From positions 1 through 53,690 of the forward strand of contig JAUICL010000012.1 in assembly GCA_030427905.1 (NCBI GenBank): a stretch of 53,690 bases of DNA, in the 5' to 3' direction. Made by a program: the position numbers and the translations under genes. Shown here piece by piece: positions 1 through 53,690 of this stretch (positions are counted from its first letter, which is position 1; every line of letters begins with the position of its first letter). The notes below the pieces were generated by a model. It did no database searches, had not been told where the DNA came from, and worked only from the letters and a program-made list of their open reading frames with translations. This DNA is from Bacteroidia bacterium (GTDB taxonomy: Bacteria; Bacteroidota; Bacteroidia; Flavobacteriales_D; Cryomorphaceae).

Positions 1-308
1 CTTCAGCGCCTTACCCAAACTCGGAAACGGCATTAGCGAAAGCATAGCTTTCGATGCCTGACCTCTGCAAGGGTGCGGCGGACTTCCGTTTATTTCTGAG
101 TTTCTAAGAGAATAAAATTAAGGCCGAAATTTGGCTCACGACATACCTGAAGAATTGTCTGATTTCAACTCTGTAAGCTGTGAGCCAATTGAACATTCAA
201 TGGCCACATGTTCTCGAAATAACGTCGGCATGCCTATATCCAGGCCTTCTATCTACCTTAGGCGGAAGGGGGTTAAGGGGGATGATCGTCAGTTGAATCA
301 GCTTTTAC
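1..308. other. Non-coding leader, nothing recognised
   Basis: No convincing gene is seen. Short open frames exist on both strands but none shows a family motif or a plausible start. Near 262-272 there is a fragment of the 'ccttaggcgg' palindrome that recurs in other intergenic repeats of the window, so this may be decayed repeat-rich spacer downstream of the glycan operon. Confidence 0.4.
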
Positions 309-700
309 TTAAGGATTGACTGGTAGATCTCCGCGTATTTCTTCACTCCCTTTTCTAACGCCCCTCCTACTCCTGCTATGGCGGATTCGGCGGGTGAAAG
401 ACTAGGTAGCCTGATGTTATTCAAGGATTGACTGGTAGATCTCCGCGTACTTCTTCACTCCTTTCTCGAGGGACCCTCCTACTCCTGCCAAGGCGGATTC
501 GGCGGGTGAAAGACTAGGTAGCCTGATGTTATTCAAGGATTGACTGGTAGATCTCCGCGTATTTCTTGACTCCTTTCTCGAGGGACCCTCCTACTCCTGC
601 TAAGGCGGATTCGGCGGGTGAAAGACTAGGTAGCCTGATGTTATTCAAGGATTGACGCGTAGATCTCCGCGTACTTCTTCACTCCCTTTTCTAATGAAAA
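309..700 (-). repeat. 112-bp tandem repeat of glycosyltransferase gene tails
   Basis: Three complete 112-bp units begin at 309, 421 and 533. A fourth, partial copy starting at 645 is the 3' end of the real glycosyltransferase gene at 641-1921. Read on the minus strand, each unit encodes a tail like that of the gene (EKGVKKYAEIY then SIL and a stop codon), fused upstream to a segment derived from the 'ggcggattcggcgggtg' intergenic palindrome. The period is not a multiple of three, so the units are not one continuous frame. Differences between units fall mostly at third codon positions of the minus-strand frame. Confidence 0.9.
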
Positions 701-1921
701 GTATTCGAGGGCGCCGTGACGGATTTGGTTTTTGTCGATGGCTTTGATTTCTTCCCACTTTTGGGCGACTTCTTCGAAGTCGGTTTCGGTGAATCCATTG
801 ACTACATGGCCGGCGCCGTATTTACGGATGATCTCGCCGGTGTCGCCTACGTTATCATTACAGATGATGGGTACGCCCATGGCCATGAGTTCGCCTTGCT
901 TTGTGGGGCTGGATGCTTTTTTGGAATAGGCGGGCAGGATGAAGAATACGGAGACGGTCATGAGGCTCATGAGGGCAGGGACTTCGCGGCGTTCGGCGGC
1001 GATCTGAATAATAAAAGACTGGGGGATACCCAGGTCGATGGCTCGTTGCTTGAAGGTGGTTAGATCGTCGTGCGAGAGGATGAGAAAGCGGAGCTCGGGG
1101 CGTGACTTCCGTAGGTGGTTATAGAGGTTGAGCATTTCATCTGCCATATACCAGGTGCCCATGGATCCGACATAGCCGAGGTATTCTCGATCGGGTTCGA
1201 TGCCGTGCACAGCACCGAGCCATTTGGGTGTGGAGTGGCGTATGGATGTCTCGTCAAAAAAGGCGGTATCGGCGGCGCAAGGAATGACGTAAGACTTGTT
1301 TTGAAAGGCCTGGAGCCTGTCGAAGTTGTAGTAGTCTTCTGAACCACCGTAGAGCTTTTTGGTGTTGTACCAGGACTCCATCTCGTTTTTACCGGCGTAA
1401 GTCAGGGAAACAATAGACTGCGACTTCTCGATAAAGTCGCGCTCCTTTCGCTTGAAGTATTTGTAGATGGTATTGTAAACGGGTGAGCGAAGGCTCCAGA
1501 TTTTTCCATCGACGCGCTCATCGGCCCAAAAGCCCCGCATATCGAAAATAAAGGGGGCCTTGAGTGCTTTACGCAACTTAAGGGCTGCCAATGCCGGGAT
1601 ATAGGAACGACAATGGATAAGATCGAAGGATGTTTCGAGGGATTGAGCCGTTTTTAGGAGGTTTTGAATATCGCGCAGGGTCGAAATGATGGGTGGCCTT
1701 TTGGTGTACTCAAGCGGCTTCCAGGTCAGCCCGTGCTCTGTGCAGATATCGGCTATGGTACGTCCCATTTTGGCATATCGATCTGGCTTTTCGAAGGATA
1801 GGATGGTAAAGTTGTATCCACTTTGGGTTAGACCAATGATGTAAGGGAGTATTTGGCTTTGCCCCAAAGGATCGGTAAGACCATCATAGGAAATGTAGAG
1901 AATGTTATTCTTGACTACCAT
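641..1921 (-). CDS. Glycosyltransferase family 4 (GT-B)
   Basis: A 426-residue cytoplasmic GT-B glycosyltransferase, the last gene of the minus-strand glycan operon. The N-terminus has the motif YISYDGLTDPLGQSQ found in a GT4 subgroup of surface-polysaccharide enzymes. The C-terminal half has the donor-binding region KQGELMAMGVPIICND (about residues 340-355), in which the usual first Glu of the E-x7-E motif seems to be Gln or Lys. The tail SLEKGVKKYAEIY is typical of the family. Its start overlaps the end of the upstream GT2 gene by 7 bp, indicating translational coupling. The gene is visibly more GC-rich than the GT genes upstream of it. Three extra copies of its 3' end follow it in tandem. 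Donor and acceptor sugars cannot be read from sequence. Confidence 0.9.
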   Translation of the reverse strand: MVVKNNILYISYDGLTDPLGQSQILPYIIGLTQSGYNFTILSFEKPDRYAKMGRTIADICTEHGLTWKPLEYTKRPPIISTLRDIQNLLKTAQSLETSFDLIHCRSYIPALAALKLRKALKAPFIFDMRGFWADERVDGKIWSLRSPVYNTIYKYFKRKERDFIEKSQSIVSLTYAGKNEMESWYNTKKLYGGSEDYYNFDRLQAFQNKSYVIPCAADTAFFDETSIRHSTPKWLGAVHGIEPDREYLGYVGSMGTWYMADEMLNLYNHLRKSRPELRFLILSHDDLTTFKQRAIDLGIPQSFIIQIAAERREVPALMSLMTVSVFFILPAYSKKASSPTKQGELMAMGVPIICNDNVGDTGEIIRKYGAGHVVNGFTETDFEEVAQKWEEIKAIDKNQIRHGALEYFSLEKGVKKYAEIYASILE

Positions 1922-2799
1922 GTCAAAAGGCCATGTTTAATAATTGCCAAACCTCGGCGCGAAAATAGGGTGCCTGGGGCTTTATTTAAAGACATGAAGA
2001 AATACTTAAGAACATCTGGTTTATGCTTTCCTGTTAAAGCCAGGTGAAGGGCAATATATGCGTAGGTAGAACCTTCAAGTGTTCTTAATCCTTTGCTAAA
2101 CTTCTCTTGAACCTTTATATCACTACGCGCTTCATTTATCATGATTTGCTTTCGCTTAATGAGCTTTTCCGCGTCGATCAACAAGGTAGAGCGCTGGTCG
2201 TGGTGGATAACAGCATGCGATATAGATGGAAAGCAAGGGAAATCGTAACGTGCTGCCAAACGGAGCCAGAGTTCATAGTCTTCTGACGCCGATAAGGCTC
2301 TTTGCTCGGAGAATGGGTTTGCAACCGATAGCTCCCGTTTAATGAATACACCATTACAACTTAGGTCATTACCAGAAAGAATGAAATCTCGGACCTGTGG
2401 ACCTAAGATTCTTTTGGTGATCAGTTTGTTGTCAGGGGCTTTTATGTCATAGCTCAGGGCAAATAGATCGAGAGAAGGATTGTTCTGTATAAGTCCATAC
2501 GCCAGACTTAAGTGATTTGAATAGGCGATATCGTCCGAGTCAAAGAAGTTTATGTAGTTCCCCTTGGCCACCGAAACACCGAAATTGCGAGCTGCCCCTC
2601 GCTCTCTGTTAGATATCCAATGGTATTTGATGATGTCTGCGTTTAAATCTTGAATAACCTGAGCTGTGTGATCAGTTCCCCCATCATCAATAACCAAAAT
2701 TTCGTAAAGCGCAGCGGTTTCTTGCTCCAGAAGACTTTCCAAGGTGAGCTTTAAGAGTTCTGCTCTGTTGTATGTCGGAATAATAATCGAAAATGTCAT
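1915..2799 (-). CDS. Glycosyltransferase family 2 (GT-A)
   Basis: A 294-residue inverting GT2 enzyme. It opens with the family signature FSIIIPTYNRAELL, followed by the nucleotide-binding IDDGG (about residue 38) and the metal-binding DSDD (about residues 88-91), with ASEDYELWLRLA in the second half as the catalytic-base region. There is no membrane segment, so it should act on a lipid-linked precursor at the inner face of the inner membrane. It starts 2 bp after the stop of the upstream GT4 gene and overlaps the next gene by 7 bp, so all three are very probably co-transcribed. GC content is lower than in the downstream GT4. Substrate unknown. Confidence 0.9.
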   Translation of the reverse strand: MTFSIIIPTYNRAELLKLTLESLLEQETAALYEILVIDDGGTDHTAQVIQDLNADIIKYHWISNRERGAARNFGVSVAKGNYINFFDSDDIAYSNHLSLAYGLIQNNPSLDLFALSYDIKAPDNKLITKRILGPQVRDFILSGNDLSCNGVFIKRELSVANPFSEQRALSASEDYELWLRLAARYDFPCFPSISHAVIHHDQRSTLLIDAEKLIKRKQIMINEARSDIKVQEKFSKGLRTLEGSTYAYIALHLALTGKHKPDVLKYFFMSLNKAPGTLFSRRGLAIIKHGLLTW

Positions 2800-2801
2800 T
2801 T

Positions 2802-3920
2802 CTAGCTATAAACTTCGGAATAGGCTTGGATTACATTCTCTACGGAGAAATTTTGAAGTACTGATTTTTTTAGTCTGACACCCATTGTTTTGGTCGCTTC
2901 TTTATCTGTATTTATTTGTTCAACAATATAGATCAATTCCTTTTTAGGGTTTTCTTTTGACATGACAAATCCTTCTATTCCATTACGAATATAGTCATCA
3001 AAGTCACCCACATCGTTGCAGACGGCTACCGGCTTTTCGAGAATACCCGCTTCTTTTATGACGCTATTGCTGGCTTCTGAATCACTAAAATGAACGACTA
3101 AATCGGCGGCATTCATGTACTCGAGTACGCGCTTTGTAAACCCGACAAATGTTACGTGATCTTGAAGATCTAAATTCGCCACCTGGGTTTTAACTTGTTC
3201 GAGCAAAGGTCCAACGCCTAGGATATTGATATGGACGGGAAGGCCTTGCGCAACCATTTCAGAGATGGTATCTATTAAAAGGTCGTAACGTTTACAAGGT
3301 ATGAACCGCGAGACTGCACAGAGGGTAATTTTGCCTGAACTCGCTTTCTTTATTTTTAGAACGAGGGCTTCGTCTAGAGCTGGGTAATTCTCAAACCGGT
3401 AAGCATAGTTTATCAATCTCACTTCTTTGTTTTTTACACCTTCTACTTCAACCAGCTGGTGGTAAACTTTTTTGGATGGTACAATGAACCGTTTACCAAA
3501 GCGGTTAATGATTTTATCGAAGCGCTTGGCATTGTTGTTGGATCCGTTCATAATGTAATCGCTATGGTGCCGACAGATATAGAATTTTGCCTTCACAAAG
3601 AACTGAGCAAAAACAGAAACGAAATTTACTGGTTGGGTATGGGAATAAACTAGATCGATTTGATGACGCTTACAATAGGAAGCCAGATACCGCATGTGTT
3701 CGAAATAGAATAGCGGGGAAAAGGCTGATTTGGGTGTAAATGTTTGCGTGCTGACACCAAACTGTTCGACAGCCGTATGTATAGGACCTTTTGAATCCCA
3801 ACCTAAGAGAAATACAGTGTGTCCCATTTTCGAGAATTCTTCCATCAAGGTTTCGAGTGAAATACTCCTTTCGCTTGTGGGAAAATAAAATAGGATGTTC
3901 ATACAGGTGGTTTGCGACAA
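2802..3920 (-). CDS. Glycosyltransferase family 4 (GT-B)
   Basis: A 372-residue GT4 enzyme. The start at 3920 (MSQTTCMNILFYFPTS) could be six codons too long, because the second Met begins the first beta strand. The C-terminal Rossmann half carries VGPLLEQVK and VTFVGFTKRVLEYMNAAD, then SDSEASNSVIKEAGILEKPVA, a good E-x7-E donor-binding motif. It is the first gene of a three-gene minus-strand block (3920 to 641). Its start lies only 26 bp from the divergent plus-strand GT2 gene, so promoters for both must lie in or next to this short gap or inside the neighbouring coding regions. Probably a cytoplasmic chain-elongating enzyme; the sugar is unknown. Confidence 0.88.
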   Translation of the reverse strand: MSQTTCMNILFYFPTSERSISLETLMEEFSKMGHTVFLLGWDSKGPIHTAVEQFGVSTQTFTPKSAFSPLFYFEHMRYLASYCKRHQIDLVYSHTQPVNFVSVFAQFFVKAKFYICRHHSDYIMNGSNNNAKRFDKIINRFGKRFIVPSKKVYHQLVEVEGVKNKEVRLINYAYRFENYPALDEALVLKIKKASSGKITLCAVSRFIPCKRYDLLIDTISEMVAQGLPVHINILGVGPLLEQVKTQVANLDLQDHVTFVGFTKRVLEYMNAADLVVHFSDSEASNSVIKEAGILEKPVAVCNDVGDFDDYIRNGIEGFVMSKENPKKELIYIVEQINTDKEATKTMGVRLKKSVLQNFSVENVIQAYSEVYS

Positions 3921-3946
3921 AACTAAGTTATTTGGATTTGCATTAA

Positions 3947-4906
3947 TTGATCTGCACCAAGAAATTGAAAGAGTCTAGTATCCTATCTGTTATTATCCCT
4001 ACAACAGGGAATATGGACATTTTAGGTCCTACCCTTTCAAATCTCGAAATCGCCATCGAAGGAAAGTGCATCGAAGTTATTGTTGTTGATGATACAGCAG
4101 ATGGTAGATTAAGACAGAGTGACGTAGGGTCATTTTTACTTCTAAAATCGAGAGGTCTTGGGGCATCTACTGCAAGAAATGTGGGGTGGAGGCATTCAGG
4201 GTCGGAGTTGCTCTTGTTTTTGGATGATGACATTCTTATATCTCGCAGTAGCATCGACCGGACTCTAGAACTTCATCGTGAGAAAGGAAAGTCTGGTTTC
4301 AATTATTTCTGGGAATATCCAGAAGCATTGAAGAAGGAGCTCCACAATTCAAAGTTTGGGAAATATATCTTGAAGCACGGGTTGTATTCAAACAAGCATA
4401 GACTGCGAGAAATTGGAAACTTAAATGTAAAACGGGTTCGGATGACCGGCTTAACAAGTCAATACTTCTCTATAGAAAAGAAATGGATAGAACAAGTTGG
4501 TGGGTATGACTCTATTCCTTTTGCGGGAATAGAAGATTTATTGCTCTTCAAAAAGTTGGATCAAGCTGGGGTTCAGATATTTCTTTTGCCTGATGAAATT
4601 GTGTTTCAGAATGAGTCAAACCGAATTTCTTCAGAAAGCTTGTATCGTCGCTATCGGACAGGAGCGTTGACGAGAAGAGTGGCTGTAAATATGGGACATC
4701 CTGAAATGGGGATTTCGTTTTCTGCTTTTGGTCGAATAAAGGGGCGGCTCGGGTTGATGGTAGACCCTTTATTAAAAAAGATGGAGACGCTTTTGCCTTA
4801 TGGAGTTTTCTATGACAAGATCGTCAATTATCGCCTTTTCATTTCATCCTACAAGGGTTATTTACTAGACCCCAACCCTCTTGAGTCTTCGAAAAAAAGA
4901 GAGTAA
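3947..4906 (+). CDS. Glycosyltransferase family 2, lone plus-strand gene
   Basis: A 319-residue GT-A enzyme and the only plus-strand gene inside the glycan locus. It has the GT2 opening SVIIPTTGNMDIL, the nucleotide-binding VVDDTAD, the phrase GASTARNVGW and the metal-binding LFLDDDIL. GGYDSIPFAGIEDLLLFKKL is the acceptor/base region. The start is awkward: an in-frame stop at 3944-3946 immediately precedes a TTG at 3947, and the first ATG (4013) would delete the essential first beta strand, so TTG or another non-ATG codon must be used. Its 3' end overlaps the convergent GT2 gene by 42 bp. No promoter was identified in the 26-bp gap. Function is inferred from the fold only. Confidence 0.82.
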   Translation: MICTKKLKESSILSVIIPTTGNMDILGPTLSNLEIAIEGKCIEVIVVDDTADGRLRQSDVGSFLLLKSRGLGASTARNVGWRHSGSELLLFLDDDILISRSSIDRTLELHREKGKSGFNYFWEYPEALKKELHNSKFGKYILKHGLYSNKHRLREIGNLNVKRVRMTGLTSQYFSIEKKWIEQVGGYDSIPFAGIEDLLLFKKLDQAGVQIFLLPDEIVFQNESNRISSESLYRRYRTGALTRRVAVNMGHPEMGISFSAFGRIKGRLGLMVDPLLKKMETLLPYGVFYDKIVNYRLFISSYKGYLLDPNPLESSKKRE

Positions 4907-5866
4907 TGAACGTGGAATGTGCCTAATCCTGCTCACGAGCAATTTAATTTGCTTTTGATCATGAATCGATAGAGAGTCATAATTGATACAACGTTCAATT
5001 TCTAATGCGTTTTGCTTATCTAACTTTTCATATGTTTCGATGAAACGTTTGAACATGGTGTAGTCAAGTATTGATAGGCCGTACTTTTCTAAGAGTGACG
5101 TATGTGGAATCTCCAGCTCTATTTCATCTGAAGACTGGCAAGACTTAGAAAGCCATTTGAAAGCTCGTTCGTGTCCAACATTTTTTGCGTATTGACTATA
5201 AATACAATCAGCTTCAACTTCAAACTTGTCATTTGCCGAAACTGACTTTGAGTCTTCGTGGTATCTGAAGTTTAAAATGACATTATCAACATTGATGGCC
5301 CCTTCTATTCCGAAATGCAAGAAGTAGCGCAAAAGCCACTCCTTGTCCATGCAGTAGTGTAGATTTTCGTTTAAGAGGCCCATTTTGGCTACCGCCTCAC
5401 TCCTAAAGAAGGTTTCTGGTTGATCGATTCTCGTGTAGGCGATGGTTTTTGGAAGGCTTTCTCTAAAGATGTCTGTACCACGTGAAATACGGTTTTGAAG
5501 TCCAATCACGTTGGCTCGAAAAGAGGCCATAGTGACTTGTGGGTTTTCAAAAGCCTCGACTACTGATTTAAGCGCATGCGGTTCGTAGTAGTCATCGCTG
5601 TTTATCCAATTGATGATTTGCCCCGTAGCCCTTCTTAGGCCTTTGTTGATCGCATGACTCTGACCATTGTCCTTTTCTGAGACCCACCAAGTCAAGTGCT
5701 TTTCGTATTTGCGAATAATTTCGGCTGAATTGTCCGTTGAGCCTCCATCGACCACCATGTATTCTAGGTTCGGATACCCTTGGCTCAGAACAGAATCGAT
5801 GGTTTGTTCCAAGTACTGTCCTTGGTTAAAGGATGGGGTGATAATGGAGATCTTGGGGAAAGACAT
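4865..5866 (-). CDS. Glycosyltransferase family 2
   Basis: A 333-residue GT2 enzyme with a very typical N-terminal domain: ISIITPSFNQGQYLEQTIDS, VVDGGSTDNS, an SEKDNGQSHAINKGL stretch and the metal-binding NSDDYYEP (about residues 88-95). FFRSEAVAKMG and MDKEWLLRYF are the acceptor-side motifs. The C-terminal third is helical and unassigned. It starts inside the stop codon of the upstream epimerase gene (TAATG arrangement), so it belongs to the same operon. It converges with, and overlaps by 42 bp, the plus-strand GT2 gene, so transcripts from the two promoters would be antisense to each other at their ends. Confidence 0.92.
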   Translation of the reverse strand: MSFPKISIITPSFNQGQYLEQTIDSVLSQGYPNLEYMVVDGGSTDNSAEIIRKYEKHLTWWVSEKDNGQSHAINKGLRRATGQIINWINSDDYYEPHALKSVVEAFENPQVTMASFRANVIGLQNRISRGTDIFRESLPKTIAYTRIDQPETFFRSEAVAKMGLLNENLHYCMDKEWLLRYFLHFGIEGAINVDNVILNFRYHEDSKSVSANDKFEVEADCIYSQYAKNVGHERAFKWLSKSCQSSDEIELEIPHTSLLEKYGLSILDYTMFKRFIETYEKLDKQNALEIERCINYDSLSIHDQKQIKLLVSRIRHIPRSLLSFFRRLKRVGV

Positions 5867-6795
5867 TAGCTCATTTTAAGGCTTTCGTAAAGCGCTTTAA
5901 GACCATCTTGGATGGTGGTGGTTGGCTTGTATTTTGTCTTGCTTTCCAGCTTATAAGGGTCTGAGCAGCTTAATTCTACGTCACCCAATCGATGTGGGGC
6001 GTATATTGGATCGCCAGCGTAGTTTGTGATATCAGAAATGGACTTAAAGAGATCGTTGACAGAAGTTGGAATACCCGTTCCAACGTTGAATACTTCACAT
6101 CCGATCTCGCTTTGCGATGCATAGATCATGGCCTTAACTATATCTTCAACGAATACAAAGTCTCTGATTTGACTACCATCACCGTATATTGTTATGGGTT
6201 CATTCTTAATGGCTCTGTCCATGAAAATTGAAATAACTCCTGCGTATGGTGATGTAGGTTTTTGCCCTGGGCCAAAAACATTAAAGAATCGCAGACCAAC
6301 CGATTCCAAACCATTTGCCTGGTGGAAGTACTTAGCATATCGCTCATTGTTTAGTTTTGTAAGGCCATATGGCGATTCTGGAATGACTGGTTCAATTTCC
6401 TTTAGGGGCAGATTCAGACATGATCCGTAGACAGCGCAAGATGATGCATAAACGAGCTTTTTTACATGATGTCTTTTTGCGAACTCCAAGACATTGATAA
6501 ATCCTGTTTCATTGACCTGATGTGTTCGCAGTGGGTTCTGAAATGAATCTGGAACGCTGACCAAAGCCGCTAAGTTGAATATGTAATCGATATCCTTGTT
6601 CAAGTCAGGAAGTGGGCTGGAAATATCATGTTGAATAAACTCAAAATGATCATACTCATTAAATTCATCCAAGCTCAATTTGTCTGCATTTGATAGGTCA
6701 TCAAAGATGATGAGCTTTGTTCCACCTTGTAGGATGGAACGACATAGGTGAGATCCAATAAATCCCAACCCGCCAGTAACTACGACATACTTCAT
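5866..6795 (-). CDS. NAD-dependent nucleotide-sugar epimerase/dehydratase
   Basis: A 309-residue extended short-chain dehydrogenase. It has the dinucleotide motif GGLGFIG (residues 8-14), the adenine-side Asp pair FDDLSN (31-36), NLAALVSVP, the catalytic Ser in YASSCAVYG (about 116-124) and the catalytic YGLTK pair Tyr143/Lys147. RFFNVFGPGQKP and GDGSQIRDFVFVEDIV are the substrate-loop motifs common to UDP-glucose or UDP-GlcNAc 4-epimerases and dTDP-glucose 4,6-dehydratases. The closest overall resemblance is to the 4-epimerase group, but the reaction cannot be fixed from these motifs. It probably supplies an activated sugar to the surrounding transferases. It overlaps GT61 upstream by 4 bp (ATGA). 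Confidence 0.9.
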   Translation of the reverse strand: MKYVVVTGGLGFIGSHLCRSILQGGTKLIIFDDLSNADKLSLDEFNEYDHFEFIQHDISSPLPDLNKDIDYIFNLAALVSVPDSFQNPLRTHQVNETGFINVLEFAKRHHVKKLVYASSCAVYGSCLNLPLKEIEPVIPESPYGLTKLNNERYAKYFHQANGLESVGLRFFNVFGPGQKPTSPYAGVISIFMDRAIKNEPITIYGDGSQIRDFVFVEDIVKAMIYASQSEIGCEVFNVGTGIPTSVNDLFKSISDITNYAGDPIYAPHRLGDVELSCSDPYKLESKTKYKPTTTIQDGLKALYESLKMS

Positions 6796-7814
6796 TGGAC
6801 GTTATTTAATATTTGATCAAGGCAATTCTTTAAGTAATCAGGATCGATTGAAACATTTCCAACACGATCAGTCTCTGTTGGATTTTCGGTAACTTTAATA
6901 TAGTAATACGGGTTTTCAAGAGCACCCGCCAACGAAAAGAAGCAATTATTTTTATCATCTTGCTCCCCTCGGATTTCAATTATTGTGGTACCCGATTTAG
7001 CTGCAAGCATATTTGTAAGACCAGCACCATGGATTCCCATTATAACTTCTGCTGATGCGAGTTTTTTCATTTGCAATTCGAAGTCTAAATCTTCAAGATG
7101 GACTACTTCAAACCCGAAAGCATGAAGAATCGGTATGCATTGACTTTCATTTAAGACCCTCCTAACTTTAGCTTTTGATCGACTGATGTAAATACGACTT
7201 TTTATTGCACAATCACTGATCTTAGAACGAATAAATGCATTGAGCTTCTTAATCGTTGGTGGATGGTAATTGCCAGGCCTAGCTGTCGGCTCCATCATAA
7301 ACAGTTGATTTACAAAAAGCGTTGAGCCCCTAGGTAAAAATGAAGCTGTGAAACCGAAAAAACTTATAGATTCAACTATGTATTTATAGTTTGAGTAGTG
7401 CTCCGGTAAAATGAGATGATTAGACCTATCTTGGAAGTCATTCCAGGCGATTAACCTGGTAAGTGCATCACAGAACCAATGGAAATATCCATGGCTCCAA
7501 CGCTCAGAAATCCAAATTCCTTCCTTGTGCTGCCCTATATGTCGTTTCAAGATTATTTTAGCGCTTTGCTTAATCCTCTTTATGTAATCTGATTTTTCAA
7601 CTTTAATGTTGCACAGTGATTCTGGATAAACTAAGTGGAATGGTTTTGAAATGATGCCTCCGCTATCAAGCCAAACTCTTTCAAACAAATAACCGCTAAA
7701 ACCGTCAAATGACCTGTCTAATTCATGTTTGAAAAGATGAACGTCTTCATGAACTATATTTCTAGGCAAAGCACGATGTACAGAATATGACGAGTAATTT
7801 ACAAGCAAATTCAA
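6792..7814 (-). CDS. GT61/DUF563-type glycosyltransferase
   Basis: A 340-residue protein of the GT61 (DUF563) type. Evidence is the WSHGYFHWFCDALTRL segment (family pattern of a His/Trp-rich block), LILPEHYSNYKY, RIYISRSKAKVRRVLNE, and near the C-terminus the hallmark GIHGAGLTNMLAAKSGTTIIEI. The family includes plant xylosyltransferases and bacterial capsule enzymes. It lies 2 bp downstream of the FkbM methyltransferase gene and overlaps the epimerase by 4 bp, so it is part of the same transcript. No membrane segment is seen. The gene is AT-rich compared with the ABC transporter genes upstream. Confidence 0.85.
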   Translation of the reverse strand: MNLLVNYSSYSVHRALPRNIVHEDVHLFKHELDRSFDGFSGYLFERVWLDSGGIISKPFHLVYPESLCNIKVEKSDYIKRIKQSAKIILKRHIGQHKEGIWISERWSHGYFHWFCDALTRLIAWNDFQDRSNHLILPEHYSNYKYIVESISFFGFTASFLPRGSTLFVNQLFMMEPTARPGNYHPPTIKKLNAFIRSKISDCAIKSRIYISRSKAKVRRVLNESQCIPILHAFGFEVVHLEDLDFELQMKKLASAEVIMGIHGAGLTNMLAAKSGTTIIEIRGEQDDKNNCFFSLAGALENPYYYIKVTENPTETDRVGNVSIDPDYLKNCLDQILNNVQ

Positions 7815-7816
7815 GT

Positions 7817-8608
7817 CTACAAATATTTAGTCATATCAACATTCATATCCTTATTGACACAAAAAAGATTCTGAAATCTAAAAATTTCATAATTGGGAGA
7901 GTATTCTCGAATATCAATCAGCTTATTGTTGGCAATGCGATATATGTCAAAATTTTCTAGGAGTTGGTAGTAGTCATGGAGAAATATCCGTGAATAGATG
8001 TGCATAGCGTTAAATTCGAACTGAATCAACTCTATTCTTTCGAGGTATTCACCAAGCCCTTCTAACACCCTAAGGTCATTACCTTCTGTATCAACCTTGA
8101 TGAAGTTTGGTAATTCTATTTGGCCAGATGATATTAAATTCTCCAGTCTTTCAATTGGCACCATTAACTTCGTGACGTCTACATCTTGATGAAAATGATT
8201 GGTAAGGCTACCTCGCTTAGAACCTAAAACATCAGATTGTAAATAGAAAGGTATTTCTCCAACGCTATTTGATAAAGCGATGTTGAAGCTTGTTACATTC
8301 TTGATACTTTTAAGTTTTTCATAGCAGTCAGAATTGGGTTCAAAGGCGTAAATCTTTGCATCAGGAAAGTATAATTTGAGCGTCTCGCTATACTCTCCCA
8401 TATTGGCTCCCACATCAAGGATTACAGATGGGTTCCAAATTGGCTTTATTATACTTTCAATCAGGTACTCTTCTCCTGAGCTTTTAAAATCAGTACCCAT
8501 ATCAATTCCTACTAACCTCTGAGATAGTGCTGTGACCTTTTGACCTAGGATGCGGTATCCAAATCTGATCATCAGCAAAACTATTTTTTGTAAAAAGGCA
8601 TCTTTCAT
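7817..8608 (-). CDS. FkbM-family SAM-dependent methyltransferase
   Basis: A 263-residue methyltransferase of the FkbM family, which O-methylates sugars or other small hydroxyls. The SAM-binding motif I is VILDVGANMGEYSETL (about residues 62-77). YAFEPNSDCYEKL is motif II, and the family-defining IKVDTEGNDLRVLEGL follows in the second half with IQFEFNAMH. It overlaps the wzt-type ATPase gene by 4 bp and starts just after that protein's carbohydrate-binding domain. This pairing suggests a role in methyl-capping the chain that the transporter recognises (inference). An alternative is internal methylation of repeat-unit sugars. Confidence 0.88.
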   Translation of the reverse strand: MKDAFLQKIVLLMIRFGYRILGQKVTALSQRLVGIDMGTDFKSSGEEYLIESIIKPIWNPSVILDVGANMGEYSETLKLYFPDAKIYAFEPNSDCYEKLKSIKNVTSFNIALSNSVGEIPFYLQSDVLGSKRGSLTNHFHQDVDVTKLMVPIERLENLISSGQIELPNFIKVDTEGNDLRVLEGLGEYLERIELIQFEFNAMHIYSRIFLHDYYQLLENFDIYRIANNKLIDIREYSPNYEIFRFQNLFCVNKDMNVDMTKYL

Positions 8609-9804
8609 ATTTCACGAAATTCATAAGGGGTTTGTACTATGCTAGAAATTGCATCAGAAGCAGGATACCCATAAATATTTCCTTCTGAAATTTTCAAAGC
8701 ACCCGGAACCGTTAGCCAATCCCTAATCGTTTCGTCTGTTCTTAAAAACAATACTAGGGAATAATTTCCTTGCTTGAGGAACTGATTAATTGTGAAAACG
8801 TATTTCTTGTTTGAATCCAATGTATGAATTGAAAGGCCGATGAATTTGTTCGACAAATGATGGATAGTAGTGCCTAGACTATCTTGAATGGCTAAGCCAA
8901 AATCAGCATCAGTAAATACCGATTGATCCTTCTGAGTTAGCTCAAGGGTGAATGAAACCTTATCTCCAGGCAGAAACTGGGGAGCATTGAACTCAAGTGA
9001 ACTGAAAATTACTTTCTGGTCCCCCCTTCGTTCTTTAATTTGAGTAAGGTCTACTCTTTGAGCGTTATGCAAATCTGCATTTACATATTGTGTAATTGTC
9101 TCATCTACAGAACCAATAAAATTTAGCTTCCCTTCTTTAATGAGCATGCCTTTGTGACATAAGTTTTTGACAGCTTGCAGATTATGACTCACGAACAAGA
9201 GGGTTTTGCCACTTGCACTGACTTCTGTCATTTTATCGATGCATTTTTGTTGGAAGGCTGAGTCACCCACAGCCAGGACTTCATCTATTACCAGAATTTC
9301 GGGCTCCAAGTGAGCGGCTACGGAAAAGGCCAGTCGGAGTTGCATTCCAGAAGAATAGTGTTTAAGTGGGGTTTCGAGAAAGGCCTCTACGCCAGAGAAG
9401 TCGACGATGGCGTCGAATTGCTTTTTTATCTCGTCACGACGAAGACCTAGGATGGATCCGTTTAGGTAAATGTTTTCGCGCCCTGTGAGCTCTGGGTGGA
9501 ATCCAGTCCCTACTTCCAAAAGAGATGCCAACCTACCCCTAAGGGTGATTTCGCCTTTTGTGGGTGGGGTAATCTTGGAAAGTATCTTGAGGAGGGTGGA
9601 TTTACCCGCTCCGTTTTTACCGATGATGGCCAGGCTATCGCCCTGGTTAACTTCGAAATTGATGTCTTGAAGTGCCCAGAAGGATTCTTTTTTTGATTTG
9701 CGAAAGTTTTGGAATAAGTTGTCTCGGAGGCTGAGGTATTGTTCTTTTTGCGCACCCCGAGCATATTCTTTCCAAATACCTTTTACTTCAATAATGGGCT
9801 TCAT
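8605..9804 (-). CDS. wzt: Polysaccharide ABC exporter ATPase (Wzt-type) with C-terminal domain
   Basis: A 399-residue ATPase for export of a finished polysaccharide. The nucleotide-binding domain has Walker A GKNGAGKST (residues 62-70), LLEVGTGFHPELTGREN typical of O-antigen/teichoic-acid exporters, the ABC signature SSGMQ (151-155), Walker B ILVIDE (170-175) and the switch His in FVSHN. Residues about 245-399 form an extra beta-rich domain like the carbohydrate-binding domain of E. coli O8/O9a Wzt, which recognises the modified end of the chain. It sits 8 bp downstream of its permease. In sampled 60-base stretches, the DNA for the first about 180 codons is roughly 50% GC, and the rest about 40%, suggesting exchange of the specificity domain. 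Confidence 0.92.
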   Translation of the reverse strand: MKPIIEVKGIWKEYARGAQKEQYLSLRDNLFQNFRKSKKESFWALQDINFEVNQGDSLAIIGKNGAGKSTLLKILSKITPPTKGEITLRGRLASLLEVGTGFHPELTGRENIYLNGSILGLRRDEIKKQFDAIVDFSGVEAFLETPLKHYSSGMQLRLAFSVAAHLEPEILVIDEVLAVGDSAFQQKCIDKMTEVSASGKTLLFVSHNLQAVKNLCHKGMLIKEGKLNFIGSVDETITQYVNADLHNAQRVDLTQIKERRGDQKVIFSSLEFNAPQFLPGDKVSFTLELTQKDQSVFTDADFGLAIQDSLGTTIHHLSNKFIGLSIHTLDSNKKYVFTINQFLKQGNYSLVLFLRTDETIRDWLTVPGALKISEGNIYGYPASDAISSIVQTPYEFREI

Positions 9805-9812
9805 ATGGATCC

Positions 9813-10631
9813 TTATGCGAGGTCAGCAAAATAAGCTTCCGTACGGCGAAAATAGAATATCCCGATGATAAAAAGGCAAATACCCGAGACAATACTCACC
9901 GATACCAAGGTCATATCCAAGGGTTTTTGGACGAGTCCATAGCGTATAATGGAGATGGGGGCATACATGGGGTTGAGCGCTAACAGCTTCTGGAGCCAGG
10001 GGTAGTTGGCGAGCATGGAAACAGGGTAAATGACAGGTGTTAGGAAAAGAAGGACCTGAATCATAAAGGGAACGATGTATCGAAAGTCTCGGTATTTGAC
10101 ATTGATGGCAGCGATTAGAGTACCCGGACCGAAAGTAGAGAGCACAGTGAGAGTGAGAGCGAGAGGTATTAGATAAAGTGCTGCCCATGAGAAGGAATAG
10201 TCGTAATAAAGTACGAGGCCGAGGTAGACGATAAAGGCCATGATGAAGTCGAAAACTGCGACCAAGATGGCGCTCATGGGTATAACGAGTCTGGGGAAGT
10301 ATATTTTCTTGATGATATTGGCATTGGTCACCATGGAGTTGGCCGCTCCAGATAACCCTGTTGAAAACACATTCCAAAGCATTAATCCCGAAAAAGCGAA
10401 TAAGGGGTAGGGAATACCATCGCTAGGGACATTCAGGGCTTTTCCGAAAAAGATGGAGAAGATGACCATCATGACGAAGGGTTGGAGAATTGCCCATGCA
10501 AATCCTAAAAATGTCTGCTTGTATTTTACTTTAATATCCCGCCAGGTAAAGAAGTAGAATAGCTCCCGGTAAGACCAAAGCTCATTGAGGCCTAAGCTAA
10601 GTTTTGATGGAGGGGTGATCTTTTGTTCCAC
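9813..10631 (-). CDS. wzm: Polysaccharide ABC exporter permease (Wzm-type, ABC-2)
   Basis: A 272-residue inner-membrane permease with about six hydrophobic segments. The N-terminal block YRELFYFFTWRDIKVKYKQT and FLGFAWAILQPFVMMVIFSIFFG are diagnostic of the ABC-2 O-antigen/teichoic-acid exporters. NANIIKKIYFPRLVIPM, ALNPMYAPISIIRYG and LLFLTPVIYPVSML are further family blocks. It forms the channel with the ATPase encoded 8 bp downstream. No flippase (Wzx) or polymerase (Wzy) is seen in the window, which fits export of a chain completed in the cytoplasm. It begins 43 bp after the end of the upstream GT4 gene. Confidence 0.95.
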   Translation of the reverse strand: MEQKITPPSKLSLGLNELWSYRELFYFFTWRDIKVKYKQTFLGFAWAILQPFVMMVIFSIFFGKALNVPSDGIPYPLFAFSGLMLWNVFSTGLSGAANSMVTNANIIKKIYFPRLVIPMSAILVAVFDFIMAFIVYLGLVLYYDYSFSWAALYLIPLALTLTVLSTFGPGTLIAAINVKYRDFRYIVPFMIQVLLFLTPVIYPVSMLANYPWLQKLLALNPMYAPISIIRYGLVQKPLDMTLVSVSIVSGICLFIIGIFYFRRTEAYFADLA

Positions 10632-10674
10632 AGTGGCAAAGCTAAAAGAAATAGGTAGTTATCAATTCGTTTTT

Positions 10675-11811
10675 TTAGGTCAAAAAGGTAGCGTCCAGAA
10701 TACTCTTGAATTGTCCTTTATACTGGACATTCGAATACCTTTTGGAGTAAACTCTCTTGGCATTTAAACCCATTCTGTTTCTAATCTCGCTATCTAAAAG
10801 ACCTTTAACAGCTTCAAGTAGCGATTCAGCTGTTTTCTCGACGATTAAGCCAGTGGCATTATGTTCGACAATTTCAGGAGTAGCTCCACTATTTAGACCT
10901 ATAACTGGTACGCCATGGAGCATGGCCTCCAGATTTACACGACCGAAGGCCTCATGTTCTGACATGTTAATCAAGATATCGAAAGAATTGAATATTCGAT
11001 TAACGTCGTTGACTCGTCCATGAAAAGAAACATTCGATTGCAGGCTATTGTCCTCAACCATTTTGAGCATTTGGCCCTTAATGATAGTATCACCGTCGCC
11101 AAAAAAATGCAACTTTAAGTTCAAATTATTTAAGTGTGGTCCTAGGGCTTTTAACGTGAATAGCTGATTCTTCTTCGGGTGGATTAGGCCAACTACTCCG
11201 ATATGAATTTGCCCATCTACTCTTTGAATATTGGTATCTACTGCTTCATCGATCGGGTTGTGAATTTGGATGATATTTGGATGATGCCCGAATCGACTGG
11301 CAATCATCTGTTTGATATAGTTGCCCGGAACCAATATTGTAGTTGATTGACGGAAACTTTTATCAGCGGACTTCTTTGAATCATAAGTTCTATGGTAGTG
11401 ATCAAAAATATTCTCTCTGAAGTGCCAAATGTGCGGGATGTTGAGGTGTTCCGATAAGAATGAACCTAGAAGGGTGACGCTGGAATTAGAGTATATTAAA
11501 TCTGGTTTTGAGTTTTCAATTCTACGCAGAAGCTCATTTTTCTGAGAATCTCTAAATCGAACCCTCCTCTTTTTTGCAAGTTGGGATTTAAGGTTTGTTG
11601 GATCGAAAATATCTACTTCAAAAGGGTTATTGATGAAAGGGATCTCCAGCTTAATTAAGCACTCAGTCAATGGGCCTATTTCTGGGACAAGAACAGTAAA
11701 CCGATACTCCGCTCTCAAAAGTTCTAAACTCTTTAAAAGTGATTTGTTTGCACCATACAGCTTACTGTAATGTGTTACTACTAGTATACTCTTCAATGTT
11801 ATGTCTGACAT
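10675..11811 (-). CDS. Glycosyltransferase family 4
   Basis: A 378-residue GT-B enzyme. The N-terminal half has VVTHYSKLYGANKSLLKSLELL, a variant of the acceptor-domain start. The C-terminal half has HIGVVGLIHPKKNQ (the KK-containing phosphate-binding block), FHGRVNDVNRIFNSFDILINMSEHEAFGRVNLEAMLHGVPVIG with a clean E-x7-E motif, and SGATPEIVEHNATGLIV. It lies 9 bp downstream of the SGNH protein gene and 43 bp upstream of the permease gene. Cytoplasmic; probably adds a sugar to the exported chain. AT-rich like its upstream neighbours. Confidence 0.92.
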   Translation of the reverse strand: MSDITLKSILVVTHYSKLYGANKSLLKSLELLRAEYRFTVLVPEIGPLTECLIKLEIPFINNPFEVDIFDPTNLKSQLAKKRRVRFRDSQKNELLRRIENSKPDLIYSNSSVTLLGSFLSEHLNIPHIWHFRENIFDHYHRTYDSKKSADKSFRQSTTILVPGNYIKQMIASRFGHHPNIIQIHNPIDEAVDTNIQRVDGQIHIGVVGLIHPKKNQLFTLKALGPHLNNLNLKLHFFGDGDTIIKGQMLKMVEDNSLQSNVSFHGRVNDVNRIFNSFDILINMSEHEAFGRVNLEAMLHGVPVIGLNSGATPEIVEHNATGLIVEKTAESLLEAVKGLLDSEIRNRMGLNAKRVYSKRYSNVQYKGQFKSILDATFLT

Positions 11812-11820
11812 AAATAAAGA

Positions 11821-12741
11821 CTATGAGTCCACGAAAATGGTCTCTACAAGCATCCTGTTATATTTGTGTACTCCACTCTGATTCAAGTGGTGGGAATCCA
11901 TGAAGTCAATTGAATCTTCAAGTGCAATGATCGTATTGAAATCGTAATACTCAAAGTTTTTAACTACCGACTCAAATGTTTCAATGTTTCTAAAACTTTC
12001 ATATTTTTTTTTAGTGACAGGAGCAAAAGTCATTATTAGGCGTATTCCTCTTTCTTCACAGATTCTTTTAATTGATTCGATGGCGCTGAGTTGAGAATCT
12101 AAAATTTCAATTTCAAAAGAATCAATTCTATCATTCACTCTCTTTTCAGAGTTGCTTTCAACAAATCCTCCAGTGATATACGAATCTTTTGCCTTGTGTC
12201 TATTTTCTTTAAACTCATTTTTTATCCCGAAATATTGATAGAAAGATGAAAGAACAAATGTGTTGAACGTAAGTGCATTTCTTTCATTAAGTACAAGTTC
12301 AAATGATTGAATATCATTTGTATCATTCGAAACAATATCCAGAGTTGATTCGACACCCTTGCGGCAAAACAAAGGCGGATAAACGTCCAGTATAACTGAT
12401 TTAGGCTTGAATATGTCGACATACCTCCTAAGAATTAGTTCGGATTGTCTTGGAGTTTGAGCGCTTGTTCCTAGGTTAAAGGAAGAAATGCCGTAGCTTT
12501 CGAGAATTCTTGGATCTATACCTCTGTAGGCGTGGGATGACCCAATAATCAAGGTATTAACAGCTCTATATATTTTAGCCTCTTGAAATCTTGTGAATGA
12601 ATGGCCAGTACCTCCTAGCCGATACTGAATGTTCTTTGTTAAATGTGGTTTATAGGATCCGAAATAAAGTATGGTGCCGAGATAGATTAATGCAGAGAAG
12701 TTTAAGAAAAGAGAAAATCTAAGAAGTAAAGAGAAAAGCAT
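11821..12741 (-). CDS. Membrane-anchored SGNH-like O-acylation partner
   Basis: A 306-residue protein with one N-terminal membrane segment (residues about 5-27) and an exported domain. LIIGSSHAYRGIDPRIL (about residues 64-80) resembles the nucleophile block of SGNH-type proteins such as DltD, AlgX/AlgJ and PatB. SFNLGTSAQTPRQSEL follows, and SIDFMDSHHLNQSGVHKYN near the C-terminus supplies a D-x-x-H pair. Its ATG overlaps the stop codon of the MBOAT gene (TAATG), a classic pairing in which the MBOAT protein passes an acyl group across the membrane and the SGNH protein transfers it to a polysaccharide. Substrate unknown. A plain lipase/esterase role is less likely given the neighbour. Confidence 0.78.
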   Translation of the reverse strand: MLFSLLLRFSLFLNFSALIYLGTILYFGSYKPHLTKNIQYRLGGTGHSFTRFQEAKIYRAVNTLIIGSSHAYRGIDPRILESYGISSFNLGTSAQTPRQSELILRRYVDIFKPKSVILDVYPPLFCRKGVESTLDIVSNDTNDIQSFELVLNERNALTFNTFVLSSFYQYFGIKNEFKENRHKAKDSYITGGFVESNSEKRVNDRIDSFEIEILDSQLSAIESIKRICEERGIRLIMTFAPVTKKKYESFRNIETFESVVKNFEYYDFNTIIALEDSIDFMDSHHLNQSGVHKYNRMLVETIFVDS

Positions 12742-14189
12742 CAGAATTGAAAATAAATGAATGGAGCATGATCTGACTTAACAAATAAACCAATAAGTAC
12801 CATAATTAATGAATATATAAGCCATCTTAAAACAACCGGATACTTTTTTATGGTGCGCTCTAAAGCAAACTCTTCTTTCTGAGTGATCCATTCAGTTAGA
12901 ATAAACAAGAAAAGTGTTATCAAGAGAAATTTATTCTCGATAAAAAACTGTTCAAAATCGGTAAAATAAAAGTGTTGAATTGATAACATGGTGTTCAAGT
13001 ATATGATGGAATCTGACAAGGAATCCGATCGAAAAAATATCCATGCGAGCGTTACTATTGAATATGTCAATACCAGTCCAAGTATGCTCTTAAGGAATTT
13101 TCCAAAGAATCCCTGAAATTCATATCTCCAATTGTCACTTCTTTTTTCAGATACTAAATAGAGCGCAAAAAACACAGCATGAATTACTCCCCACATTACG
13201 AAGGTCCAATTTGCCCCATGCCAAATTCCACTGACAACAAATACTAAAAAAATATTTCTTAAAGTGTTTTTAAATGAAAGCCTATTACCTCCTAGTGGGA
13301 TGTATAAATAGTCTCTGAACCAAGTTGACAATGATATATGCCAACGACGCCAGAAATCAACAATGTTGGTGGCAAAGTAAGGTGTTTTGAAATTCTGCAT
13401 TAAAGAAATCCCGAAAAGCCTGGACGTACCAATGGCAATATCTGAGTAGCCTGAAAAATCACAATATATCTGAAAAGCGAACAATGATGCAGCGGTGAAA
13501 AGCATCGGTCCCGAATAATTTTCTGGAGAATTAAAACAAGCATCCACTAAATCACCCAAATTGTCAGCTATGACAACTTTCTTAAAAAGGCCCCATAGAA
13601 TCTGTCGTAGGCCGGTTTTAACCCCATCTAAATCAAAGTGTTTCTGCTTGTTGAATTGCGGAATTAGATTGCCTGCTCGCTCTATTGGCCCTGCCACTAG
13701 TTGAGGAAAATAGGCTACGTAACAGAGAAAAGTGATTGGATTTCGCTCAGGTAAAATTCGCCTCTTGTAAACGTCAATAGTATAACCCAAAGTTTGAAAG
13801 GTATAAAAACTAATGCCGACTGGGAGAATGATATTTATTGTAGAGTCATGTATCGGGCTACCAAATAGTCTGAATACTTCTTGAAAAGACTCGAGAAAGA
13901 AATTAAAGTATTTAAAGAAAAAAAGGAGACCTAAATTGGCAAAGACACTAATAAGTAGCAGAATCTTTCGTCGATTGGTTGCGCTTAATTGACCTATTTT
14001 TAGTGCTATAACATAATCAGCTATTGAACTGAAAACGATAAGTCCTAAAAAACGGAAATCCCAAGAAGCATAGAATATATAGCTTGAAATGAGCAGTAAA
14101 ATTCTGCGCTGTGATGTTCTTTTTAAAAGCCAATAAGTGACGAATACCACCGGCAGGAATAAAGCGAATTCAAAACTATCGAACAGCAT
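12741..14189 (-). CDS. MBOAT-family O-acyltransferase (AlgI/DltB/PatA-like)
   Basis: A 482-residue multispan inner-membrane protein of the membrane-bound O-acyltransferase family. Diagnostic blocks are ILPVGISFYTFQTLGYTIDVYK, CYVAYFPQLVAGPIERA, FQIYCDFSGYSDIAIG, FWRRWHISLSTWFRDYLYIPLGG and the catalytic-His block VVSGIWHGANWTFVMWG. Length matches AlgI-type proteins. It starts 27 bp after the upstream glycosyltransferase gene. With the SGNH protein encoded next it should O-acetylate, or otherwise O-acylate, the surface glycan in the periplasm. Confidence 0.95.
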   Translation of the reverse strand: MLFDSFEFALFLPVVFVTYWLLKRTSQRRILLLISSYIFYASWDFRFLGLIVFSSIADYVIALKIGQLSATNRRKILLLISVFANLGLLFFFKYFNFFLESFQEVFRLFGSPIHDSTINIILPVGISFYTFQTLGYTIDVYKRRILPERNPITFLCYVAYFPQLVAGPIERAGNLIPQFNKQKHFDLDGVKTGLRQILWGLFKKVVIADNLGDLVDACFNSPENYSGPMLFTAASLFAFQIYCDFSGYSDIAIGTSRLFGISLMQNFKTPYFATNIVDFWRRWHISLSTWFRDYLYIPLGGNRLSFKNTLRNIFLVFVVSGIWHGANWTFVMWGVIHAVFFALYLVSEKRSDNWRYEFQGFFGKFLKSILGLVLTYSIVTLAWIFFRSDSLSDSIIYLNTMLSIQHFYFTDFEQFFIENKFLLITLFLFILTEWITQKEEFALERTIKKYPVVLRWLIYSLIMVLIGLFVKSDHAPFIYFQF

Positions 14190-14216
14190 CTTGATTCTAG
14201 CTAACTTCTTTCACGG

Positions 14217-15137
14217 TTATTGTTTGGATAAACCAATCACCTTTTTCATCCGGTCTCTTAGCTTCTTTGCGAAACTTTGCCCAGAAGACGGATTTTGTTG
14301 AGTTGCCATGTGCAATGAAATATCAAAGGCATCATCTGGCTTAACAGGTATTTGGATTGAAGTATCTATCGTTTCGGTTTGTACTATTTGATTTTCCCAG
14401 AAATGTGGTTGATCAAATGTATGAGTTGCGTTTGGGTTAAAACCGATATTCTCGATCAAATTTGCTTTAGGAATTATAGAAAGTCCGTGATTAATTATTC
14501 TGGAATAGGTGAATTGGTAGTCCCAAGTATCGACTTTACCTTCAACGACCGCTTGAACAGTCGCAATTCTTTTGGCAGCAAGTTCAGGATGGAGAGCTTG
14601 TTTTATTAGCTCCTTTCCTGACCCATCATTCCAAGTAGACAAGTCCTTGTCATGTTTACTCCATGCTCTTCGCCATGAAGCCCAGCCCCAAACCGATCCA
14701 ATTTTACTGAAGAAATATTCATTATTCCCCCATAGTGACAACAAATTGTTGCCACAGATCATCCAAACTTTTTCATTGTACTGGTATTTCGTAAGAAGAT
14801 CAGAACAAAACCTAAAGAACGGTCTCTGGACTATGATGTCATCTTCAAGGATTATTCCCATTTCTTCATTCTCAAAGAACCAATCAAGCGCTTCATTTAC
14901 TGCTCTACCGCAGCCTTTGTTTTCTGACCTAATCAAGTAATGCGTTTCACATTCCCAATCGATGTTTTTCACAATTTCAATGACTGTGGCGCAAAGTTCT
15001 TTGTCCTTATCATTTCTTGGGCCATCTATTGCAACATAAAGCTTATTTGGCTTTTCTTTTCTGATGCAATCAAATGATCGTTTCGTTTCAGACGGCCTAT
15101 TAAAGGCAATGAATAATATTGGGGGCTTAAAATTCAT
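14217..15137 (-). CDS. GT-A fold glycosyltransferase (nucleotide-diphospho-sugar transferase)
   Basis: About 306 residues from the preferred start. It begins MNFKPPILFIAFNRPSETK, followed by KLYVAIDGPRNDKD, SENKGCGRAVNEALDWFF and the metal-binding ILEDDI, then SVWGWASWRRAWSKHD. This pattern is seen in a family of bacterial GT-A enzymes distantly like the GlcNAc-transferase I (GT13) fold. The ATG at 15137 starts 4 bp after the stop of the upstream gene. ATGs at 15152 and 15188 would add residues that overlap that gene and precede the first beta strand, so they are less likely. Donor unknown. Confidence 0.85.
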   Translation of the reverse strand: MNFKPPILFIAFNRPSETKRSFDCIRKEKPNKLYVAIDGPRNDKDKELCATVIEIVKNIDWECETHYLIRSENKGCGRAVNEALDWFFENEEMGIILEDDIIVQRPFFRFCSDLLTKYQYNEKVWMICGNNLLSLWGNNEYFFSKIGSVWGWASWRRAWSKHDKDLSTWNDGSGKELIKQALHPELAAKRIATVQAVVEGKVDTWDYQFTYSRIINHGLSIIPKANLIENIGFNPNATHTFDQPHFWENQIVQTETIDTSIQIPVKPDDAFDISLHMATQQNPSSGQSFAKKLRDRMKKVIGLSKQ

Positions 15138-15141
15138 AGGA

Positions 15142-16047
15142 TCAATAAGCATAGAAATCACCAACTTTCGCTCTTGTGCTATGATCAAGCAATTTAAGCA
15201 AGTCTTGATTATCAGAACGAAAATAATTCTTTACGATAGGCTCAACACGCTGCAAGTCGGAACTTTGTCTTTTTGCTTTTTTCCGATATGCGGTAAACAC
15301 TATCAAAGATTTAAGTATTGATGGTAGAGGAATCTGTATAAGCGCATTCTCAATCATCTTCTTAGCAAGGGCATCAAATTCGAGACTCTTATTAACCTTG
15401 TTTTGGGTAACTTTTGCAAGATCAATATCTATTGAAGTTTCTAAAAACGTTTCAAGTACTCGCTTAAATTCATGGCTATCTGCAAGGAGAAGCTCATAGG
15501 GCAGAACAAAGACGTTTGAGAAATGCTTTTTGTAAAGAGATATTATTCCCGAATAGTTCAAGAACGCCAAGTTCAAGTAATCTTCATTCGTATTGAAGCA
15601 CTGACTGTCAAGTGTAAACTTTTCGTCTTTTTGGTACTTTTTCTTCTGATACCATATGTAGTCTCCAATAGTTTTGGTTCCTTTTCTGGCCCCTTTCACC
15701 CATTGGTTATGAAGAGATTGAACGATATCCCATTGATTTCGAACTACAATTAAAATGCGGGCATCTGGATATGCCTTTTTGAGGCTAGAGCAGACCTGGC
15801 TTCGATTTACCCCACCGAAAATCGGCTTGCCAACCAACCCTTCGTCAGATATCAGTAGCTTTGACTCAGGACCATCTTTAATCTGTAATTTTTGCATGCT
15901 TGGATCAGCGTACTGCATTTGATTCCAAGCTTCATCGTGTTGAGTGTATGGAGGAGTGAGATATGTGTAGCCTTCTAGATTCGAAAAGACTTGCCGTTGG
16001 ATTAAAGTTGAAGCTGTTTTCTGGAAACCAATATGAATATATGTCAT
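15142..16047 (-). CDS. Sulfotransferase-family protein
   Basis: A 301-residue protein and the first gene of the long minus-strand operon. The N-terminus YIHIGFQKTASTLIQRQVF matches the PAPS 5'-phosphosulfate loop of sulfotransferases (usually HIG-x-x-K-T-x-T). ILIVVRNQWDIVQSLHNQWVK is the 3'-phosphate-binding block with the conserved Arg and Ser positions. There is no signal peptide, so it should act in the cytoplasm on a nucleotide- or lipid-linked sugar. It is separated by 56 bp from the divergent T9SS cargo gene. The exact acceptor cannot be predicted. Confidence in the fold is good, in true sulfation moderate. Confidence 0.75.
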   Translation of the reverse strand: MTYIHIGFQKTASTLIQRQVFSNLEGYTYLTPPYTQHDEAWNQMQYADPSMQKLQIKDGPESKLLISDEGLVGKPIFGGVNRSQVCSSLKKAYPDARILIVVRNQWDIVQSLHNQWVKGARKGTKTIGDYIWYQKKKYQKDEKFTLDSQCFNTNEDYLNLAFLNYSGIISLYKKHFSNVFVLPYELLLADSHEFKRVLETFLETSIDIDLAKVTQNKVNKSLEFDALAKKMIENALIQIPLPSILKSLIVFTAYRKKAKRQSSDLQRVEPIVKNYFRSDNQDLLKLLDHSTRAKVGDFYAY

Positions 16048-16104
16048 CGTGTTTTTGGAAATTCAAATTCCGTACTTTTACGAAAGCTAAGTGAAGCAAA
16101 CTTA
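16048..16104. promoter_or_regulatory. Divergent promoter gap between glycan operon and T9SS cargo gene
   Basis: On the minus strand, 16104-16097 reads TAAGTTTG, a full match to the Bacteroidota -7 element TAnnTTTG, giving a leader of roughly 40 bases for the operon starting at 16047; no good -33 TTG is seen. On the plus strand, TACTTTTA at 16073-16080 is a one-mismatch -7 element, with TTTTTG 15 bases upstream. Both are tentative. Confidence 0.3.
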
Positions 16105-19100
16105 TGCATCCAAAGCAGATTTTGACTCGTTTATACGGTTTATTTTTTCTATTAGCTCTATGTGCAACATGCAATGGTCAGTATGGTGATACTCAAGCGT
16201 TGGCTTGGTTTCATCCTGAATCTCCTATCTCTGAAGGTGATGAGTTTAACTGGTCATCAGAACTTGGAGAATTTGCGTTTGTACAATCTCAGAGTCAGTA
16301 TATGCCTACTGTAAATGATGCAGACACTGATATTTTGGGATTCAGGTCAATCGTTTTTAATAATAGCGCAGCTCTTGATTTAAATATAAGTTTAGCAAAT
16401 CCTCATACGATCATTTGTGTTTTTAAGGGGGAAGAAAACAACCTTGCTCAACAATTTTTATTTGATACTCCTAGCCGTCTATTTCAGTTCTATAATTCTA
16501 ACGGAACAGCGAAATCAGGATCACAAGATCTGTATAGTTCATTATTTGCTGAACAAGAGTATCACATCCTCTGCAAACGCATTGATGAGGATGGTGAAGT
16601 AAAAGTCTTTGAAAACACTATTGAAATCGACCTAGGCAATGAAGAAAGAAGTATAGACGGAATCTTACGATTAGGTAGCTCGATAAACTATGACCGATTT
16701 CTAGCCGGAAAAGTAGCTGAATTATTAATCTATGACATTGATCTTGAAGACACTGAGATTCAAGACATCATTAATGAATTGATGTTCAAGTATTCACCGC
16801 CATTTAGCCTAGGTGAAGACGGTACCCTGTTAGATGAATGCCCGTATCAATTAGTTGTTGAAGACAGATTTAAAACCTATGAATGGAAGAGAAAAACAAC
16901 CGAAGGGGCATATATCGGAGTCGGAGACACGCATATACTGAATACAGAACAAAGTGGTGAGTATGTGCTCAATGTGCTGGATATTTTTGATCGAACATAT
17001 ACTGATACTGTTGTATTGTACTCACCAGATTACAGTGATCTAATAAATTCAACAATTTGTTCAGCAAGCACTTATGAAATTGATTTGGCTATATCAGATT
17101 CTTCCATTGATGTTGTATGGAGCGATGAATCATTAAGCGGAAGTGCGGTTCAAATCTCAGAGCCTGGAGAATATTCAGTGACTCTTACCCAAAGTGACGG
17201 ATGTTCTTATCAATCAGAGCCGTTTTTAATTGAAGATATTGAAGTTTTGACTGAGATAGTGCAGCCAGATTTGTTTTGTCAGGGAAATGCTCTTAACGCA
17301 GAAATTGAAGGGTTTTCAGGAATTTCCTATACCTGGTCGACCGATGAGGAGACGCCGTCGATTGTGCCTGAAACGGATGGCACGTACTGGGTGGAAGCTG
17401 TGAATGTGAATGGATGTGTGGGGAGAGATACGGTTGACGTGGCGTTTGCTGGCGTAGCCCCCAATGCGGAATATTCCACAGGCGCGATATGTGAGGATAA
17501 TTTGGTCGTTTTCGCAGATGCTACGGCACCTGAAGAAGGAGTGATTACTGAGAGCCTGTGGAATATTCAGAGCGAGAATGAGAGCGAGAGTGAGGAGTTT
17601 AGTGGTGAAGAAATTGTTTATGAAGCGGGTGAACCGGGTGATTTATACGTTTCGCTGTTGGTGACGCTTGACAATGGGTGTACGGGATTGGTGCGGGATA
17701 CGCTTACCGTAAGTCCATTGCCTTTGGTGGGGTTTAACTACGATGAGGTGATTGCTTGTCGTGAGAATGAAGTGGCGTATGAGAGCGAGACGGGGGTGCC
17801 GGGGGGCGGTGGGATTTCGCAGTACCGCTGGGATTTTGGAAATGGAGAGATTGATTTTGGCCTTGTGGGATCAACGGTTTTTGAAGAGATGGGTGTGAAC
17901 ACGGTGAAGCATATCGTGCGAACGACTGCTGGATGCGTGGATAGCCTGGAAGCGGATATTGTGGTGTTGGGGAGTCCAGTTGTGGACTTTGTTTTTGATA
18001 CGGTTTGCGTGGGCAGCCCCACTGGCTTTTACGAGGTGGTGGATGTGAGCGAGAGTGGTCCGGTGTTTTATCAGTGGAGCTTTGGAGATGGGTTTACGAG
18101 TAATTTTCCGAATACCTCGCACGAGTACGCCGATGCGGGAACCTATGTGGTGACCTTGACGGCGACGGGCAATAATTTTGGGAATGCGGGTTGTATGGAT
18201 GCGGCGACGAAGACGGTGTCTGTGTTTGAGTCGCCCGATGCGGAAATCACCACAATGGACGGGTGTCTGAATGAAGGTGGGGTCTTGGTGGACGAAACTG
18301 AATGGGCATCGACAGGTGGGCAGGCAGACCCGATAGCATCGCGGACCTGGCGTTTGGAAAGTAATGGTCAGGTGATCGGGACGGACTCTGTGGTGTATTA
18401 TCTGCCAGAAGGACCCGGGAATTACGCTGTGACCTTTGCCTTTGAGACGGCTGCGGGGTGTGCGGGCGAGGCGAATGGATCGGTGGAGGTGCTGGCCCTG
18501 CCGGTTTCGAGTTTTGAAGTGACATGGCCTTTTGTGGAACCGCCCGTGGAAGTGGAGATTGTGAATGCGTCGGAAGATGCAACGGCGTATAGCTGGTTCT
18601 TGGATGGGGTTGAAGTCAGCACGGCGTTTGAACCGACGATCGTTTTGCCCGCGGGCGATTTTGTGATCGACCTGGTGGCATCGAATGTCTTGGGCTGTGC
18701 CGATACGAGTAGTCAGGCCGGGACGGTGATTGTGCCGGAGTACGATATTGCGATTATCGACATCTACTACAATCGCGTAGGGAGCCGTTTGGAGCTGAGT
18801 GCGCTGATCGGAAACAACGGAAATGTGCCGATTACTTCGTTTGATATGGAGGTGCAGATTGGTCGGGATATTAATTATCGGGAGTCGGTGGAGACGTTGA
18901 TCCCAGCTGGTGAGTTGATCGAGTACAGCCTGGATGCGGACTTTCAGTACGTACCTGGGCGGGTGTTGCCGTATACGTGTATCACCTTGTCGAACCCGAA
19001 CGGGGCGGGTGAAAATGAGACGGATTTAACAAATAATGAAGTTTGTATTGGTTTGGATAAGGAGAAGGCGACGTTTATACCGCCGTATCCGAATCCGGCT

Positions 19101-19322
19101 AGCGAGTTGGTTAATCTGGGCTTTGTGATGCCACGAGATGGGGTTGTGGAAGTGGAGATGGTGAGTAGTGAGGGTAGAGTGGTTTATTCGCGGGCTATTT
19201 CTCTTTTGAAGGGGTATGATGTGGTGGAGGTTGATTTGAGAAACTTTTCTGAGGGGATGTACTATTTGAGGTATGAGTATGGTGGGGTGAGTGAGGTTTT
19301 TAAGGTGGTGATTGGCAATTGA
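16104..19322 (+). CDS. Large T9SS cargo protein with LamG-like and PKD domains
   Basis: A 1072-residue secreted protein. A signal peptide (residues 1-26, ending NGQ) is followed by a concanavalin/LamG-like domain (about 28-230), Ig-like segments, several PKD-type repeats (for example YQWSFGDGFTSNFPNTSHEYADAGTYVVTLTATG, about 650-690) and a CARDB-like segment near 880-980. The final about 75 residues (PPYPNPASELVNLGF to FKVVIGN) are a T9SS type A sorting domain, so the protein should be exported across the outer membrane and attached to the surface. Base composition jumps near 17335: sampled upstream stretches are about 42% GC, downstream about 55-60%. The stop codon lies within the first unit of an AT-rich repeat. 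It could be an adhesin; no enzymatic domain was recognised. Confidence 0.9.
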   Translation: MHPKQILTRLYGLFFLLALCATCNGQYGDTQALAWFHPESPISEGDEFNWSSELGEFAFVQSQSQYMPTVNDADTDILGFRSIVFNNSAALDLNISLANPHTIICVFKGEENNLAQQFLFDTPSRLFQFYNSNGTAKSGSQDLYSSLFAEQEYHILCKRIDEDGEVKVFENTIEIDLGNEERSIDGILRLGSSINYDRFLAGKVAELLIYDIDLEDTEIQDIINELMFKYSPPFSLGEDGTLLDECPYQLVVEDRFKTYEWKRKTTEGAYIGVGDTHILNTEQSGEYVLNVLDIFDRTYTDTVVLYSPDYSDLINSTICSASTYEIDLAISDSSIDVVWSDESLSGSAVQISEPGEYSVTLTQSDGCSYQSEPFLIEDIEVLTEIVQPDLFCQGNALNAEIEGFSGISYTWSTDEETPSIVPETDGTYWVEAVNVNGCVGRDTVDVAFAGVAPNAEYSTGAICEDNLVVFADATAPEEGVITESLWNIQSENESESEEFSGEEIVYEAGEPGDLYVSLLVTLDNGCTGLVRDTLTVSPLPLVGFNYDEVIACRENEVAYESETGVPGGGGISQYRWDFGNGEIDFGLVGSTVFEEMGVNTVKHIVRTTAGCVDSLEADIVVLGSPVVDFVFDTVCVGSPTGFYEVVDVSESGPVFYQWSFGDGFTSNFPNTSHEYADAGTYVVTLTATGNNFGNAGCMDAATKTVSVFESPDAEITTMDGCLNEGGVLVDETEWASTGGQADPIASRTWRLESNGQVIGTDSVVYYLPEGPGNYAVTFAFETAAGCAGEANGSVEVLALPVSSFEVTWPFVEPPVEVEIVNASEDATAYSWFLDGVEVSTAFEPTIVLPAGDFVIDLVASNVLGCADTSSQAGTVIVPEYDIAIIDIYYNRVGSRLELSALIGNNGNVPITSFDMEVQIGRDINYRESVETLIPAGELIEYSLDADFQYVPGRVLPYTCITLSNPNGAGENETDLTNNEVCIGLDKEKATFIPPYPNPASELVNLGFVMPRDGVVEVEMVSSEGRVVYSRAISLLKGYDVVEVDLRNFSEGMYYLRYEYGGVSEVFKVVIGN

Positions 19323-19397
19323 CAATTGATAGTTGACAGTTGATAATTGATAGTTGACAGTTGATAATTGATAGTTGATAATTGATAGTTGATAAAT
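19318..19397. repeat. AT-rich 'ttgacagttgataat' tandem repeat
   Basis: Irregular direct repeats of attgatagttgacagttgat-type units of about 10 and 20 bases begin at the stop codon of the preceding gene and continue toward the four-helix-bundle gene. The same unit recurs at 19808-19850, directly after that gene, so the gene is bracketed by two copies in the same orientation. Confidence 0.85.
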
Positions 19398-19439
19398 GAT
19401 TGATTTTTAGGACTGTCTAATTATTCGTAGATTGGAGTT

Positions 19440-19814
19440 ATGAGCGATTGGAAAAGGAAAGAGAGCCCAATTAGAGACAAATCATATGCTTTTGCTTTGG
19501 CCATTGTTAAGCTTTCAAGAGTCCTTCAAACTGAGTCGAAGGAATTTGTACTGAGCAGACAGCTATTGAAATCTGGCACGTCAATAGGAGCACAGATTCG
19601 CGAAGCCGAGCACGCGCAGAGTCGCGCTGACTTTATTCATAAAATGTCTATTGCTTTGAAAGAAGCGAATGAGAGTGAGTATTGGGTGGACATTCTTCAC
19701 GACTCAGGGTGCATCAATGAGTCTTTTTACAAATCTCATCACGATCAAGTGTCCGAAATCATTCGAATATTGACTTCTATTGTAAAGTCGACAAAGGGGA
19801 ATAGGGATAGTTGA
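19440..19814 (+). CDS. Four-helix-bundle protein (S23 / 23S rRNA intervening-sequence protein type)
   Basis: A 124-residue all-helical protein of the S23 family, first noted as the product of 23S rRNA intervening sequences and common as a free-standing gene in Bacteroidota. Evidence: KSYAFALAIVKLSRVL, LSRQLLKSGTSIGAQIREAEHAQSRADFIHKMSIALKEANESEYWVDIL, the conserved core of the family, and a normal length. Biochemical function is unknown for the family. There is no rRNA here, so this is the stand-alone form. It is bracketed by AT-rich direct repeats and its stop codon is supplied by the downstream repeat, consistent with a mobile or accessory cassette. Confidence 0.93.
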   Translation: MSDWKRKESPIRDKSYAFALAIVKLSRVLQTESKEFVLSRQLLKSGTSIGAQIREAEHAQSRADFIHKMSIALKEANESEYWVDILHDSGCINESFYKSHHDQVSEIIRILTSIVKSTKGNRDS

Positions 19815-19851
19815 CAGTTGATAGTTGACAGTTGATAGTTGATAGTTGAAG
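19808..19851. repeat. AT-rich repeat, second copy after four-helix-bundle gene
   Basis: Units of agttgacagttgat repeat about three times. The TGA stop of the four-helix-bundle gene is the 'tga' of the first unit. Confidence 0.85.
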
Positions 19852-19884
19852 TGTATCCCTGAATAGTGTTGACCTACTCCGCTG

Positions 19885-20340
19885 CCGCGCGATTAGCGGA
19901 GCGTATCGCGTGGTGCTTCTATTCTGAAAGTAGGTTCAGTTTCTAGCGCTCTTCCCCCGTCCTGATTGCAAAAACGATGCTAACCGTGTTGTCGTTCTAC
20001 GGGGTTGAGCTTAAATCCGATCCTGAAAGGATCAGACTTACAAGCAGCCGGTGAAACCGGGTGCATTTAACATTACACCAAATTAAAGCCCTGTAAGGGC
20101 GAGACATTGAATCCAGAATTATAATGGGCAACGGGTTTTAGGCAAATTCAAAATTGCGTAAGGCGCACTCCTACTCCGCCTAAGGCGGATTCGGCGTGTA
20201 ATACATGGCCAGCGCAGCACATTTAAGTTCAATTTTGAAGTAAGATAGAAAGTATTATGAGGATACCACCAACTTCTCTGTGGGCTTTGTGGGCTCTGTG
20301 GTGAAAGAAGACCACGCGATACGATTCTCTAATCGCGCGG
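19885..20340. repeat. MITE-like element with 30-bp inverted ends
   Basis: The sequence at 19885-19914 (ccgcgcgattag...cgtatcgcgtggt) is repeated inverted at 20311-20340 with 27 of 30 bases identical. The 396 bp between contain several small perfect hairpins (for example gatcctgaaaggatc near 20017, ccggtgaaaccgg near 20048 and gccctgtaagggc near 20089) and no gene. No target-site duplication was seen. Confidence 0.6.
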
Positions 20341-20435
20341 TAGCGTTACAGTTCAACTTAAACTGGAGATAAAGGGTTAGGTAAGTGTGGGCATACGATA
20401 TTTTTTTGAGCGCAGACACCCGCCTTAGGCAGGAA

Positions 20436-20817
20436 GGGGAAAAGCCCGGGGACGATCCGAATACCACAGGCAGTACCTTACGGCACAAGAGTTTCGGAGT
20501 GCTTCATGTTTTACCAATAGCTTGTCCCTACGGGACTGCTCCTCGCTGCATAATCCTTAGAATAAGGGGCAAACGAAACTTGCGCGTGGGACTCCCTGAC
20601 GTTTGCAGTCAGGGCCGGGGTAAGGCGAAGGTTAATTCAAAATTGTCGCTGTACTTCGATACACCCCGAAGGTTTCGGGGCACTCAGTATGACGCTGAGT
20701 TTCTGCAGTTCAACTTTCAATCGTAGCGCAGCGGAGAATTCCGCCTACGTGCGACTTCGGCGGATAAATGGATAATGGAATTTACAAAAACGGTCAACTG
20801 TATTTAGGGAAGTACAA
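20436..20817. repeat. Dispersed hairpin-array repeat, copy 1
   Basis: About 380 bp shared with 29337-29611 (left part) and 29868-30054 (right part), with a short form at 40837-40937. It is a string of small palindromes: gtccctacgggac, ccctgac/gtcaggg, ccccgaa/ttcgggg and actcag/ctgagt. It ends 7 bp from the stop of the membrane-protein gene at 20824. An open frame runs through it on the plus strand but has no start context. Confidence 0.85.
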
Positions 20818-20823
20818 GAATTA

Positions 20824-22482
20824 TCAATTATCCATTGTCCATTGAATTGAATTGGTTTTGTAGAGAAACAAATCCCAGGCGGCATCGGGGTCGGTGAAGG
20901 ACTCGAGGAAGACGAGGTCGGGGTCATGGATGGGGAATGGTGAAAAGATGAGTCGACCGCCCATTGCGTGGAAGGCATCCCAGTTGTAGTCGAGATCGGT
21001 GAGGGCGAAGTCACTGCCCTTTTCGTGGACCCACTCCTTGCCAATCACACCTACCATGGCATAGGCACGCGAACCCCAGTGGTCAAAGCCCTGCTTGAGC
21101 GACTCCGACTTATCGAGCTCGCCGGCTATGATTTCCCGAAACTGGCGCTTGTAGGCTAAGGGGTAAGAAGCGGAGTATCCATCGAGGGTGTAAAACCCAT
21201 TGTACTGCAAGATGGATGGGTGAGACGAAACGAAGATGGCGCGTTCTTTGGCGCGTTCTGGCCCCAGGTATTCCTTTGCTTGGTTGAAGAGATTCTCCGC
21301 ATAGAAGGCTCTGTAGGTGGGGCTCTTGCGGTTGGTGACCATCTCGTGGTTGGCGAAGAGAATCAGGATCTGAGCGGCCAAAAGCAGGGGGATAAACTTT
21401 CGCAAACCCTTCGACTCTCTACCGAAATAGTAGAGCGCCCAGGCAAAGAGCAGGTACCAGACCAGGGGCTGGACAAAGTGGAGACGCTGGAGCTGAATGG
21501 GGAGCACCATTTTGATGAGATCGGTGGCGGGCGCAATACCCGTCCAATTGGCCATGGAATACCACACCGATGAGATGATGATAAACTCCACAGCATTGAG
21601 AAACCAAATGGAGATCTTTTTCTCCCAGACCAACATCAAGGTAAAGCCCGTGATAATGAGAATCAGGATGTGTACGGAGGCCGAGTGTGAAGGCCAGCCC
21701 AACCAGAATATCTCCAGCGCCCGCTCTATCAACACCCACTGGCTGCTAAAGTGAACTTGGAAATCGGTGCGGTGCATGAGTTCTGAATCGCCCAGAAAGG
21801 CTGCAAATATCCGCCAATGCGTAAAGACATAGGTAGCCGACACCAGAGCCATAGCCCAGAACAAGGAAAGGTTGAATCGCCGTGTTCGGTACATCGAGAG
21901 CAAGAGATAGACGCCAAAGCCCGCAAGGACAAAGATCCCCGTGAGGATAAGGGATGATGCGAGGCCGCTAAAAACCAGGATGAGTAGCGTCTTCCAGCCC
22001 AAATCGCCTTTGGTGGCGCGGATCAAACCCAGAAAAAGCCAGGGCATGGATGGTATGGACAGGTTGAAGCCCCAATGCGGGAGAATGGCAAAACAGGTAG
22101 CCACGCCCATCACAATCAGGGAATTGGCTTCGGGGACCGCCACACGAATCAATCTTTTCATCCCCAGAAATCCGATGGCGACCATCAAGGTCCTGACGAC
22201 GACGTAGCCCCAAAAGGGGCCAAAGAGCGAAATCACAAAGTAGGCGATATCGTAGATCGGAACGATGGTCGAGAGTTTTTGTCCACCCATAAAAGGCTCA
22301 ATGATCAGGTCGCTCGGCGAGAAGAAGGAAGCGTGTTCCTGGGCCAGTTTCAACCACACCAGATTGGAGTCGAGGTTGTCGTGAATGGTAATGGGTATGT
22401 CCTGACCCAAGATATAGTAGGGCAAGACATAAAGGGCCAGAATGGCTAGAAAGATGGTGGACAGGTATCTTTCTTGGCTCAT
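20824..22482 (-). CDS. Multispan membrane protein (DUF6044/YfhO-like), glycan-associated
   Basis: About 552 residues from the preferred ATG at 22482, which overlaps the upstream aminotransferase stop by 4 bp (ATGA); a longer frame to 22575 would lie inside that gene. It has about ten to twelve hydrophobic segments, with VLPYYILGQDIPITIHDNLDSNLVW just after the first, then a C-terminal soluble part (about 405-552). The layout resembles DUF6044 or YfhO-type GT-C-like membrane proteins used in surface-glycan assembly, but I am not sure of the family. It is the last gene of the second sugar operon. Its last seven residues and stop codon are encoded by the recurrent caatggacaatggataattg repeat. 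Confidence 0.75.
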   Translation of the reverse strand: MSQERYLSTIFLAILALYVLPYYILGQDIPITIHDNLDSNLVWLKLAQEHASFFSPSDLIIEPFMGGQKLSTIVPIYDIAYFVISLFGPFWGYVVVRTLMVAIGFLGMKRLIRVAVPEANSLIVMGVATCFAILPHWGFNLSIPSMPWLFLGLIRATKGDLGWKTLLILVFSGLASSLILTGIFVLAGFGVYLLLSMYRTRRFNLSLFWAMALVSATYVFTHWRIFAAFLGDSELMHRTDFQVHFSSQWVLIERALEIFWLGWPSHSASVHILILIITGFTLMLVWEKKISIWFLNAVEFIIISSVWYSMANWTGIAPATDLIKMVLPIQLQRLHFVQPLVWYLLFAWALYYFGRESKGLRKFIPLLLAAQILILFANHEMVTNRKSPTYRAFYAENLFNQAKEYLGPERAKERAIFVSSHPSILQYNGFYTLDGYSASYPLAYKRQFREIIAGELDKSESLKQGFDHWGSRAYAMVGVIGKEWVHEKGSDFALTDLDYNWDAFHAMGGRLIFSPFPIHDPDLVFLESFTDPDAAWDLFLYKTNSIQWTMDN

Positions 22483-23615
22483 CCTTTCCACTGGTTTAAG
22501 GCTTCTATAACGCGACCTTGGTCCATGGTATAGAAAAATGGGAGCCGCACCAGGCAGTCGCTGTACCGCTCGCAATTGGGCAGAGAAACAGGCTCTTCGC
22601 GTTGGAGGTGAAAGGGCGATGCATGCAAGCTTTGGTAGTGAAAAACCGCCTGAATGTTTTTGGTCTTTAGAAAAGCGATCAGATCTGACCGCTGTTCCAA
22701 ACTCGATAGCACCAGATAGAACATATGGGCGTTATTGGTGGTCCATTCGGGTCTTTGCGGCAAGTAATTCTTTAGGACAGGGTGTAGGGAAAGAGCATCG
22801 TAATAGGCTGTCCAGATGGCCTTTCGGCGGGATTGTATATCGTCTAAGCTCTCAAGCTGTGCCCATAGAAAGGCGGCCACCATTTCGGAGGGAAGGAATG
22901 AAGAACCCATATCCATCCACCCGTACTTATCGACTTCCCCACGGAAAAAGGCCGATCGGTTGGTTCCTTTCTCCCAGATTACTTCGGCGCGCTTTTCAAA
23001 CTCGGGGTGATTGATCACCAGCATCCCTCCTTCCCCACTGATAATATTTTTGGTCTCGTGAAAGCTGAAGGCCGCCAGGTGACCTATGCTGCCAAGTGGT
23101 CGTTGTACGCCACGGCCATCGGTGTAGAAACTATCAATAGCCTGTGCGGCATCTTCAACTACGAATACGCCATGTTTTTCGGCTAGTGCCATGATCTTGT
23201 CCATATCGCAAGCCACTCCGGCGTAGTGCACGGGTACGATCACCTTGGTGCAGGGAGTAATCAGGGCTTCCAACTGGTCTTCATCCATTCCGGGATGGTC
23301 GGTTCGGCTATCGCAGAATACGATTTTGGCACCGCGCAAGACAAAGGCATTGGCCGTACTCACGAAGGTGTAGCTGGGCATAATCACCTCATCGCCCGGG
23401 CCAACATTGCAGAGTATGGCTGCCATCTCGAGTGCGTCGGTGCAAGAACTGGTCAGGAGGCATCGGCTGAAGCCGTAGCGCTCTTCAAAATAGGTCTGGC
23501 ACTTTTTGGTGAACGAGCCGTTGCCGGAGAGGTGCAAACTCTCTACGGCATTCTCGATATACCCATATTCCTTGCCCGTCAGGTAAGGGCGGTTAAATCC
23601 TATGTATTCATTCAT
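22479..23615 (-). CDS. wecE: dTDP-4-amino-4,6-dideoxygalactose transaminase (WecE/RffA type)
   Basis: A 378-residue PLP-dependent sugar aminotransferase of the DegT/DnrJ/EryC1 family. Long stretches match my memory of E. coli WecE: DEVIMPSYTFVSTANAFVLR, KVIVPVHYAGVACDMD and EKGTNRSAFFRGEVDKY. VVEDAAQA (152-159) holds the PLP-ring Asp, and SFHETKN places the Schiff-base Lys at 189. It converts dTDP-4-keto-6-deoxyglucose to dTDP-4-amino-4,6-dideoxygalactose with glutamate. It overlaps both neighbours (8 bp with the propeller protein, 4 bp with the membrane protein). No rmlA/rmlB genes for the precursor are in the window, so these must lie elsewhere. Confidence 0.93.
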   Translation of the reverse strand: MNEYIGFNRPYLTGKEYGYIENAVESLHLSGNGSFTKKCQTYFEERYGFSRCLLTSSCTDALEMAAILCNVGPGDEVIMPSYTFVSTANAFVLRGAKIVFCDSRTDHPGMDEDQLEALITPCTKVIVPVHYAGVACDMDKIMALAEKHGVFVVEDAAQAIDSFYTDGRGVQRPLGSIGHLAAFSFHETKNIISGEGGMLVINHPEFEKRAEVIWEKGTNRSAFFRGEVDKYGWMDMGSSFLPSEMVAAFLWAQLESLDDIQSRRKAIWTAYYDALSLHPVLKNYLPQRPEWTTNNAHMFYLVLSSLEQRSDLIAFLKTKNIQAVFHYQSLHASPFHLQREEPVSLPNCERYSDCLVRLPFFYTMDQGRVIEALNQWKG

Positions 23616-24558
23616 GATTGACCAGTTTTAAGGCTCCAAATCCGGTTTTCCCATACCCATCACCGTTGTACAAAACGTAGAGATCACCCTTGTGGAAAAA
23701 GGGAGATCCATAGGCGCGCTCATTGCTCTCCCACTCTTCCCGAGCTCCTTCTATCACGGCGTTCACCGACTTCCAGTTCTCCAGATTCTCACTGTACTTC
23801 CACTGCATGGTATAACGCCCATCTCCACCCTTCACGCTCAAAACCATGAGGTAGCCATCCTCAAAAGGAGTGATGGCTGGTCTTGAAAAGGCCGTTTCGG
23901 CTGCACTGAGTTCAAACAAGTGGCCGGATAGGTGGTCCCATTGGAGCCCATCTCGGCTTCGCGACTTCTTTATCACGTGCTCCATACGACCATCCTGGCC
24001 CCATATCCGATTGGAGCCGTAGTAGGCTTCGTAGCCCTCACCATTCTTGATTACCCAAGGGTAGCTCAAGGAATGGGGGTTTTCATCAGAAAGGGGAATC
24101 ACGGGGTGGTCTACCGGCATCCATTTGGCATTGCCTTCCCGCGCCTTTTGCATCAAACCGATGGAATTTCGCCAGGGTACATCTTGGGTCAGGTGCCAGC
24201 CTAGAAAGTAAATCCATTCGGCATGGGGCTGGCTTAAGTAGGACCCCATGGAAATGCCATCCTTAGCGAAGTCTCCGCATTGGTCGTACGACAATTCAAG
24301 CATGGATTCTCCTGCGTCTTTCACCAGTTTTCCGCCTTGGAAGGAGAAAGTCTGGCTGTAAATGGATGATTTATTACGGGCGTCTCTCGCTGAGAAATAC
24401 ACCTTCACCCGATCCAAGTCCACCTCCCCAAAAACGGGGTAAGAAGCGTAGGTACACCCCGATGGCAAATCAGTAGGTGCGTATATTCTGCCGAGTGTTT
24501 TGAAAGTGAGTTCCACCGGTAGCGCTTCAGTCTTTTGGTTCGTCTTTCTCCGCGACAT
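23608..24558 (-). CDS. Five-bladed beta-propeller (GH43-like fold) protein
   Basis: Up to 316 residues without a signal peptide. It looks like the five-bladed propeller shared by GH32/43/62-type proteins: short beta-rich blocks such as KVYFSARDARNKSSIY, HAEWIYFLGWHLTQDVPWRNSIG, SLSYPWVIKNGEGYEAYYGSN, AFSRPAITPFEDGYLMVLS and RAYGSPFFHKGDLYVLYNG. Such proteins without secretion signals occur in glycan-synthesis operons with unknown roles, so hydrolase activity should not be assumed. The ATG at 24558 overlaps the upstream GT2 gene by 32 bp; a GTG at 24516 would start just after that gene and is a reasonable alternative. Catalytic acids could not be assigned. Confidence 0.75.
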   Translation of the reverse strand: MSRRKTNQKTEALPVELTFKTLGRIYAPTDLPSGCTYASYPVFGEVDLDRVKVYFSARDARNKSSIYSQTFSFQGGKLVKDAGESMLELSYDQCGDFAKDGISMGSYLSQPHAEWIYFLGWHLTQDVPWRNSIGLMQKAREGNAKWMPVDHPVIPLSDENPHSLSYPWVIKNGEGYEAYYGSNRIWGQDGRMEHVIKKSRSRDGLQWDHLSGHLFELSAAETAFSRPAITPFEDGYLMVLSVKGGDGRYTMQWKYSENLENWKSVNAVIEGAREEWESNERAYGSPFFHKGDLYVLYNGDGYGKTGFGALKLVNHE

Positions 24559-25489
24559 TCACCGTTTCGGAGACAATGTATTTCGGTCTATTCTTGACTT
24601 GGTCAAATATCTTCCCAATGTATAAGCCTACGATTCCGAAGCTAATGAGAATGGTACCGTAGATAAAAAACAGGGTCACAATCAGGCTCGTCCACCCGCT
24701 CATAAAGCCTTGAATAAAATACAGGGCAATGATCACGAGTCCGGCTAGCAGGGCCAGTGAAGCTATGATAAAACCGATGGTGATATTCAGTCTGAGCAGC
24801 TTATCGCTCTGAAAGGTAATCCCGTTTATGGCGTGGTTTATCAGCTTCTTCCAGGTGTAGGTGCTTTTTCCCTCAAATCGTTTGTCGTGATCGATCAGGA
24901 TGGTGGTACTCTTAAAACCGACCCACCGCAGGGTCATCAAGTAGTGGCGTTCATAATCGTCTACACTGCAGAAGGCATCTACTACTTTTCTGGAGAGAAT
25001 GCTGAGTGACCCCACGCGGTCATTGGTTTCTTCGCTTTTATTGTCCACCAAAAAATTGAAGATGGCATTAAAGATTTTAGCCGTCACGTTCTTGTGCCAG
25101 GCGTGCTCGCGGTTCTTTTTGGCCGTGTACACCAGATCGTATCCCTGCTTTACCGTTTCATAAAGCTGGGGGATATAGGCGGGATTGTCTTGAAGGTCGC
25201 AGTCTATCACGATGGTGTAGTTTCCCTGCGACATCTGAAGGCCACAAAATATGGCTTGGTGCTGGCCAAAATTGCGGCTCAGGTTATAGCCCTTTACGCG
25301 GCTATCTTTTTGCCCTGCTGCCTGAATAGCTTCCCAGGAGCCATCCTGACTCCCATCGTTTACCAAGATAATCTCGAAGTTGGGTGTAATGGGCTCGAGG
25401 GAATCGATGAGCCGTCGGGTTAGTTCGGCGACGATCTTCTCGGCGTAGTACACCGGCGAAACGATAGATATCTCGGGACGCTCCATCAT
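24527..25489 (-). CDS. Membrane-anchored GT2 (polyprenyl-phosphate sugar transferase type)
   Basis: A 320-residue GT2 enzyme of the dolichol-phosphate-mannose synthase/ArnC/GtrB type. The catalytic domain has ISIVSPVYYAEKIVAELTRRL, LVNDGSQDGSW, the metal-binding DCDLQDNP (about residues 95-102) and RHYLMTLRWVGFKSTTI. Two C-terminal membrane helices follow (about 228-252 and 262-290). It should transfer a sugar from a nucleotide to undecaprenyl phosphate for use on the periplasmic face. It starts within a 4-bp overlap with the acyltransferase gene. Its product could be used by the membrane proteins of the same operon. Confidence 0.9.
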   Translation of the reverse strand: MMERPEISIVSPVYYAEKIVAELTRRLIDSLEPITPNFEIILVNDGSQDGSWEAIQAAGQKDSRVKGYNLSRNFGQHQAIFCGLQMSQGNYTIVIDCDLQDNPAYIPQLYETVKQGYDLVYTAKKNREHAWHKNVTAKIFNAIFNFLVDNKSEETNDRVGSLSILSRKVVDAFCSVDDYERHYLMTLRWVGFKSTTILIDHDKRFEGKSTYTWKKLINHAINGITFQSDKLLRLNITIGFIIASLALLAGLVIIALYFIQGFMSGWTSLIVTLFFIYGTILISFGIVGLYIGKIFDQVKNRPKYIVSETVNVAEKDEPKD

Positions 25490-26148
25490 AGATTGAAGGC
25501 TGAGCTGGGTTTATCGAGCTTCACAGATCGGGGAGCTACGTACACCCCATCGGGGTCGGTTGACTTGGCGATTACGGCTCCAGCGCCAATTAGATTTCCC
25601 GAGGCAAGGGTTACCTGGTGGGCCAGCGTGGAATTGACACCCAAAAAGCAGTACGACTTGATGGTGCACCGCCCGGAGATCACCACATGTGAGCTGATGA
25701 AATTATGCGATTCGATGGTGGAGTGATGGCCAATGTGGTTTCCACTCCAGAGGGTCACATTATCGCCAATCTTAACGTAGGGTTGTATGGTATTGTCTTC
25801 GAAGATGAAGCAGTTGCGCCCGCAATCGTATTTCGAGAGGTAATTGCAATTGGGACTGATATAGGTAGCCAGGTCATAGCCTTTCTCCAGGGCTTCATCA
25901 AACTTCTTGGCTCTGAGCTTGTTCATTTGGGCATAGCTCGTCGCGATAAACATGTCGAAGTCGGCAGGTGGATAGTGATCCAGAATCGCTTCAAAATCAA
26001 CCAGCGGCTTGTCCATATAGGTTTCGTGGTCGCGGTATTTGCTATCCACGGTAAATGCCACGACGGTGTATTCGGTGTCGCGCTCAAAATAGTCGTGGGC
26101 AATCTGAGCGATATCGCCCGTGCCAAATATGATCAGTCCTTTGGTCAT
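25486..26148 (-). CDS. NeuD/PglD-like sugar acyltransferase
   Basis: A 220-residue two-domain acyltransferase: an N-terminal Rossmann-like sugar-binding domain (LIIFGTGDIAQIAHDYFE) and a C-terminal left-handed beta helix of hexapeptide repeats (about residues 95-205, for example IGDNVTLWSGNHIGHHSTI, ending LIGAGAVIAKSTDPDGVYVAPRSVK). The family acylates amino sugars or sialic acids using acyl-CoA. In an operon with a WecE-type aminotransferase, the likely substrate is the 4-amino group of dTDP-Fuc4N (inference). It overlaps both neighbours by 4 bp. Confidence 0.85.
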   Translation of the reverse strand: MTKGLIIFGTGDIAQIAHDYFERDTEYTVVAFTVDSKYRDHETYMDKPLVDFEAILDHYPPADFDMFIATSYAQMNKLRAKKFDEALEKGYDLATYISPNCNYLSKYDCGRNCFIFEDNTIQPYVKIGDNVTLWSGNHIGHHSTIESHNFISSHVVISGRCTIKSYCFLGVNSTLAHQVTLASGNLIGAGAVIAKSTDPDGVYVAPRSVKLDKPSSAFNL

Positions 26149-26765
26149 TTTCTTACGATAATTGTGAATTCATAAAGGTCGTAGTCGTGAAGAAGCGCCA
26201 CGTTTCGCGAGAAATTCTCCTTGCAATACTTAAAAAAGAACTCTGGTGAAGCGTAGTAGAGGTAATCTCTTCGCTTGGGAATGTCTGAGTAGGATGTTAG
26301 GATGTTGAAGGAAAAGCCCTTCTCGCCTATTCGGTTCATTTGGTGAAGGCTTTCGATGATAAAGTTCTTCCAATCGTCATCGCCTACTTCTTGCCGCACA
26401 TTAAAGATCCCACTTGCCACGGCAAAATCGCCCGGCTCAATTTCATCATTCCCCCCTACTACGCGAAAGCGCTCAGACTCGTTTGGAAACAGGGCTTTGG
26501 CCTCTTCAATCATTGCTGGCGATAAGTCAACCCCTGTGTAGTCAAATTGGGCATAGCCCTTCTCGTGCAAATAGGAAAGCAGGGCACCATACCCACACCC
26601 GATATCAACCAGGCTAAACCCTTCCTGGGGCAGGAGTTTGGCAAGCTGATCGAATCGGAGATACTGCGACTCCTTTCCGTTCCAATCCACGCCTTCGGGA
26701 GACAATCCAAAGTCTTTGATCTTGGAGCTGTAGTAGGTCTCGATCATTAGGTTCTCTTTCTTCAT
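26145..26765 (-). CDS. Class I SAM-dependent methyltransferase
   Basis: A 206-residue Rossmann methyltransferase with motif I SLVDIGCGYGALLSYL (about residues 51-66), the acidic motif II YTGVDLSPAMIEEAK, and GDFAVASGIFN as motif IV. The start at 26765 is favoured by the ATGA overlap with the WbqC-like gene. Target not predictable; the operon suggests a sugar or sugar-lipid hydroxyl. Confidence 0.85.
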   Translation of the reverse strand: MKKENLMIETYYSSKIKDFGLSPEGVDWNGKESQYLRFDQLAKLLPQEGFSLVDIGCGYGALLSYLHEKGYAQFDYTGVDLSPAMIEEAKALFPNESERFRVVGGNDEIEPGDFAVASGIFNVRQEVGDDDWKNFIIESLHQMNRIGEKGFSFNILTSYSDIPKRRDYLYYASPEFFFKYCKENFSRNVALLHDYDLYEFTIIVRK

Positions 26766-27451
26766 AGGCTTTCAAATTGGCTTCGTTCTGCACCTGTGTT
26801 TAAGATGTGGTCTAAAATAGTGACCCCCTGCTCAAATTCACCATATACCTGGTGGTAGGGCTGAAGGTTGGAATAGTCCATCCACTCTACATCTATATTT
26901 CTTTGGGTGAAGGGCTCTAAATCCATGTAGGCCTTTGCCGCTGGCCCCGAAATATAGGTACCTACCCCATCAATCTCATCCAATACCGAAATCAGTGCAT
27001 CCGTCTTGGCTCCTTTGATTTCAAATTCCCGAGAATCGATAAGCTCGGTTTTGATCTTATAAAGCTCAGAGATCTTTCGAATAAAATGGGCATTGATATC
27101 CGATAGGAACTCCATCGTTCCCGCTTCGGCATACCAGGCCGTTATCAATGGAAAATACTCTGCAAAATAGGGAGCCTTCTTGTAGTTGAGTTCGATAGAC
27201 TTCAAGTGCTTCTCGGCCCAGGCTGGGTCATTCACTTTGGTCTCGTTTATCTTCTGGTGGTACTTTCCCTTCACATCTACGGGAATGCTGAGCCATAGAA
27301 GGCCATTCGGGGTCTTGATCTTATTGCGGTTGCGCCAGTCTCTGCGCGTGTATTGCATATCGTCATAGAGCACAAACTTTTGGCAGCTTGCTATCATGAC
27401 AAAGTACCCGATCCAGGGGATGTAATTCGATTGGGAGATGGCTACTTTCAT
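26762..27451 (-). CDS. WbqC-like family protein
   Basis: A 229-residue protein of the WbqC-like family, named after an O-antigen cluster gene. It begins VAISQSNYIPWIGYFVMIASCQKFVLYDDMQYTRRDWRNRNKIK, the conserved block of the family, and has LSIPVDVKGKYHQKINE and YKKAPYF. Biochemical activity is not established for the family. It regularly sits with sugar aminotransferase and acyltransferase genes, as here. It is 33 bp downstream of the HTTM-like gene and overlaps the methyltransferase by 4 bp. Confidence 0.9.
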   Translation of the reverse strand: MKVAISQSNYIPWIGYFVMIASCQKFVLYDDMQYTRRDWRNRNKIKTPNGLLWLSIPVDVKGKYHQKINETKVNDPAWAEKHLKSIELNYKKAPYFAEYFPLITAWYAEAGTMEFLSDINAHFIRKISELYKIKTELIDSREFEIKGAKTDALISVLDEIDGVGTYISGPAAKAYMDLEPFTQRNIDVEWMDYSNLQPYHQVYGEFEQGVTILDHILNTGAERSQFESL

Positions 27452-27484
27452 AAGGTTTCGGTAGTCAAAGATGATAAAAAGGAA

Positions 27485-28993
27485 TTAGTCCTCGCCTATT
27501 ATGATCAATTCCTTTCCATCGTAGGTAAATTGCAGGGTTCTGACCAAGTCTTTGCGGAAGGTTTGGCCTTCACCGGGATCGTGACTCACTTGAGACATTG
27601 GGCAGGTGTAGAGCTCGATCTGATAGGTGTGTAGTCCGGTATAAGATCGGTAGAGGTAGTCGTATCTGATCCGCCTTTTCAAGGCTCGCCAGCCCACCTG
27701 CTCTTCATCCAAAAATGTGGACATATCCCGGTCTAATATTCTCCGTCTAAACACCAGTGTTGTACCAAAATAAAGGAAGTCGCAATTGTGGTTATTGAAA
27801 AGCATATAGTCCCATCCCAGATAGTTTAATCGCTCACCCTTCTCACCGATCAGCGGGCAGAGCGCTTTACCTTCATCTGTGACATGGTACATCTCGACCC
27901 AGTTGTCGCCCATGGACAAATCAGTGACATTAAACACATTGGGGCGGTCGAACCCCGATATGGCGAGAAAGGTGTTCAACTTTTTATCTACCGCTTCGGG
28001 AAAGGGGAAAAGTGCATTGGTATACGGGCATCGCACCATAAAATATACGGCGATTCCTAGGAGGTATGTGCCGTATAGCACCTTGTTGATGCGTGGCGTG
28101 GGTGTTGAAAGAGCATCGCTCTGGCTGGCAACTTCTCGCCCCCTTGGCCGAAGGAAAATGAGTAGCCAGAGAATAATTTCTACATGGGGAAGGTAGCTCA
28201 GGTTGATAAAGAATAGGGAGATGAGAAAGAAGTTCATCCCCCAAAAGAAGACGTACTTTCTCCCCCAGGATGTATACATCAAGGGCACCATCAGAAACTG
28301 GAAGACGCTTTGGAAAATACCCGCCGAAATACTCAAGGCACTCAGGAGCCAGGGTATCTGTGCATCGAGAAACCGAAACCATTCAAAATACTTGCAGAGG
28401 TATGAATTCAAAAGCAAGCTTTTGGTTGTCAACCCCTGCACCCAATAGGGGTCTTGAACGTGCAGGAGAAGTGCTCCAAAGCTGATGGTGGCGTAGCACA
28501 AAAAGGCGAGAAAGTAAGCTCGCTTCACTTCCATGCGACTCGATGCACCGACCAGACGCTCTGTTTTAGCCAAAAGTCCATCGTACCAGTTAATGCGCCG
28601 GCGCACAAAGGCATCGAGCGAATAGGCCTTGCCCGAACCGATAGCCAAAAGGGGTAAATAGGTCATGCACAGCACGGCTGTACCCAGGGTAAAGGTGTGG
28701 TATTTTTGATCGAAATAGTAAGAAGTTAGGAGGAGGGCCGTGGTCACAAAGGGAGTCAGAAGCCCAATGGTGAAGAGTAGAATCAGTGTGAGGTGAGCAA
28801 TTCCGAGCATGATCACCATCTTGGGCTCCATGAGTAGAAAGGACACATCCACAATTTGAAACACCCTGATGAAAACGACCACCCCGAGGATGATGCGGAG
28901 TATACCCGCCTTCTTAAACTCGTAGTTCAGGGAGCCCGTATCCCTGAAGGTGGTTTTACCCATTATTTTATCGAGAATACCCATCGATCGCAT
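27485..28993 (-). CDS. HTTM-like multispan membrane protein
   Basis: About 502 residues from the ATG at 28993 (28984 is an alternative). Several membrane helices (roughly the first 330 residues) include ILRIILGVVVFIRVFQIVD, TIGLLTPFVTTALLLTSYYF and AVLCMTYLPLLAIGSGKAYSLDAFV, resembling the HTTM domain related to vitamin K-dependent carboxylase. A soluble C-terminal part follows. The frame extends to 29104 through a homopolymer tract (C10A10 on this strand), but the extension is low-complexity and probably not translated. It is the first gene of the second sugar operon. Function unknown. Confidence 0.72.
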   Translation of the reverse strand: MRSMGILDKIMGKTTFRDTGSLNYEFKKAGILRIILGVVVFIRVFQIVDVSFLLMEPKMVIMLGIAHLTLILLFTIGLLTPFVTTALLLTSYYFDQKYHTFTLGTAVLCMTYLPLLAIGSGKAYSLDAFVRRRINWYDGLLAKTERLVGASSRMEVKRAYFLAFLCYATISFGALLLHVQDPYWVQGLTTKSLLLNSYLCKYFEWFRFLDAQIPWLLSALSISAGIFQSVFQFLMVPLMYTSWGRKYVFFWGMNFFLISLFFINLSYLPHVEIILWLLIFLRPRGREVASQSDALSTPTPRINKVLYGTYLLGIAVYFMVRCPYTNALFPFPEAVDKKLNTFLAISGFDRPNVFNVTDLSMGDNWVEMYHVTDEGKALCPLIGEKGERLNYLGWDYMLFNNHNCDFLYFGTTLVFRRRILDRDMSTFLDEEQVGWRALKRRIRYDYLYRSYTGLHTYQIELYTCPMSQVSHDPGEGQTFRKDLVRTLQFTYDGKELIIIGED

Positions 28994-29054
28994 TTGGTGA
29001 AGCTGCTGGCATAGCAGGTTTCTATTGAGGGAGTGAAAGTAAGGACTTATGTGG

Positions 29055-29074
29055 TTTTTTTTTTGGGGGGGGGG
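29055..29074. repeat. T10-G10 homopolymer tract upstream of HTTM-like gene
   Basis: Ten T followed by ten G (A10 after C10 on the coding strand), about 60-80 bp upstream of the preferred start of the minus-strand gene, inside its possible promoter or 5' extension. Such tracts are prone to slippage during replication. Confidence 0.85.
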
Positions 29075-29123
29075 TGACTCATAATCAATCCGCGTACTAC
29101 GCATGGTTCGGATACGGCGGACG

Positions 29124-29170
29124 AAGTAAGAGTGAGAATGAGAGTGAGAGTGATGAGAGTGAGAATGAGC
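29124..29170. repeat. GAGTGA/GAGAATGA microsatellite
   Basis: An imperfect six-base repeat (gagtga, gaatga) of about 45 bases upstream of the second sugar operon. No coding role seen. Confidence 0.7.
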
Positions 29171-29196
29171 CCACCTACTCCGCCTGCTCCTCCGCT

Positions 29197-29352
29197 AAAG
29201 CTTCGGCGGCACGCGGGGAGGCGGAAGGAAGGATCACGTAGGTAGAGTTTGATCTCTTATGGAATCACACATCCATTACAAAGTTGATGCAATCCTTGGC
29301 CTGAATGTACACCGAAAAGTTCAATCTAGGCGGGTCGGGGAAAAGCGCGGGG
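29197..29352. repeat. 156-bp direct repeat, copy 1
   Basis: Starts at aaagcttcggcggcacg and ends at gcgcgggg. It recurs almost identically (two differences seen) at 29711-29866, 514 bp away. Confidence 0.88.
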
Positions 29353-29611
29353 ACGATCCGAAAATCACAGGTTGTACCTTACGGCACAAGAGTTTCGGAG
29401 TGCTTGGCATTTTACCAATAGCTTGTCCCTACGGGACTGCTCCTCGCTGCATAATCCTTAGGATAAGGGTCAAACGAAACTTGCGCGTGGGACTCCCTGA
29501 CGTTTGCAGTCAGGGTCGGGGAAAAGCGCGGGGTTTAATTCAAAATTGTCGCTGTACTTCGATACACCCCTCAAGCTTTCGGGGCACTCAGTATGACGCT
29601 GAGTTTCTGCA
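29337..29611. repeat. Dispersed hairpin-array repeat, copy 2
   Basis: Matches the left two thirds of the copy at 20436-20817, with the same series of small palindromes (gtccctacgggac, ccctgac/gtcaggg, actcag/ctgagt). The region 29105-30092 contains no credible gene and consists almost wholly of such repeats. Confidence 0.85.
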
Positions 29612-29710
29612 TTCAAATTATCAAAAGTCCTCCCCCTGCCCCCTTCCGCCTGCTTCTTCTCCGCCTGCTCCTCCGCTAGTGCCTCCGCAGAGTAGCTTCG
29701 GCGCTCGCGG

Positions 29711-29866
29711 AAAGCTTCGGCGGCACGCGGGGAGGCGGAAGGAAGGATCACGTAGGTAGAGTTTGATCTCTTATGGAATCACACATCCATTACGAAGTTG
29801 ATGCGATCCTTGGCCTGAATGTACACCGAAAAGTTCAATCTAGGCGGGTCGGGGAAAAGCGCGGGG
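29711..29866. repeat. 156-bp direct repeat, copy 2
   Basis: Second copy of the repeat at 29197-29352; differences seen only within the 'attac(a/g)aagttgatgc(a/g)at' segment. Confidence 0.88.
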
Positions 29867-29867
29867 T

Positions 29868-30054
29868 TTAATTCAAAATTGTCGCTGTACTTCGATACAC
29901 CCCGAAGGTTTCGGGGCACTCAGTATGACGCTGAGTTTCTGCAGTTCAACTTTCAATCGTAGCGCAGCGGAGAATTCCGCCTACGCGTGACTTCGGCGGA
30001 TAAATGGATAATGGAATTTACAATAACGGTCAACGCCTAATCAGGGAAGTACAA
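29868..30054. repeat. Dispersed hairpin-array repeat, copy 3
   Basis: Nearly identical to 20632-20817 up to 'agggaagtacaa'. Both copies end shortly before the stop codon of a minus-strand gene (20824 and 30093). Confidence 0.85.
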
Positions 30055-30092
30055 AGTACACCCATTCCGCACTCCGCATTCCAAACTCCGAA

Positions 30093-31154
30093 CTATTCCA
30101 ACCCCAATTGATCCATAATTTCTTTCCAATGCACCAACTTGAAGTTTTGGGGCTTCTTAGTGTCGCCGTCGTAGTTGAAACCATCCTGGCAGATGAAGAC
30201 CCCGCTTGGGAAGGCATCTCCTAACGGTAGGTGGGTCACGTCGATTCCATCGGTTTCTTGCACGCCATCGCAGTGTGGGCCATCAACGATTTCGAAGCTC
30301 CCGATGTATTTGTTATCGCCTTGGCGCTCAAATACGGCGTACGAAAAATTGCCCTGGCTCGATGCGATCAGGTAGCCTTCGGTGTCGTTCTGATAATAGA
30401 GGGCAAGTCCTTCAATGTCGTAGGCGATATGCTCATTCTCGTCTGTAGAATTGGCCAGCATCTTTCCTTCAGTCGGGTCTCCTTCTTCGGCTGAGAATTT
30501 GAAAATCCCCAAGACTTCCACGCCGACGTATATTTCACCTAGGATATCATCGGCTACCATCCCTTCTACCTGGCTGGGCAGTTTGAGATTTCGCACCAAG
30601 TCTCCTTCTACTTTTCCATTCACCGCGCTGAGCTTCCATTGCTCTACTGCTCCCGTTTTGCTATTGATAAAAGCGTAGATCGCTCCATTGCTTGGGCTCT
30701 TGTACATGGCAAAACCGTATACGTCAGGCATCTTTGAAGGAATGGATCCAAGCGATGTCAAGTTGCCTGCCTGATCGATCATCCAAAAGTCAGATGAGTT
30801 GGTATCTCGGTTGCTCCCACCAATAAGCTGTACACGAGTGCTATCGATCATAAACCCATCGCGGATATCCACATTATTGATGCGCCCCACGGCATGTGAT
30901 TGCACCAACTTTCCATCTAAAGAAAAGATGTCAAGTCCATCTGTCTTATCCGTCCCTACAATCAAGCTTTGGCCCGGGTTGGCTTCGTTGTACCAGATTG
31001 CGGGATCATCGGCAGCATCGTCGTCGGTAGATGCCGAAACGGCTTCTGTTTCAACCGCGGCCATCACATCGGGCATATTCGGGTTATTCTCAACTCCACC
31101 ACAAGCGGTGATCATCATTGCGATTGCAATAAATTGTATCGTATTTGTTTTCAT
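30093..31154 (-). CDS. Beta-propeller phytase, lipoprotein
   Basis: A 353-residue phytase of the Bacillus-type six-bladed propeller family, which releases phosphate from phytate with calcium. The signal peptide ends in a lipobox MITAC with the lipidated Cys at 18. Family landmarks run in order: DDPAIWY, GGSNRDTN, EGMVADDILGEIYVGVE, DIEGLALYY, LIASSQGNFSYAVFER, DGVQETDGIDV, ICQDGFN and QNFKLVHW. It starts 1 bp after the TonB-dependent receptor stop codon, so the two are one operon. As a lipoprotein it may sit in the outer membrane or face the periplasm. Catalytic residues appear intact. Confidence 0.93.
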   Translation of the reverse strand: MKTNTIQFIAIAMMITACGGVENNPNMPDVMAAVETEAVSASTDDDAADDPAIWYNEANPGQSLIVGTDKTDGLDIFSLDGKLVQSHAVGRINNVDIRDGFMIDSTRVQLIGGSNRDTNSSDFWMIDQAGNLTSLGSIPSKMPDVYGFAMYKSPSNGAIYAFINSKTGAVEQWKLSAVNGKVEGDLVRNLKLPSQVEGMVADDILGEIYVGVEVLGIFKFSAEEGDPTEGKMLANSTDENEHIAYDIEGLALYYQNDTEGYLIASSQGNFSYAVFERQGDNKYIGSFEIVDGPHCDGVQETDGIDVTHLPLGDAFPSGVFICQDGFNYDGDTKKPQNFKLVHWKEIMDQLGLE

Positions 31155-31155
31155 C

Positions 31156-34032
31156 TTAGAAAGTTAGGCGGACTCCCATTCGAGCCCAAAATGAATAGTA
31201 TTCTGTTTGTTGTATTCTTCTGTTTTCAGGTGCTCCAAGGTAATACCTTGATGGCGAATTGGTGAAGTTTCGGATATCTCCAAAAACCTGTAAGTTCTGA
31301 TTGATCTGATAGTAGCCATTCATATCGAATCGCCACTGCTCCCCGTAGTATTCATCCATATCGGGATCTACCCCGAGGGTCGAAAGGAATACATCGCTAT
31401 AGTTGGCCGATATCTTGAAGTACCACTTCGGAGAGTCGTAAAAGAGCGCGACATTGAGCACGTGTGGTGACTGTCCCGGCAGATCGATTATTTCCACTTG
31501 GTCGTCTACGAACTCCAGCTCGCTGTCACCGCCGACAAAGATGCCATTCTCGTGTTCGTTTCCAGGGTATCGCTTTTGGATCTTCGCTTCGGAGTACGAG
31601 TACGTGTAGTTGGTCTGCACCCCGATGTTCTTAAGCTTTCCGGGAAGGAAATCGAAGAAGGTCATCAACTGGAGCTCCAGCCCTGCCACATCGGCGGAGA
31701 TACCATTTCTCGGGGTTTCGTATTCCACCCGGTCTATATTGCTCGACCCTTGTGATGTGTCTTGAGCAAAAACTTTGTAGTTAAAGACAAACTCGTCAAT
31801 GCGTTTGTAGAAGACCCCACCAGAAAGCATATTTCGCCCACCCCAGTACTTCTCCACCAAGAAATCGACATTCTTAGCCAGTGGGTAGTTCAGGTTTGGG
31901 TTACCTTCTTTGACTTCTTCGCCTTCTGTAGTGCGGTAAGGAAGGATATCGCGGAAGTTGGGACGCACATAAGAATGCGTATAGGCCGCACGAATATTCA
32001 AATCATCGCGCAACTGGTATCTCAACTGGATATTGGGCAGCAGGAAATCTACGGTCCGGGAATCTCTTACGCTGTCGAGCTCTTGGAAATACCCCGAGTT
32101 ATTGGTTCTGATCTCGTAGGTTTCGTAGGTAATATCTGTCCGCTCGTATCGCACACCGGCTAGCACCATGAGCTTACCGAAGTTTTGCTCGGTCATGGCG
32201 TAGTAGGCCTGCACATCTTCGGTGGCGGTGTAATCTTCGGTGTAGGTTCGGAAGAGCGTTTCGGTAATTCCCTTGTCGCCGTAAACAAAAAGCGTAGGGT
32301 AGCGCTGGTAAAAATTGCGCATCAGTTCTGGGTCGGGCATGGCTTCCAAAACGTAGCCACGGTCTAGGAAATTGTCTTCGTAGAAGCCATCGTTGACGGT
32401 GTTCAAGTTGAGCGGCTCACCTGGCAAGGGATACAAGTTTGACTGCTCTCGGTAGGCCCCAAAAGACTGAGCGTGGACATCAGCCGACTTATCCTTGGTG
32501 CGGTAGAGGGCTCCTACCTTAAACATCCCATCGAGAAAGCCCTTCTTTACTGGAATCTCCAGATCGAATCGGCCTACGATGTTCTCGTCGCGGCTCTCCA
32601 CTTGGCGTAGCAGGAGTTGATCCATCTCGTAGTTTTCGTAGTCGTAGGCATTTTGAGCATTGTCTTCATCGGGGAAGGTGGCAATGGGGAAATCGGGATC
32701 ACTCATATCAAACTTGATCTGAATGGCCTGACCGGGGTTCTCAAAAACGGCTTCCAGCCTATTTGGTTGATCTTCCACGGCTAGGGAGTAAGCTGCTTCG
32801 AAGTTGAGTTTGGCCCACCCAAAATCGTGCTCACCACCGGCATTAATGGTCGAGATGGTTTGGATCTTCTCGCGTTGCTTCACGTCGTGCTCGATGCCCC
32901 CGTATAGGTAGTTTCGCTCGCTGGTGGCATCGTCGAGGGTGTAGATTTTTCGGAACCGCACTTCATCGTCCGAAAAGCGGTTGTACATCCCATCGATATA
33001 AAATCTATTGTTTTCGTTTAGGTGGAAGTCGAGGCTAGCCGAAAGTCCTGTACGAGACTGCTTGACATCGTAGTGCCGAAGCTGCACTTCGCGGTATTGC
33101 ACGTAGTAGTTGTCGGGGCCTTGCCCACCAAAAAATGGGCCTTTGTCGTATTTAAACTCCATATTGTCGGCACCTTGTTCGGAGTAGATGTGGTTGGCGT
33201 TCATCAGGAAGCCGATTCGTCCTTTTCTTTGTGAAAAGGTGAACTGCATCTCCCCGTTTGGTGTACCACGCAGATTGTTGTATCCACCAGCCAAGACCAC
33301 ATTGTAAGTCGGCTCTGTGCTCTCGGCACGTTTGGTTTTGATATTGATCATTCCCCCGATGGCGTCACCGTTCATATCGGGTGTGAGCACCTTGTTTACT
33401 TCCAGGGTTTGGATTTGGGATGCATTGATCACATCCAGCCCCACCGCTCTGATGGATGTTTCGGGCGTGGGCAATTGCACGCCATTTACATTGATGTTGG
33501 TGAAGGAAGGCGGAGTTCCGCGCATCTGCACGTACTTTCCAGATCCACCTTCGCGCACCACCGAAATACCAGGGACCCGCTGAAGGGCATCGGCGGCATT
33601 CAAATCGGGGAATGATTTGATCTGCTCTTCGGATACCACGTTGACAATATTAGCTGCGTCGCGCTGGTCTTTTAAAGCTTTTACCTGCCCCGTTGCTCGC
33701 TCAGAGATCACAAACTCCGTGAGTGAAGTTGTGGACTTCACCATGATGAAATCTTGGGTGTAGCGTAGGTTTTCGGTAACCGTGACAACTTGCTCATTGT
33801 CGGCATAGCCCATAAAGGTGGTTACGAGTGTTACATCGCCCTCTGGAAGGTTTTTGAGAATGTAGTACCCCTCCAGATTGGCCGTTACCCCTCGGGTGGT
33901 TCCTTTGATAAGAACCGTGGCACCGGGTAGGGTTTCCCCTGTCAAAGCATCGGTAATCACCCCTTCTACTTCGGCTCCAAATCCACTGAGAGCGAACAGA
34001 AGGCACCCAAAAAAGCTAATGAGTTTAGACAT
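31156..34032 (-). CDS. TonB-dependent outer-membrane receptor
   Basis: About 958 residues from the ATG at 34032, which begins a signal peptide (MSKLISFFGCLLFALSGFGA); a longer frame to 34092 has no signal logic. A carboxypeptidase-regulatory-like domain (EVEGVITDALTGETLPGATVLIKGTTRG, about 20-105) is followed by the plug (ALQRVPGISVVREGG, PDMNGDAIGGMINIKTKRAE) and a 22-strand-type barrel ending in the aromatic terminus ARMGVRLTF. No SusD partner is present. Coupling to the phytase gene suggests uptake of phytate, inositol phosphates or a phosphate-bearing metal complex (inference). It is separated from the upstream T9SS gene by a terminator-like hairpin. Confidence 0.93.
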   Translation of the reverse strand: MSKLISFFGCLLFALSGFGAEVEGVITDALTGETLPGATVLIKGTTRGVTANLEGYYILKNLPEGDVTLVTTFMGYADNEQVVTVTENLRYTQDFIMVKSTTSLTEFVISERATGQVKALKDQRDAANIVNVVSEEQIKSFPDLNAADALQRVPGISVVREGGSGKYVQMRGTPPSFTNINVNGVQLPTPETSIRAVGLDVINASQIQTLEVNKVLTPDMNGDAIGGMINIKTKRAESTEPTYNVVLAGGYNNLRGTPNGEMQFTFSQRKGRIGFLMNANHIYSEQGADNMEFKYDKGPFFGGQGPDNYYVQYREVQLRHYDVKQSRTGLSASLDFHLNENNRFYIDGMYNRFSDDEVRFRKIYTLDDATSERNYLYGGIEHDVKQREKIQTISTINAGGEHDFGWAKLNFEAAYSLAVEDQPNRLEAVFENPGQAIQIKFDMSDPDFPIATFPDEDNAQNAYDYENYEMDQLLLRQVESRDENIVGRFDLEIPVKKGFLDGMFKVGALYRTKDKSADVHAQSFGAYREQSNLYPLPGEPLNLNTVNDGFYEDNFLDRGYVLEAMPDPELMRNFYQRYPTLFVYGDKGITETLFRTYTEDYTATEDVQAYYAMTEQNFGKLMVLAGVRYERTDITYETYEIRTNNSGYFQELDSVRDSRTVDFLLPNIQLRYQLRDDLNIRAAYTHSYVRPNFRDILPYRTTEGEEVKEGNPNLNYPLAKNVDFLVEKYWGGRNMLSGGVFYKRIDEFVFNYKVFAQDTSQGSSNIDRVEYETPRNGISADVAGLELQLMTFFDFLPGKLKNIGVQTNYTYSYSEAKIQKRYPGNEHENGIFVGGDSELEFVDDQVEIIDLPGQSPHVLNVALFYDSPKWYFKISANYSDVFLSTLGVDPDMDEYYGEQWRFDMNGYYQINQNLQVFGDIRNFTNSPSRYYLGAPENRRIQQTEYYSFWARMGVRLTF

Positions 34033-34042
34033 AGAAGTGATT

Positions 34043-34082
34043 AAAAAATGGAAGAAGCCAGAATTTTCACCCCAGCTTCTTC
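34043..34082 (-). terminator. Terminator or attenuator between T9SS gene and TonB receptor gene
   Basis: On the minus strand an 8-bp stem (GAAGAAGC/GCTTCTTC, arms 34075-34082 and 34051-34058, loop 16) is followed by CATTTTTTAA. It lies after the stop at 34110 and just before the receptor start at 34032. It could lower downstream expression relative to the first gene. Confidence 0.55.
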
Positions 34083-34109
34083 GCTTAAACATTTAGAAAG
34101 AATCCGTTC

Positions 34110-35117
34110 TTACTTGACCATCAAGCGGCGTACAGCCTGGTAACCGTTTTGCTGAACGCGTACGATGTATACACCTGGAGTCCACTCACCAAGGTCTACT
34201 TGTGTAAGTTTTGATGTCAATTGCGTATTGTACACTTCTTGACCAGCAATGTTTGTAACCATCACATTAGCCGTTCCCGCTTCTTTTAGAGAGATGTTTA
34301 ACACATCCGTAGAAGGGTTTGGGTAGATGTTGAAGATGTCTTGATCGATTTCGGTCACACCGATCGTTCCCTGGTAGTACACCTGTAGGTAAGGGCGACG
34401 CTCTGGGTGGTTTGCACCATCGCCTGGGTTTCCTTCTGGGTCAGTGTCTTCTGGATCGGCGATGTTTTCGAAAGCCGTGAATTCTCTGGCGTTGTCAACG
34501 ATAGAAGGCCCTTGATCTTGTCCGAGTAGGATCAGTGCAAGTGCATTACCTGAAACCCAACCTTCGCGGTTTACGATTTCCTGGATAATCGATCCTACAT
34601 CATTGGTTTTATACGGTTGCCAAATGGTCCATTCTTCAGCCACAGTCCAATCTACCTGAGCGGTAGTTTGCGGACGGTCGGTAAGAAGGTAGCCTCCGTT
34701 GAAATTGTCTTCGTCGAATGTAACGGCATCGTCTGTAGCTTCACCTACAATCAGGATTTCCGCCACATCTTCAGCGTCTTTTCCTTCGTGAGCGTGGAAT
34801 ACAACAAAGGCAGAGTCGATTACTGCTCCCTGTGGAATTTCGATGTTTTGGAAACGAAGACCAAGAGTCAAAACGTTAAGGTCTTCTGGGTCGCCTTGCC
34901 ACCCTGCATCTAGGTCATCGTCGTAAGGGCTGTCAACCTCGTCGTTTTCCTGTTCTGCATCGTCAGAAGAAAGGTCAAGGGTTACGATTGTTCCGTTGTC
35001 TAGGGTATCAGTTACTTGACCTCCGGTACCGAGGATAAAACGTTCAAAAGTTACTTGCTGCGCCATTGCGTTAACAGCAAACAAGGAAAGAGTAAGATAG
35101 AGTAAAGTTCGTAGCAT
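34110..35117 (-). CDS. T9SS-exported DNRLRE-like surface protein
   Basis: A 335-residue secreted protein: signal peptide (MLRTLLYLTLSLFAVNAMAQ), a beta-rich domain (about 22-255) with the pattern LRFQNIEIPQGAVIDSAFVVFHA and WQPYKTNDVGSIIQEIVNREGW, resembling DNRLRE-type (carbohydrate-binding-like) domains, and a T9SS type A sorting domain (IFNIYPNPSTDVLNISL to RRLMVK). It is the first gene of the phytase/receptor block. The acidic stretch (SSDDAEQENDEVDSPYDDDLDAG) could bind calcium. Role unknown; perhaps a surface partner of the receptor. Confidence 0.85.
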   Translation of the reverse strand: MLRTLLYLTLSLFAVNAMAQQVTFERFILGTGGQVTDTLDNGTIVTLDLSSDDAEQENDEVDSPYDDDLDAGWQGDPEDLNVLTLGLRFQNIEIPQGAVIDSAFVVFHAHEGKDAEDVAEILIVGEATDDAVTFDEDNFNGGYLLTDRPQTTAQVDWTVAEEWTIWQPYKTNDVGSIIQEIVNREGWVSGNALALILLGQDQGPSIVDNAREFTAFENIADPEDTDPEGNPGDGANHPERRPYLQVYYQGTIGVTEIDQDIFNIYPNPSTDVLNISLKEAGTANVMVTNIAGQEVYNTQLTSKLTQVDLGEWTPGVYIVRVQQNGYQAVRRLMVK

Positions 35118-35139
35118 AATTTTGTGATTTAATTTTCGG

Positions 35140-35147
35140 CAAACGTA
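35140..35147 (-). promoter_or_regulatory. Bacteroidota -7 promoter element upstream of phytase block
   Basis: On the minus strand 35147-35140 reads TACGTTTG, an exact match to TAnnTTTG, 22 bp before the start at 35117. The -33 TTG is not evident. Confidence 0.4.
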
Positions 35148-35374
35148 GATGGATTGCGGGCAGGAGGCGTTAGGCTCAGATTAAGTTTTGGAACCTGTTC
35201 TTTACGATTAGTTCACATCCGTGGGGTGTTTGGGGTGGAGTTTTCGGGTTGGGGTTGGGACCCGTTTGAGACTTTTTGATGGTGTATCTTCTTGATTTAT
35301 GCAGGGATGGTGGGATTGAGTTTATGTTACCAAATGTTTAACTGGGCGTGGTAATATGAAGTGGGTGTGAATTT

Positions 35375-35550
35375 GGTAGTGGGTATTGGGTAGCCCCGAT
35401 AGGGATCGGGGTCTCCGCTGCGCTACGATGGGTATTGGGTATTGGGTATTGGGTATTGAGTATTGGGTATTGAGTATTGGGTAGTGGGTATAGGGTATTG
35501 AGTATTGGGTATTGGGTAGTGAGTAGTGGGTATTGGGTATTGGGTATTGC
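35375..35550. repeat. G-rich heptamer repeat (gggtatt)n
   Basis: More than fifteen imperfect copies of gggtatt/gagtatt/gggtagt, interrupted by the hairpin ccccgat/atcgggg. Runs of four consecutive GGGTATT units meet the usual G-quadruplex pattern on the plus strand. The rest of the 35118-35689 gap shows no gene. Confidence 0.9.
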
Positions 35551-35689
35551 GGAGCGGTGGAAGTAACTGAAAGTGATAAGTAAGGGTCAATAGCATTCAC
35601 TAAAGCTGAAAAAGGGTGATTTCCACCGTGTGTTCTGAAGGGTAAGTCGGCAAAAATGTCTAAATTCATAGGGAATTAATATTGGACGG

Positions 35690-38008
35690 ATGAAACCCTT
35701 GATTTACACCTTTTTACTTGCGTTGTCGTTTGGCTCGGTTATGAGCCAGGATTGTGGAAATGGTTTAAATTATGGTGATGCTTGCAACGACTCTAATTTG
35801 GCAACTTATGGAGATCACGTCAATGCTTCCTGCGATTGTGTTGGGACGGAGTACTGGCCTTCTGACTGTTCAAAGTGGTTTTATTTTCTTTCGGACAATA
35901 CCCCAAGCGGTTCGGATATTTACCAAATAGAATTTGAAGATGATACAGCCCACTTGAGTCTGCTCTTCTCGAACCCAACTTCCACCCATATTGCCTACAA
36001 CAAAGACGATGGTCTGATCTACCTGGTTTCGCCGGATGGTTCCTTCCAAACCCTTGACCCAAATCAAGATGAAGAAATGGCAAGCACGAGTGAAACGGTG
36101 GTACCCCCTACTCCACTTGAGCAGATCGTGGGAGCTGCATTCGCGCCCAATGGGAGCTTGGTACTCAGTTCTAGCCTGATGAATCGAGTTTACGAGTGGA
36201 ACCTGGAAACGAATGAGATTAGTGAGCTTGGATATGTTGTGATCAAAGGTGGAGACCTTTTGGTGGATAATTCGGGTCTTGTCCACGTCGCATCGCAGAC
36301 CAACAACGGTACGATCTTCACATTAGAGCCCGGTCAATCGGCCAATAGCGACCAAACGATACCAGCCAGCGTAACGGGTATTGCTGCGGACAAGGACGGT
36401 GACTTTTACACTTCGCATCGCGGTTCCAACAGCTTGATTTATCACACCGAATCGGGAAGTATTGAGATTCCCACGTTTTTGAACGGGGAGCCCTTTATTT
36501 TTCAAAAAGGCGACCTAGCCTCAGGGTGTGGAGATGTGTTCAACAATTTCACCTGCAACTACAAACTCTACTACTCGCACGAACAATTCGAAGACGAGTA
36601 TTCGCTCTATCGATTAAACCTGTTTAACGATGGTACGGCGGCAGCAACCCTTATCTTGAGTGGACTAGATGAAACCCATATTGCATGTACACCGGACGGC
36701 GACATCCTAGTCATGGTTTCGGATAATGGCCTGTTCATCTACGAAGAGCTCACCGGACAGACTACTGAAATAGCGATCATTCGGACTGCTGACAATATCC
36801 CGCTCTCCGGGTTTCCAGGCGTAGCCATCAGTCCGGAAGGAACGATTTACGCGGCGCACGAAGCTTCCCAACAGATCTATGAAATTGAACCTTCTGGTTT
36901 AGCAATACCCACTGGCCCGCAAGTAGACGTGGATGGGGGTGATCTGATTTTCATCGATGACCAACTCTACCTGATCAATCGCTCCTTAGCCATTATGACG
37001 AATATCGAAACAGCGGAGTATGTATCCCTTCCGCTCTCCGATGTAAATGGAGCTGCTCGTCTCCCAAACGGAAACTTGCTTTTGGCGAATGGAAATGAGG
37101 AGGATTTGTTCTACGAATTCGACTTTGAAAATGAGACCATCGTTCGTTCTTTTTCAAGTGGTTTGAGCCTGAATCACGGCGATTTGACTGGAATCTGTGA
37201 TGGGACCAACCTTATTGAGGATCCATACCCCGCCTGTTCGCCATATGCCGTGCAAGAACATGTCCCAGGCAGACGTATCGACGGCTCTTATATTAGTCCA
37301 TCCAGACTCGACCCAACACAAGCCCTTGGGCCACCTGAGCGAGAAGACGCGATGGTATTTACCTGCCTTGGCTACGGTGGTTCGATCACCTTCTCTTTCC
37401 CCCTTCAAAACCTTCCAGGGAACGATATTGAAATTGTAGAAACCAGCTACAACAGCCCCGGCTGTGAAGCATATGCCGAATACGCCAATGTGTATTATTC
37501 CCAAGATGGATCGGTATGGACTTTTGGAAAGACTGTCTGCAAGGGAGATCCATTCATAGACCTAAGTTCCTCTGGTCTCGATGATTATGAAACTGTTAAC
37601 TTTTTGCGTATCGAAAACAACGATAGCCTGTCGAATAGCGCAGATGGATTTGACCTGGACGGCATAGTCGAATTACATTGTTTTAATGCCTGGATTGATG
37701 AAAGCACAAAACCAGCGAAAGGCGTTACGGACGATTTTGATGAACCGAATATGAGCATAGCAGTCTCGCCAAATCCCGCAAATGGCATCCAGACCATAAA
37801 GGTATTTGGAGCTAGTGAAAGTGAAGCCACGCTTAGAATCCACGATATTTCAGGGCGCTTAATGCTTCAAAAAAGTATTGCTACACCTACATCAATTGAT
37901 CATGTTGAAACTACCTTTGATTCAACACCACTGGCTCCAGGAGTTTACATCTATTCGATAGAATCTAAAATGTATCGATCATCGACCAAGGTGATCATCG
38001 AGCCCTAA
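35690..38008 (+). CDS. T9SS surface protein, propeller family, paralog 1
   Basis: A 772-residue secreted protein. Signal peptide (1-19), one Cys-rich module (DCGNGLNYGDACND...CDCVG, 20-51), two halves of propeller-like repeats, each opening with a C...Y/FYFLSDN or YKLYYSHEQ strand and a SGDxYxI-type blade, then a discoidin-like domain (CSPYAVQEHVPG to DGFDLDGIVELHC, about 515-665), and a T9SS type A sorting domain (VSPNPANGIQTIKVF to TKVIIEP). Its two neighbours on the plus strand share this architecture. It is probably an adhesin or glycan-binding protein; no catalytic residues were recognised. Confidence 0.88.
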   Translation: MKPLIYTFLLALSFGSVMSQDCGNGLNYGDACNDSNLATYGDHVNASCDCVGTEYWPSDCSKWFYFLSDNTPSGSDIYQIEFEDDTAHLSLLFSNPTSTHIAYNKDDGLIYLVSPDGSFQTLDPNQDEEMASTSETVVPPTPLEQIVGAAFAPNGSLVLSSSLMNRVYEWNLETNEISELGYVVIKGGDLLVDNSGLVHVASQTNNGTIFTLEPGQSANSDQTIPASVTGIAADKDGDFYTSHRGSNSLIYHTESGSIEIPTFLNGEPFIFQKGDLASGCGDVFNNFTCNYKLYYSHEQFEDEYSLYRLNLFNDGTAAATLILSGLDETHIACTPDGDILVMVSDNGLFIYEELTGQTTEIAIIRTADNIPLSGFPGVAISPEGTIYAAHEASQQIYEIEPSGLAIPTGPQVDVDGGDLIFIDDQLYLINRSLAIMTNIETAEYVSLPLSDVNGAARLPNGNLLLANGNEEDLFYEFDFENETIVRSFSSGLSLNHGDLTGICDGTNLIEDPYPACSPYAVQEHVPGRRIDGSYISPSRLDPTQALGPPEREDAMVFTCLGYGGSITFSFPLQNLPGNDIEIVETSYNSPGCEAYAEYANVYYSQDGSVWTFGKTVCKGDPFIDLSSSGLDDYETVNFLRIENNDSLSNSADGFDLDGIVELHCFNAWIDESTKPAKGVTDDFDEPNMSIAVSPNPANGIQTIKVFGASESEATLRIHDISGRLMLQKSIATPTSIDHVETTFDSTPLAPGVYIYSIESKMYRSSTKVIIEP

Positions 38009-38078
38009 GATTTTGGACTGGTAATACGGTCATCCCACCCATTTGCTAGTCGACACAATTCACATGCTTAACGAGAGT

Positions 38079-38110
38079 TTTGACTTTTTAATCGAAACCA
38101 CGTACCTTTC
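38079..38110 (+). promoter_or_regulatory. Bacteroidota-type promoter for paralog 2
   Basis: TTTG at 38079-38082 and TACCTTTC at 38103-38110 (one mismatch to TAnnTTTG), 20 bases apart. Transcription would begin near 38117, leaving a leader of about 60 bases before the ATG at 38180 and supporting that start. Confidence 0.5.
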
Positions 38111-38179
38111 AGCCCCTTTTAAAGATTGCGCTTACAAGTCTTGAAGGAAAAGTTTGAACCAAGTCAAAAACCAATCACT

Positions 38180-40429
38180 ATGAGACAAAAGGTGCGTTCA
38201 AGCCATATCGGTAGCTGGAGAAGAACATTTCTAGCCCTGATATCGCTATTCCTATTGCAAACCACAGCCGAGGCCCAATCGGACTGCGAGTCGTTCGGGT
38301 ATTTTCTATCCAACAATACGTTTTGGGGCTCAGACGTGTACCGCGTAGAGTTAAATGATGACACAGGCGTGGCCGAGATGACCTGGATTAAATCCTATCC
38401 ATTCTCTATTCAAATAGCCTTTAACGAGGACAATGGTCTGCTATACGTGATTCGCAAAAGTAGCGGCGCCTATAGCACTTTGGACCCATCGACCCTTGAT
38501 GGCCCTACCTCACCTACCACATTGCTCGGCACATCTATACCGAATGTGACAGCGGCCAGTTTTTCTGACGGAAGTCTTTACTTAGGTTCTTCAACCACAG
38601 ACGGGGTTTACCAAGTCAATCCATCCACGGGAAATGCCGTTTTGATAGCTGAAGCGGATATTTCAGGAGGTGATATCGTAGTGAAAAGCGATGGTAGTGG
38701 TTTTATCGCATCGAAAGTTCAAGGCGGCTCCATGTATGGCCTGAGCGAGGAAAGCGAAGTGACTTACGTGGGTGAGGCTCAAAGCTTGATTGGCGGACTC
38801 GCCCTTAAGTCGGATAACCAGCTGGTATCTGTCGGAAAGTCATCTTCGATTATGCAGGTCTATAATCCGGATGGAACTATGAGTTCATCGGAGTACACAC
38901 TCCAGCTTAATGGCTCTAATTTCAATATGAGGAATGGAGACCTTGCCTCAGGATGTGAAGACATAGGCTTAGTAGAGTCATGTAACTTTATTTGGTTTGG
39001 AACGCACGATAATTCTCAAGGCTCTCAAGACCTGCGAAGACTCTCCATTGGTTCAGATGGACAAACAATCGAAGACGTCATTTACTTGTCAAATATTGAC
39101 GCTTCGAGTATTGCGATTCACCCAAATGGCGAATTGATCTACACACTCTCGGGCTCCGAATTGAAAACGATAGAACTTGAAACACTAACTGAAATAGATG
39201 TCAGAACCGTTTATGGGCAGCTTACAGGAGAGATGACAGGTTTTTCTGGTCTCGCATGTAATGAGCTCGGCGAAGTGTTTGCATGCCACGATGCCACCAA
39301 CCGAGTATACCGGATTTCAAACAATGGACTAGCTCAACCCTACGGCCCTCCGACAACCATTGCAGACGGTGACATCTATGCAAACAGTGACGGTGTCTGG
39401 TTGATCACCTCCAACAACCTTTTTAAAGTAGAAACAGGAGAAGCATTCCCCTTCCCATACGAAACCCCGAAAGGAGTGGTTGAAACATTCAATGGCAACT
39501 TACTGATTATGGCTTCGGAGCTCAACGGAGAAATAGTGGAATGGAACCCAGAAACAAACGCGGTTGTCAATACGTTTACGACAGATTTAGATCTTTCGGA
39601 AGGCGACTTTGCTGGCGGGTGTATTTTGGATGAGCCTATCATTGATCCCGACAGACCACCATGCTTTGCTGAGACGGTGGTTTATTATGAAGCCGGCGTT
39701 GATGAGTTTGGGCTTCCTCTCGAGCCAGACCGATCGAACCCAAATAAAGTGTTGGGTGAGCCTGAGCGGATCGACGACGATGTTTACGCTAGCCTTGGAT
39801 ACGGTGGTACGATCATTATTGAAATGACGGTTTACGATCAAGATGGATTTGATGTTGAAATCGTAGAAACCAGCTTTAACAGTCCCGGCTGTTCCGACTA
39901 TCCGGAGTATGCCGACGCCTTCATTTCGGTAGATGGATTCACCTGGTATTTTGCCAAAACGATTTGTAAGAGCGACGATTTGATAGACATAGATGACGTG
40001 GTAGGCTATCCATCGAACTGGGCCAATTACATCAAGCTCGAAAACAACAATGAGCTTTCGACTACTGCCGATGGTTTTGACCTTGACGGAATAGAGATCG
40101 TACAGTGTTTGGATTTAGATGGGCTTCCCAGTGATGATCTTCCAAGCGGTTTCACCGACAATGGCGGAGGGGTTGAAATGAACGTTTACCCCAACCCGAG
40201 TGGTGATACTCAATGGGTAGAGCACGTGGCAAAGACGAGCGGCAATGTTCGGATTGACATTCATGGTTCGGATGGTGAAATCGTAAAGACCATTTTTAAT
40301 CAGCATGTAGAATCGGGAGAAGAGATTCACCGGTCGATTGATGCAGGGTCTCTCCAACCTGGCACTTATGTTTATAGATTAAGTGGTCCGGATGGGTCGC
40401 AGTTTGTGAGGACAGTTGTGCTGCCTTAG
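38180..40429 (+). CDS. T9SS surface protein, propeller family, paralog 2
   Basis: About 749 residues from the ATG at 38180; an upstream in-frame ATG at 38126 would add 18 residues before the signal peptide and lie almost at the predicted transcription start. The signal peptide ends near TTAEAQ. Two propeller halves follow (CESFGYFLSNNTFWGSDVYRV and CNFIWFGTHDNSQGSQDLRRL), then the discoidin-like domain (CFAETVVYYEAG to DGFDLDGIEIVQC) and a T9SS sorting domain (MNVYPNPSGDTQWVEHV to FVRTVVLP). It lacks the Cys-rich module present in paralog 1. Conserved phrases shared with both neighbours include VETSFNSPGCSDYPEYADA and AKTICKSDD. Confidence 0.88.
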   Translation: MRQKVRSSHIGSWRRTFLALISLFLLQTTAEAQSDCESFGYFLSNNTFWGSDVYRVELNDDTGVAEMTWIKSYPFSIQIAFNEDNGLLYVIRKSSGAYSTLDPSTLDGPTSPTTLLGTSIPNVTAASFSDGSLYLGSSTTDGVYQVNPSTGNAVLIAEADISGGDIVVKSDGSGFIASKVQGGSMYGLSEESEVTYVGEAQSLIGGLALKSDNQLVSVGKSSSIMQVYNPDGTMSSSEYTLQLNGSNFNMRNGDLASGCEDIGLVESCNFIWFGTHDNSQGSQDLRRLSIGSDGQTIEDVIYLSNIDASSIAIHPNGELIYTLSGSELKTIELETLTEIDVRTVYGQLTGEMTGFSGLACNELGEVFACHDATNRVYRISNNGLAQPYGPPTTIADGDIYANSDGVWLITSNNLFKVETGEAFPFPYETPKGVVETFNGNLLIMASELNGEIVEWNPETNAVVNTFTTDLDLSEGDFAGGCILDEPIIDPDRPPCFAETVVYYEAGVDEFGLPLEPDRSNPNKVLGEPERIDDDVYASLGYGGTIIIEMTVYDQDGFDVEIVETSFNSPGCSDYPEYADAFISVDGFTWYFAKTICKSDDLIDIDDVVGYPSNWANYIKLENNNELSTTADGFDLDGIEIVQCLDLDGLPSDDLPSGFTDNGGGVEMNVYPNPSGDTQWVEHVAKTSGNVRIDIHGSDGEIVKTIFNQHVESGEEIHRSIDAGSLQPGTYVYRLSGPDGSQFVRTVVLP

Positions 40430-40437
40430 ATGTTTGG

Positions 40438-40793
40438 ATTGAGTAGTGGGTATTCCGCCTTCGCTGAAGCTATGGCGGATGAATAGGGTATTGGGTATTG
40501 GGTATTGGGTATTGAGTATTGGGTATTCCGCCTTCGCTGAAGCTATGGCGGATGAATAGGGTATTGAGTAGCCCCGATAGGGATCGGGGTCTCCCATCGG
40601 ACGCCATCCGCGTGTCGCCGTAGCTTTCCGCGAGCGCCGAAGCTACTCTGCGGAGGCACTAGCGGAGGAGCAAGGCTTGCCGTCGGCGCGGCGCTGCGCT
40701 ACGATTGGGTAGTGGGTATTCCGCCTTCGCTGAAGCTATGGCGGATGAATAGGGTATTGGGTATTGAGTATAGGGTATTGGGTAGTGGGTATT
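40438..40793. repeat. G-rich heptamer repeat, second cluster, with palindromic inserts
   Basis: gggtatt/gagtatt units interrupted by three copies of the palindrome ccgccttcgctgaagctatggcgg and by ccccgat/atcgggg. It begins 9 bp after the stop codon of paralog 2. Confidence 0.88.
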
Positions 40794-40836
40794 TGTCATT
40801 CCCTGATTTAGGTTGATCAACGCTAGTTTCACCAAC

Positions 40837-40937
40837 ATTGTCGCTTTACTTCGATACACCCCTCAAGCTTTCGGGGCACTCAGTATGACGCTGAGTTATT
40901 TGCAGTTCAACTGTCAAAAGTCCTCCCCCTGCCCCCT
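40837..40937. repeat. Dispersed hairpin-array repeat, short copy 4
   Basis: Shares attgtcgct...cttcgatacacccc, the ctcaagctttcggggcactcag stretch and the cctccccctgcccc tail with 29546-29643. The remaining spacer to 41374 contains no gene that I can support. Confidence 0.8.
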
Positions 40938-41374
40938 CTGAAGGGGGAAGGTTCGCGTAGGTAGAGTTTTATTTTCCTATGATTCGCATGTTATTCTGGA
41001 GAAATCAGATTGGATAATTCCGCTGCGTTGTCCTCCCCCCCTGCCGGCTACCCACGTACCTTGGCGGGAAGAGCGATGTGATAATGAAAAAATTCCACGC
41101 CATACGACTCTCTCTTCATGCGGGAATCTGGAGCAGAACAGGGTTATTTCACCCAAACACACCCTTAACAGAAAGATAACCACGACAAACCCATTAATAC
41201 CTTCGATTAATTTCATATATTTGAATACTAACCAATTGATCTTACCGTCGCATTCTAGTTTGGGTGCACGTCTAAATACGTTTTGATATCTACTATTCTG
41301 TGGTCTTGAACTGAGGAAATCGCAAGGCTAACAGGAACTATCTAGACCAATTGCTAACCAATTAGTAAACCGAT

Positions 41375-41743
41375 ATGAAATCATTTCGCTTGGGGATGTT
41401 GCTACTTCTATTGATGGGAGTTTCAGCATATTCATTTTCCCAAAACGCTCAAGCTACTCTCCGACATGATGGAAGCTTGAAGCTCGATGTCGACCAGCCA
41501 CTCACGGAAGCGTACGAGGTTGACGCAACTCAGTTTAATTTTTACAATCTTGAAGAAGCAATCGCCTACTTCAAAGAAGTGAATACGGACCTCGTGATTT
41601 ACCGGCCCGTATTGCACAATGATCTAGTCATGGTCTATCTCCAATTGAAAAAGCAGCCAAGCTGGACAATTGAAGATTGGAACGCTTATCTCGAAGAGCA
41701 CAAGACTTTAAAAACCGCTGTTCAACACGATACAGCCAAATAA
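41375..41743 (+). CDS. Small secreted protein of unknown function
   Basis: A 122-residue protein with a clear signal peptide (MKSFRLGMLLLLLMGVSAYSFSQ) and a short mature domain rich in acidic and aromatic residues, including NFYNLEEAIAYFKEVNTD and SWTIEDWNAYLEEH. No family recognised. It lies 8 bp upstream of the 1408-residue choice-of-anchor L protein and is almost certainly co-transcribed with it, which suggests a helper or partner role (inference). No sorting domain, so probably periplasmic. Confidence 0.8.
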   Translation: MKSFRLGMLLLLLMGVSAYSFSQNAQATLRHDGSLKLDVDQPLTEAYEVDATQFNFYNLEEAIAYFKEVNTDLVIYRPVLHNDLVMVYLQLKKQPSWTIEDWNAYLEEHKTLKTAVQHDTAK

Positions 41744-41751
41744 GCCAGACC

Positions 41752-44700
41752 ATGAAAAAACTCAATACACTTTTAAGCACGGCCATGCTCTTTGTAAGTG
41801 CATTTGCATTTGCACAGATTGATGTGGTCTCTGTGAACAATAGCGACGACCTAGCGGACGTTCTCATTGGAGACGCTAGTGGTATAACCATTGTCAGTAC
41901 AAACTTGATCGGAGCCGACGGTTCTTGCGGAACATTCTCAGGAGGTGACTTCGGCTTTGAAGAGGGAATTCTCTTGACTTCTGGAATCGTTGGCAATGCT
42001 GTTGGGCCGAATTTGAGCGGTAGTATTTCAACAAATAATGGAACGCCAGGTGATCCAGCACTCGATCTCTTGGCATCGCCATTTTCGACGAATGATGCCG
42101 CCATCCTGGAAATTGTATTTATTCCGGAAGGCGATATTCTCGATTTCACCTATGTATTCGGATCAGATGAGTACAATGAATATGTATGTTCCACTTTCAA
42201 TGACGTCTTTGGATTCTTTCTTTCTGGTGGAGTATATACGGATGAAAACATAGCTCTGATTCCGGGTACCGATCCACCGATACCTGTGGCCATTAATAAT
42301 GTGAACAATGGCTCAATTGGGTCAAATGGATCTGAAGATAACTGCGCAGAAGACCAACTTGCTAATAGTGCTTACTTCGTAGACAACACAGATGGTTTAA
42401 CCATTGAATACGACGGCTACACTACACCTTTGAACGCGACCTTATCGGTTGAGCCTGGCACAGAATACACATTGAGATTAGCCATCGCAGATGCGGGTGA
42501 TTCCAGCTTCGATAGTGGTGTCTTTATTCAGGCTGGAAGCGTGGTTTCCGCCGTTTGTGATGCAGGTGAAATCGAAATAGTTGACCTCGGGTCGCTTGAG
42601 ATTTGCTTAGATGACTTAATGCCCGTTTACGATTTATCAAATAACGGAGATGGAACCAACGATGAGTACGTCTACCTTTTAACTGACTTAGATCTGAACA
42701 TTCTGCAGATTGCCGATGGATTTATCGAAACAGGAGATTGGACATCTGGAGAGTACTTGCTTTGGGGGTTGAGTTATTCCGGAAACATTCAGGGCCTAAT
42801 GGTGGGCGCCAATGCTGGTGACCTTAGTTCACCTGGATGCTATGAACTTTCAAATCAGCTCACGCTTGTGATAGTTGATGACTGCGATCCGTATGATTGC
42901 GAAGAGCTTATGGCCAATATTGGTGATAGCTGCGATGACGGCGACGATATGACCGTGAACGACATGGTGAGTGAGAGCTGCGAATGTGCTGGCGAATTGA
43001 TCGTATACGATTGTCCAGACCTCATGATGAATCTTGGTGACGCATGCGAGGCAGGCGGCTTGTCAGGAACTATTATGGAAGGATGTGAATGTGTTCCAAA
43101 CCAGGTAAATGAAGGTTGTGAAAATTACGCTCTATTCCTGTCTGACAACGTTGACGGAATGTCGCACATCTATCGAGTAGATGTCTCGGGAAGCACAGGA
43201 ACTATGACTTGGCTCAAGAGCTTTGACTACACAACGCATATCGCCTATGATCAAACGGAAGACCTGCTCTATGTGGTACGTGCTGAAAACGGCTCCTTCC
43301 GCACCCTTGACGTAAGTGTTGTAGATGGAGTAGCTTCTCCCGAAACTGCAACAGATGTTCCGCTAGGCTCGGCTGTTGCTGTTGGGATGTCGCCAGACGG
43401 AGAACTCATAGTAGGTAGCCAAGACTCTCAGGAACTATCTATTGTGCACACAGGAGATGGCACTATCAGTTATTATGCAGATGCAGCCATTCAAGGTGGT
43501 GATTTTGTAATCGGAAATGACGGGACACCCATACTTGCCACAAGAAATGGTGGGGTATTGTACGCTGTTTTCCCGGGATTCATGAACATGTTAATCGGAA
43601 CCAGCAGCCCTCAAGTAACTGGACTAGCCGTGTTAGAAAGTGGTGAATTACTCTTCTCTGAAGCTGGGAGTTCTAGCTTGACAGGAAGAGCTATGGACGG
43701 TACCGACAATGGCATGACGGTTGATCTCATGTTGGATGGATCACCATTCACCGCTTCCAATGGCGACCTGGCCTATGGGTGCATGGACCCCGAGCCTGTG
43801 TTTGAAGGGTGTAACAATTTTATGACGTATTACGTCAATCACGGCCCAGGCGTATCTGGCTCAAACCTTTACAAGGTTGATTTTGTCGGCAATGAAGCCG
43901 TATTGACCCACGAATTAAACGTGAACTACCAGATTCACATGGGTATGAATGCCGAAGATGGCGTGGTATACCTTGCGAATGCAAATGGGAATTTCATTGA
44001 GTTCTTTGACGTGGCTACTTCCACAGTTTCTGGAAACCTTCCTATCGTTGGTGACATCAATCAACTGTATGCCGTAGTATACAATCCTGCTGACGAACTA
44101 CTCTATGTAGGGGATAGTGGTGACGATGAAATATACACCATAGACCTTACAACGGGTATTGCCACATTCTATGCAGACGCTCCAGTGCAAGGAGGTGACT
44201 TGGTATTCCAAGAAGGAATTCTCTATTTAGCGAAGCGCTCTACAGACGACCTATTTACCGTAGTAGCAGATGGAGATGGCGTACCAGATGGCGTTTCAGA
44301 CGCCACTCTCATTGGCTCACTCCCCGACGAGACGAATGGTATGGCCGCTGCCAACAACACAACAAGTCTAATTTGTGCAAGCTATGGAACTTCCACCTTC
44401 TCGGAGATCAGCAATACGGATGGCACCTTGATCCAAGAATATCTGGTTACTCTAGGTGGCGATCCATTCCCCATTCGCCATGGAGACATGGCATCAGGAT
44501 GTGCTGATGGCGAAGGTGGCGAAGATGGTTGTGACTACAAACTCTACTACACTCATCAGCCACAGGGTGGAAACTACTCGCTGAATAGCGTCGTGCTGAA
44601 TAACGATGGAACAGCCACTGTCACTGAATTCATGGCCGACCTTCCATCTTCTCATATTGCTCTATCGCCAGATGGTGATTTAATTTACATTGTAGGTGGA

Positions 44701-45978
44701 AGCAATTTGGACATTTACGAAGTGTCATCTGGCCTAATCATCTCAACCGTACCGATCGTAAATGAATCAGGTGCCGGTCTTTCTGGATTCCCTGCTGCAG
44801 TGTGTGGTGATGACGGAACGCTGTATGTTGCAGGTGGTGGAAACAAGGTTTATACACTAGCCCTGGATGGCACAGCCACTGCCATCGCATCAAACGCGGG
44901 TGTCAATGGCGGAGATCTCGTTTTTGCCGCAGGCGACTTATGGTTGATCAATAGATCATCGAATACGTTCATCAATATTACTGACCCTGGAAACGACTTT
45001 GTAGTTCCAGTTACCGAAATCAACGGTGCAGCTGTTCTAGAGAATGGCAATGTATTGGTAGCCGATGGAAATGGTGATGGGCTATTCAAAGAGATTGACC
45101 TTAATTCGCTTGACATCGTTGACACTTACGAAACGGGCTTAGCCCTATTCAATGGTGATATGGCTGGCAGATGCTTGTCTTCTGAGCCAGTGATAGAAGA
45201 AGGATCGTGCTACGCCGAAAAAGTAGTGGAGCGTATCGAAGGCACCACGTTGGGTGGTGGGGCCATTCCTGCAAACAGGAATGATGAAAACCAGGCGCTC
45301 GGAATGCCTGAGCGCACGGATGAAATAGTCTTCTTGTCACTTGGTTATGATGGAGGCATCATTCTAGGCTTTGATGGATCCGTGCCAAACGAAGACGGCG
45401 ACGACATTGAAGTAGTAGAAACCACATTTGGAGATCAAGATTGCGACTCGTACCCAGAGTATGCCGATGTATACGTTTCAATGGACGGGGTAGATTATCA
45501 ATTTGCCAAAACCGTTTGTAAGAATGATGCATTTGTCGACATCAGTGATGCAGGCGACATGGACTACATTATGTATGTGAAGATCATGAACAACAACGAG
45601 CTTTCTTCGACTAGCGATGGATACGACCTCGATGGTGTTGTAGCACTTCACAATTGTGATGATGAACCAAATGATGAAGAAGGTGGAATTGATAGTCCGG
45701 CAATTGTAATGGAAAGTGGCGATAAATTGAGCTCGTTCCCAAATCCTGTTACAGAGCAATCGACTATTCAATTCACAGCGCAATCAGAAGGCCATGCCCT
45801 ACTTGAAATTTACGACATGAATGGACGAGTAGTTACTTCAATTCTCAACCAAGAAGTTGTTGCGGACACCCCATATCAGCTCAATTTCGACGTATCGAAT
45901 TTGACCAATGGCATCTACATATATAAGCTGACAACAAACACTGGAGTAACCATTGATAAAATTATTGTCAATAAATAG
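41752..45978 (+). CDS. Giant T9SS surface protein: choice-of-anchor L plus propellers, paralog 3
   Basis: About 1408 residues from the ATG at 41752, which begins the signal peptide (MKKLNTLLSTAMLFVSAFAFAQ). Order: choice-of-anchor L domain (LADVLIGDASGITI to NDVFGFFLSGG and beyond, about 28-260), two Cys-rich modules (CEELMANIGDSCDDGDD...CECAG and CPDLMMNLGDACEAGG...CECVP, about 383-455), three propeller segments (CENYALFLSDNVDGMSHIYRV, CNNFMTYYVNHGPGVSGSNLYKV, CDYKLYYTHQPQGGNYSLNSV), the discoidin-like domain (CYAEKVVERIEG to DGYDLDGVVALHNC) and a T9SS sorting domain (SSFPNPVTEQSTIQF to KIIVNK). It ends in a strong terminator. Likely a surface adhesin or glycan-binding fibre. Confidence 0.9.
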   Translation: MKKLNTLLSTAMLFVSAFAFAQIDVVSVNNSDDLADVLIGDASGITIVSTNLIGADGSCGTFSGGDFGFEEGILLTSGIVGNAVGPNLSGSISTNNGTPGDPALDLLASPFSTNDAAILEIVFIPEGDILDFTYVFGSDEYNEYVCSTFNDVFGFFLSGGVYTDENIALIPGTDPPIPVAINNVNNGSIGSNGSEDNCAEDQLANSAYFVDNTDGLTIEYDGYTTPLNATLSVEPGTEYTLRLAIADAGDSSFDSGVFIQAGSVVSAVCDAGEIEIVDLGSLEICLDDLMPVYDLSNNGDGTNDEYVYLLTDLDLNILQIADGFIETGDWTSGEYLLWGLSYSGNIQGLMVGANAGDLSSPGCYELSNQLTLVIVDDCDPYDCEELMANIGDSCDDGDDMTVNDMVSESCECAGELIVYDCPDLMMNLGDACEAGGLSGTIMEGCECVPNQVNEGCENYALFLSDNVDGMSHIYRVDVSGSTGTMTWLKSFDYTTHIAYDQTEDLLYVVRAENGSFRTLDVSVVDGVASPETATDVPLGSAVAVGMSPDGELIVGSQDSQELSIVHTGDGTISYYADAAIQGGDFVIGNDGTPILATRNGGVLYAVFPGFMNMLIGTSSPQVTGLAVLESGELLFSEAGSSSLTGRAMDGTDNGMTVDLMLDGSPFTASNGDLAYGCMDPEPVFEGCNNFMTYYVNHGPGVSGSNLYKVDFVGNEAVLTHELNVNYQIHMGMNAEDGVVYLANANGNFIEFFDVATSTVSGNLPIVGDINQLYAVVYNPADELLYVGDSGDDEIYTIDLTTGIATFYADAPVQGGDLVFQEGILYLAKRSTDDLFTVVADGDGVPDGVSDATLIGSLPDETNGMAAANNTTSLICASYGTSTFSEISNTDGTLIQEYLVTLGGDPFPIRHGDMASGCADGEGGEDGCDYKLYYTHQPQGGNYSLNSVVLNNDGTATVTEFMADLPSSHIALSPDGDLIYIVGGSNLDIYEVSSGLIISTVPIVNESGAGLSGFPAAVCGDDGTLYVAGGGNKVYTLALDGTATAIASNAGVNGGDLVFAAGDLWLINRSSNTFINITDPGNDFVVPVTEINGAAVLENGNVLVADGNGDGLFKEIDLNSLDIVDTYETGLALFNGDMAGRCLSSEPVIEEGSCYAEKVVERIEGTTLGGGAIPANRNDENQALGMPERTDEIVFLSLGYDGGIILGFDGSVPNEDGDDIEVVETTFGDQDCDSYPEYADVYVSMDGVDYQFAKTVCKNDAFVDISDAGDMDYIMYVKIMNNNELSSTSDGYDLDGVVALHNCDDEPNDEEGGIDSPAIVMESGDKLSSFPNPVTEQSTIQFTAQSEGHALLEIYDMNGRVVTSILNQEVVADTPYQLNFDVSNLTNGIYIYKLTTNTGVTIDKIIVNK

Positions 45979-46028
45979 GCTTATATGAATTGAGTGTAAA
46001 CTTATTACTGCTATGTACTAAGTCGCAA

Positions 46029-46062
46029 GCCCGGGAGAATGATCTTCCGGGCATTTGCTTTT
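46029..46062 (+). terminator. Intrinsic terminator after paralog 3
   Basis: A 10-bp stem GCCCGGGAGA/TCTTCCGGGC (one G-T pair) with a 4-base loop atga, followed by atttgctttt. It lies 51 bp after the stop at 45978 and separates this operon from the next. Confidence 0.85.
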
Positions 46063-46272
46063 CACAATTTCATTCATCACCAAAATTTCACAATTAAGCC
46101 ACATTTTCCAACACTACACCTTATATATACACTCATTCGAAGAAATGAACCTAAACAAATAGGATATAGGTAGAATTCCCAGAACCCACGCAGTTCGCCA
46201 ATACCCGAAAGAAAGGCGGGTTTAACACAAAATTAAATTTGAAAATCATATAATTTTTTATCGATACTCCTA

Positions 46273-46302
46273 TTGACTTGGTCGATATAATTCGTAAATT
46301 TG
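46273..46302 (+). promoter_or_regulatory. Bacteroidota-type promoter for the dockerin/cohesin operon
   Basis: TTG at 46273-46275 and TAAATTTG at 46295-46302, an exact match to TAnnTTTG, with 19 bases between. Transcription would start near 46309, leaving a leader of about 75 bases before the ATG at 46383. Confidence 0.7.
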
Positions 46303-46382
46303 GGGGATGCTGTATTCAGACCTGAAGCCTTTCAGGTGGTTTTCAGCGATGTTTACAAACGTTTAACCAATATCATTTAACT

Positions 46383-49300
46383 ATGAAGAAACAGTTTACT
46401 GAACTGATTGGAGTATGCTTTACTCTGGTCTTATTATTAATTGGCACATCAGGTGTACAGGCGCAGTATTGCGATGTAGACGATGGTGGAAACACCACGG
46501 ATGACTGGTTAGCTGGCGTAGAATTTGCTGGCATTGATAATGAAAGTGGTAGCACAGTTTACACTGACTACACGGACATTTCAGGAGTCGTGGTTCCGGG
46601 CCAAACTTACCCGTTCACCGCTACCATCGGTAATAGTGCAACGTGGGATCAATATGTCACCGTATTCATCGACTGGAATGGCGATGAATCTTGGAACAAT
46701 GAAGATGAGCGGTATGATATTGGCAACTGTGCATCAAACAACTGTACAGTAACCGCTGACATCCTAGTTCCTGCTGGCCTTCCTAGTGGCGAAGTAAGAA
46801 TGCGAGTTATCGAGAACTATTTCTCTGCGGTACCTGACGCATGTACACCGGGGACATACAGTGAAACAGAAGACTACACACTTCAAGTGCAGGGTGATGG
46901 TAGCTGTCAGCTGCCTATTTTCTCGTATGATGTTATAGACGACTGTGAAGCTTTTACTTATTCTGTAACTGCAACACTCACAGACTTCAATGAGAACACG
47001 TTTATTACGATCTCAATGGTTCGTTCTGACGATGTTGAAGTGGATGACGTAACTCTTCCTTTCGTTCTTGAAGGTCAAACAGTTAACGTAATTGAAAATC
47101 TTCCGTTTGGAGTTTCGGTTTCTGCTACTATTTCGGCAGGTCCTGATTGTTCAACTTCGCGTTCTTGGTCGGAAATTGGACTATGTCCTCCACCTAACAA
47201 CGAGTGTGTTGACGCCATTGCAATTGCATGTGGTGAAACATCATCAGGTTCAACTGAAAACGCTTCACCAGTTGAAGGATTTGCTCCTGAATTTGGCACA
47301 TGTGGAACAACGTACACTGGTGCTCCGGCAGTATGGTACGAGTTTACGCACGGCAATAACGCTTTAGTAGACGTTTCTCTAGCTGGTTCATCTTATGACA
47401 CTAAGCTTTTTGTTGTTTCAGGTACTTGTGAAGAGTTTGCATGTTTAGCTGGAAACGACGATAGCGGTGGACTTCAGTCGGCCTTGCAATTTGAAGCTGA
47501 AGAAAATGAGACTTACTACATTATCGTAACGGGTTACGCTGCAAACTTCGGTGATTACGAATTGGCAGTTGATTGTCAAGACATTTTCTGTATAGACCCT
47601 GAATTGACTGTTTCTGCAGTAGATGCTGATGGTCTTGCCATAGAAGGATGTTTGGATGTAACTGAGGGCTATAGAGTAGAAGTTTCACTAACAGGAGGTG
47701 AAGGAAACGCAACCTACACTGTAACTGCTGGTGATAGCACTGCTACCATGGCATCGGGTGAAACTCACATTTTCGGGATTTACGCTCCAGGAACAACGGT
47801 TAACGTAACCGTAGTTGGTGATGAAGATCCACTTTGTGGAACAAGTGGTTCTGTATCAACGGAAGTTTGTCCACCAGAAAATGACTCATGTGCCGATGCT
47901 GTTGCTCTAGAATGTGGAGTACCCGTATTCGGAACGACCATAGGAGCTGAATTAGACGCTACTTGTGGTTTTGCCGGAGTCGAAAGACAAGGTGTATGGT
48001 ATACATTTACACAAGAAGGTCCGAACGTAGTTAGCCTAGAGACCTGTTTCGAGGGTACAAACTTCGACACTGACATTAGTGTATTTACAGGAGATGACTG
48101 CGACAACTTATCGTGTTTTACAGGCTTTAGCACAGATGGATTCACTGATGGTGTATTTGCATGTGAATTTGCAGGTTTTGCTGCTGGTGGAGCAGATGCC
48201 GTATTTAACGCAGAAGGTGGTGTAACCTACTACATCCTAGTATCTGGGTTCAACACAGGTAACTTCGAACTATTGGCTTCATGTGAACCAATTCTTTGTG
48301 AAACTCCTGAATTGACTACATCAATTGTAGATGCTGAAGGAAACGGATTCGAAGGATGTCAAGAGCCAGGTACCGAGTTCTATATCAATGTAGACCTTGC
48401 TGGCGGAAGTGGAAACGCTACTTATACTGTTTCAGCAACGTTGAACTTCGCAACTGTTTCAGAAGTAGTTGACGCTGATGGTTCAGTTCAATTTGGGCCT
48501 TACACGGCTGGAGCTGTCGTAGACATTGCTGCTATAGGTATTGATGATGACAATTGTGAAGTATTTGGTATTGGATCACTTGATGTTTGTCCTCCACCAA
48601 ACGACCTTTGTTCAGAAGCATTACCACTACCATGTAACGGTTCTTATATCGGAAACACTGTAGGTGGTACAGATGACTTAACTTGTAATTTCGGAAACGT
48701 TCGTCGTGGAGTATGGTTTGTTTATACTGCAGGTGATGATGACATTCAAGTTTCTATGGAAACATGTCACCCAGGAACCAACTTCGATACAGACCTATCA
48801 GTATTTACTGGAGCTGACTGTGACAACCTTGAGTGTTTCACAGGTTTCAGCGGTGATGGATACATCGATGGAGAATCAGGGTGTACTTTTGCTGGATTTG
48901 CTGCAGGTGGGCCTGATGCTACGTTTACAGCAGCTGCTGGGGAAACTTACTACATTCTATTGAGTGGTTTCGGAACAACTAGCTTTGGTGACTACGAACT
49001 GCATGTTACTTGTCAAAACCTTGCCTGTACTCCAACTGTAACAGCCACGCCTGTTGCCGATGCTGAAGGCACCCCACTTGAGGACTGTGTCCCAGAAGAT
49101 GGTGAATACTATGTTAGCGTTGAGCTAGAAGGTGGTTCAGATACAGAGCTATACCAACTTTCAGTAAATGGAGTTGATGCCGGGGCCCCTGTTTCTACAG
49201 GTACTACTACAGTAGTTGGGCCAGTAGCAGCTCTAGAAACTGCTAACATCCTTGCAATTGGTACGGATGATGAGACATGCTCAGGCGCTGGATCGACGTT

Positions 49301-51038
49301 TGTTTCAGATATATGTCCACCTGCAAACGACCTTCCTTGTGATGCGTTGCCACTAGCCGTAGATGGAGTTCCAGTATCAGGAACAAATATCAATGCCAAT
49401 GGAGATGCTGGTGAGCCAAATGTTACTACCCAAGCTTCTGTTTGGTATACAATTGTTGGACCTGAGTCAGGCCGAGTTAACATTACTACTTGTAGCGCAA
49501 ACACGACTTTTGACACGCGTCTTTCAATACAGCAAGCTGGTGTTTGTGATGATTACAGTACTTACACGCAGTTAGCCTATAATGACGATAGTGCTTGTGA
49601 GTTTTCAGGACTGCAATCAACTATCGAAGTATGTGTTGAACCGGGAGAAACTTACTACGTTCAAGTAAGTGGTTTCGGATTAGCTGAAGGTGTTTTTGAT
49701 ATCACGGCTACTGAAGTTGATGGTGGAGTTTGTAACTGTGTGCTACCAGATCTAGGTCCTTCTGGATTCACATTCGCATCTACTTTCCCATTCTGTGATG
49801 ATATCGAGAACCCTGGGTACACCCTTGAGTTCTACACACCAGAAGATCTTGGTTCATCAGAGCTAATGATCTACACTTACACCATTGATGGTGAGGAGTT
49901 TATTCTCGAAATGGGACCAGGTGAAACTGTAGTACTTGAAACTATTTTCGCAATTACAGATATCGTTGCCATTACGGTAGATATTTCTGATTCAGACTGT
50001 GTTGGAGCAGATGGTTCGATCTATCCACTTTCAGGTAGCGTAACACAACCTGATGAGGCTTGTGATCCAGACTGTGAGGGCGTGCCAGGTGGACCAGCTC
50101 TACCGGGGACACCTTGTACAACAGATGCTGATGGTCCTGGTACTTACGATGTGAATTGTATTTGTCAAGACGCGCCAGAAAACAACACATGCGATATAGC
50201 TACGCCAATTGCATGTGGTGATGAGCTTACTGGAACTTTGGTTAATGCAAGTTTGACTGAAAACTGTAATAGTGTTGCCAGAGAAACAGTATGGTATGTG
50301 TACGAAGCAGAGACAGATGGACCTGTGGAGCTCACAACATGTGTAGATGGTACCACCTTGGATACAGATATCAGTATGTATACTGGCCCAAGCTGTGATG
50401 AATTGACCTGCTTCACTGGATGGGGTGGCTTTGGATATATCGATGGAGCTAGTGACTGTCCGGTACAAGGGTTTGCCTCTTCCGGAGTCTTCGAAGCTGT
50501 TGCTGGAGAGACTTACTACATCGCTGTACACCCATTCTCACTTGGTGATGTTGGAGAATTCGCCATCTCATTGTTATGTGCTGATGAAGCATCAATCTCA
50601 GGTACAGTTGCAAATGCATGTGGTGAGCGCGATGTTACATTGAGTTTCTACGAAGCAGGAACTGACGTTATGGCTTACTCATATACTACTGACATGGTTG
50701 ATGGTTCATACTCTGTAGCTGATGTAGCAACAGGTACTTGGGACATCATTGTTAAAGTAGATGGAGCTCTTGCAAACGGTTTCGCTGGAGTTGAAATTGT
50801 CACTGGAGACAACTTACTCGAACTGGGTACAGTAGTTCTTGGAGACATTAACAACGATAACTCAGTGAATATCCTTGATGTATCGTTATTGAATGGTTCA
50901 TTCGGTGCGGTAGATGGAGATGCAAACTTCAATGCACTAGCTGATATGAACTGCGACGGTGGTATTACCATTATTGATGTATCCTTTGTTAACGCTGGAT
51001 TTAATCAAAATGGTGAATCAGCACCGATAATTGAATAA
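46383..51038 (+). CDS. Giant secreted repeat protein with C-terminal dockerin-like domain
   Basis: A 1551-residue secreted protein. Signal peptide (1-28), GEVED domain (about 38-170, with VFIDWNGDESWNNEDERYD and YSETEDYTLQV), then five PPC-like domains each opening with an NDxCxxA-type block (near residues 269, 497, 737, 979 and 1264), separated by CETPELTTSIVDAEG-type linkers, and one Cys-rich module near 1225-1260. The end is dockerin-like: GDINNDNSVNILD and ADMNCDGGITIID give two D-x-N-x-D-x6-D calcium loops about 36 residues apart (about 1487-1540). No T9SS sorting domain is seen. A promoter lies at 46273-46302 and the next gene starts 27 bp downstream with no terminator between. Confidence 0.9.
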   Translation: MKKQFTELIGVCFTLVLLLIGTSGVQAQYCDVDDGGNTTDDWLAGVEFAGIDNESGSTVYTDYTDISGVVVPGQTYPFTATIGNSATWDQYVTVFIDWNGDESWNNEDERYDIGNCASNNCTVTADILVPAGLPSGEVRMRVIENYFSAVPDACTPGTYSETEDYTLQVQGDGSCQLPIFSYDVIDDCEAFTYSVTATLTDFNENTFITISMVRSDDVEVDDVTLPFVLEGQTVNVIENLPFGVSVSATISAGPDCSTSRSWSEIGLCPPPNNECVDAIAIACGETSSGSTENASPVEGFAPEFGTCGTTYTGAPAVWYEFTHGNNALVDVSLAGSSYDTKLFVVSGTCEEFACLAGNDDSGGLQSALQFEAEENETYYIIVTGYAANFGDYELAVDCQDIFCIDPELTVSAVDADGLAIEGCLDVTEGYRVEVSLTGGEGNATYTVTAGDSTATMASGETHIFGIYAPGTTVNVTVVGDEDPLCGTSGSVSTEVCPPENDSCADAVALECGVPVFGTTIGAELDATCGFAGVERQGVWYTFTQEGPNVVSLETCFEGTNFDTDISVFTGDDCDNLSCFTGFSTDGFTDGVFACEFAGFAAGGADAVFNAEGGVTYYILVSGFNTGNFELLASCEPILCETPELTTSIVDAEGNGFEGCQEPGTEFYINVDLAGGSGNATYTVSATLNFATVSEVVDADGSVQFGPYTAGAVVDIAAIGIDDDNCEVFGIGSLDVCPPPNDLCSEALPLPCNGSYIGNTVGGTDDLTCNFGNVRRGVWFVYTAGDDDIQVSMETCHPGTNFDTDLSVFTGADCDNLECFTGFSGDGYIDGESGCTFAGFAAGGPDATFTAAAGETYYILLSGFGTTSFGDYELHVTCQNLACTPTVTATPVADAEGTPLEDCVPEDGEYYVSVELEGGSDTELYQLSVNGVDAGAPVSTGTTTVVGPVAALETANILAIGTDDETCSGAGSTFVSDICPPANDLPCDALPLAVDGVPVSGTNINANGDAGEPNVTTQASVWYTIVGPESGRVNITTCSANTTFDTRLSIQQAGVCDDYSTYTQLAYNDDSACEFSGLQSTIEVCVEPGETYYVQVSGFGLAEGVFDITATEVDGGVCNCVLPDLGPSGFTFASTFPFCDDIENPGYTLEFYTPEDLGSSELMIYTYTIDGEEFILEMGPGETVVLETIFAITDIVAITVDISDSDCVGADGSIYPLSGSVTQPDEACDPDCEGVPGGPALPGTPCTTDADGPGTYDVNCICQDAPENNTCDIATPIACGDELTGTLVNASLTENCNSVARETVWYVYEAETDGPVELTTCVDGTTLDTDISMYTGPSCDELTCFTGWGGFGYIDGASDCPVQGFASSGVFEAVAGETYYIAVHPFSLGDVGEFAISLLCADEASISGTVANACGERDVTLSFYEAGTDVMAYSYTTDMVDGSYSVADVATGTWDIIVKVDGALANGFAGVEIVTGDNLLELGTVVLGDINNDNSVNILDVSLLNGSFGAVDGDANFNALADMNCDGGITIIDVSFVNAGFNQNGESAPIIE
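47188..50580 (+). repeat. Five PPC-like domain repeats in the dockerin protein
   Basis: In-frame repeats of about 230-285 codons starting near 47188, 47871, 48592, 49318 and 50173. Each has ND(x)CxxA...C, a VWYTF/VWFVY strand, a NFDTDISVFTGDDCDNL-type strand and a GETYYILVSGF strand. The second, third and fifth share CFTGFSxDGxxDG. Divergence between copies is high at DNA level. Confidence 0.85.
50841..51002 (+). other. Dockerin-like duplicated calcium-loop domain
   Basis: Encodes GDINNDNSVNILDVSLLN and ADMNCDGGITIIDVSFVN, two loops with Asp/Asn at positions 1, 3, 5 and 12, each followed by a short helix (V-S-L-L-N and V-S-F-V-N), the layout of type I dockerins. Confidence 0.7.
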
Positions 51039-51065
51039 TGCTTGAAACGAATAAAATCTATAGAA

Positions 51066-53690
51066 ATGAATAAAAACAACCAATCAGAGAGATTGAAGAC
51101 TTACTTCAGTCGATTTAAAAACGGGATACTACTCGTGTGTCTGATGCTTGGGTTCGGCTTTGCCGAACTCCAAGCCCAGGATGGTTCGAGCTTCGTAAAC
51201 ACCATTAATGGTGAAGCGACCAACGATGTAACCCTAGAACAAGGAGAGTCATTCGACCTAGAAATAGCGGTTGATAACTCTGTGCTAGTTGATGGAGTAA
51301 CAGTAACACTCCACTTCGACCCTTCGATGCTACAAGTAGAAGGAGGAATTGAGGACCTGACAAATGGTGCCCTAACAGTTCCTTTTGCTAACCAAGTAGA
51401 CAATGAAGAAGGTTACATTACTTTTTCAAAGGCGATCTTTGGAACTGCTGTTGAGCCAGGTGGGTTTAACTACATGGGACTTACGTTCGTTGTAGTAGCA
51501 GACATGGACGGAACAACTGAAATCTGCCACGAGTTGGAAGATTTCGACATGTCGAACATTGTACACTTCGGAATCCCTTCTCTAGACCCAACGGTTGAGA
51601 ACGCTCCATGTATAAATGTGACAATTGGCGAGCCAGTTGTATTTGACTGTCCAGAGCTTGGACTGAACATTGGTGATGCATGTACTACTGATGATGGTGA
51701 AGGAGTTGTAAACGATGCATGTGAGTGTTTTGTTGACAACACACCTGAAAATGACCTAGTATGTGATGCATTGCCAGTAGACTGCGGTGGAACTTACACA
51801 GGTTCAACTGTAGATGCAACTGATGCAGACAGCCCAGAAACATGTGGTACAACTCCTGATGCACCTGGTGTATGGTTTGTACTAGAAGGTGATGGTTCAG
51901 AAGTAACTATTGACCTTTGTGGTTCTGACTACGATACTAAATTGAATGTATATAGTGGTTCATGTTCTGCCTTGGTTTGTGAAGTAGGTAATGACGACAA
52001 CACAAGCAATTGTGATGTTGACTTAAATACTTCGGCAGTAACTTTTATTTCTTCAATGGGTGTGGACTACTACATCTACATCAATGGATGGAATGGAAAC
52101 GTTGGTAACTTTGAGATGAATATCGAATGTTCAGTATTCGATTGTCCAGATCTTGAAGCGAATATCGGTGACTCTTGTGATGATGGTGACGACACAACTT
52201 ACGGAGATGCAATCGACGCAAACTGTGGATGTGTTGGTATTCCTTACGACTGTACTGAGCTTCTTGCAAACATCGGTGATGCTTGTGATGATGGTAATAT
52301 CCTTACGAGTAATGATGTTATTACAGATGACTGTAACTGTGAAGGTGAGTCTAACGTAATTTCAGTTGACTGTGCTCAGCCAATTTCTGAAACTTACTGT
52401 TACGGCAACGACGAGCTTTCAGCTTGGTTGTACGTAGGAGGAGAAGGAGAAGTGCTTAACTTGAACTTTCTTTCTGGTTTCATCGAAGGTGGTTACGATG
52501 ACATCGTAATCTACGATGGAAGTGCCGATACGGACCCTGTGCTTTACTCTACGTTGGATATTCCAACTGGATCAGGAGCTCAAGATCTTTCAGTTATCAA
52601 TGTAAACTCAACTGGCAACTCTATCTTGGTAATTGTTACATCTGATGGAAGCGTTAGCTGTGGATCAGGTTCTACTGCTTACATCGATGGATGGGAATGG
52701 GCTGTTTCTTGTGGAGAGAGCTTCGACTGTCCTGCATTAGGTGTAAACATCGGAACTTCGTGTGACGATGGTGACGACACAACATACGATGATGTAATTA
52801 ATGAAAACTGTGAGTGTGTTGGTACACCTTATGACTGTACTGCTCTACTTGCTAACATTGGTGACGCTTGTGACGATGGTGATGACAACACAGTTGGTGA
52901 TGTTGTTACTGAGAACTGTGAATGTGCTGGTACTCCAATTCCAGATAACGATACATGTGCTGATGCCATTGAGTTAGCATGTGGTGATTACGTTGTTGGT
53001 ACCAACGCTGGCGCTTCAAGCAACTTAGGTTGCGATGGAGATGAACTTCCAACAGTTTGGTATTCATTCACAGCAGAAGAAGCTGCAACAATTGTACTTT
53101 CAGCTTGTCAAGAAGAAACAGATTTCGATGTTGATATCAACATCTACACTGGTGGATGTGATGACCTAGCTTGTTTTACAGGTTGGGGTGGTGATGGATA
53201 CATTGATGGACTATCTTCTTGTGAGTTCCAATCTTGGGCTTCTTCAGGTGAGTTTGAAGCTGAAGCAGGTGTAACTTACTATATCGCCGTTACAGGATAT
53301 GATGAAGAAGAGATTGGAACTTTCGGACTTTCACTTGAGTGTGTTGTTCCTTTCGATTGTCCAGACCTTGAAGCAAACATCGGAGATGCTTGTGACGATG
53401 GTGATGACATGACTGAAAACGACATGGTTAATGATAACTGTGAGTGTGTTGGTACACCAATTTACGACTGTCCAGAGCTTATGGCTAACATCGGAGATGC
53501 TTGTGACGATGGTGATGACATGACTGAAAACGATATGGTAAACGACGCATGTGAGTGTGCCGGTACTCCAATCGAAGTATACGACTGTCCAGAGCTTATG
53601 GCTAACATCGGAGATGCTTGTGATGACGGTGACGCCATGACAGGTAACGACACAATCAACGCTGACTGTGAATGTGTTGGTGAGCCAATC
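51066..53690 (+). CDS. Giant secreted protein with cohesin-like domain and Cys-rich repeats (partial at window end)
   Basis: The first 875 codons of a protein that continues beyond the window; the frame is open throughout. The signal peptide ends at LQAQ (residue 38). Residues about 40-190 look like a cohesin-type beta-sandwich: LEQGESFDLEIAVDN, GVTVTLHFDPSMLQVEG, GYITFSKAIFG, GGFNYMGLTFVV. Next come Cys-rich modules (first at about 196), a PPC-like domain (NDLVCDALPVDCGGTYTG), two modules, a CUB-like segment (YDDIVIYDGSADTDP), two more modules, a second PPC-like domain (NDTCADAIELACG) and three modules before the edge. It is 27 bp downstream of the dockerin-like protein gene and in the same operon. 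The C-terminus, which may carry a sorting domain, is not visible. Confidence 0.85.
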   Translation, partial: MNKNNQSERLKTYFSRFKNGILLVCLMLGFGFAELQAQDGSSFVNTINGEATNDVTLEQGESFDLEIAVDNSVLVDGVTVTLHFDPSMLQVEGGIEDLTNGALTVPFANQVDNEEGYITFSKAIFGTAVEPGGFNYMGLTFVVVADMDGTTEICHELEDFDMSNIVHFGIPSLDPTVENAPCINVTIGEPVVFDCPELGLNIGDACTTDDGEGVVNDACECFVDNTPENDLVCDALPVDCGGTYTGSTVDATDADSPETCGTTPDAPGVWFVLEGDGSEVTIDLCGSDYDTKLNVYSGSCSALVCEVGNDDNTSNCDVDLNTSAVTFISSMGVDYYIYINGWNGNVGNFEMNIECSVFDCPDLEANIGDSCDDGDDTTYGDAIDANCGCVGIPYDCTELLANIGDACDDGNILTSNDVITDDCNCEGESNVISVDCAQPISETYCYGNDELSAWLYVGGEGEVLNLNFLSGFIEGGYDDIVIYDGSADTDPVLYSTLDIPTGSGAQDLSVINVNSTGNSILVIVTSDGSVSCGSGSTAYIDGWEWAVSCGESFDCPALGVNIGTSCDDGDDTTYDDVINENCECVGTPYDCTALLANIGDACDDGDDNTVGDVVTENCECAGTPIPDNDTCADAIELACGDYVVGTNAGASSNLGCDGDELPTVWYSFTAEEAATIVLSACQEETDFDVDINIYTGGCDDLACFTGWGGDGYIDGLSSCEFQSWASSGEFEAEAGVTYYIAVTGYDEEEIGTFGLSLECVVPFDCPDLEANIGDACDDGDDMTENDMVNDNCECVGTPIYDCPELMANIGDACDDGDDMTENDMVNDACECAGTPIEVYDCPELMANIGDACDDGDAMTGNDTINADCECVGEPI
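51186..51635 (+). other. Cohesin-like domain
   Basis: Residues about 41-190 of the partial protein. The pattern of G-E-S-F-x-L-x-I-x-V, then V-T-L-x-F-D-P-S-x-L-x-V, then I-T-F-S and a late M-G-L-T-F-V-V strand is that of cohesins. Assignment rests on motif reading only. Confidence 0.5.
51651..53690 (+). repeat. Cys-rich CDDGDD modules
   Basis: Eight in-frame modules of about 32-39 codons (starting near 51651, 52138, 52246, 52723, 52831, 53350, 53463 and 53580), with consensus DCPxLxANIGDxCDDGDDxT then NCECxG and four Cys. The last copies are spaced by 117 bp and nearly identical in DNA, suggesting recent expansion. Confidence 0.9.

Follow-up and report, generated by a model that had tools for sequence, protein, structure and literature searches.

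Introduction

Contacts between type II cohesins and dockerins tie the cellulosome scaffoldin to the cell surface, and OlpA of Clostridium thermocellum is a single-cohesin anchoring protein. Cohesin and dockerin modules outside cellulosomes were reportedly reviewed by Peer et al. in 2009.

The nearest published case that we found to the locus described here is "Candidatus Stygibacter" (Cloacimonadota). As far as the available parts of that report go (PMC8542988), the likeness lies in a cohesin protein with a conserved C-terminal surface-attachment domain and in C-terminal dockerins on signal-peptide-bearing peptidases; it differs in that a single scaffoldin of 3755 aa bears tandem cohesins together with carbohydrate-binding modules and that glycoside hydrolases, too, have dockerins, and those parts describe no one-to-one gene pair. 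ANME archaea also have cohesins and dockerins outside cellulolytic bacteria, but some of their proteins join a dockerin to up to five cohesins, and transporter binding proteins are common dockerin cargo (PMC9012536, in the sections available). According to the available portions of three other reports, the cellulolytic machineries of two species are without dockerins and scaffoldins (PMC6247017), cellulase-associated cohesin and dockerin domains were not found (PMC8810776), and a dockerin protein is listed in a table only (PMC6004670). Within the dockerin and T9SS literature surveyed, cohesins with a T9SS-type tail are described only for "Ca. Stygibacter," again in the parts of that report at hand (PMC8542988). 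In the surveyed literature, we found no description of a one-to-one gene pair or of a fixed gene order, which the 2009 review may touch on as adjacency; nor do the portions of it that were available describe an exchange of anchors across phyla or a division between dockerins and T9SS tails.

Here, we describe two adjacent genes of a Bacteroidota genome that probably encode an anchoring pair, in which a T9SS-exported cohesin protein would hold secreted dockerin proteins on the cell surface.

Results and Discussion

An X-dockerin and a predicted cohesin in adjacent genes

The window, by which we mean the whole stretch of DNA analyzed (53,690 nucleotides), is one contig (C13) of a genome placed in the family of Cryomorpha ignava. 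The features of its last two genes, gene 1 and gene 2, and the genome's other dockerin proteins are collected in Table 1.

Table 1. Features of the gene 1-gene 2 locus and the other dockerin proteins of the genome
Feature	Coordinates	Strand	Basis or remark
Terminator-like stem-loop between the upstream gene and gene 1	46029..46052	+	10 pairs, 7 G-C
Gene 1, secreted 1551-aa protein (GEVED + PPC + dockerin) with C-terminal X-module + dockerin	46383..51038	+	ORF, Pfam
GEVED, gene 1 residues 91-168	46653..46886	+	Pfam PF20009, E 2e-16
PPC, better of two stretches in gene 1, residues 318-384	47334..47534	+	Pfam PF04151, E 1.1e-8
X-module, CnaB/CarboxypepD_reg-like beta-sandwich, abutting the dockerin	50580..50837	+	X-dockerin model, type II matches
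Dockerin with two calcium loops	50838..51020	+	Pfam PF00404 over cut-off; phmmer 2b59_B
Dockerin calcium loop 1, canonical: DINNDNSVNILD	50844-50879	+	
Dockerin calcium loop 2, canonical: DMNCDGGITIID	50943-50978	+	
Intergenic gap between genes 1 and 2, 27 bp	51039..51065	+	Terminator scan lists no terminator-like site
Gene 2, cohesin-bearing secreted protein, 875 aa visible, 3′ end missing	51066..53690	+	ORF open at contig end
Cohesin, gene 2 residues 39-187	51180..51626	+	Pfam, profiles, model, fold search
Rest of gene 2: Cys-rich repeats, weak PPC-like stretch, CUB-like stretch	51645..53690	+	Pfam, pattern, reading
L010: T9SS-associated galactose-binding domain + dockerin			Pfam
L011: laminin-G + dockerin			Pfam
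L012: GEVED + dockerin			Pfam
L013: M43 metalloprotease + dockerin			Pfam
L014: M12B (reprolysin-like) metalloprotease + dockerin			Pfam

Gene 1 begins with a signal-peptide-like stretch (by eye) and, according to the first-pass annotation, ends in two canonical calcium-binding loops of dockerin type. This reading of the C terminus held: Pfam Dockerin_1 matched residues 1486-1537 (E 1.7e-6, 28.6 bits, cut-off 22.9), and the top eight structural matches of the X-dockerin AlphaFold model (pLDDT 95.8) each belonged to a type II X-dockerin entry, with Z values of 12.4-13.8 over 132-140 residues; the rows after them dropped to Z 6.7, for a dockerin lacking the X-module, and 6.5. Searched alone with phmmer, the X-dockerin segment retrieved 2b59_B, an X-dockerin of C. 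thermocellum (4.2e-7), and a five-member profile extended the alignment over the X-module too. On the strength of the model and these matches, the C terminus of gene 1 is an X-module plus dockerin of the type II X-dockerin class. No T9SS C-terminal signal was found in gene 1, and no cohesin was detected in it.

Gene 2 starts with an ATG at 51066, followed by a signal-peptide-like beginning (by eye) and the beta-sandwich for which a cohesin identity had been proposed. The Pfam cohesin model PF00963 is borderline, with 21.4 bits on the whole protein and 24.4 bits in the six-frame search (cut-off 24.1), and a search of genes 1 and 2 against NCBIfam (E≤1) recovered neither a cohesin nor a dockerin. 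Sequence profiles were clearer: a 20-row profile drawn from several phyla retrieved solved cohesins (best, 3l8q_A at 1e-16), as did an 8-row Cryomorphaceae-type profile (1.3e-6), and both ranked ScaB adaptor cohesins, type II per their entry titles, first. The predicted structure (pLDDT 75.7, pTM 0.74, with values of <50 at residues 123-128 and 133-138) has the cohesin fold. Its first 40 Foldseek matches were all cohesin-bearing chains, VIA-align reached a Z of up to 14.2 (rmsd 2.5, 134 aligned), and cohesin types were mixed among the best structural rows of both programs. Some pilin domains score nearly as well against this model (3kpt, Z 12.4, VIA-align), and the profile matches to solved cohesins therefore matter. 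Profiles and fold together carry the assignment of the N-terminal domain as a predicted cohesin, given the borderline Pfam score.

The remainder of gene 2 contains eight matches to the pattern that starts the Cys-rich repeat, DC[PT][AED]L, and no dockerin was seen in the visible part of the protein. Among the accessory modules named at first pass, GEVED and PPC of gene 1 both exceed the Pfam cut-off; the PPC of gene 2 is a weak match, at 15.4 bits against a cut-off of 25.9, and this gene's CUB-like stretch, at about 52356-52715, is read by eye and has no Pfam match.

Gene 2 reads open off the end of C13 and is therefore truncated. No exact overlap of ≥20 bases was found between this end and 26 contig ends; 127-base exact overlaps join three other pairs of contig ends. 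The Cys-rich repeat, of about 37 aa (DCPELMANIGDACDDGDDMTENDMVNDACEC...), has 24 matches genome-wide, and the assembly probably broke inside it, because four repeat-holding genes are 3′-open at contig ends (C13, C8, C12, and C4). Four orphan 3′ fragments at contig ends resemble T9SS tails; two exceed the Pfam cut-off, and the remaining two, 43 and 47 aa long, are not among the T9SS-tail matches. From these orphan ends and from the relatives described below, we infer that gene 2 ends in a T9SS tail.

One cohesin and six dockerins in the genome

A single cohesin was detected in the genome (E≤10), three different models agreeing on it, and six dockerins exceeded the Pfam cut-off; scored as a whole protein, the reprolysin-like protein L014 gave 19.4 bits for the dockerin, below that cut-off. 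All six dockerins end within 6 residues of the protein C terminus, and all six proteins have a signal-peptide-like N terminus (by eye). An X-module precedes the dockerin in five of the six by alignment, the M43 protease being the exception. The Pfam matches of the six proteins include no glycoside hydrolase family (0/6), which, with the single cohesin, agrees with the noncellulosomal setting proposed earlier for this pair. The accompanying statement that the partners carry such modules rather than enzymes is right for genes 1 and 2 but not for the genome's other dockerins, which sit in two cases on M43 and M12B proteases.

The stretch N-I-[LVI]-D-[VI]-S occurs in 9 of the 12 loops of the six dockerins and covers positions that we take to be dockerin recognition sites; as far as loop sequences can indicate, this would fit a single partner for all six. 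A PorU-type sortase (1295 bits) marks the T9SS as present, and the 3.8-Mb genome (G000) has at least 150 T9SS-tail matches (150 of 185 candidates scored).

Occurrence and architecture in relatives

In the order, the 8-row cohesin profile was positive in 7 of 249 genomes, all within two families, and the Pfam cohesin model (E≤0.01) in 25 of 249, a difference that points to more distant cohesins in other families. On relatives, the Pfam model gave 23.3 bits for L045 (below the cut-off), no match for L104, and none at E≤0.01 for L043. Pfam dockerins were present in 95 of the 249 genomes, 74 of which had no cohesin by either model. The window's own family (n = 8) divides into five genomes with both modules and three with neither. 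Both were also present in one genome of the sister family; a second (81% complete) has a cohesin, with no dockerin reaching the threshold. Across 395 genomes of the phylum, 90 had both, 38 a cohesin only, 46 a dockerin only, and 221 neither, giving a co-occurrence odds ratio of 11.4, computed without correcting for descent; a cohesin went undetected in 46 of the 136 dockerin-positive genomes. As a control, 14 well-known genomes were searched, among which dockerins were found in 2 and cohesins in 1 at the sample thresholds and in 9 and 2, respectively, at E≤10.

Loci fetched from the window's and the sister family contained 26 dockerin proteins. None had a T9SS tail (0/26), and four also carried a cohesin (596, 1325 [incomplete], 1646, and 2736 aa). 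The cohesin proteins with a visible C terminus (n = 14) ended in a T9SS tail in nine cases, in a dockerin in four, and in neither in one, the last being a broken 112-aa frame. This dockerin/T9SS-tail split is not universal, since an internal dockerin and a tail occur together in L217 and L231 and, weakly, in L122.

Several of these loci deserve separate mention. In L045, taken to be Cryomorpha ignava, two proteins of 596 and 2736 aa (L045:6805-8592 and L045:9462-17669) combine a cohesin with a C-terminal dockerin, and the longer has beta-helix matches; judged by their domains, they could be adaptor-like parts from which short chains might form. A Flavobacteriales MAG has a cohesin frame between two dockerin genes that stops at 112 aa (L046:10815-11150), through either decay or an assembly error. 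In other parts of the order and phylum (L110, L111, L112, L134, L143, and others), frames with one or several cohesins are often T9SS-tailed.

Gene order and anchors across phyla

Among the matches listed for the 395 phylum genomes, a cohesin lay ≤4 kb downstream of at least 30 of 144 dockerins (26 genomes), and none of the 144 had one ≤4 kb upstream in another frame. This count used the best-scoring listed matches (150 cohesin and 144 dockerin rows), required the same strand and a cohesin in another frame, and omitted four rows from the genome of the window and one from genome G015; the 4 kb is a distance between domains, and some pairs are not directly adjacent genes. A same-frame cohesin occurred in 29 of the 144 listed dockerin rows, in both orders.

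In a query with the X-dockerin only, covering 73 loci, 16 of 85 genes ending in a dockerin were directly followed by a cohesin gene and 2 were preceded by one, with a cohesin model seeded partly from the same loci that it searched; the other 69 had no directly downstream cohesin. In one of the two upstream cases (L165), the cohesin is also counted as downstream, and the other (L207) is weak. The 16 downstream pairs comprise two Flavobacteriales loci, four of Hanstruepera, and one Bacteroidia MAG, along with four loci from Bacillota, three from Chloroflexi, and two from Levyibacteriota.

The anchors on the partner cohesins vary with the host. Cohesins of the Hanstruepera kind have a T9SS tail in all five cases by our own model, with which Pfam agrees in the two tested; in Hanstruepera, the dockerin partner carries malectin and HYR domains. 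The four Neobacillus/Paenibacillus loci (L172, L173, L175, and L176) have an X-dockerin-ended protein followed by a cohesin-like protein, which bears three SLH domains in the tested Neobacillus and Paenibacillus proteins (L172 and L176). In the Chloroflexi, two partner cohesins have LysM or PEP-CTERM and the third has a C-terminal helix (by eye); in the Levyibacteriota MAG contigs (L180 and L190), the cohesin that comes after the dockerin protein has a membrane helix at its N terminus (by eye). In the Bacillota locus tested (L172) and in one from the Chloroflexi (L201), the dockerin partner is a subtilase. In a Pfam check of eight downstream proteins, five exceeded the cohesin cut-off, L177 fell below it (20.5 bits), and two Bacillota proteins matched SLH only; the Bacillota cohesins are called by our own profile only, at 14.5-22.4 bits. 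What these loci share is a leading dockerin protein followed by a cohesin whose anchor suits the host envelope.

The distances of one partner correlate with those of the other (r 0.87, permutation P 0.0001, descent not removed) over 14 hand-chosen pairs, from which near-duplicates and a broken pair (G002) were left out.

A candidate anchoring pair and its alternatives

The domains, folds, gene order, and gene counts observed here, with the dockerin/T9SS-tail split in the loci examined, are best explained, in our judgment, by surface anchoring, which we hold to be likely. The gene 2 cohesin would leave via the T9SS and be anchored at the surface, and gene 1 and the five others carry a C-terminal dockerin in place of a T9SS tail. 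Once calcium is bound, the dockerins are predicted to plug into the gene 2 cohesin, so that one cohesin would serve six dockerins, and the outcome would be a noncovalent display of proteases, lectin-like domains, and other binding domains.

Such surface retention is modeled on the type II cohesin-dockerin anchoring of cellulosomes. The clostridial type II cohesin/X-dockerin pairs (2b59, 3kcp, 4u3s, and 5g5d) share the C-terminal X-module and dockerin, are the best structural matches by a wide margin, and suggest a shared anchoring role. Unlike them, the pair described here belongs to a diderm host, a T9SS tail would replace SLH or sortase anchors, the dockerins sit on proteases and adhesive modules, and no multicohesin scaffoldin was found. 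OlpA, whose structure (3ul4) is among the Foldseek and VIA-align matches of the gene 2 cohesin, likewise has one cohesin joined to a surface anchor, as gene 2 is presumed to have; OlpA, however, belongs to a cellulosome system, whereas here the cohesin gene directly follows a dockerin gene and dockerin-bearing glycoside hydrolases are absent.

The first-pass annotation favored a different role, in which both proteins would be subunits that assemble themselves into a fiber or scaffold. Both genes are long and modular, and the 4 of 26 dockerin proteins from relatives that join a cohesin to a C-terminal dockerin would suit such a role, but this proposal is unsupported in the window's genome. With a single cohesin there, none in gene 1, and no dockerin in visible gene 2, no visible subunit has both halves, so that what is visible could form one-to-one pairs only; we consider a fiber unlikely. 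A cellulosome or cellulosome-like multienzyme complex would draw on the same module families, proteases make up two of the six dockerin proteins, and a surface-attached multicohesin scaffoldin with dockerin-bearing peptidases has been proposed for "Ca. Stygibacter" (PMC8542988, in its available parts). We rejected this reading as extremely unlikely, since one cohesin was found, and hence no multicohesin scaffoldin (the assembly gap in gene 2 being a reservation), and since Pfam placed no glycoside hydrolase on any of the six dockerin proteins.

The domains might instead be relics or generic modules that do not pair, the sandwich being a plain spacer and the dockerin a calcium-stabilized cap. 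The resemblance of the sandwich to pilin and adhesin domains is compatible with this, as are the borderline Pfam score and the many dockerin genomes without a detected cohesin. It is very unlikely in view of the co-occurrence in the window's family (five of eight genomes with both, three with neither) and in the phylum (the odds ratio of 11.4), and in view of the one-way gene order, seen in at least 26 genomes versus 0 among the matches listed.

If surface anchoring is the role of the pair, the route outward would depend on the envelope. In monoderm hosts, an anchored cohesin and a dockerin would suffice. No recognized way across the outer membrane and no T9SS tail was found for the six dockerin proteins here. 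In diderm Bacteroidota, dockerin proteins without a T9SS tail would therefore either exit by a separate route and be caught outside or exit bound to the cohesin. The T9SS moves folded proteins (PMC9251779, as far as its available part shows), so exit in the bound state is possible. The dockerin could accordingly double as an export tag, binding the cohesin in the periplasm so that the folded pair exits through the T9SS on the cohesin's signal, a proposal to which we give a rather low probability; if it were true, one cohesin protein would be a trans-acting secretion carrier for six tail-less proteins.

Surface anchoring would make the cohesin-dockerin plug a more general means of holding secreted proteins at the surface, beyond cellulosomes, with the anchor swapped to suit the envelope and the gene order retained. 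The diderm Bacteroidota raise a testable question, namely, by which route tail-less dockerin proteins reach the surface and whether the T9SS exports a bound partner. If binding is as predicted, the pairs might become new plugs for protein display.

Transcription unit and neighboring genes

Genes 1 and 2 likely form their own transcription unit, judging from the terminator-like stem-loop upstream of gene 1 and the lack of any listed site between the two genes, which suggest cotranscription; the scan gave 5 sites versus 3.1 expected, and the upstream stem is weak evidence alone. A sigma-70 scan was uninformative (8 promoter-like sites versus 11.1 expected), and Rfam had no match at the gathering threshold over 34000-53690.

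Upstream of gene 1, three successive genes of the window (35690-45978) encode T9SS-tailed proteins, each with weak matches of beta-propeller type. The tail of the middle protein is over the NCBIfam cut-off and below that of Pfam, and the third protein has a choice-of-anchor L domain. Toward the other end of the window (644-14189) lie genes for glycosyltransferases, a Wzt-like ABC transporter, and an MBOAT acyltransferase, which are probably involved in surface polysaccharide synthesis.
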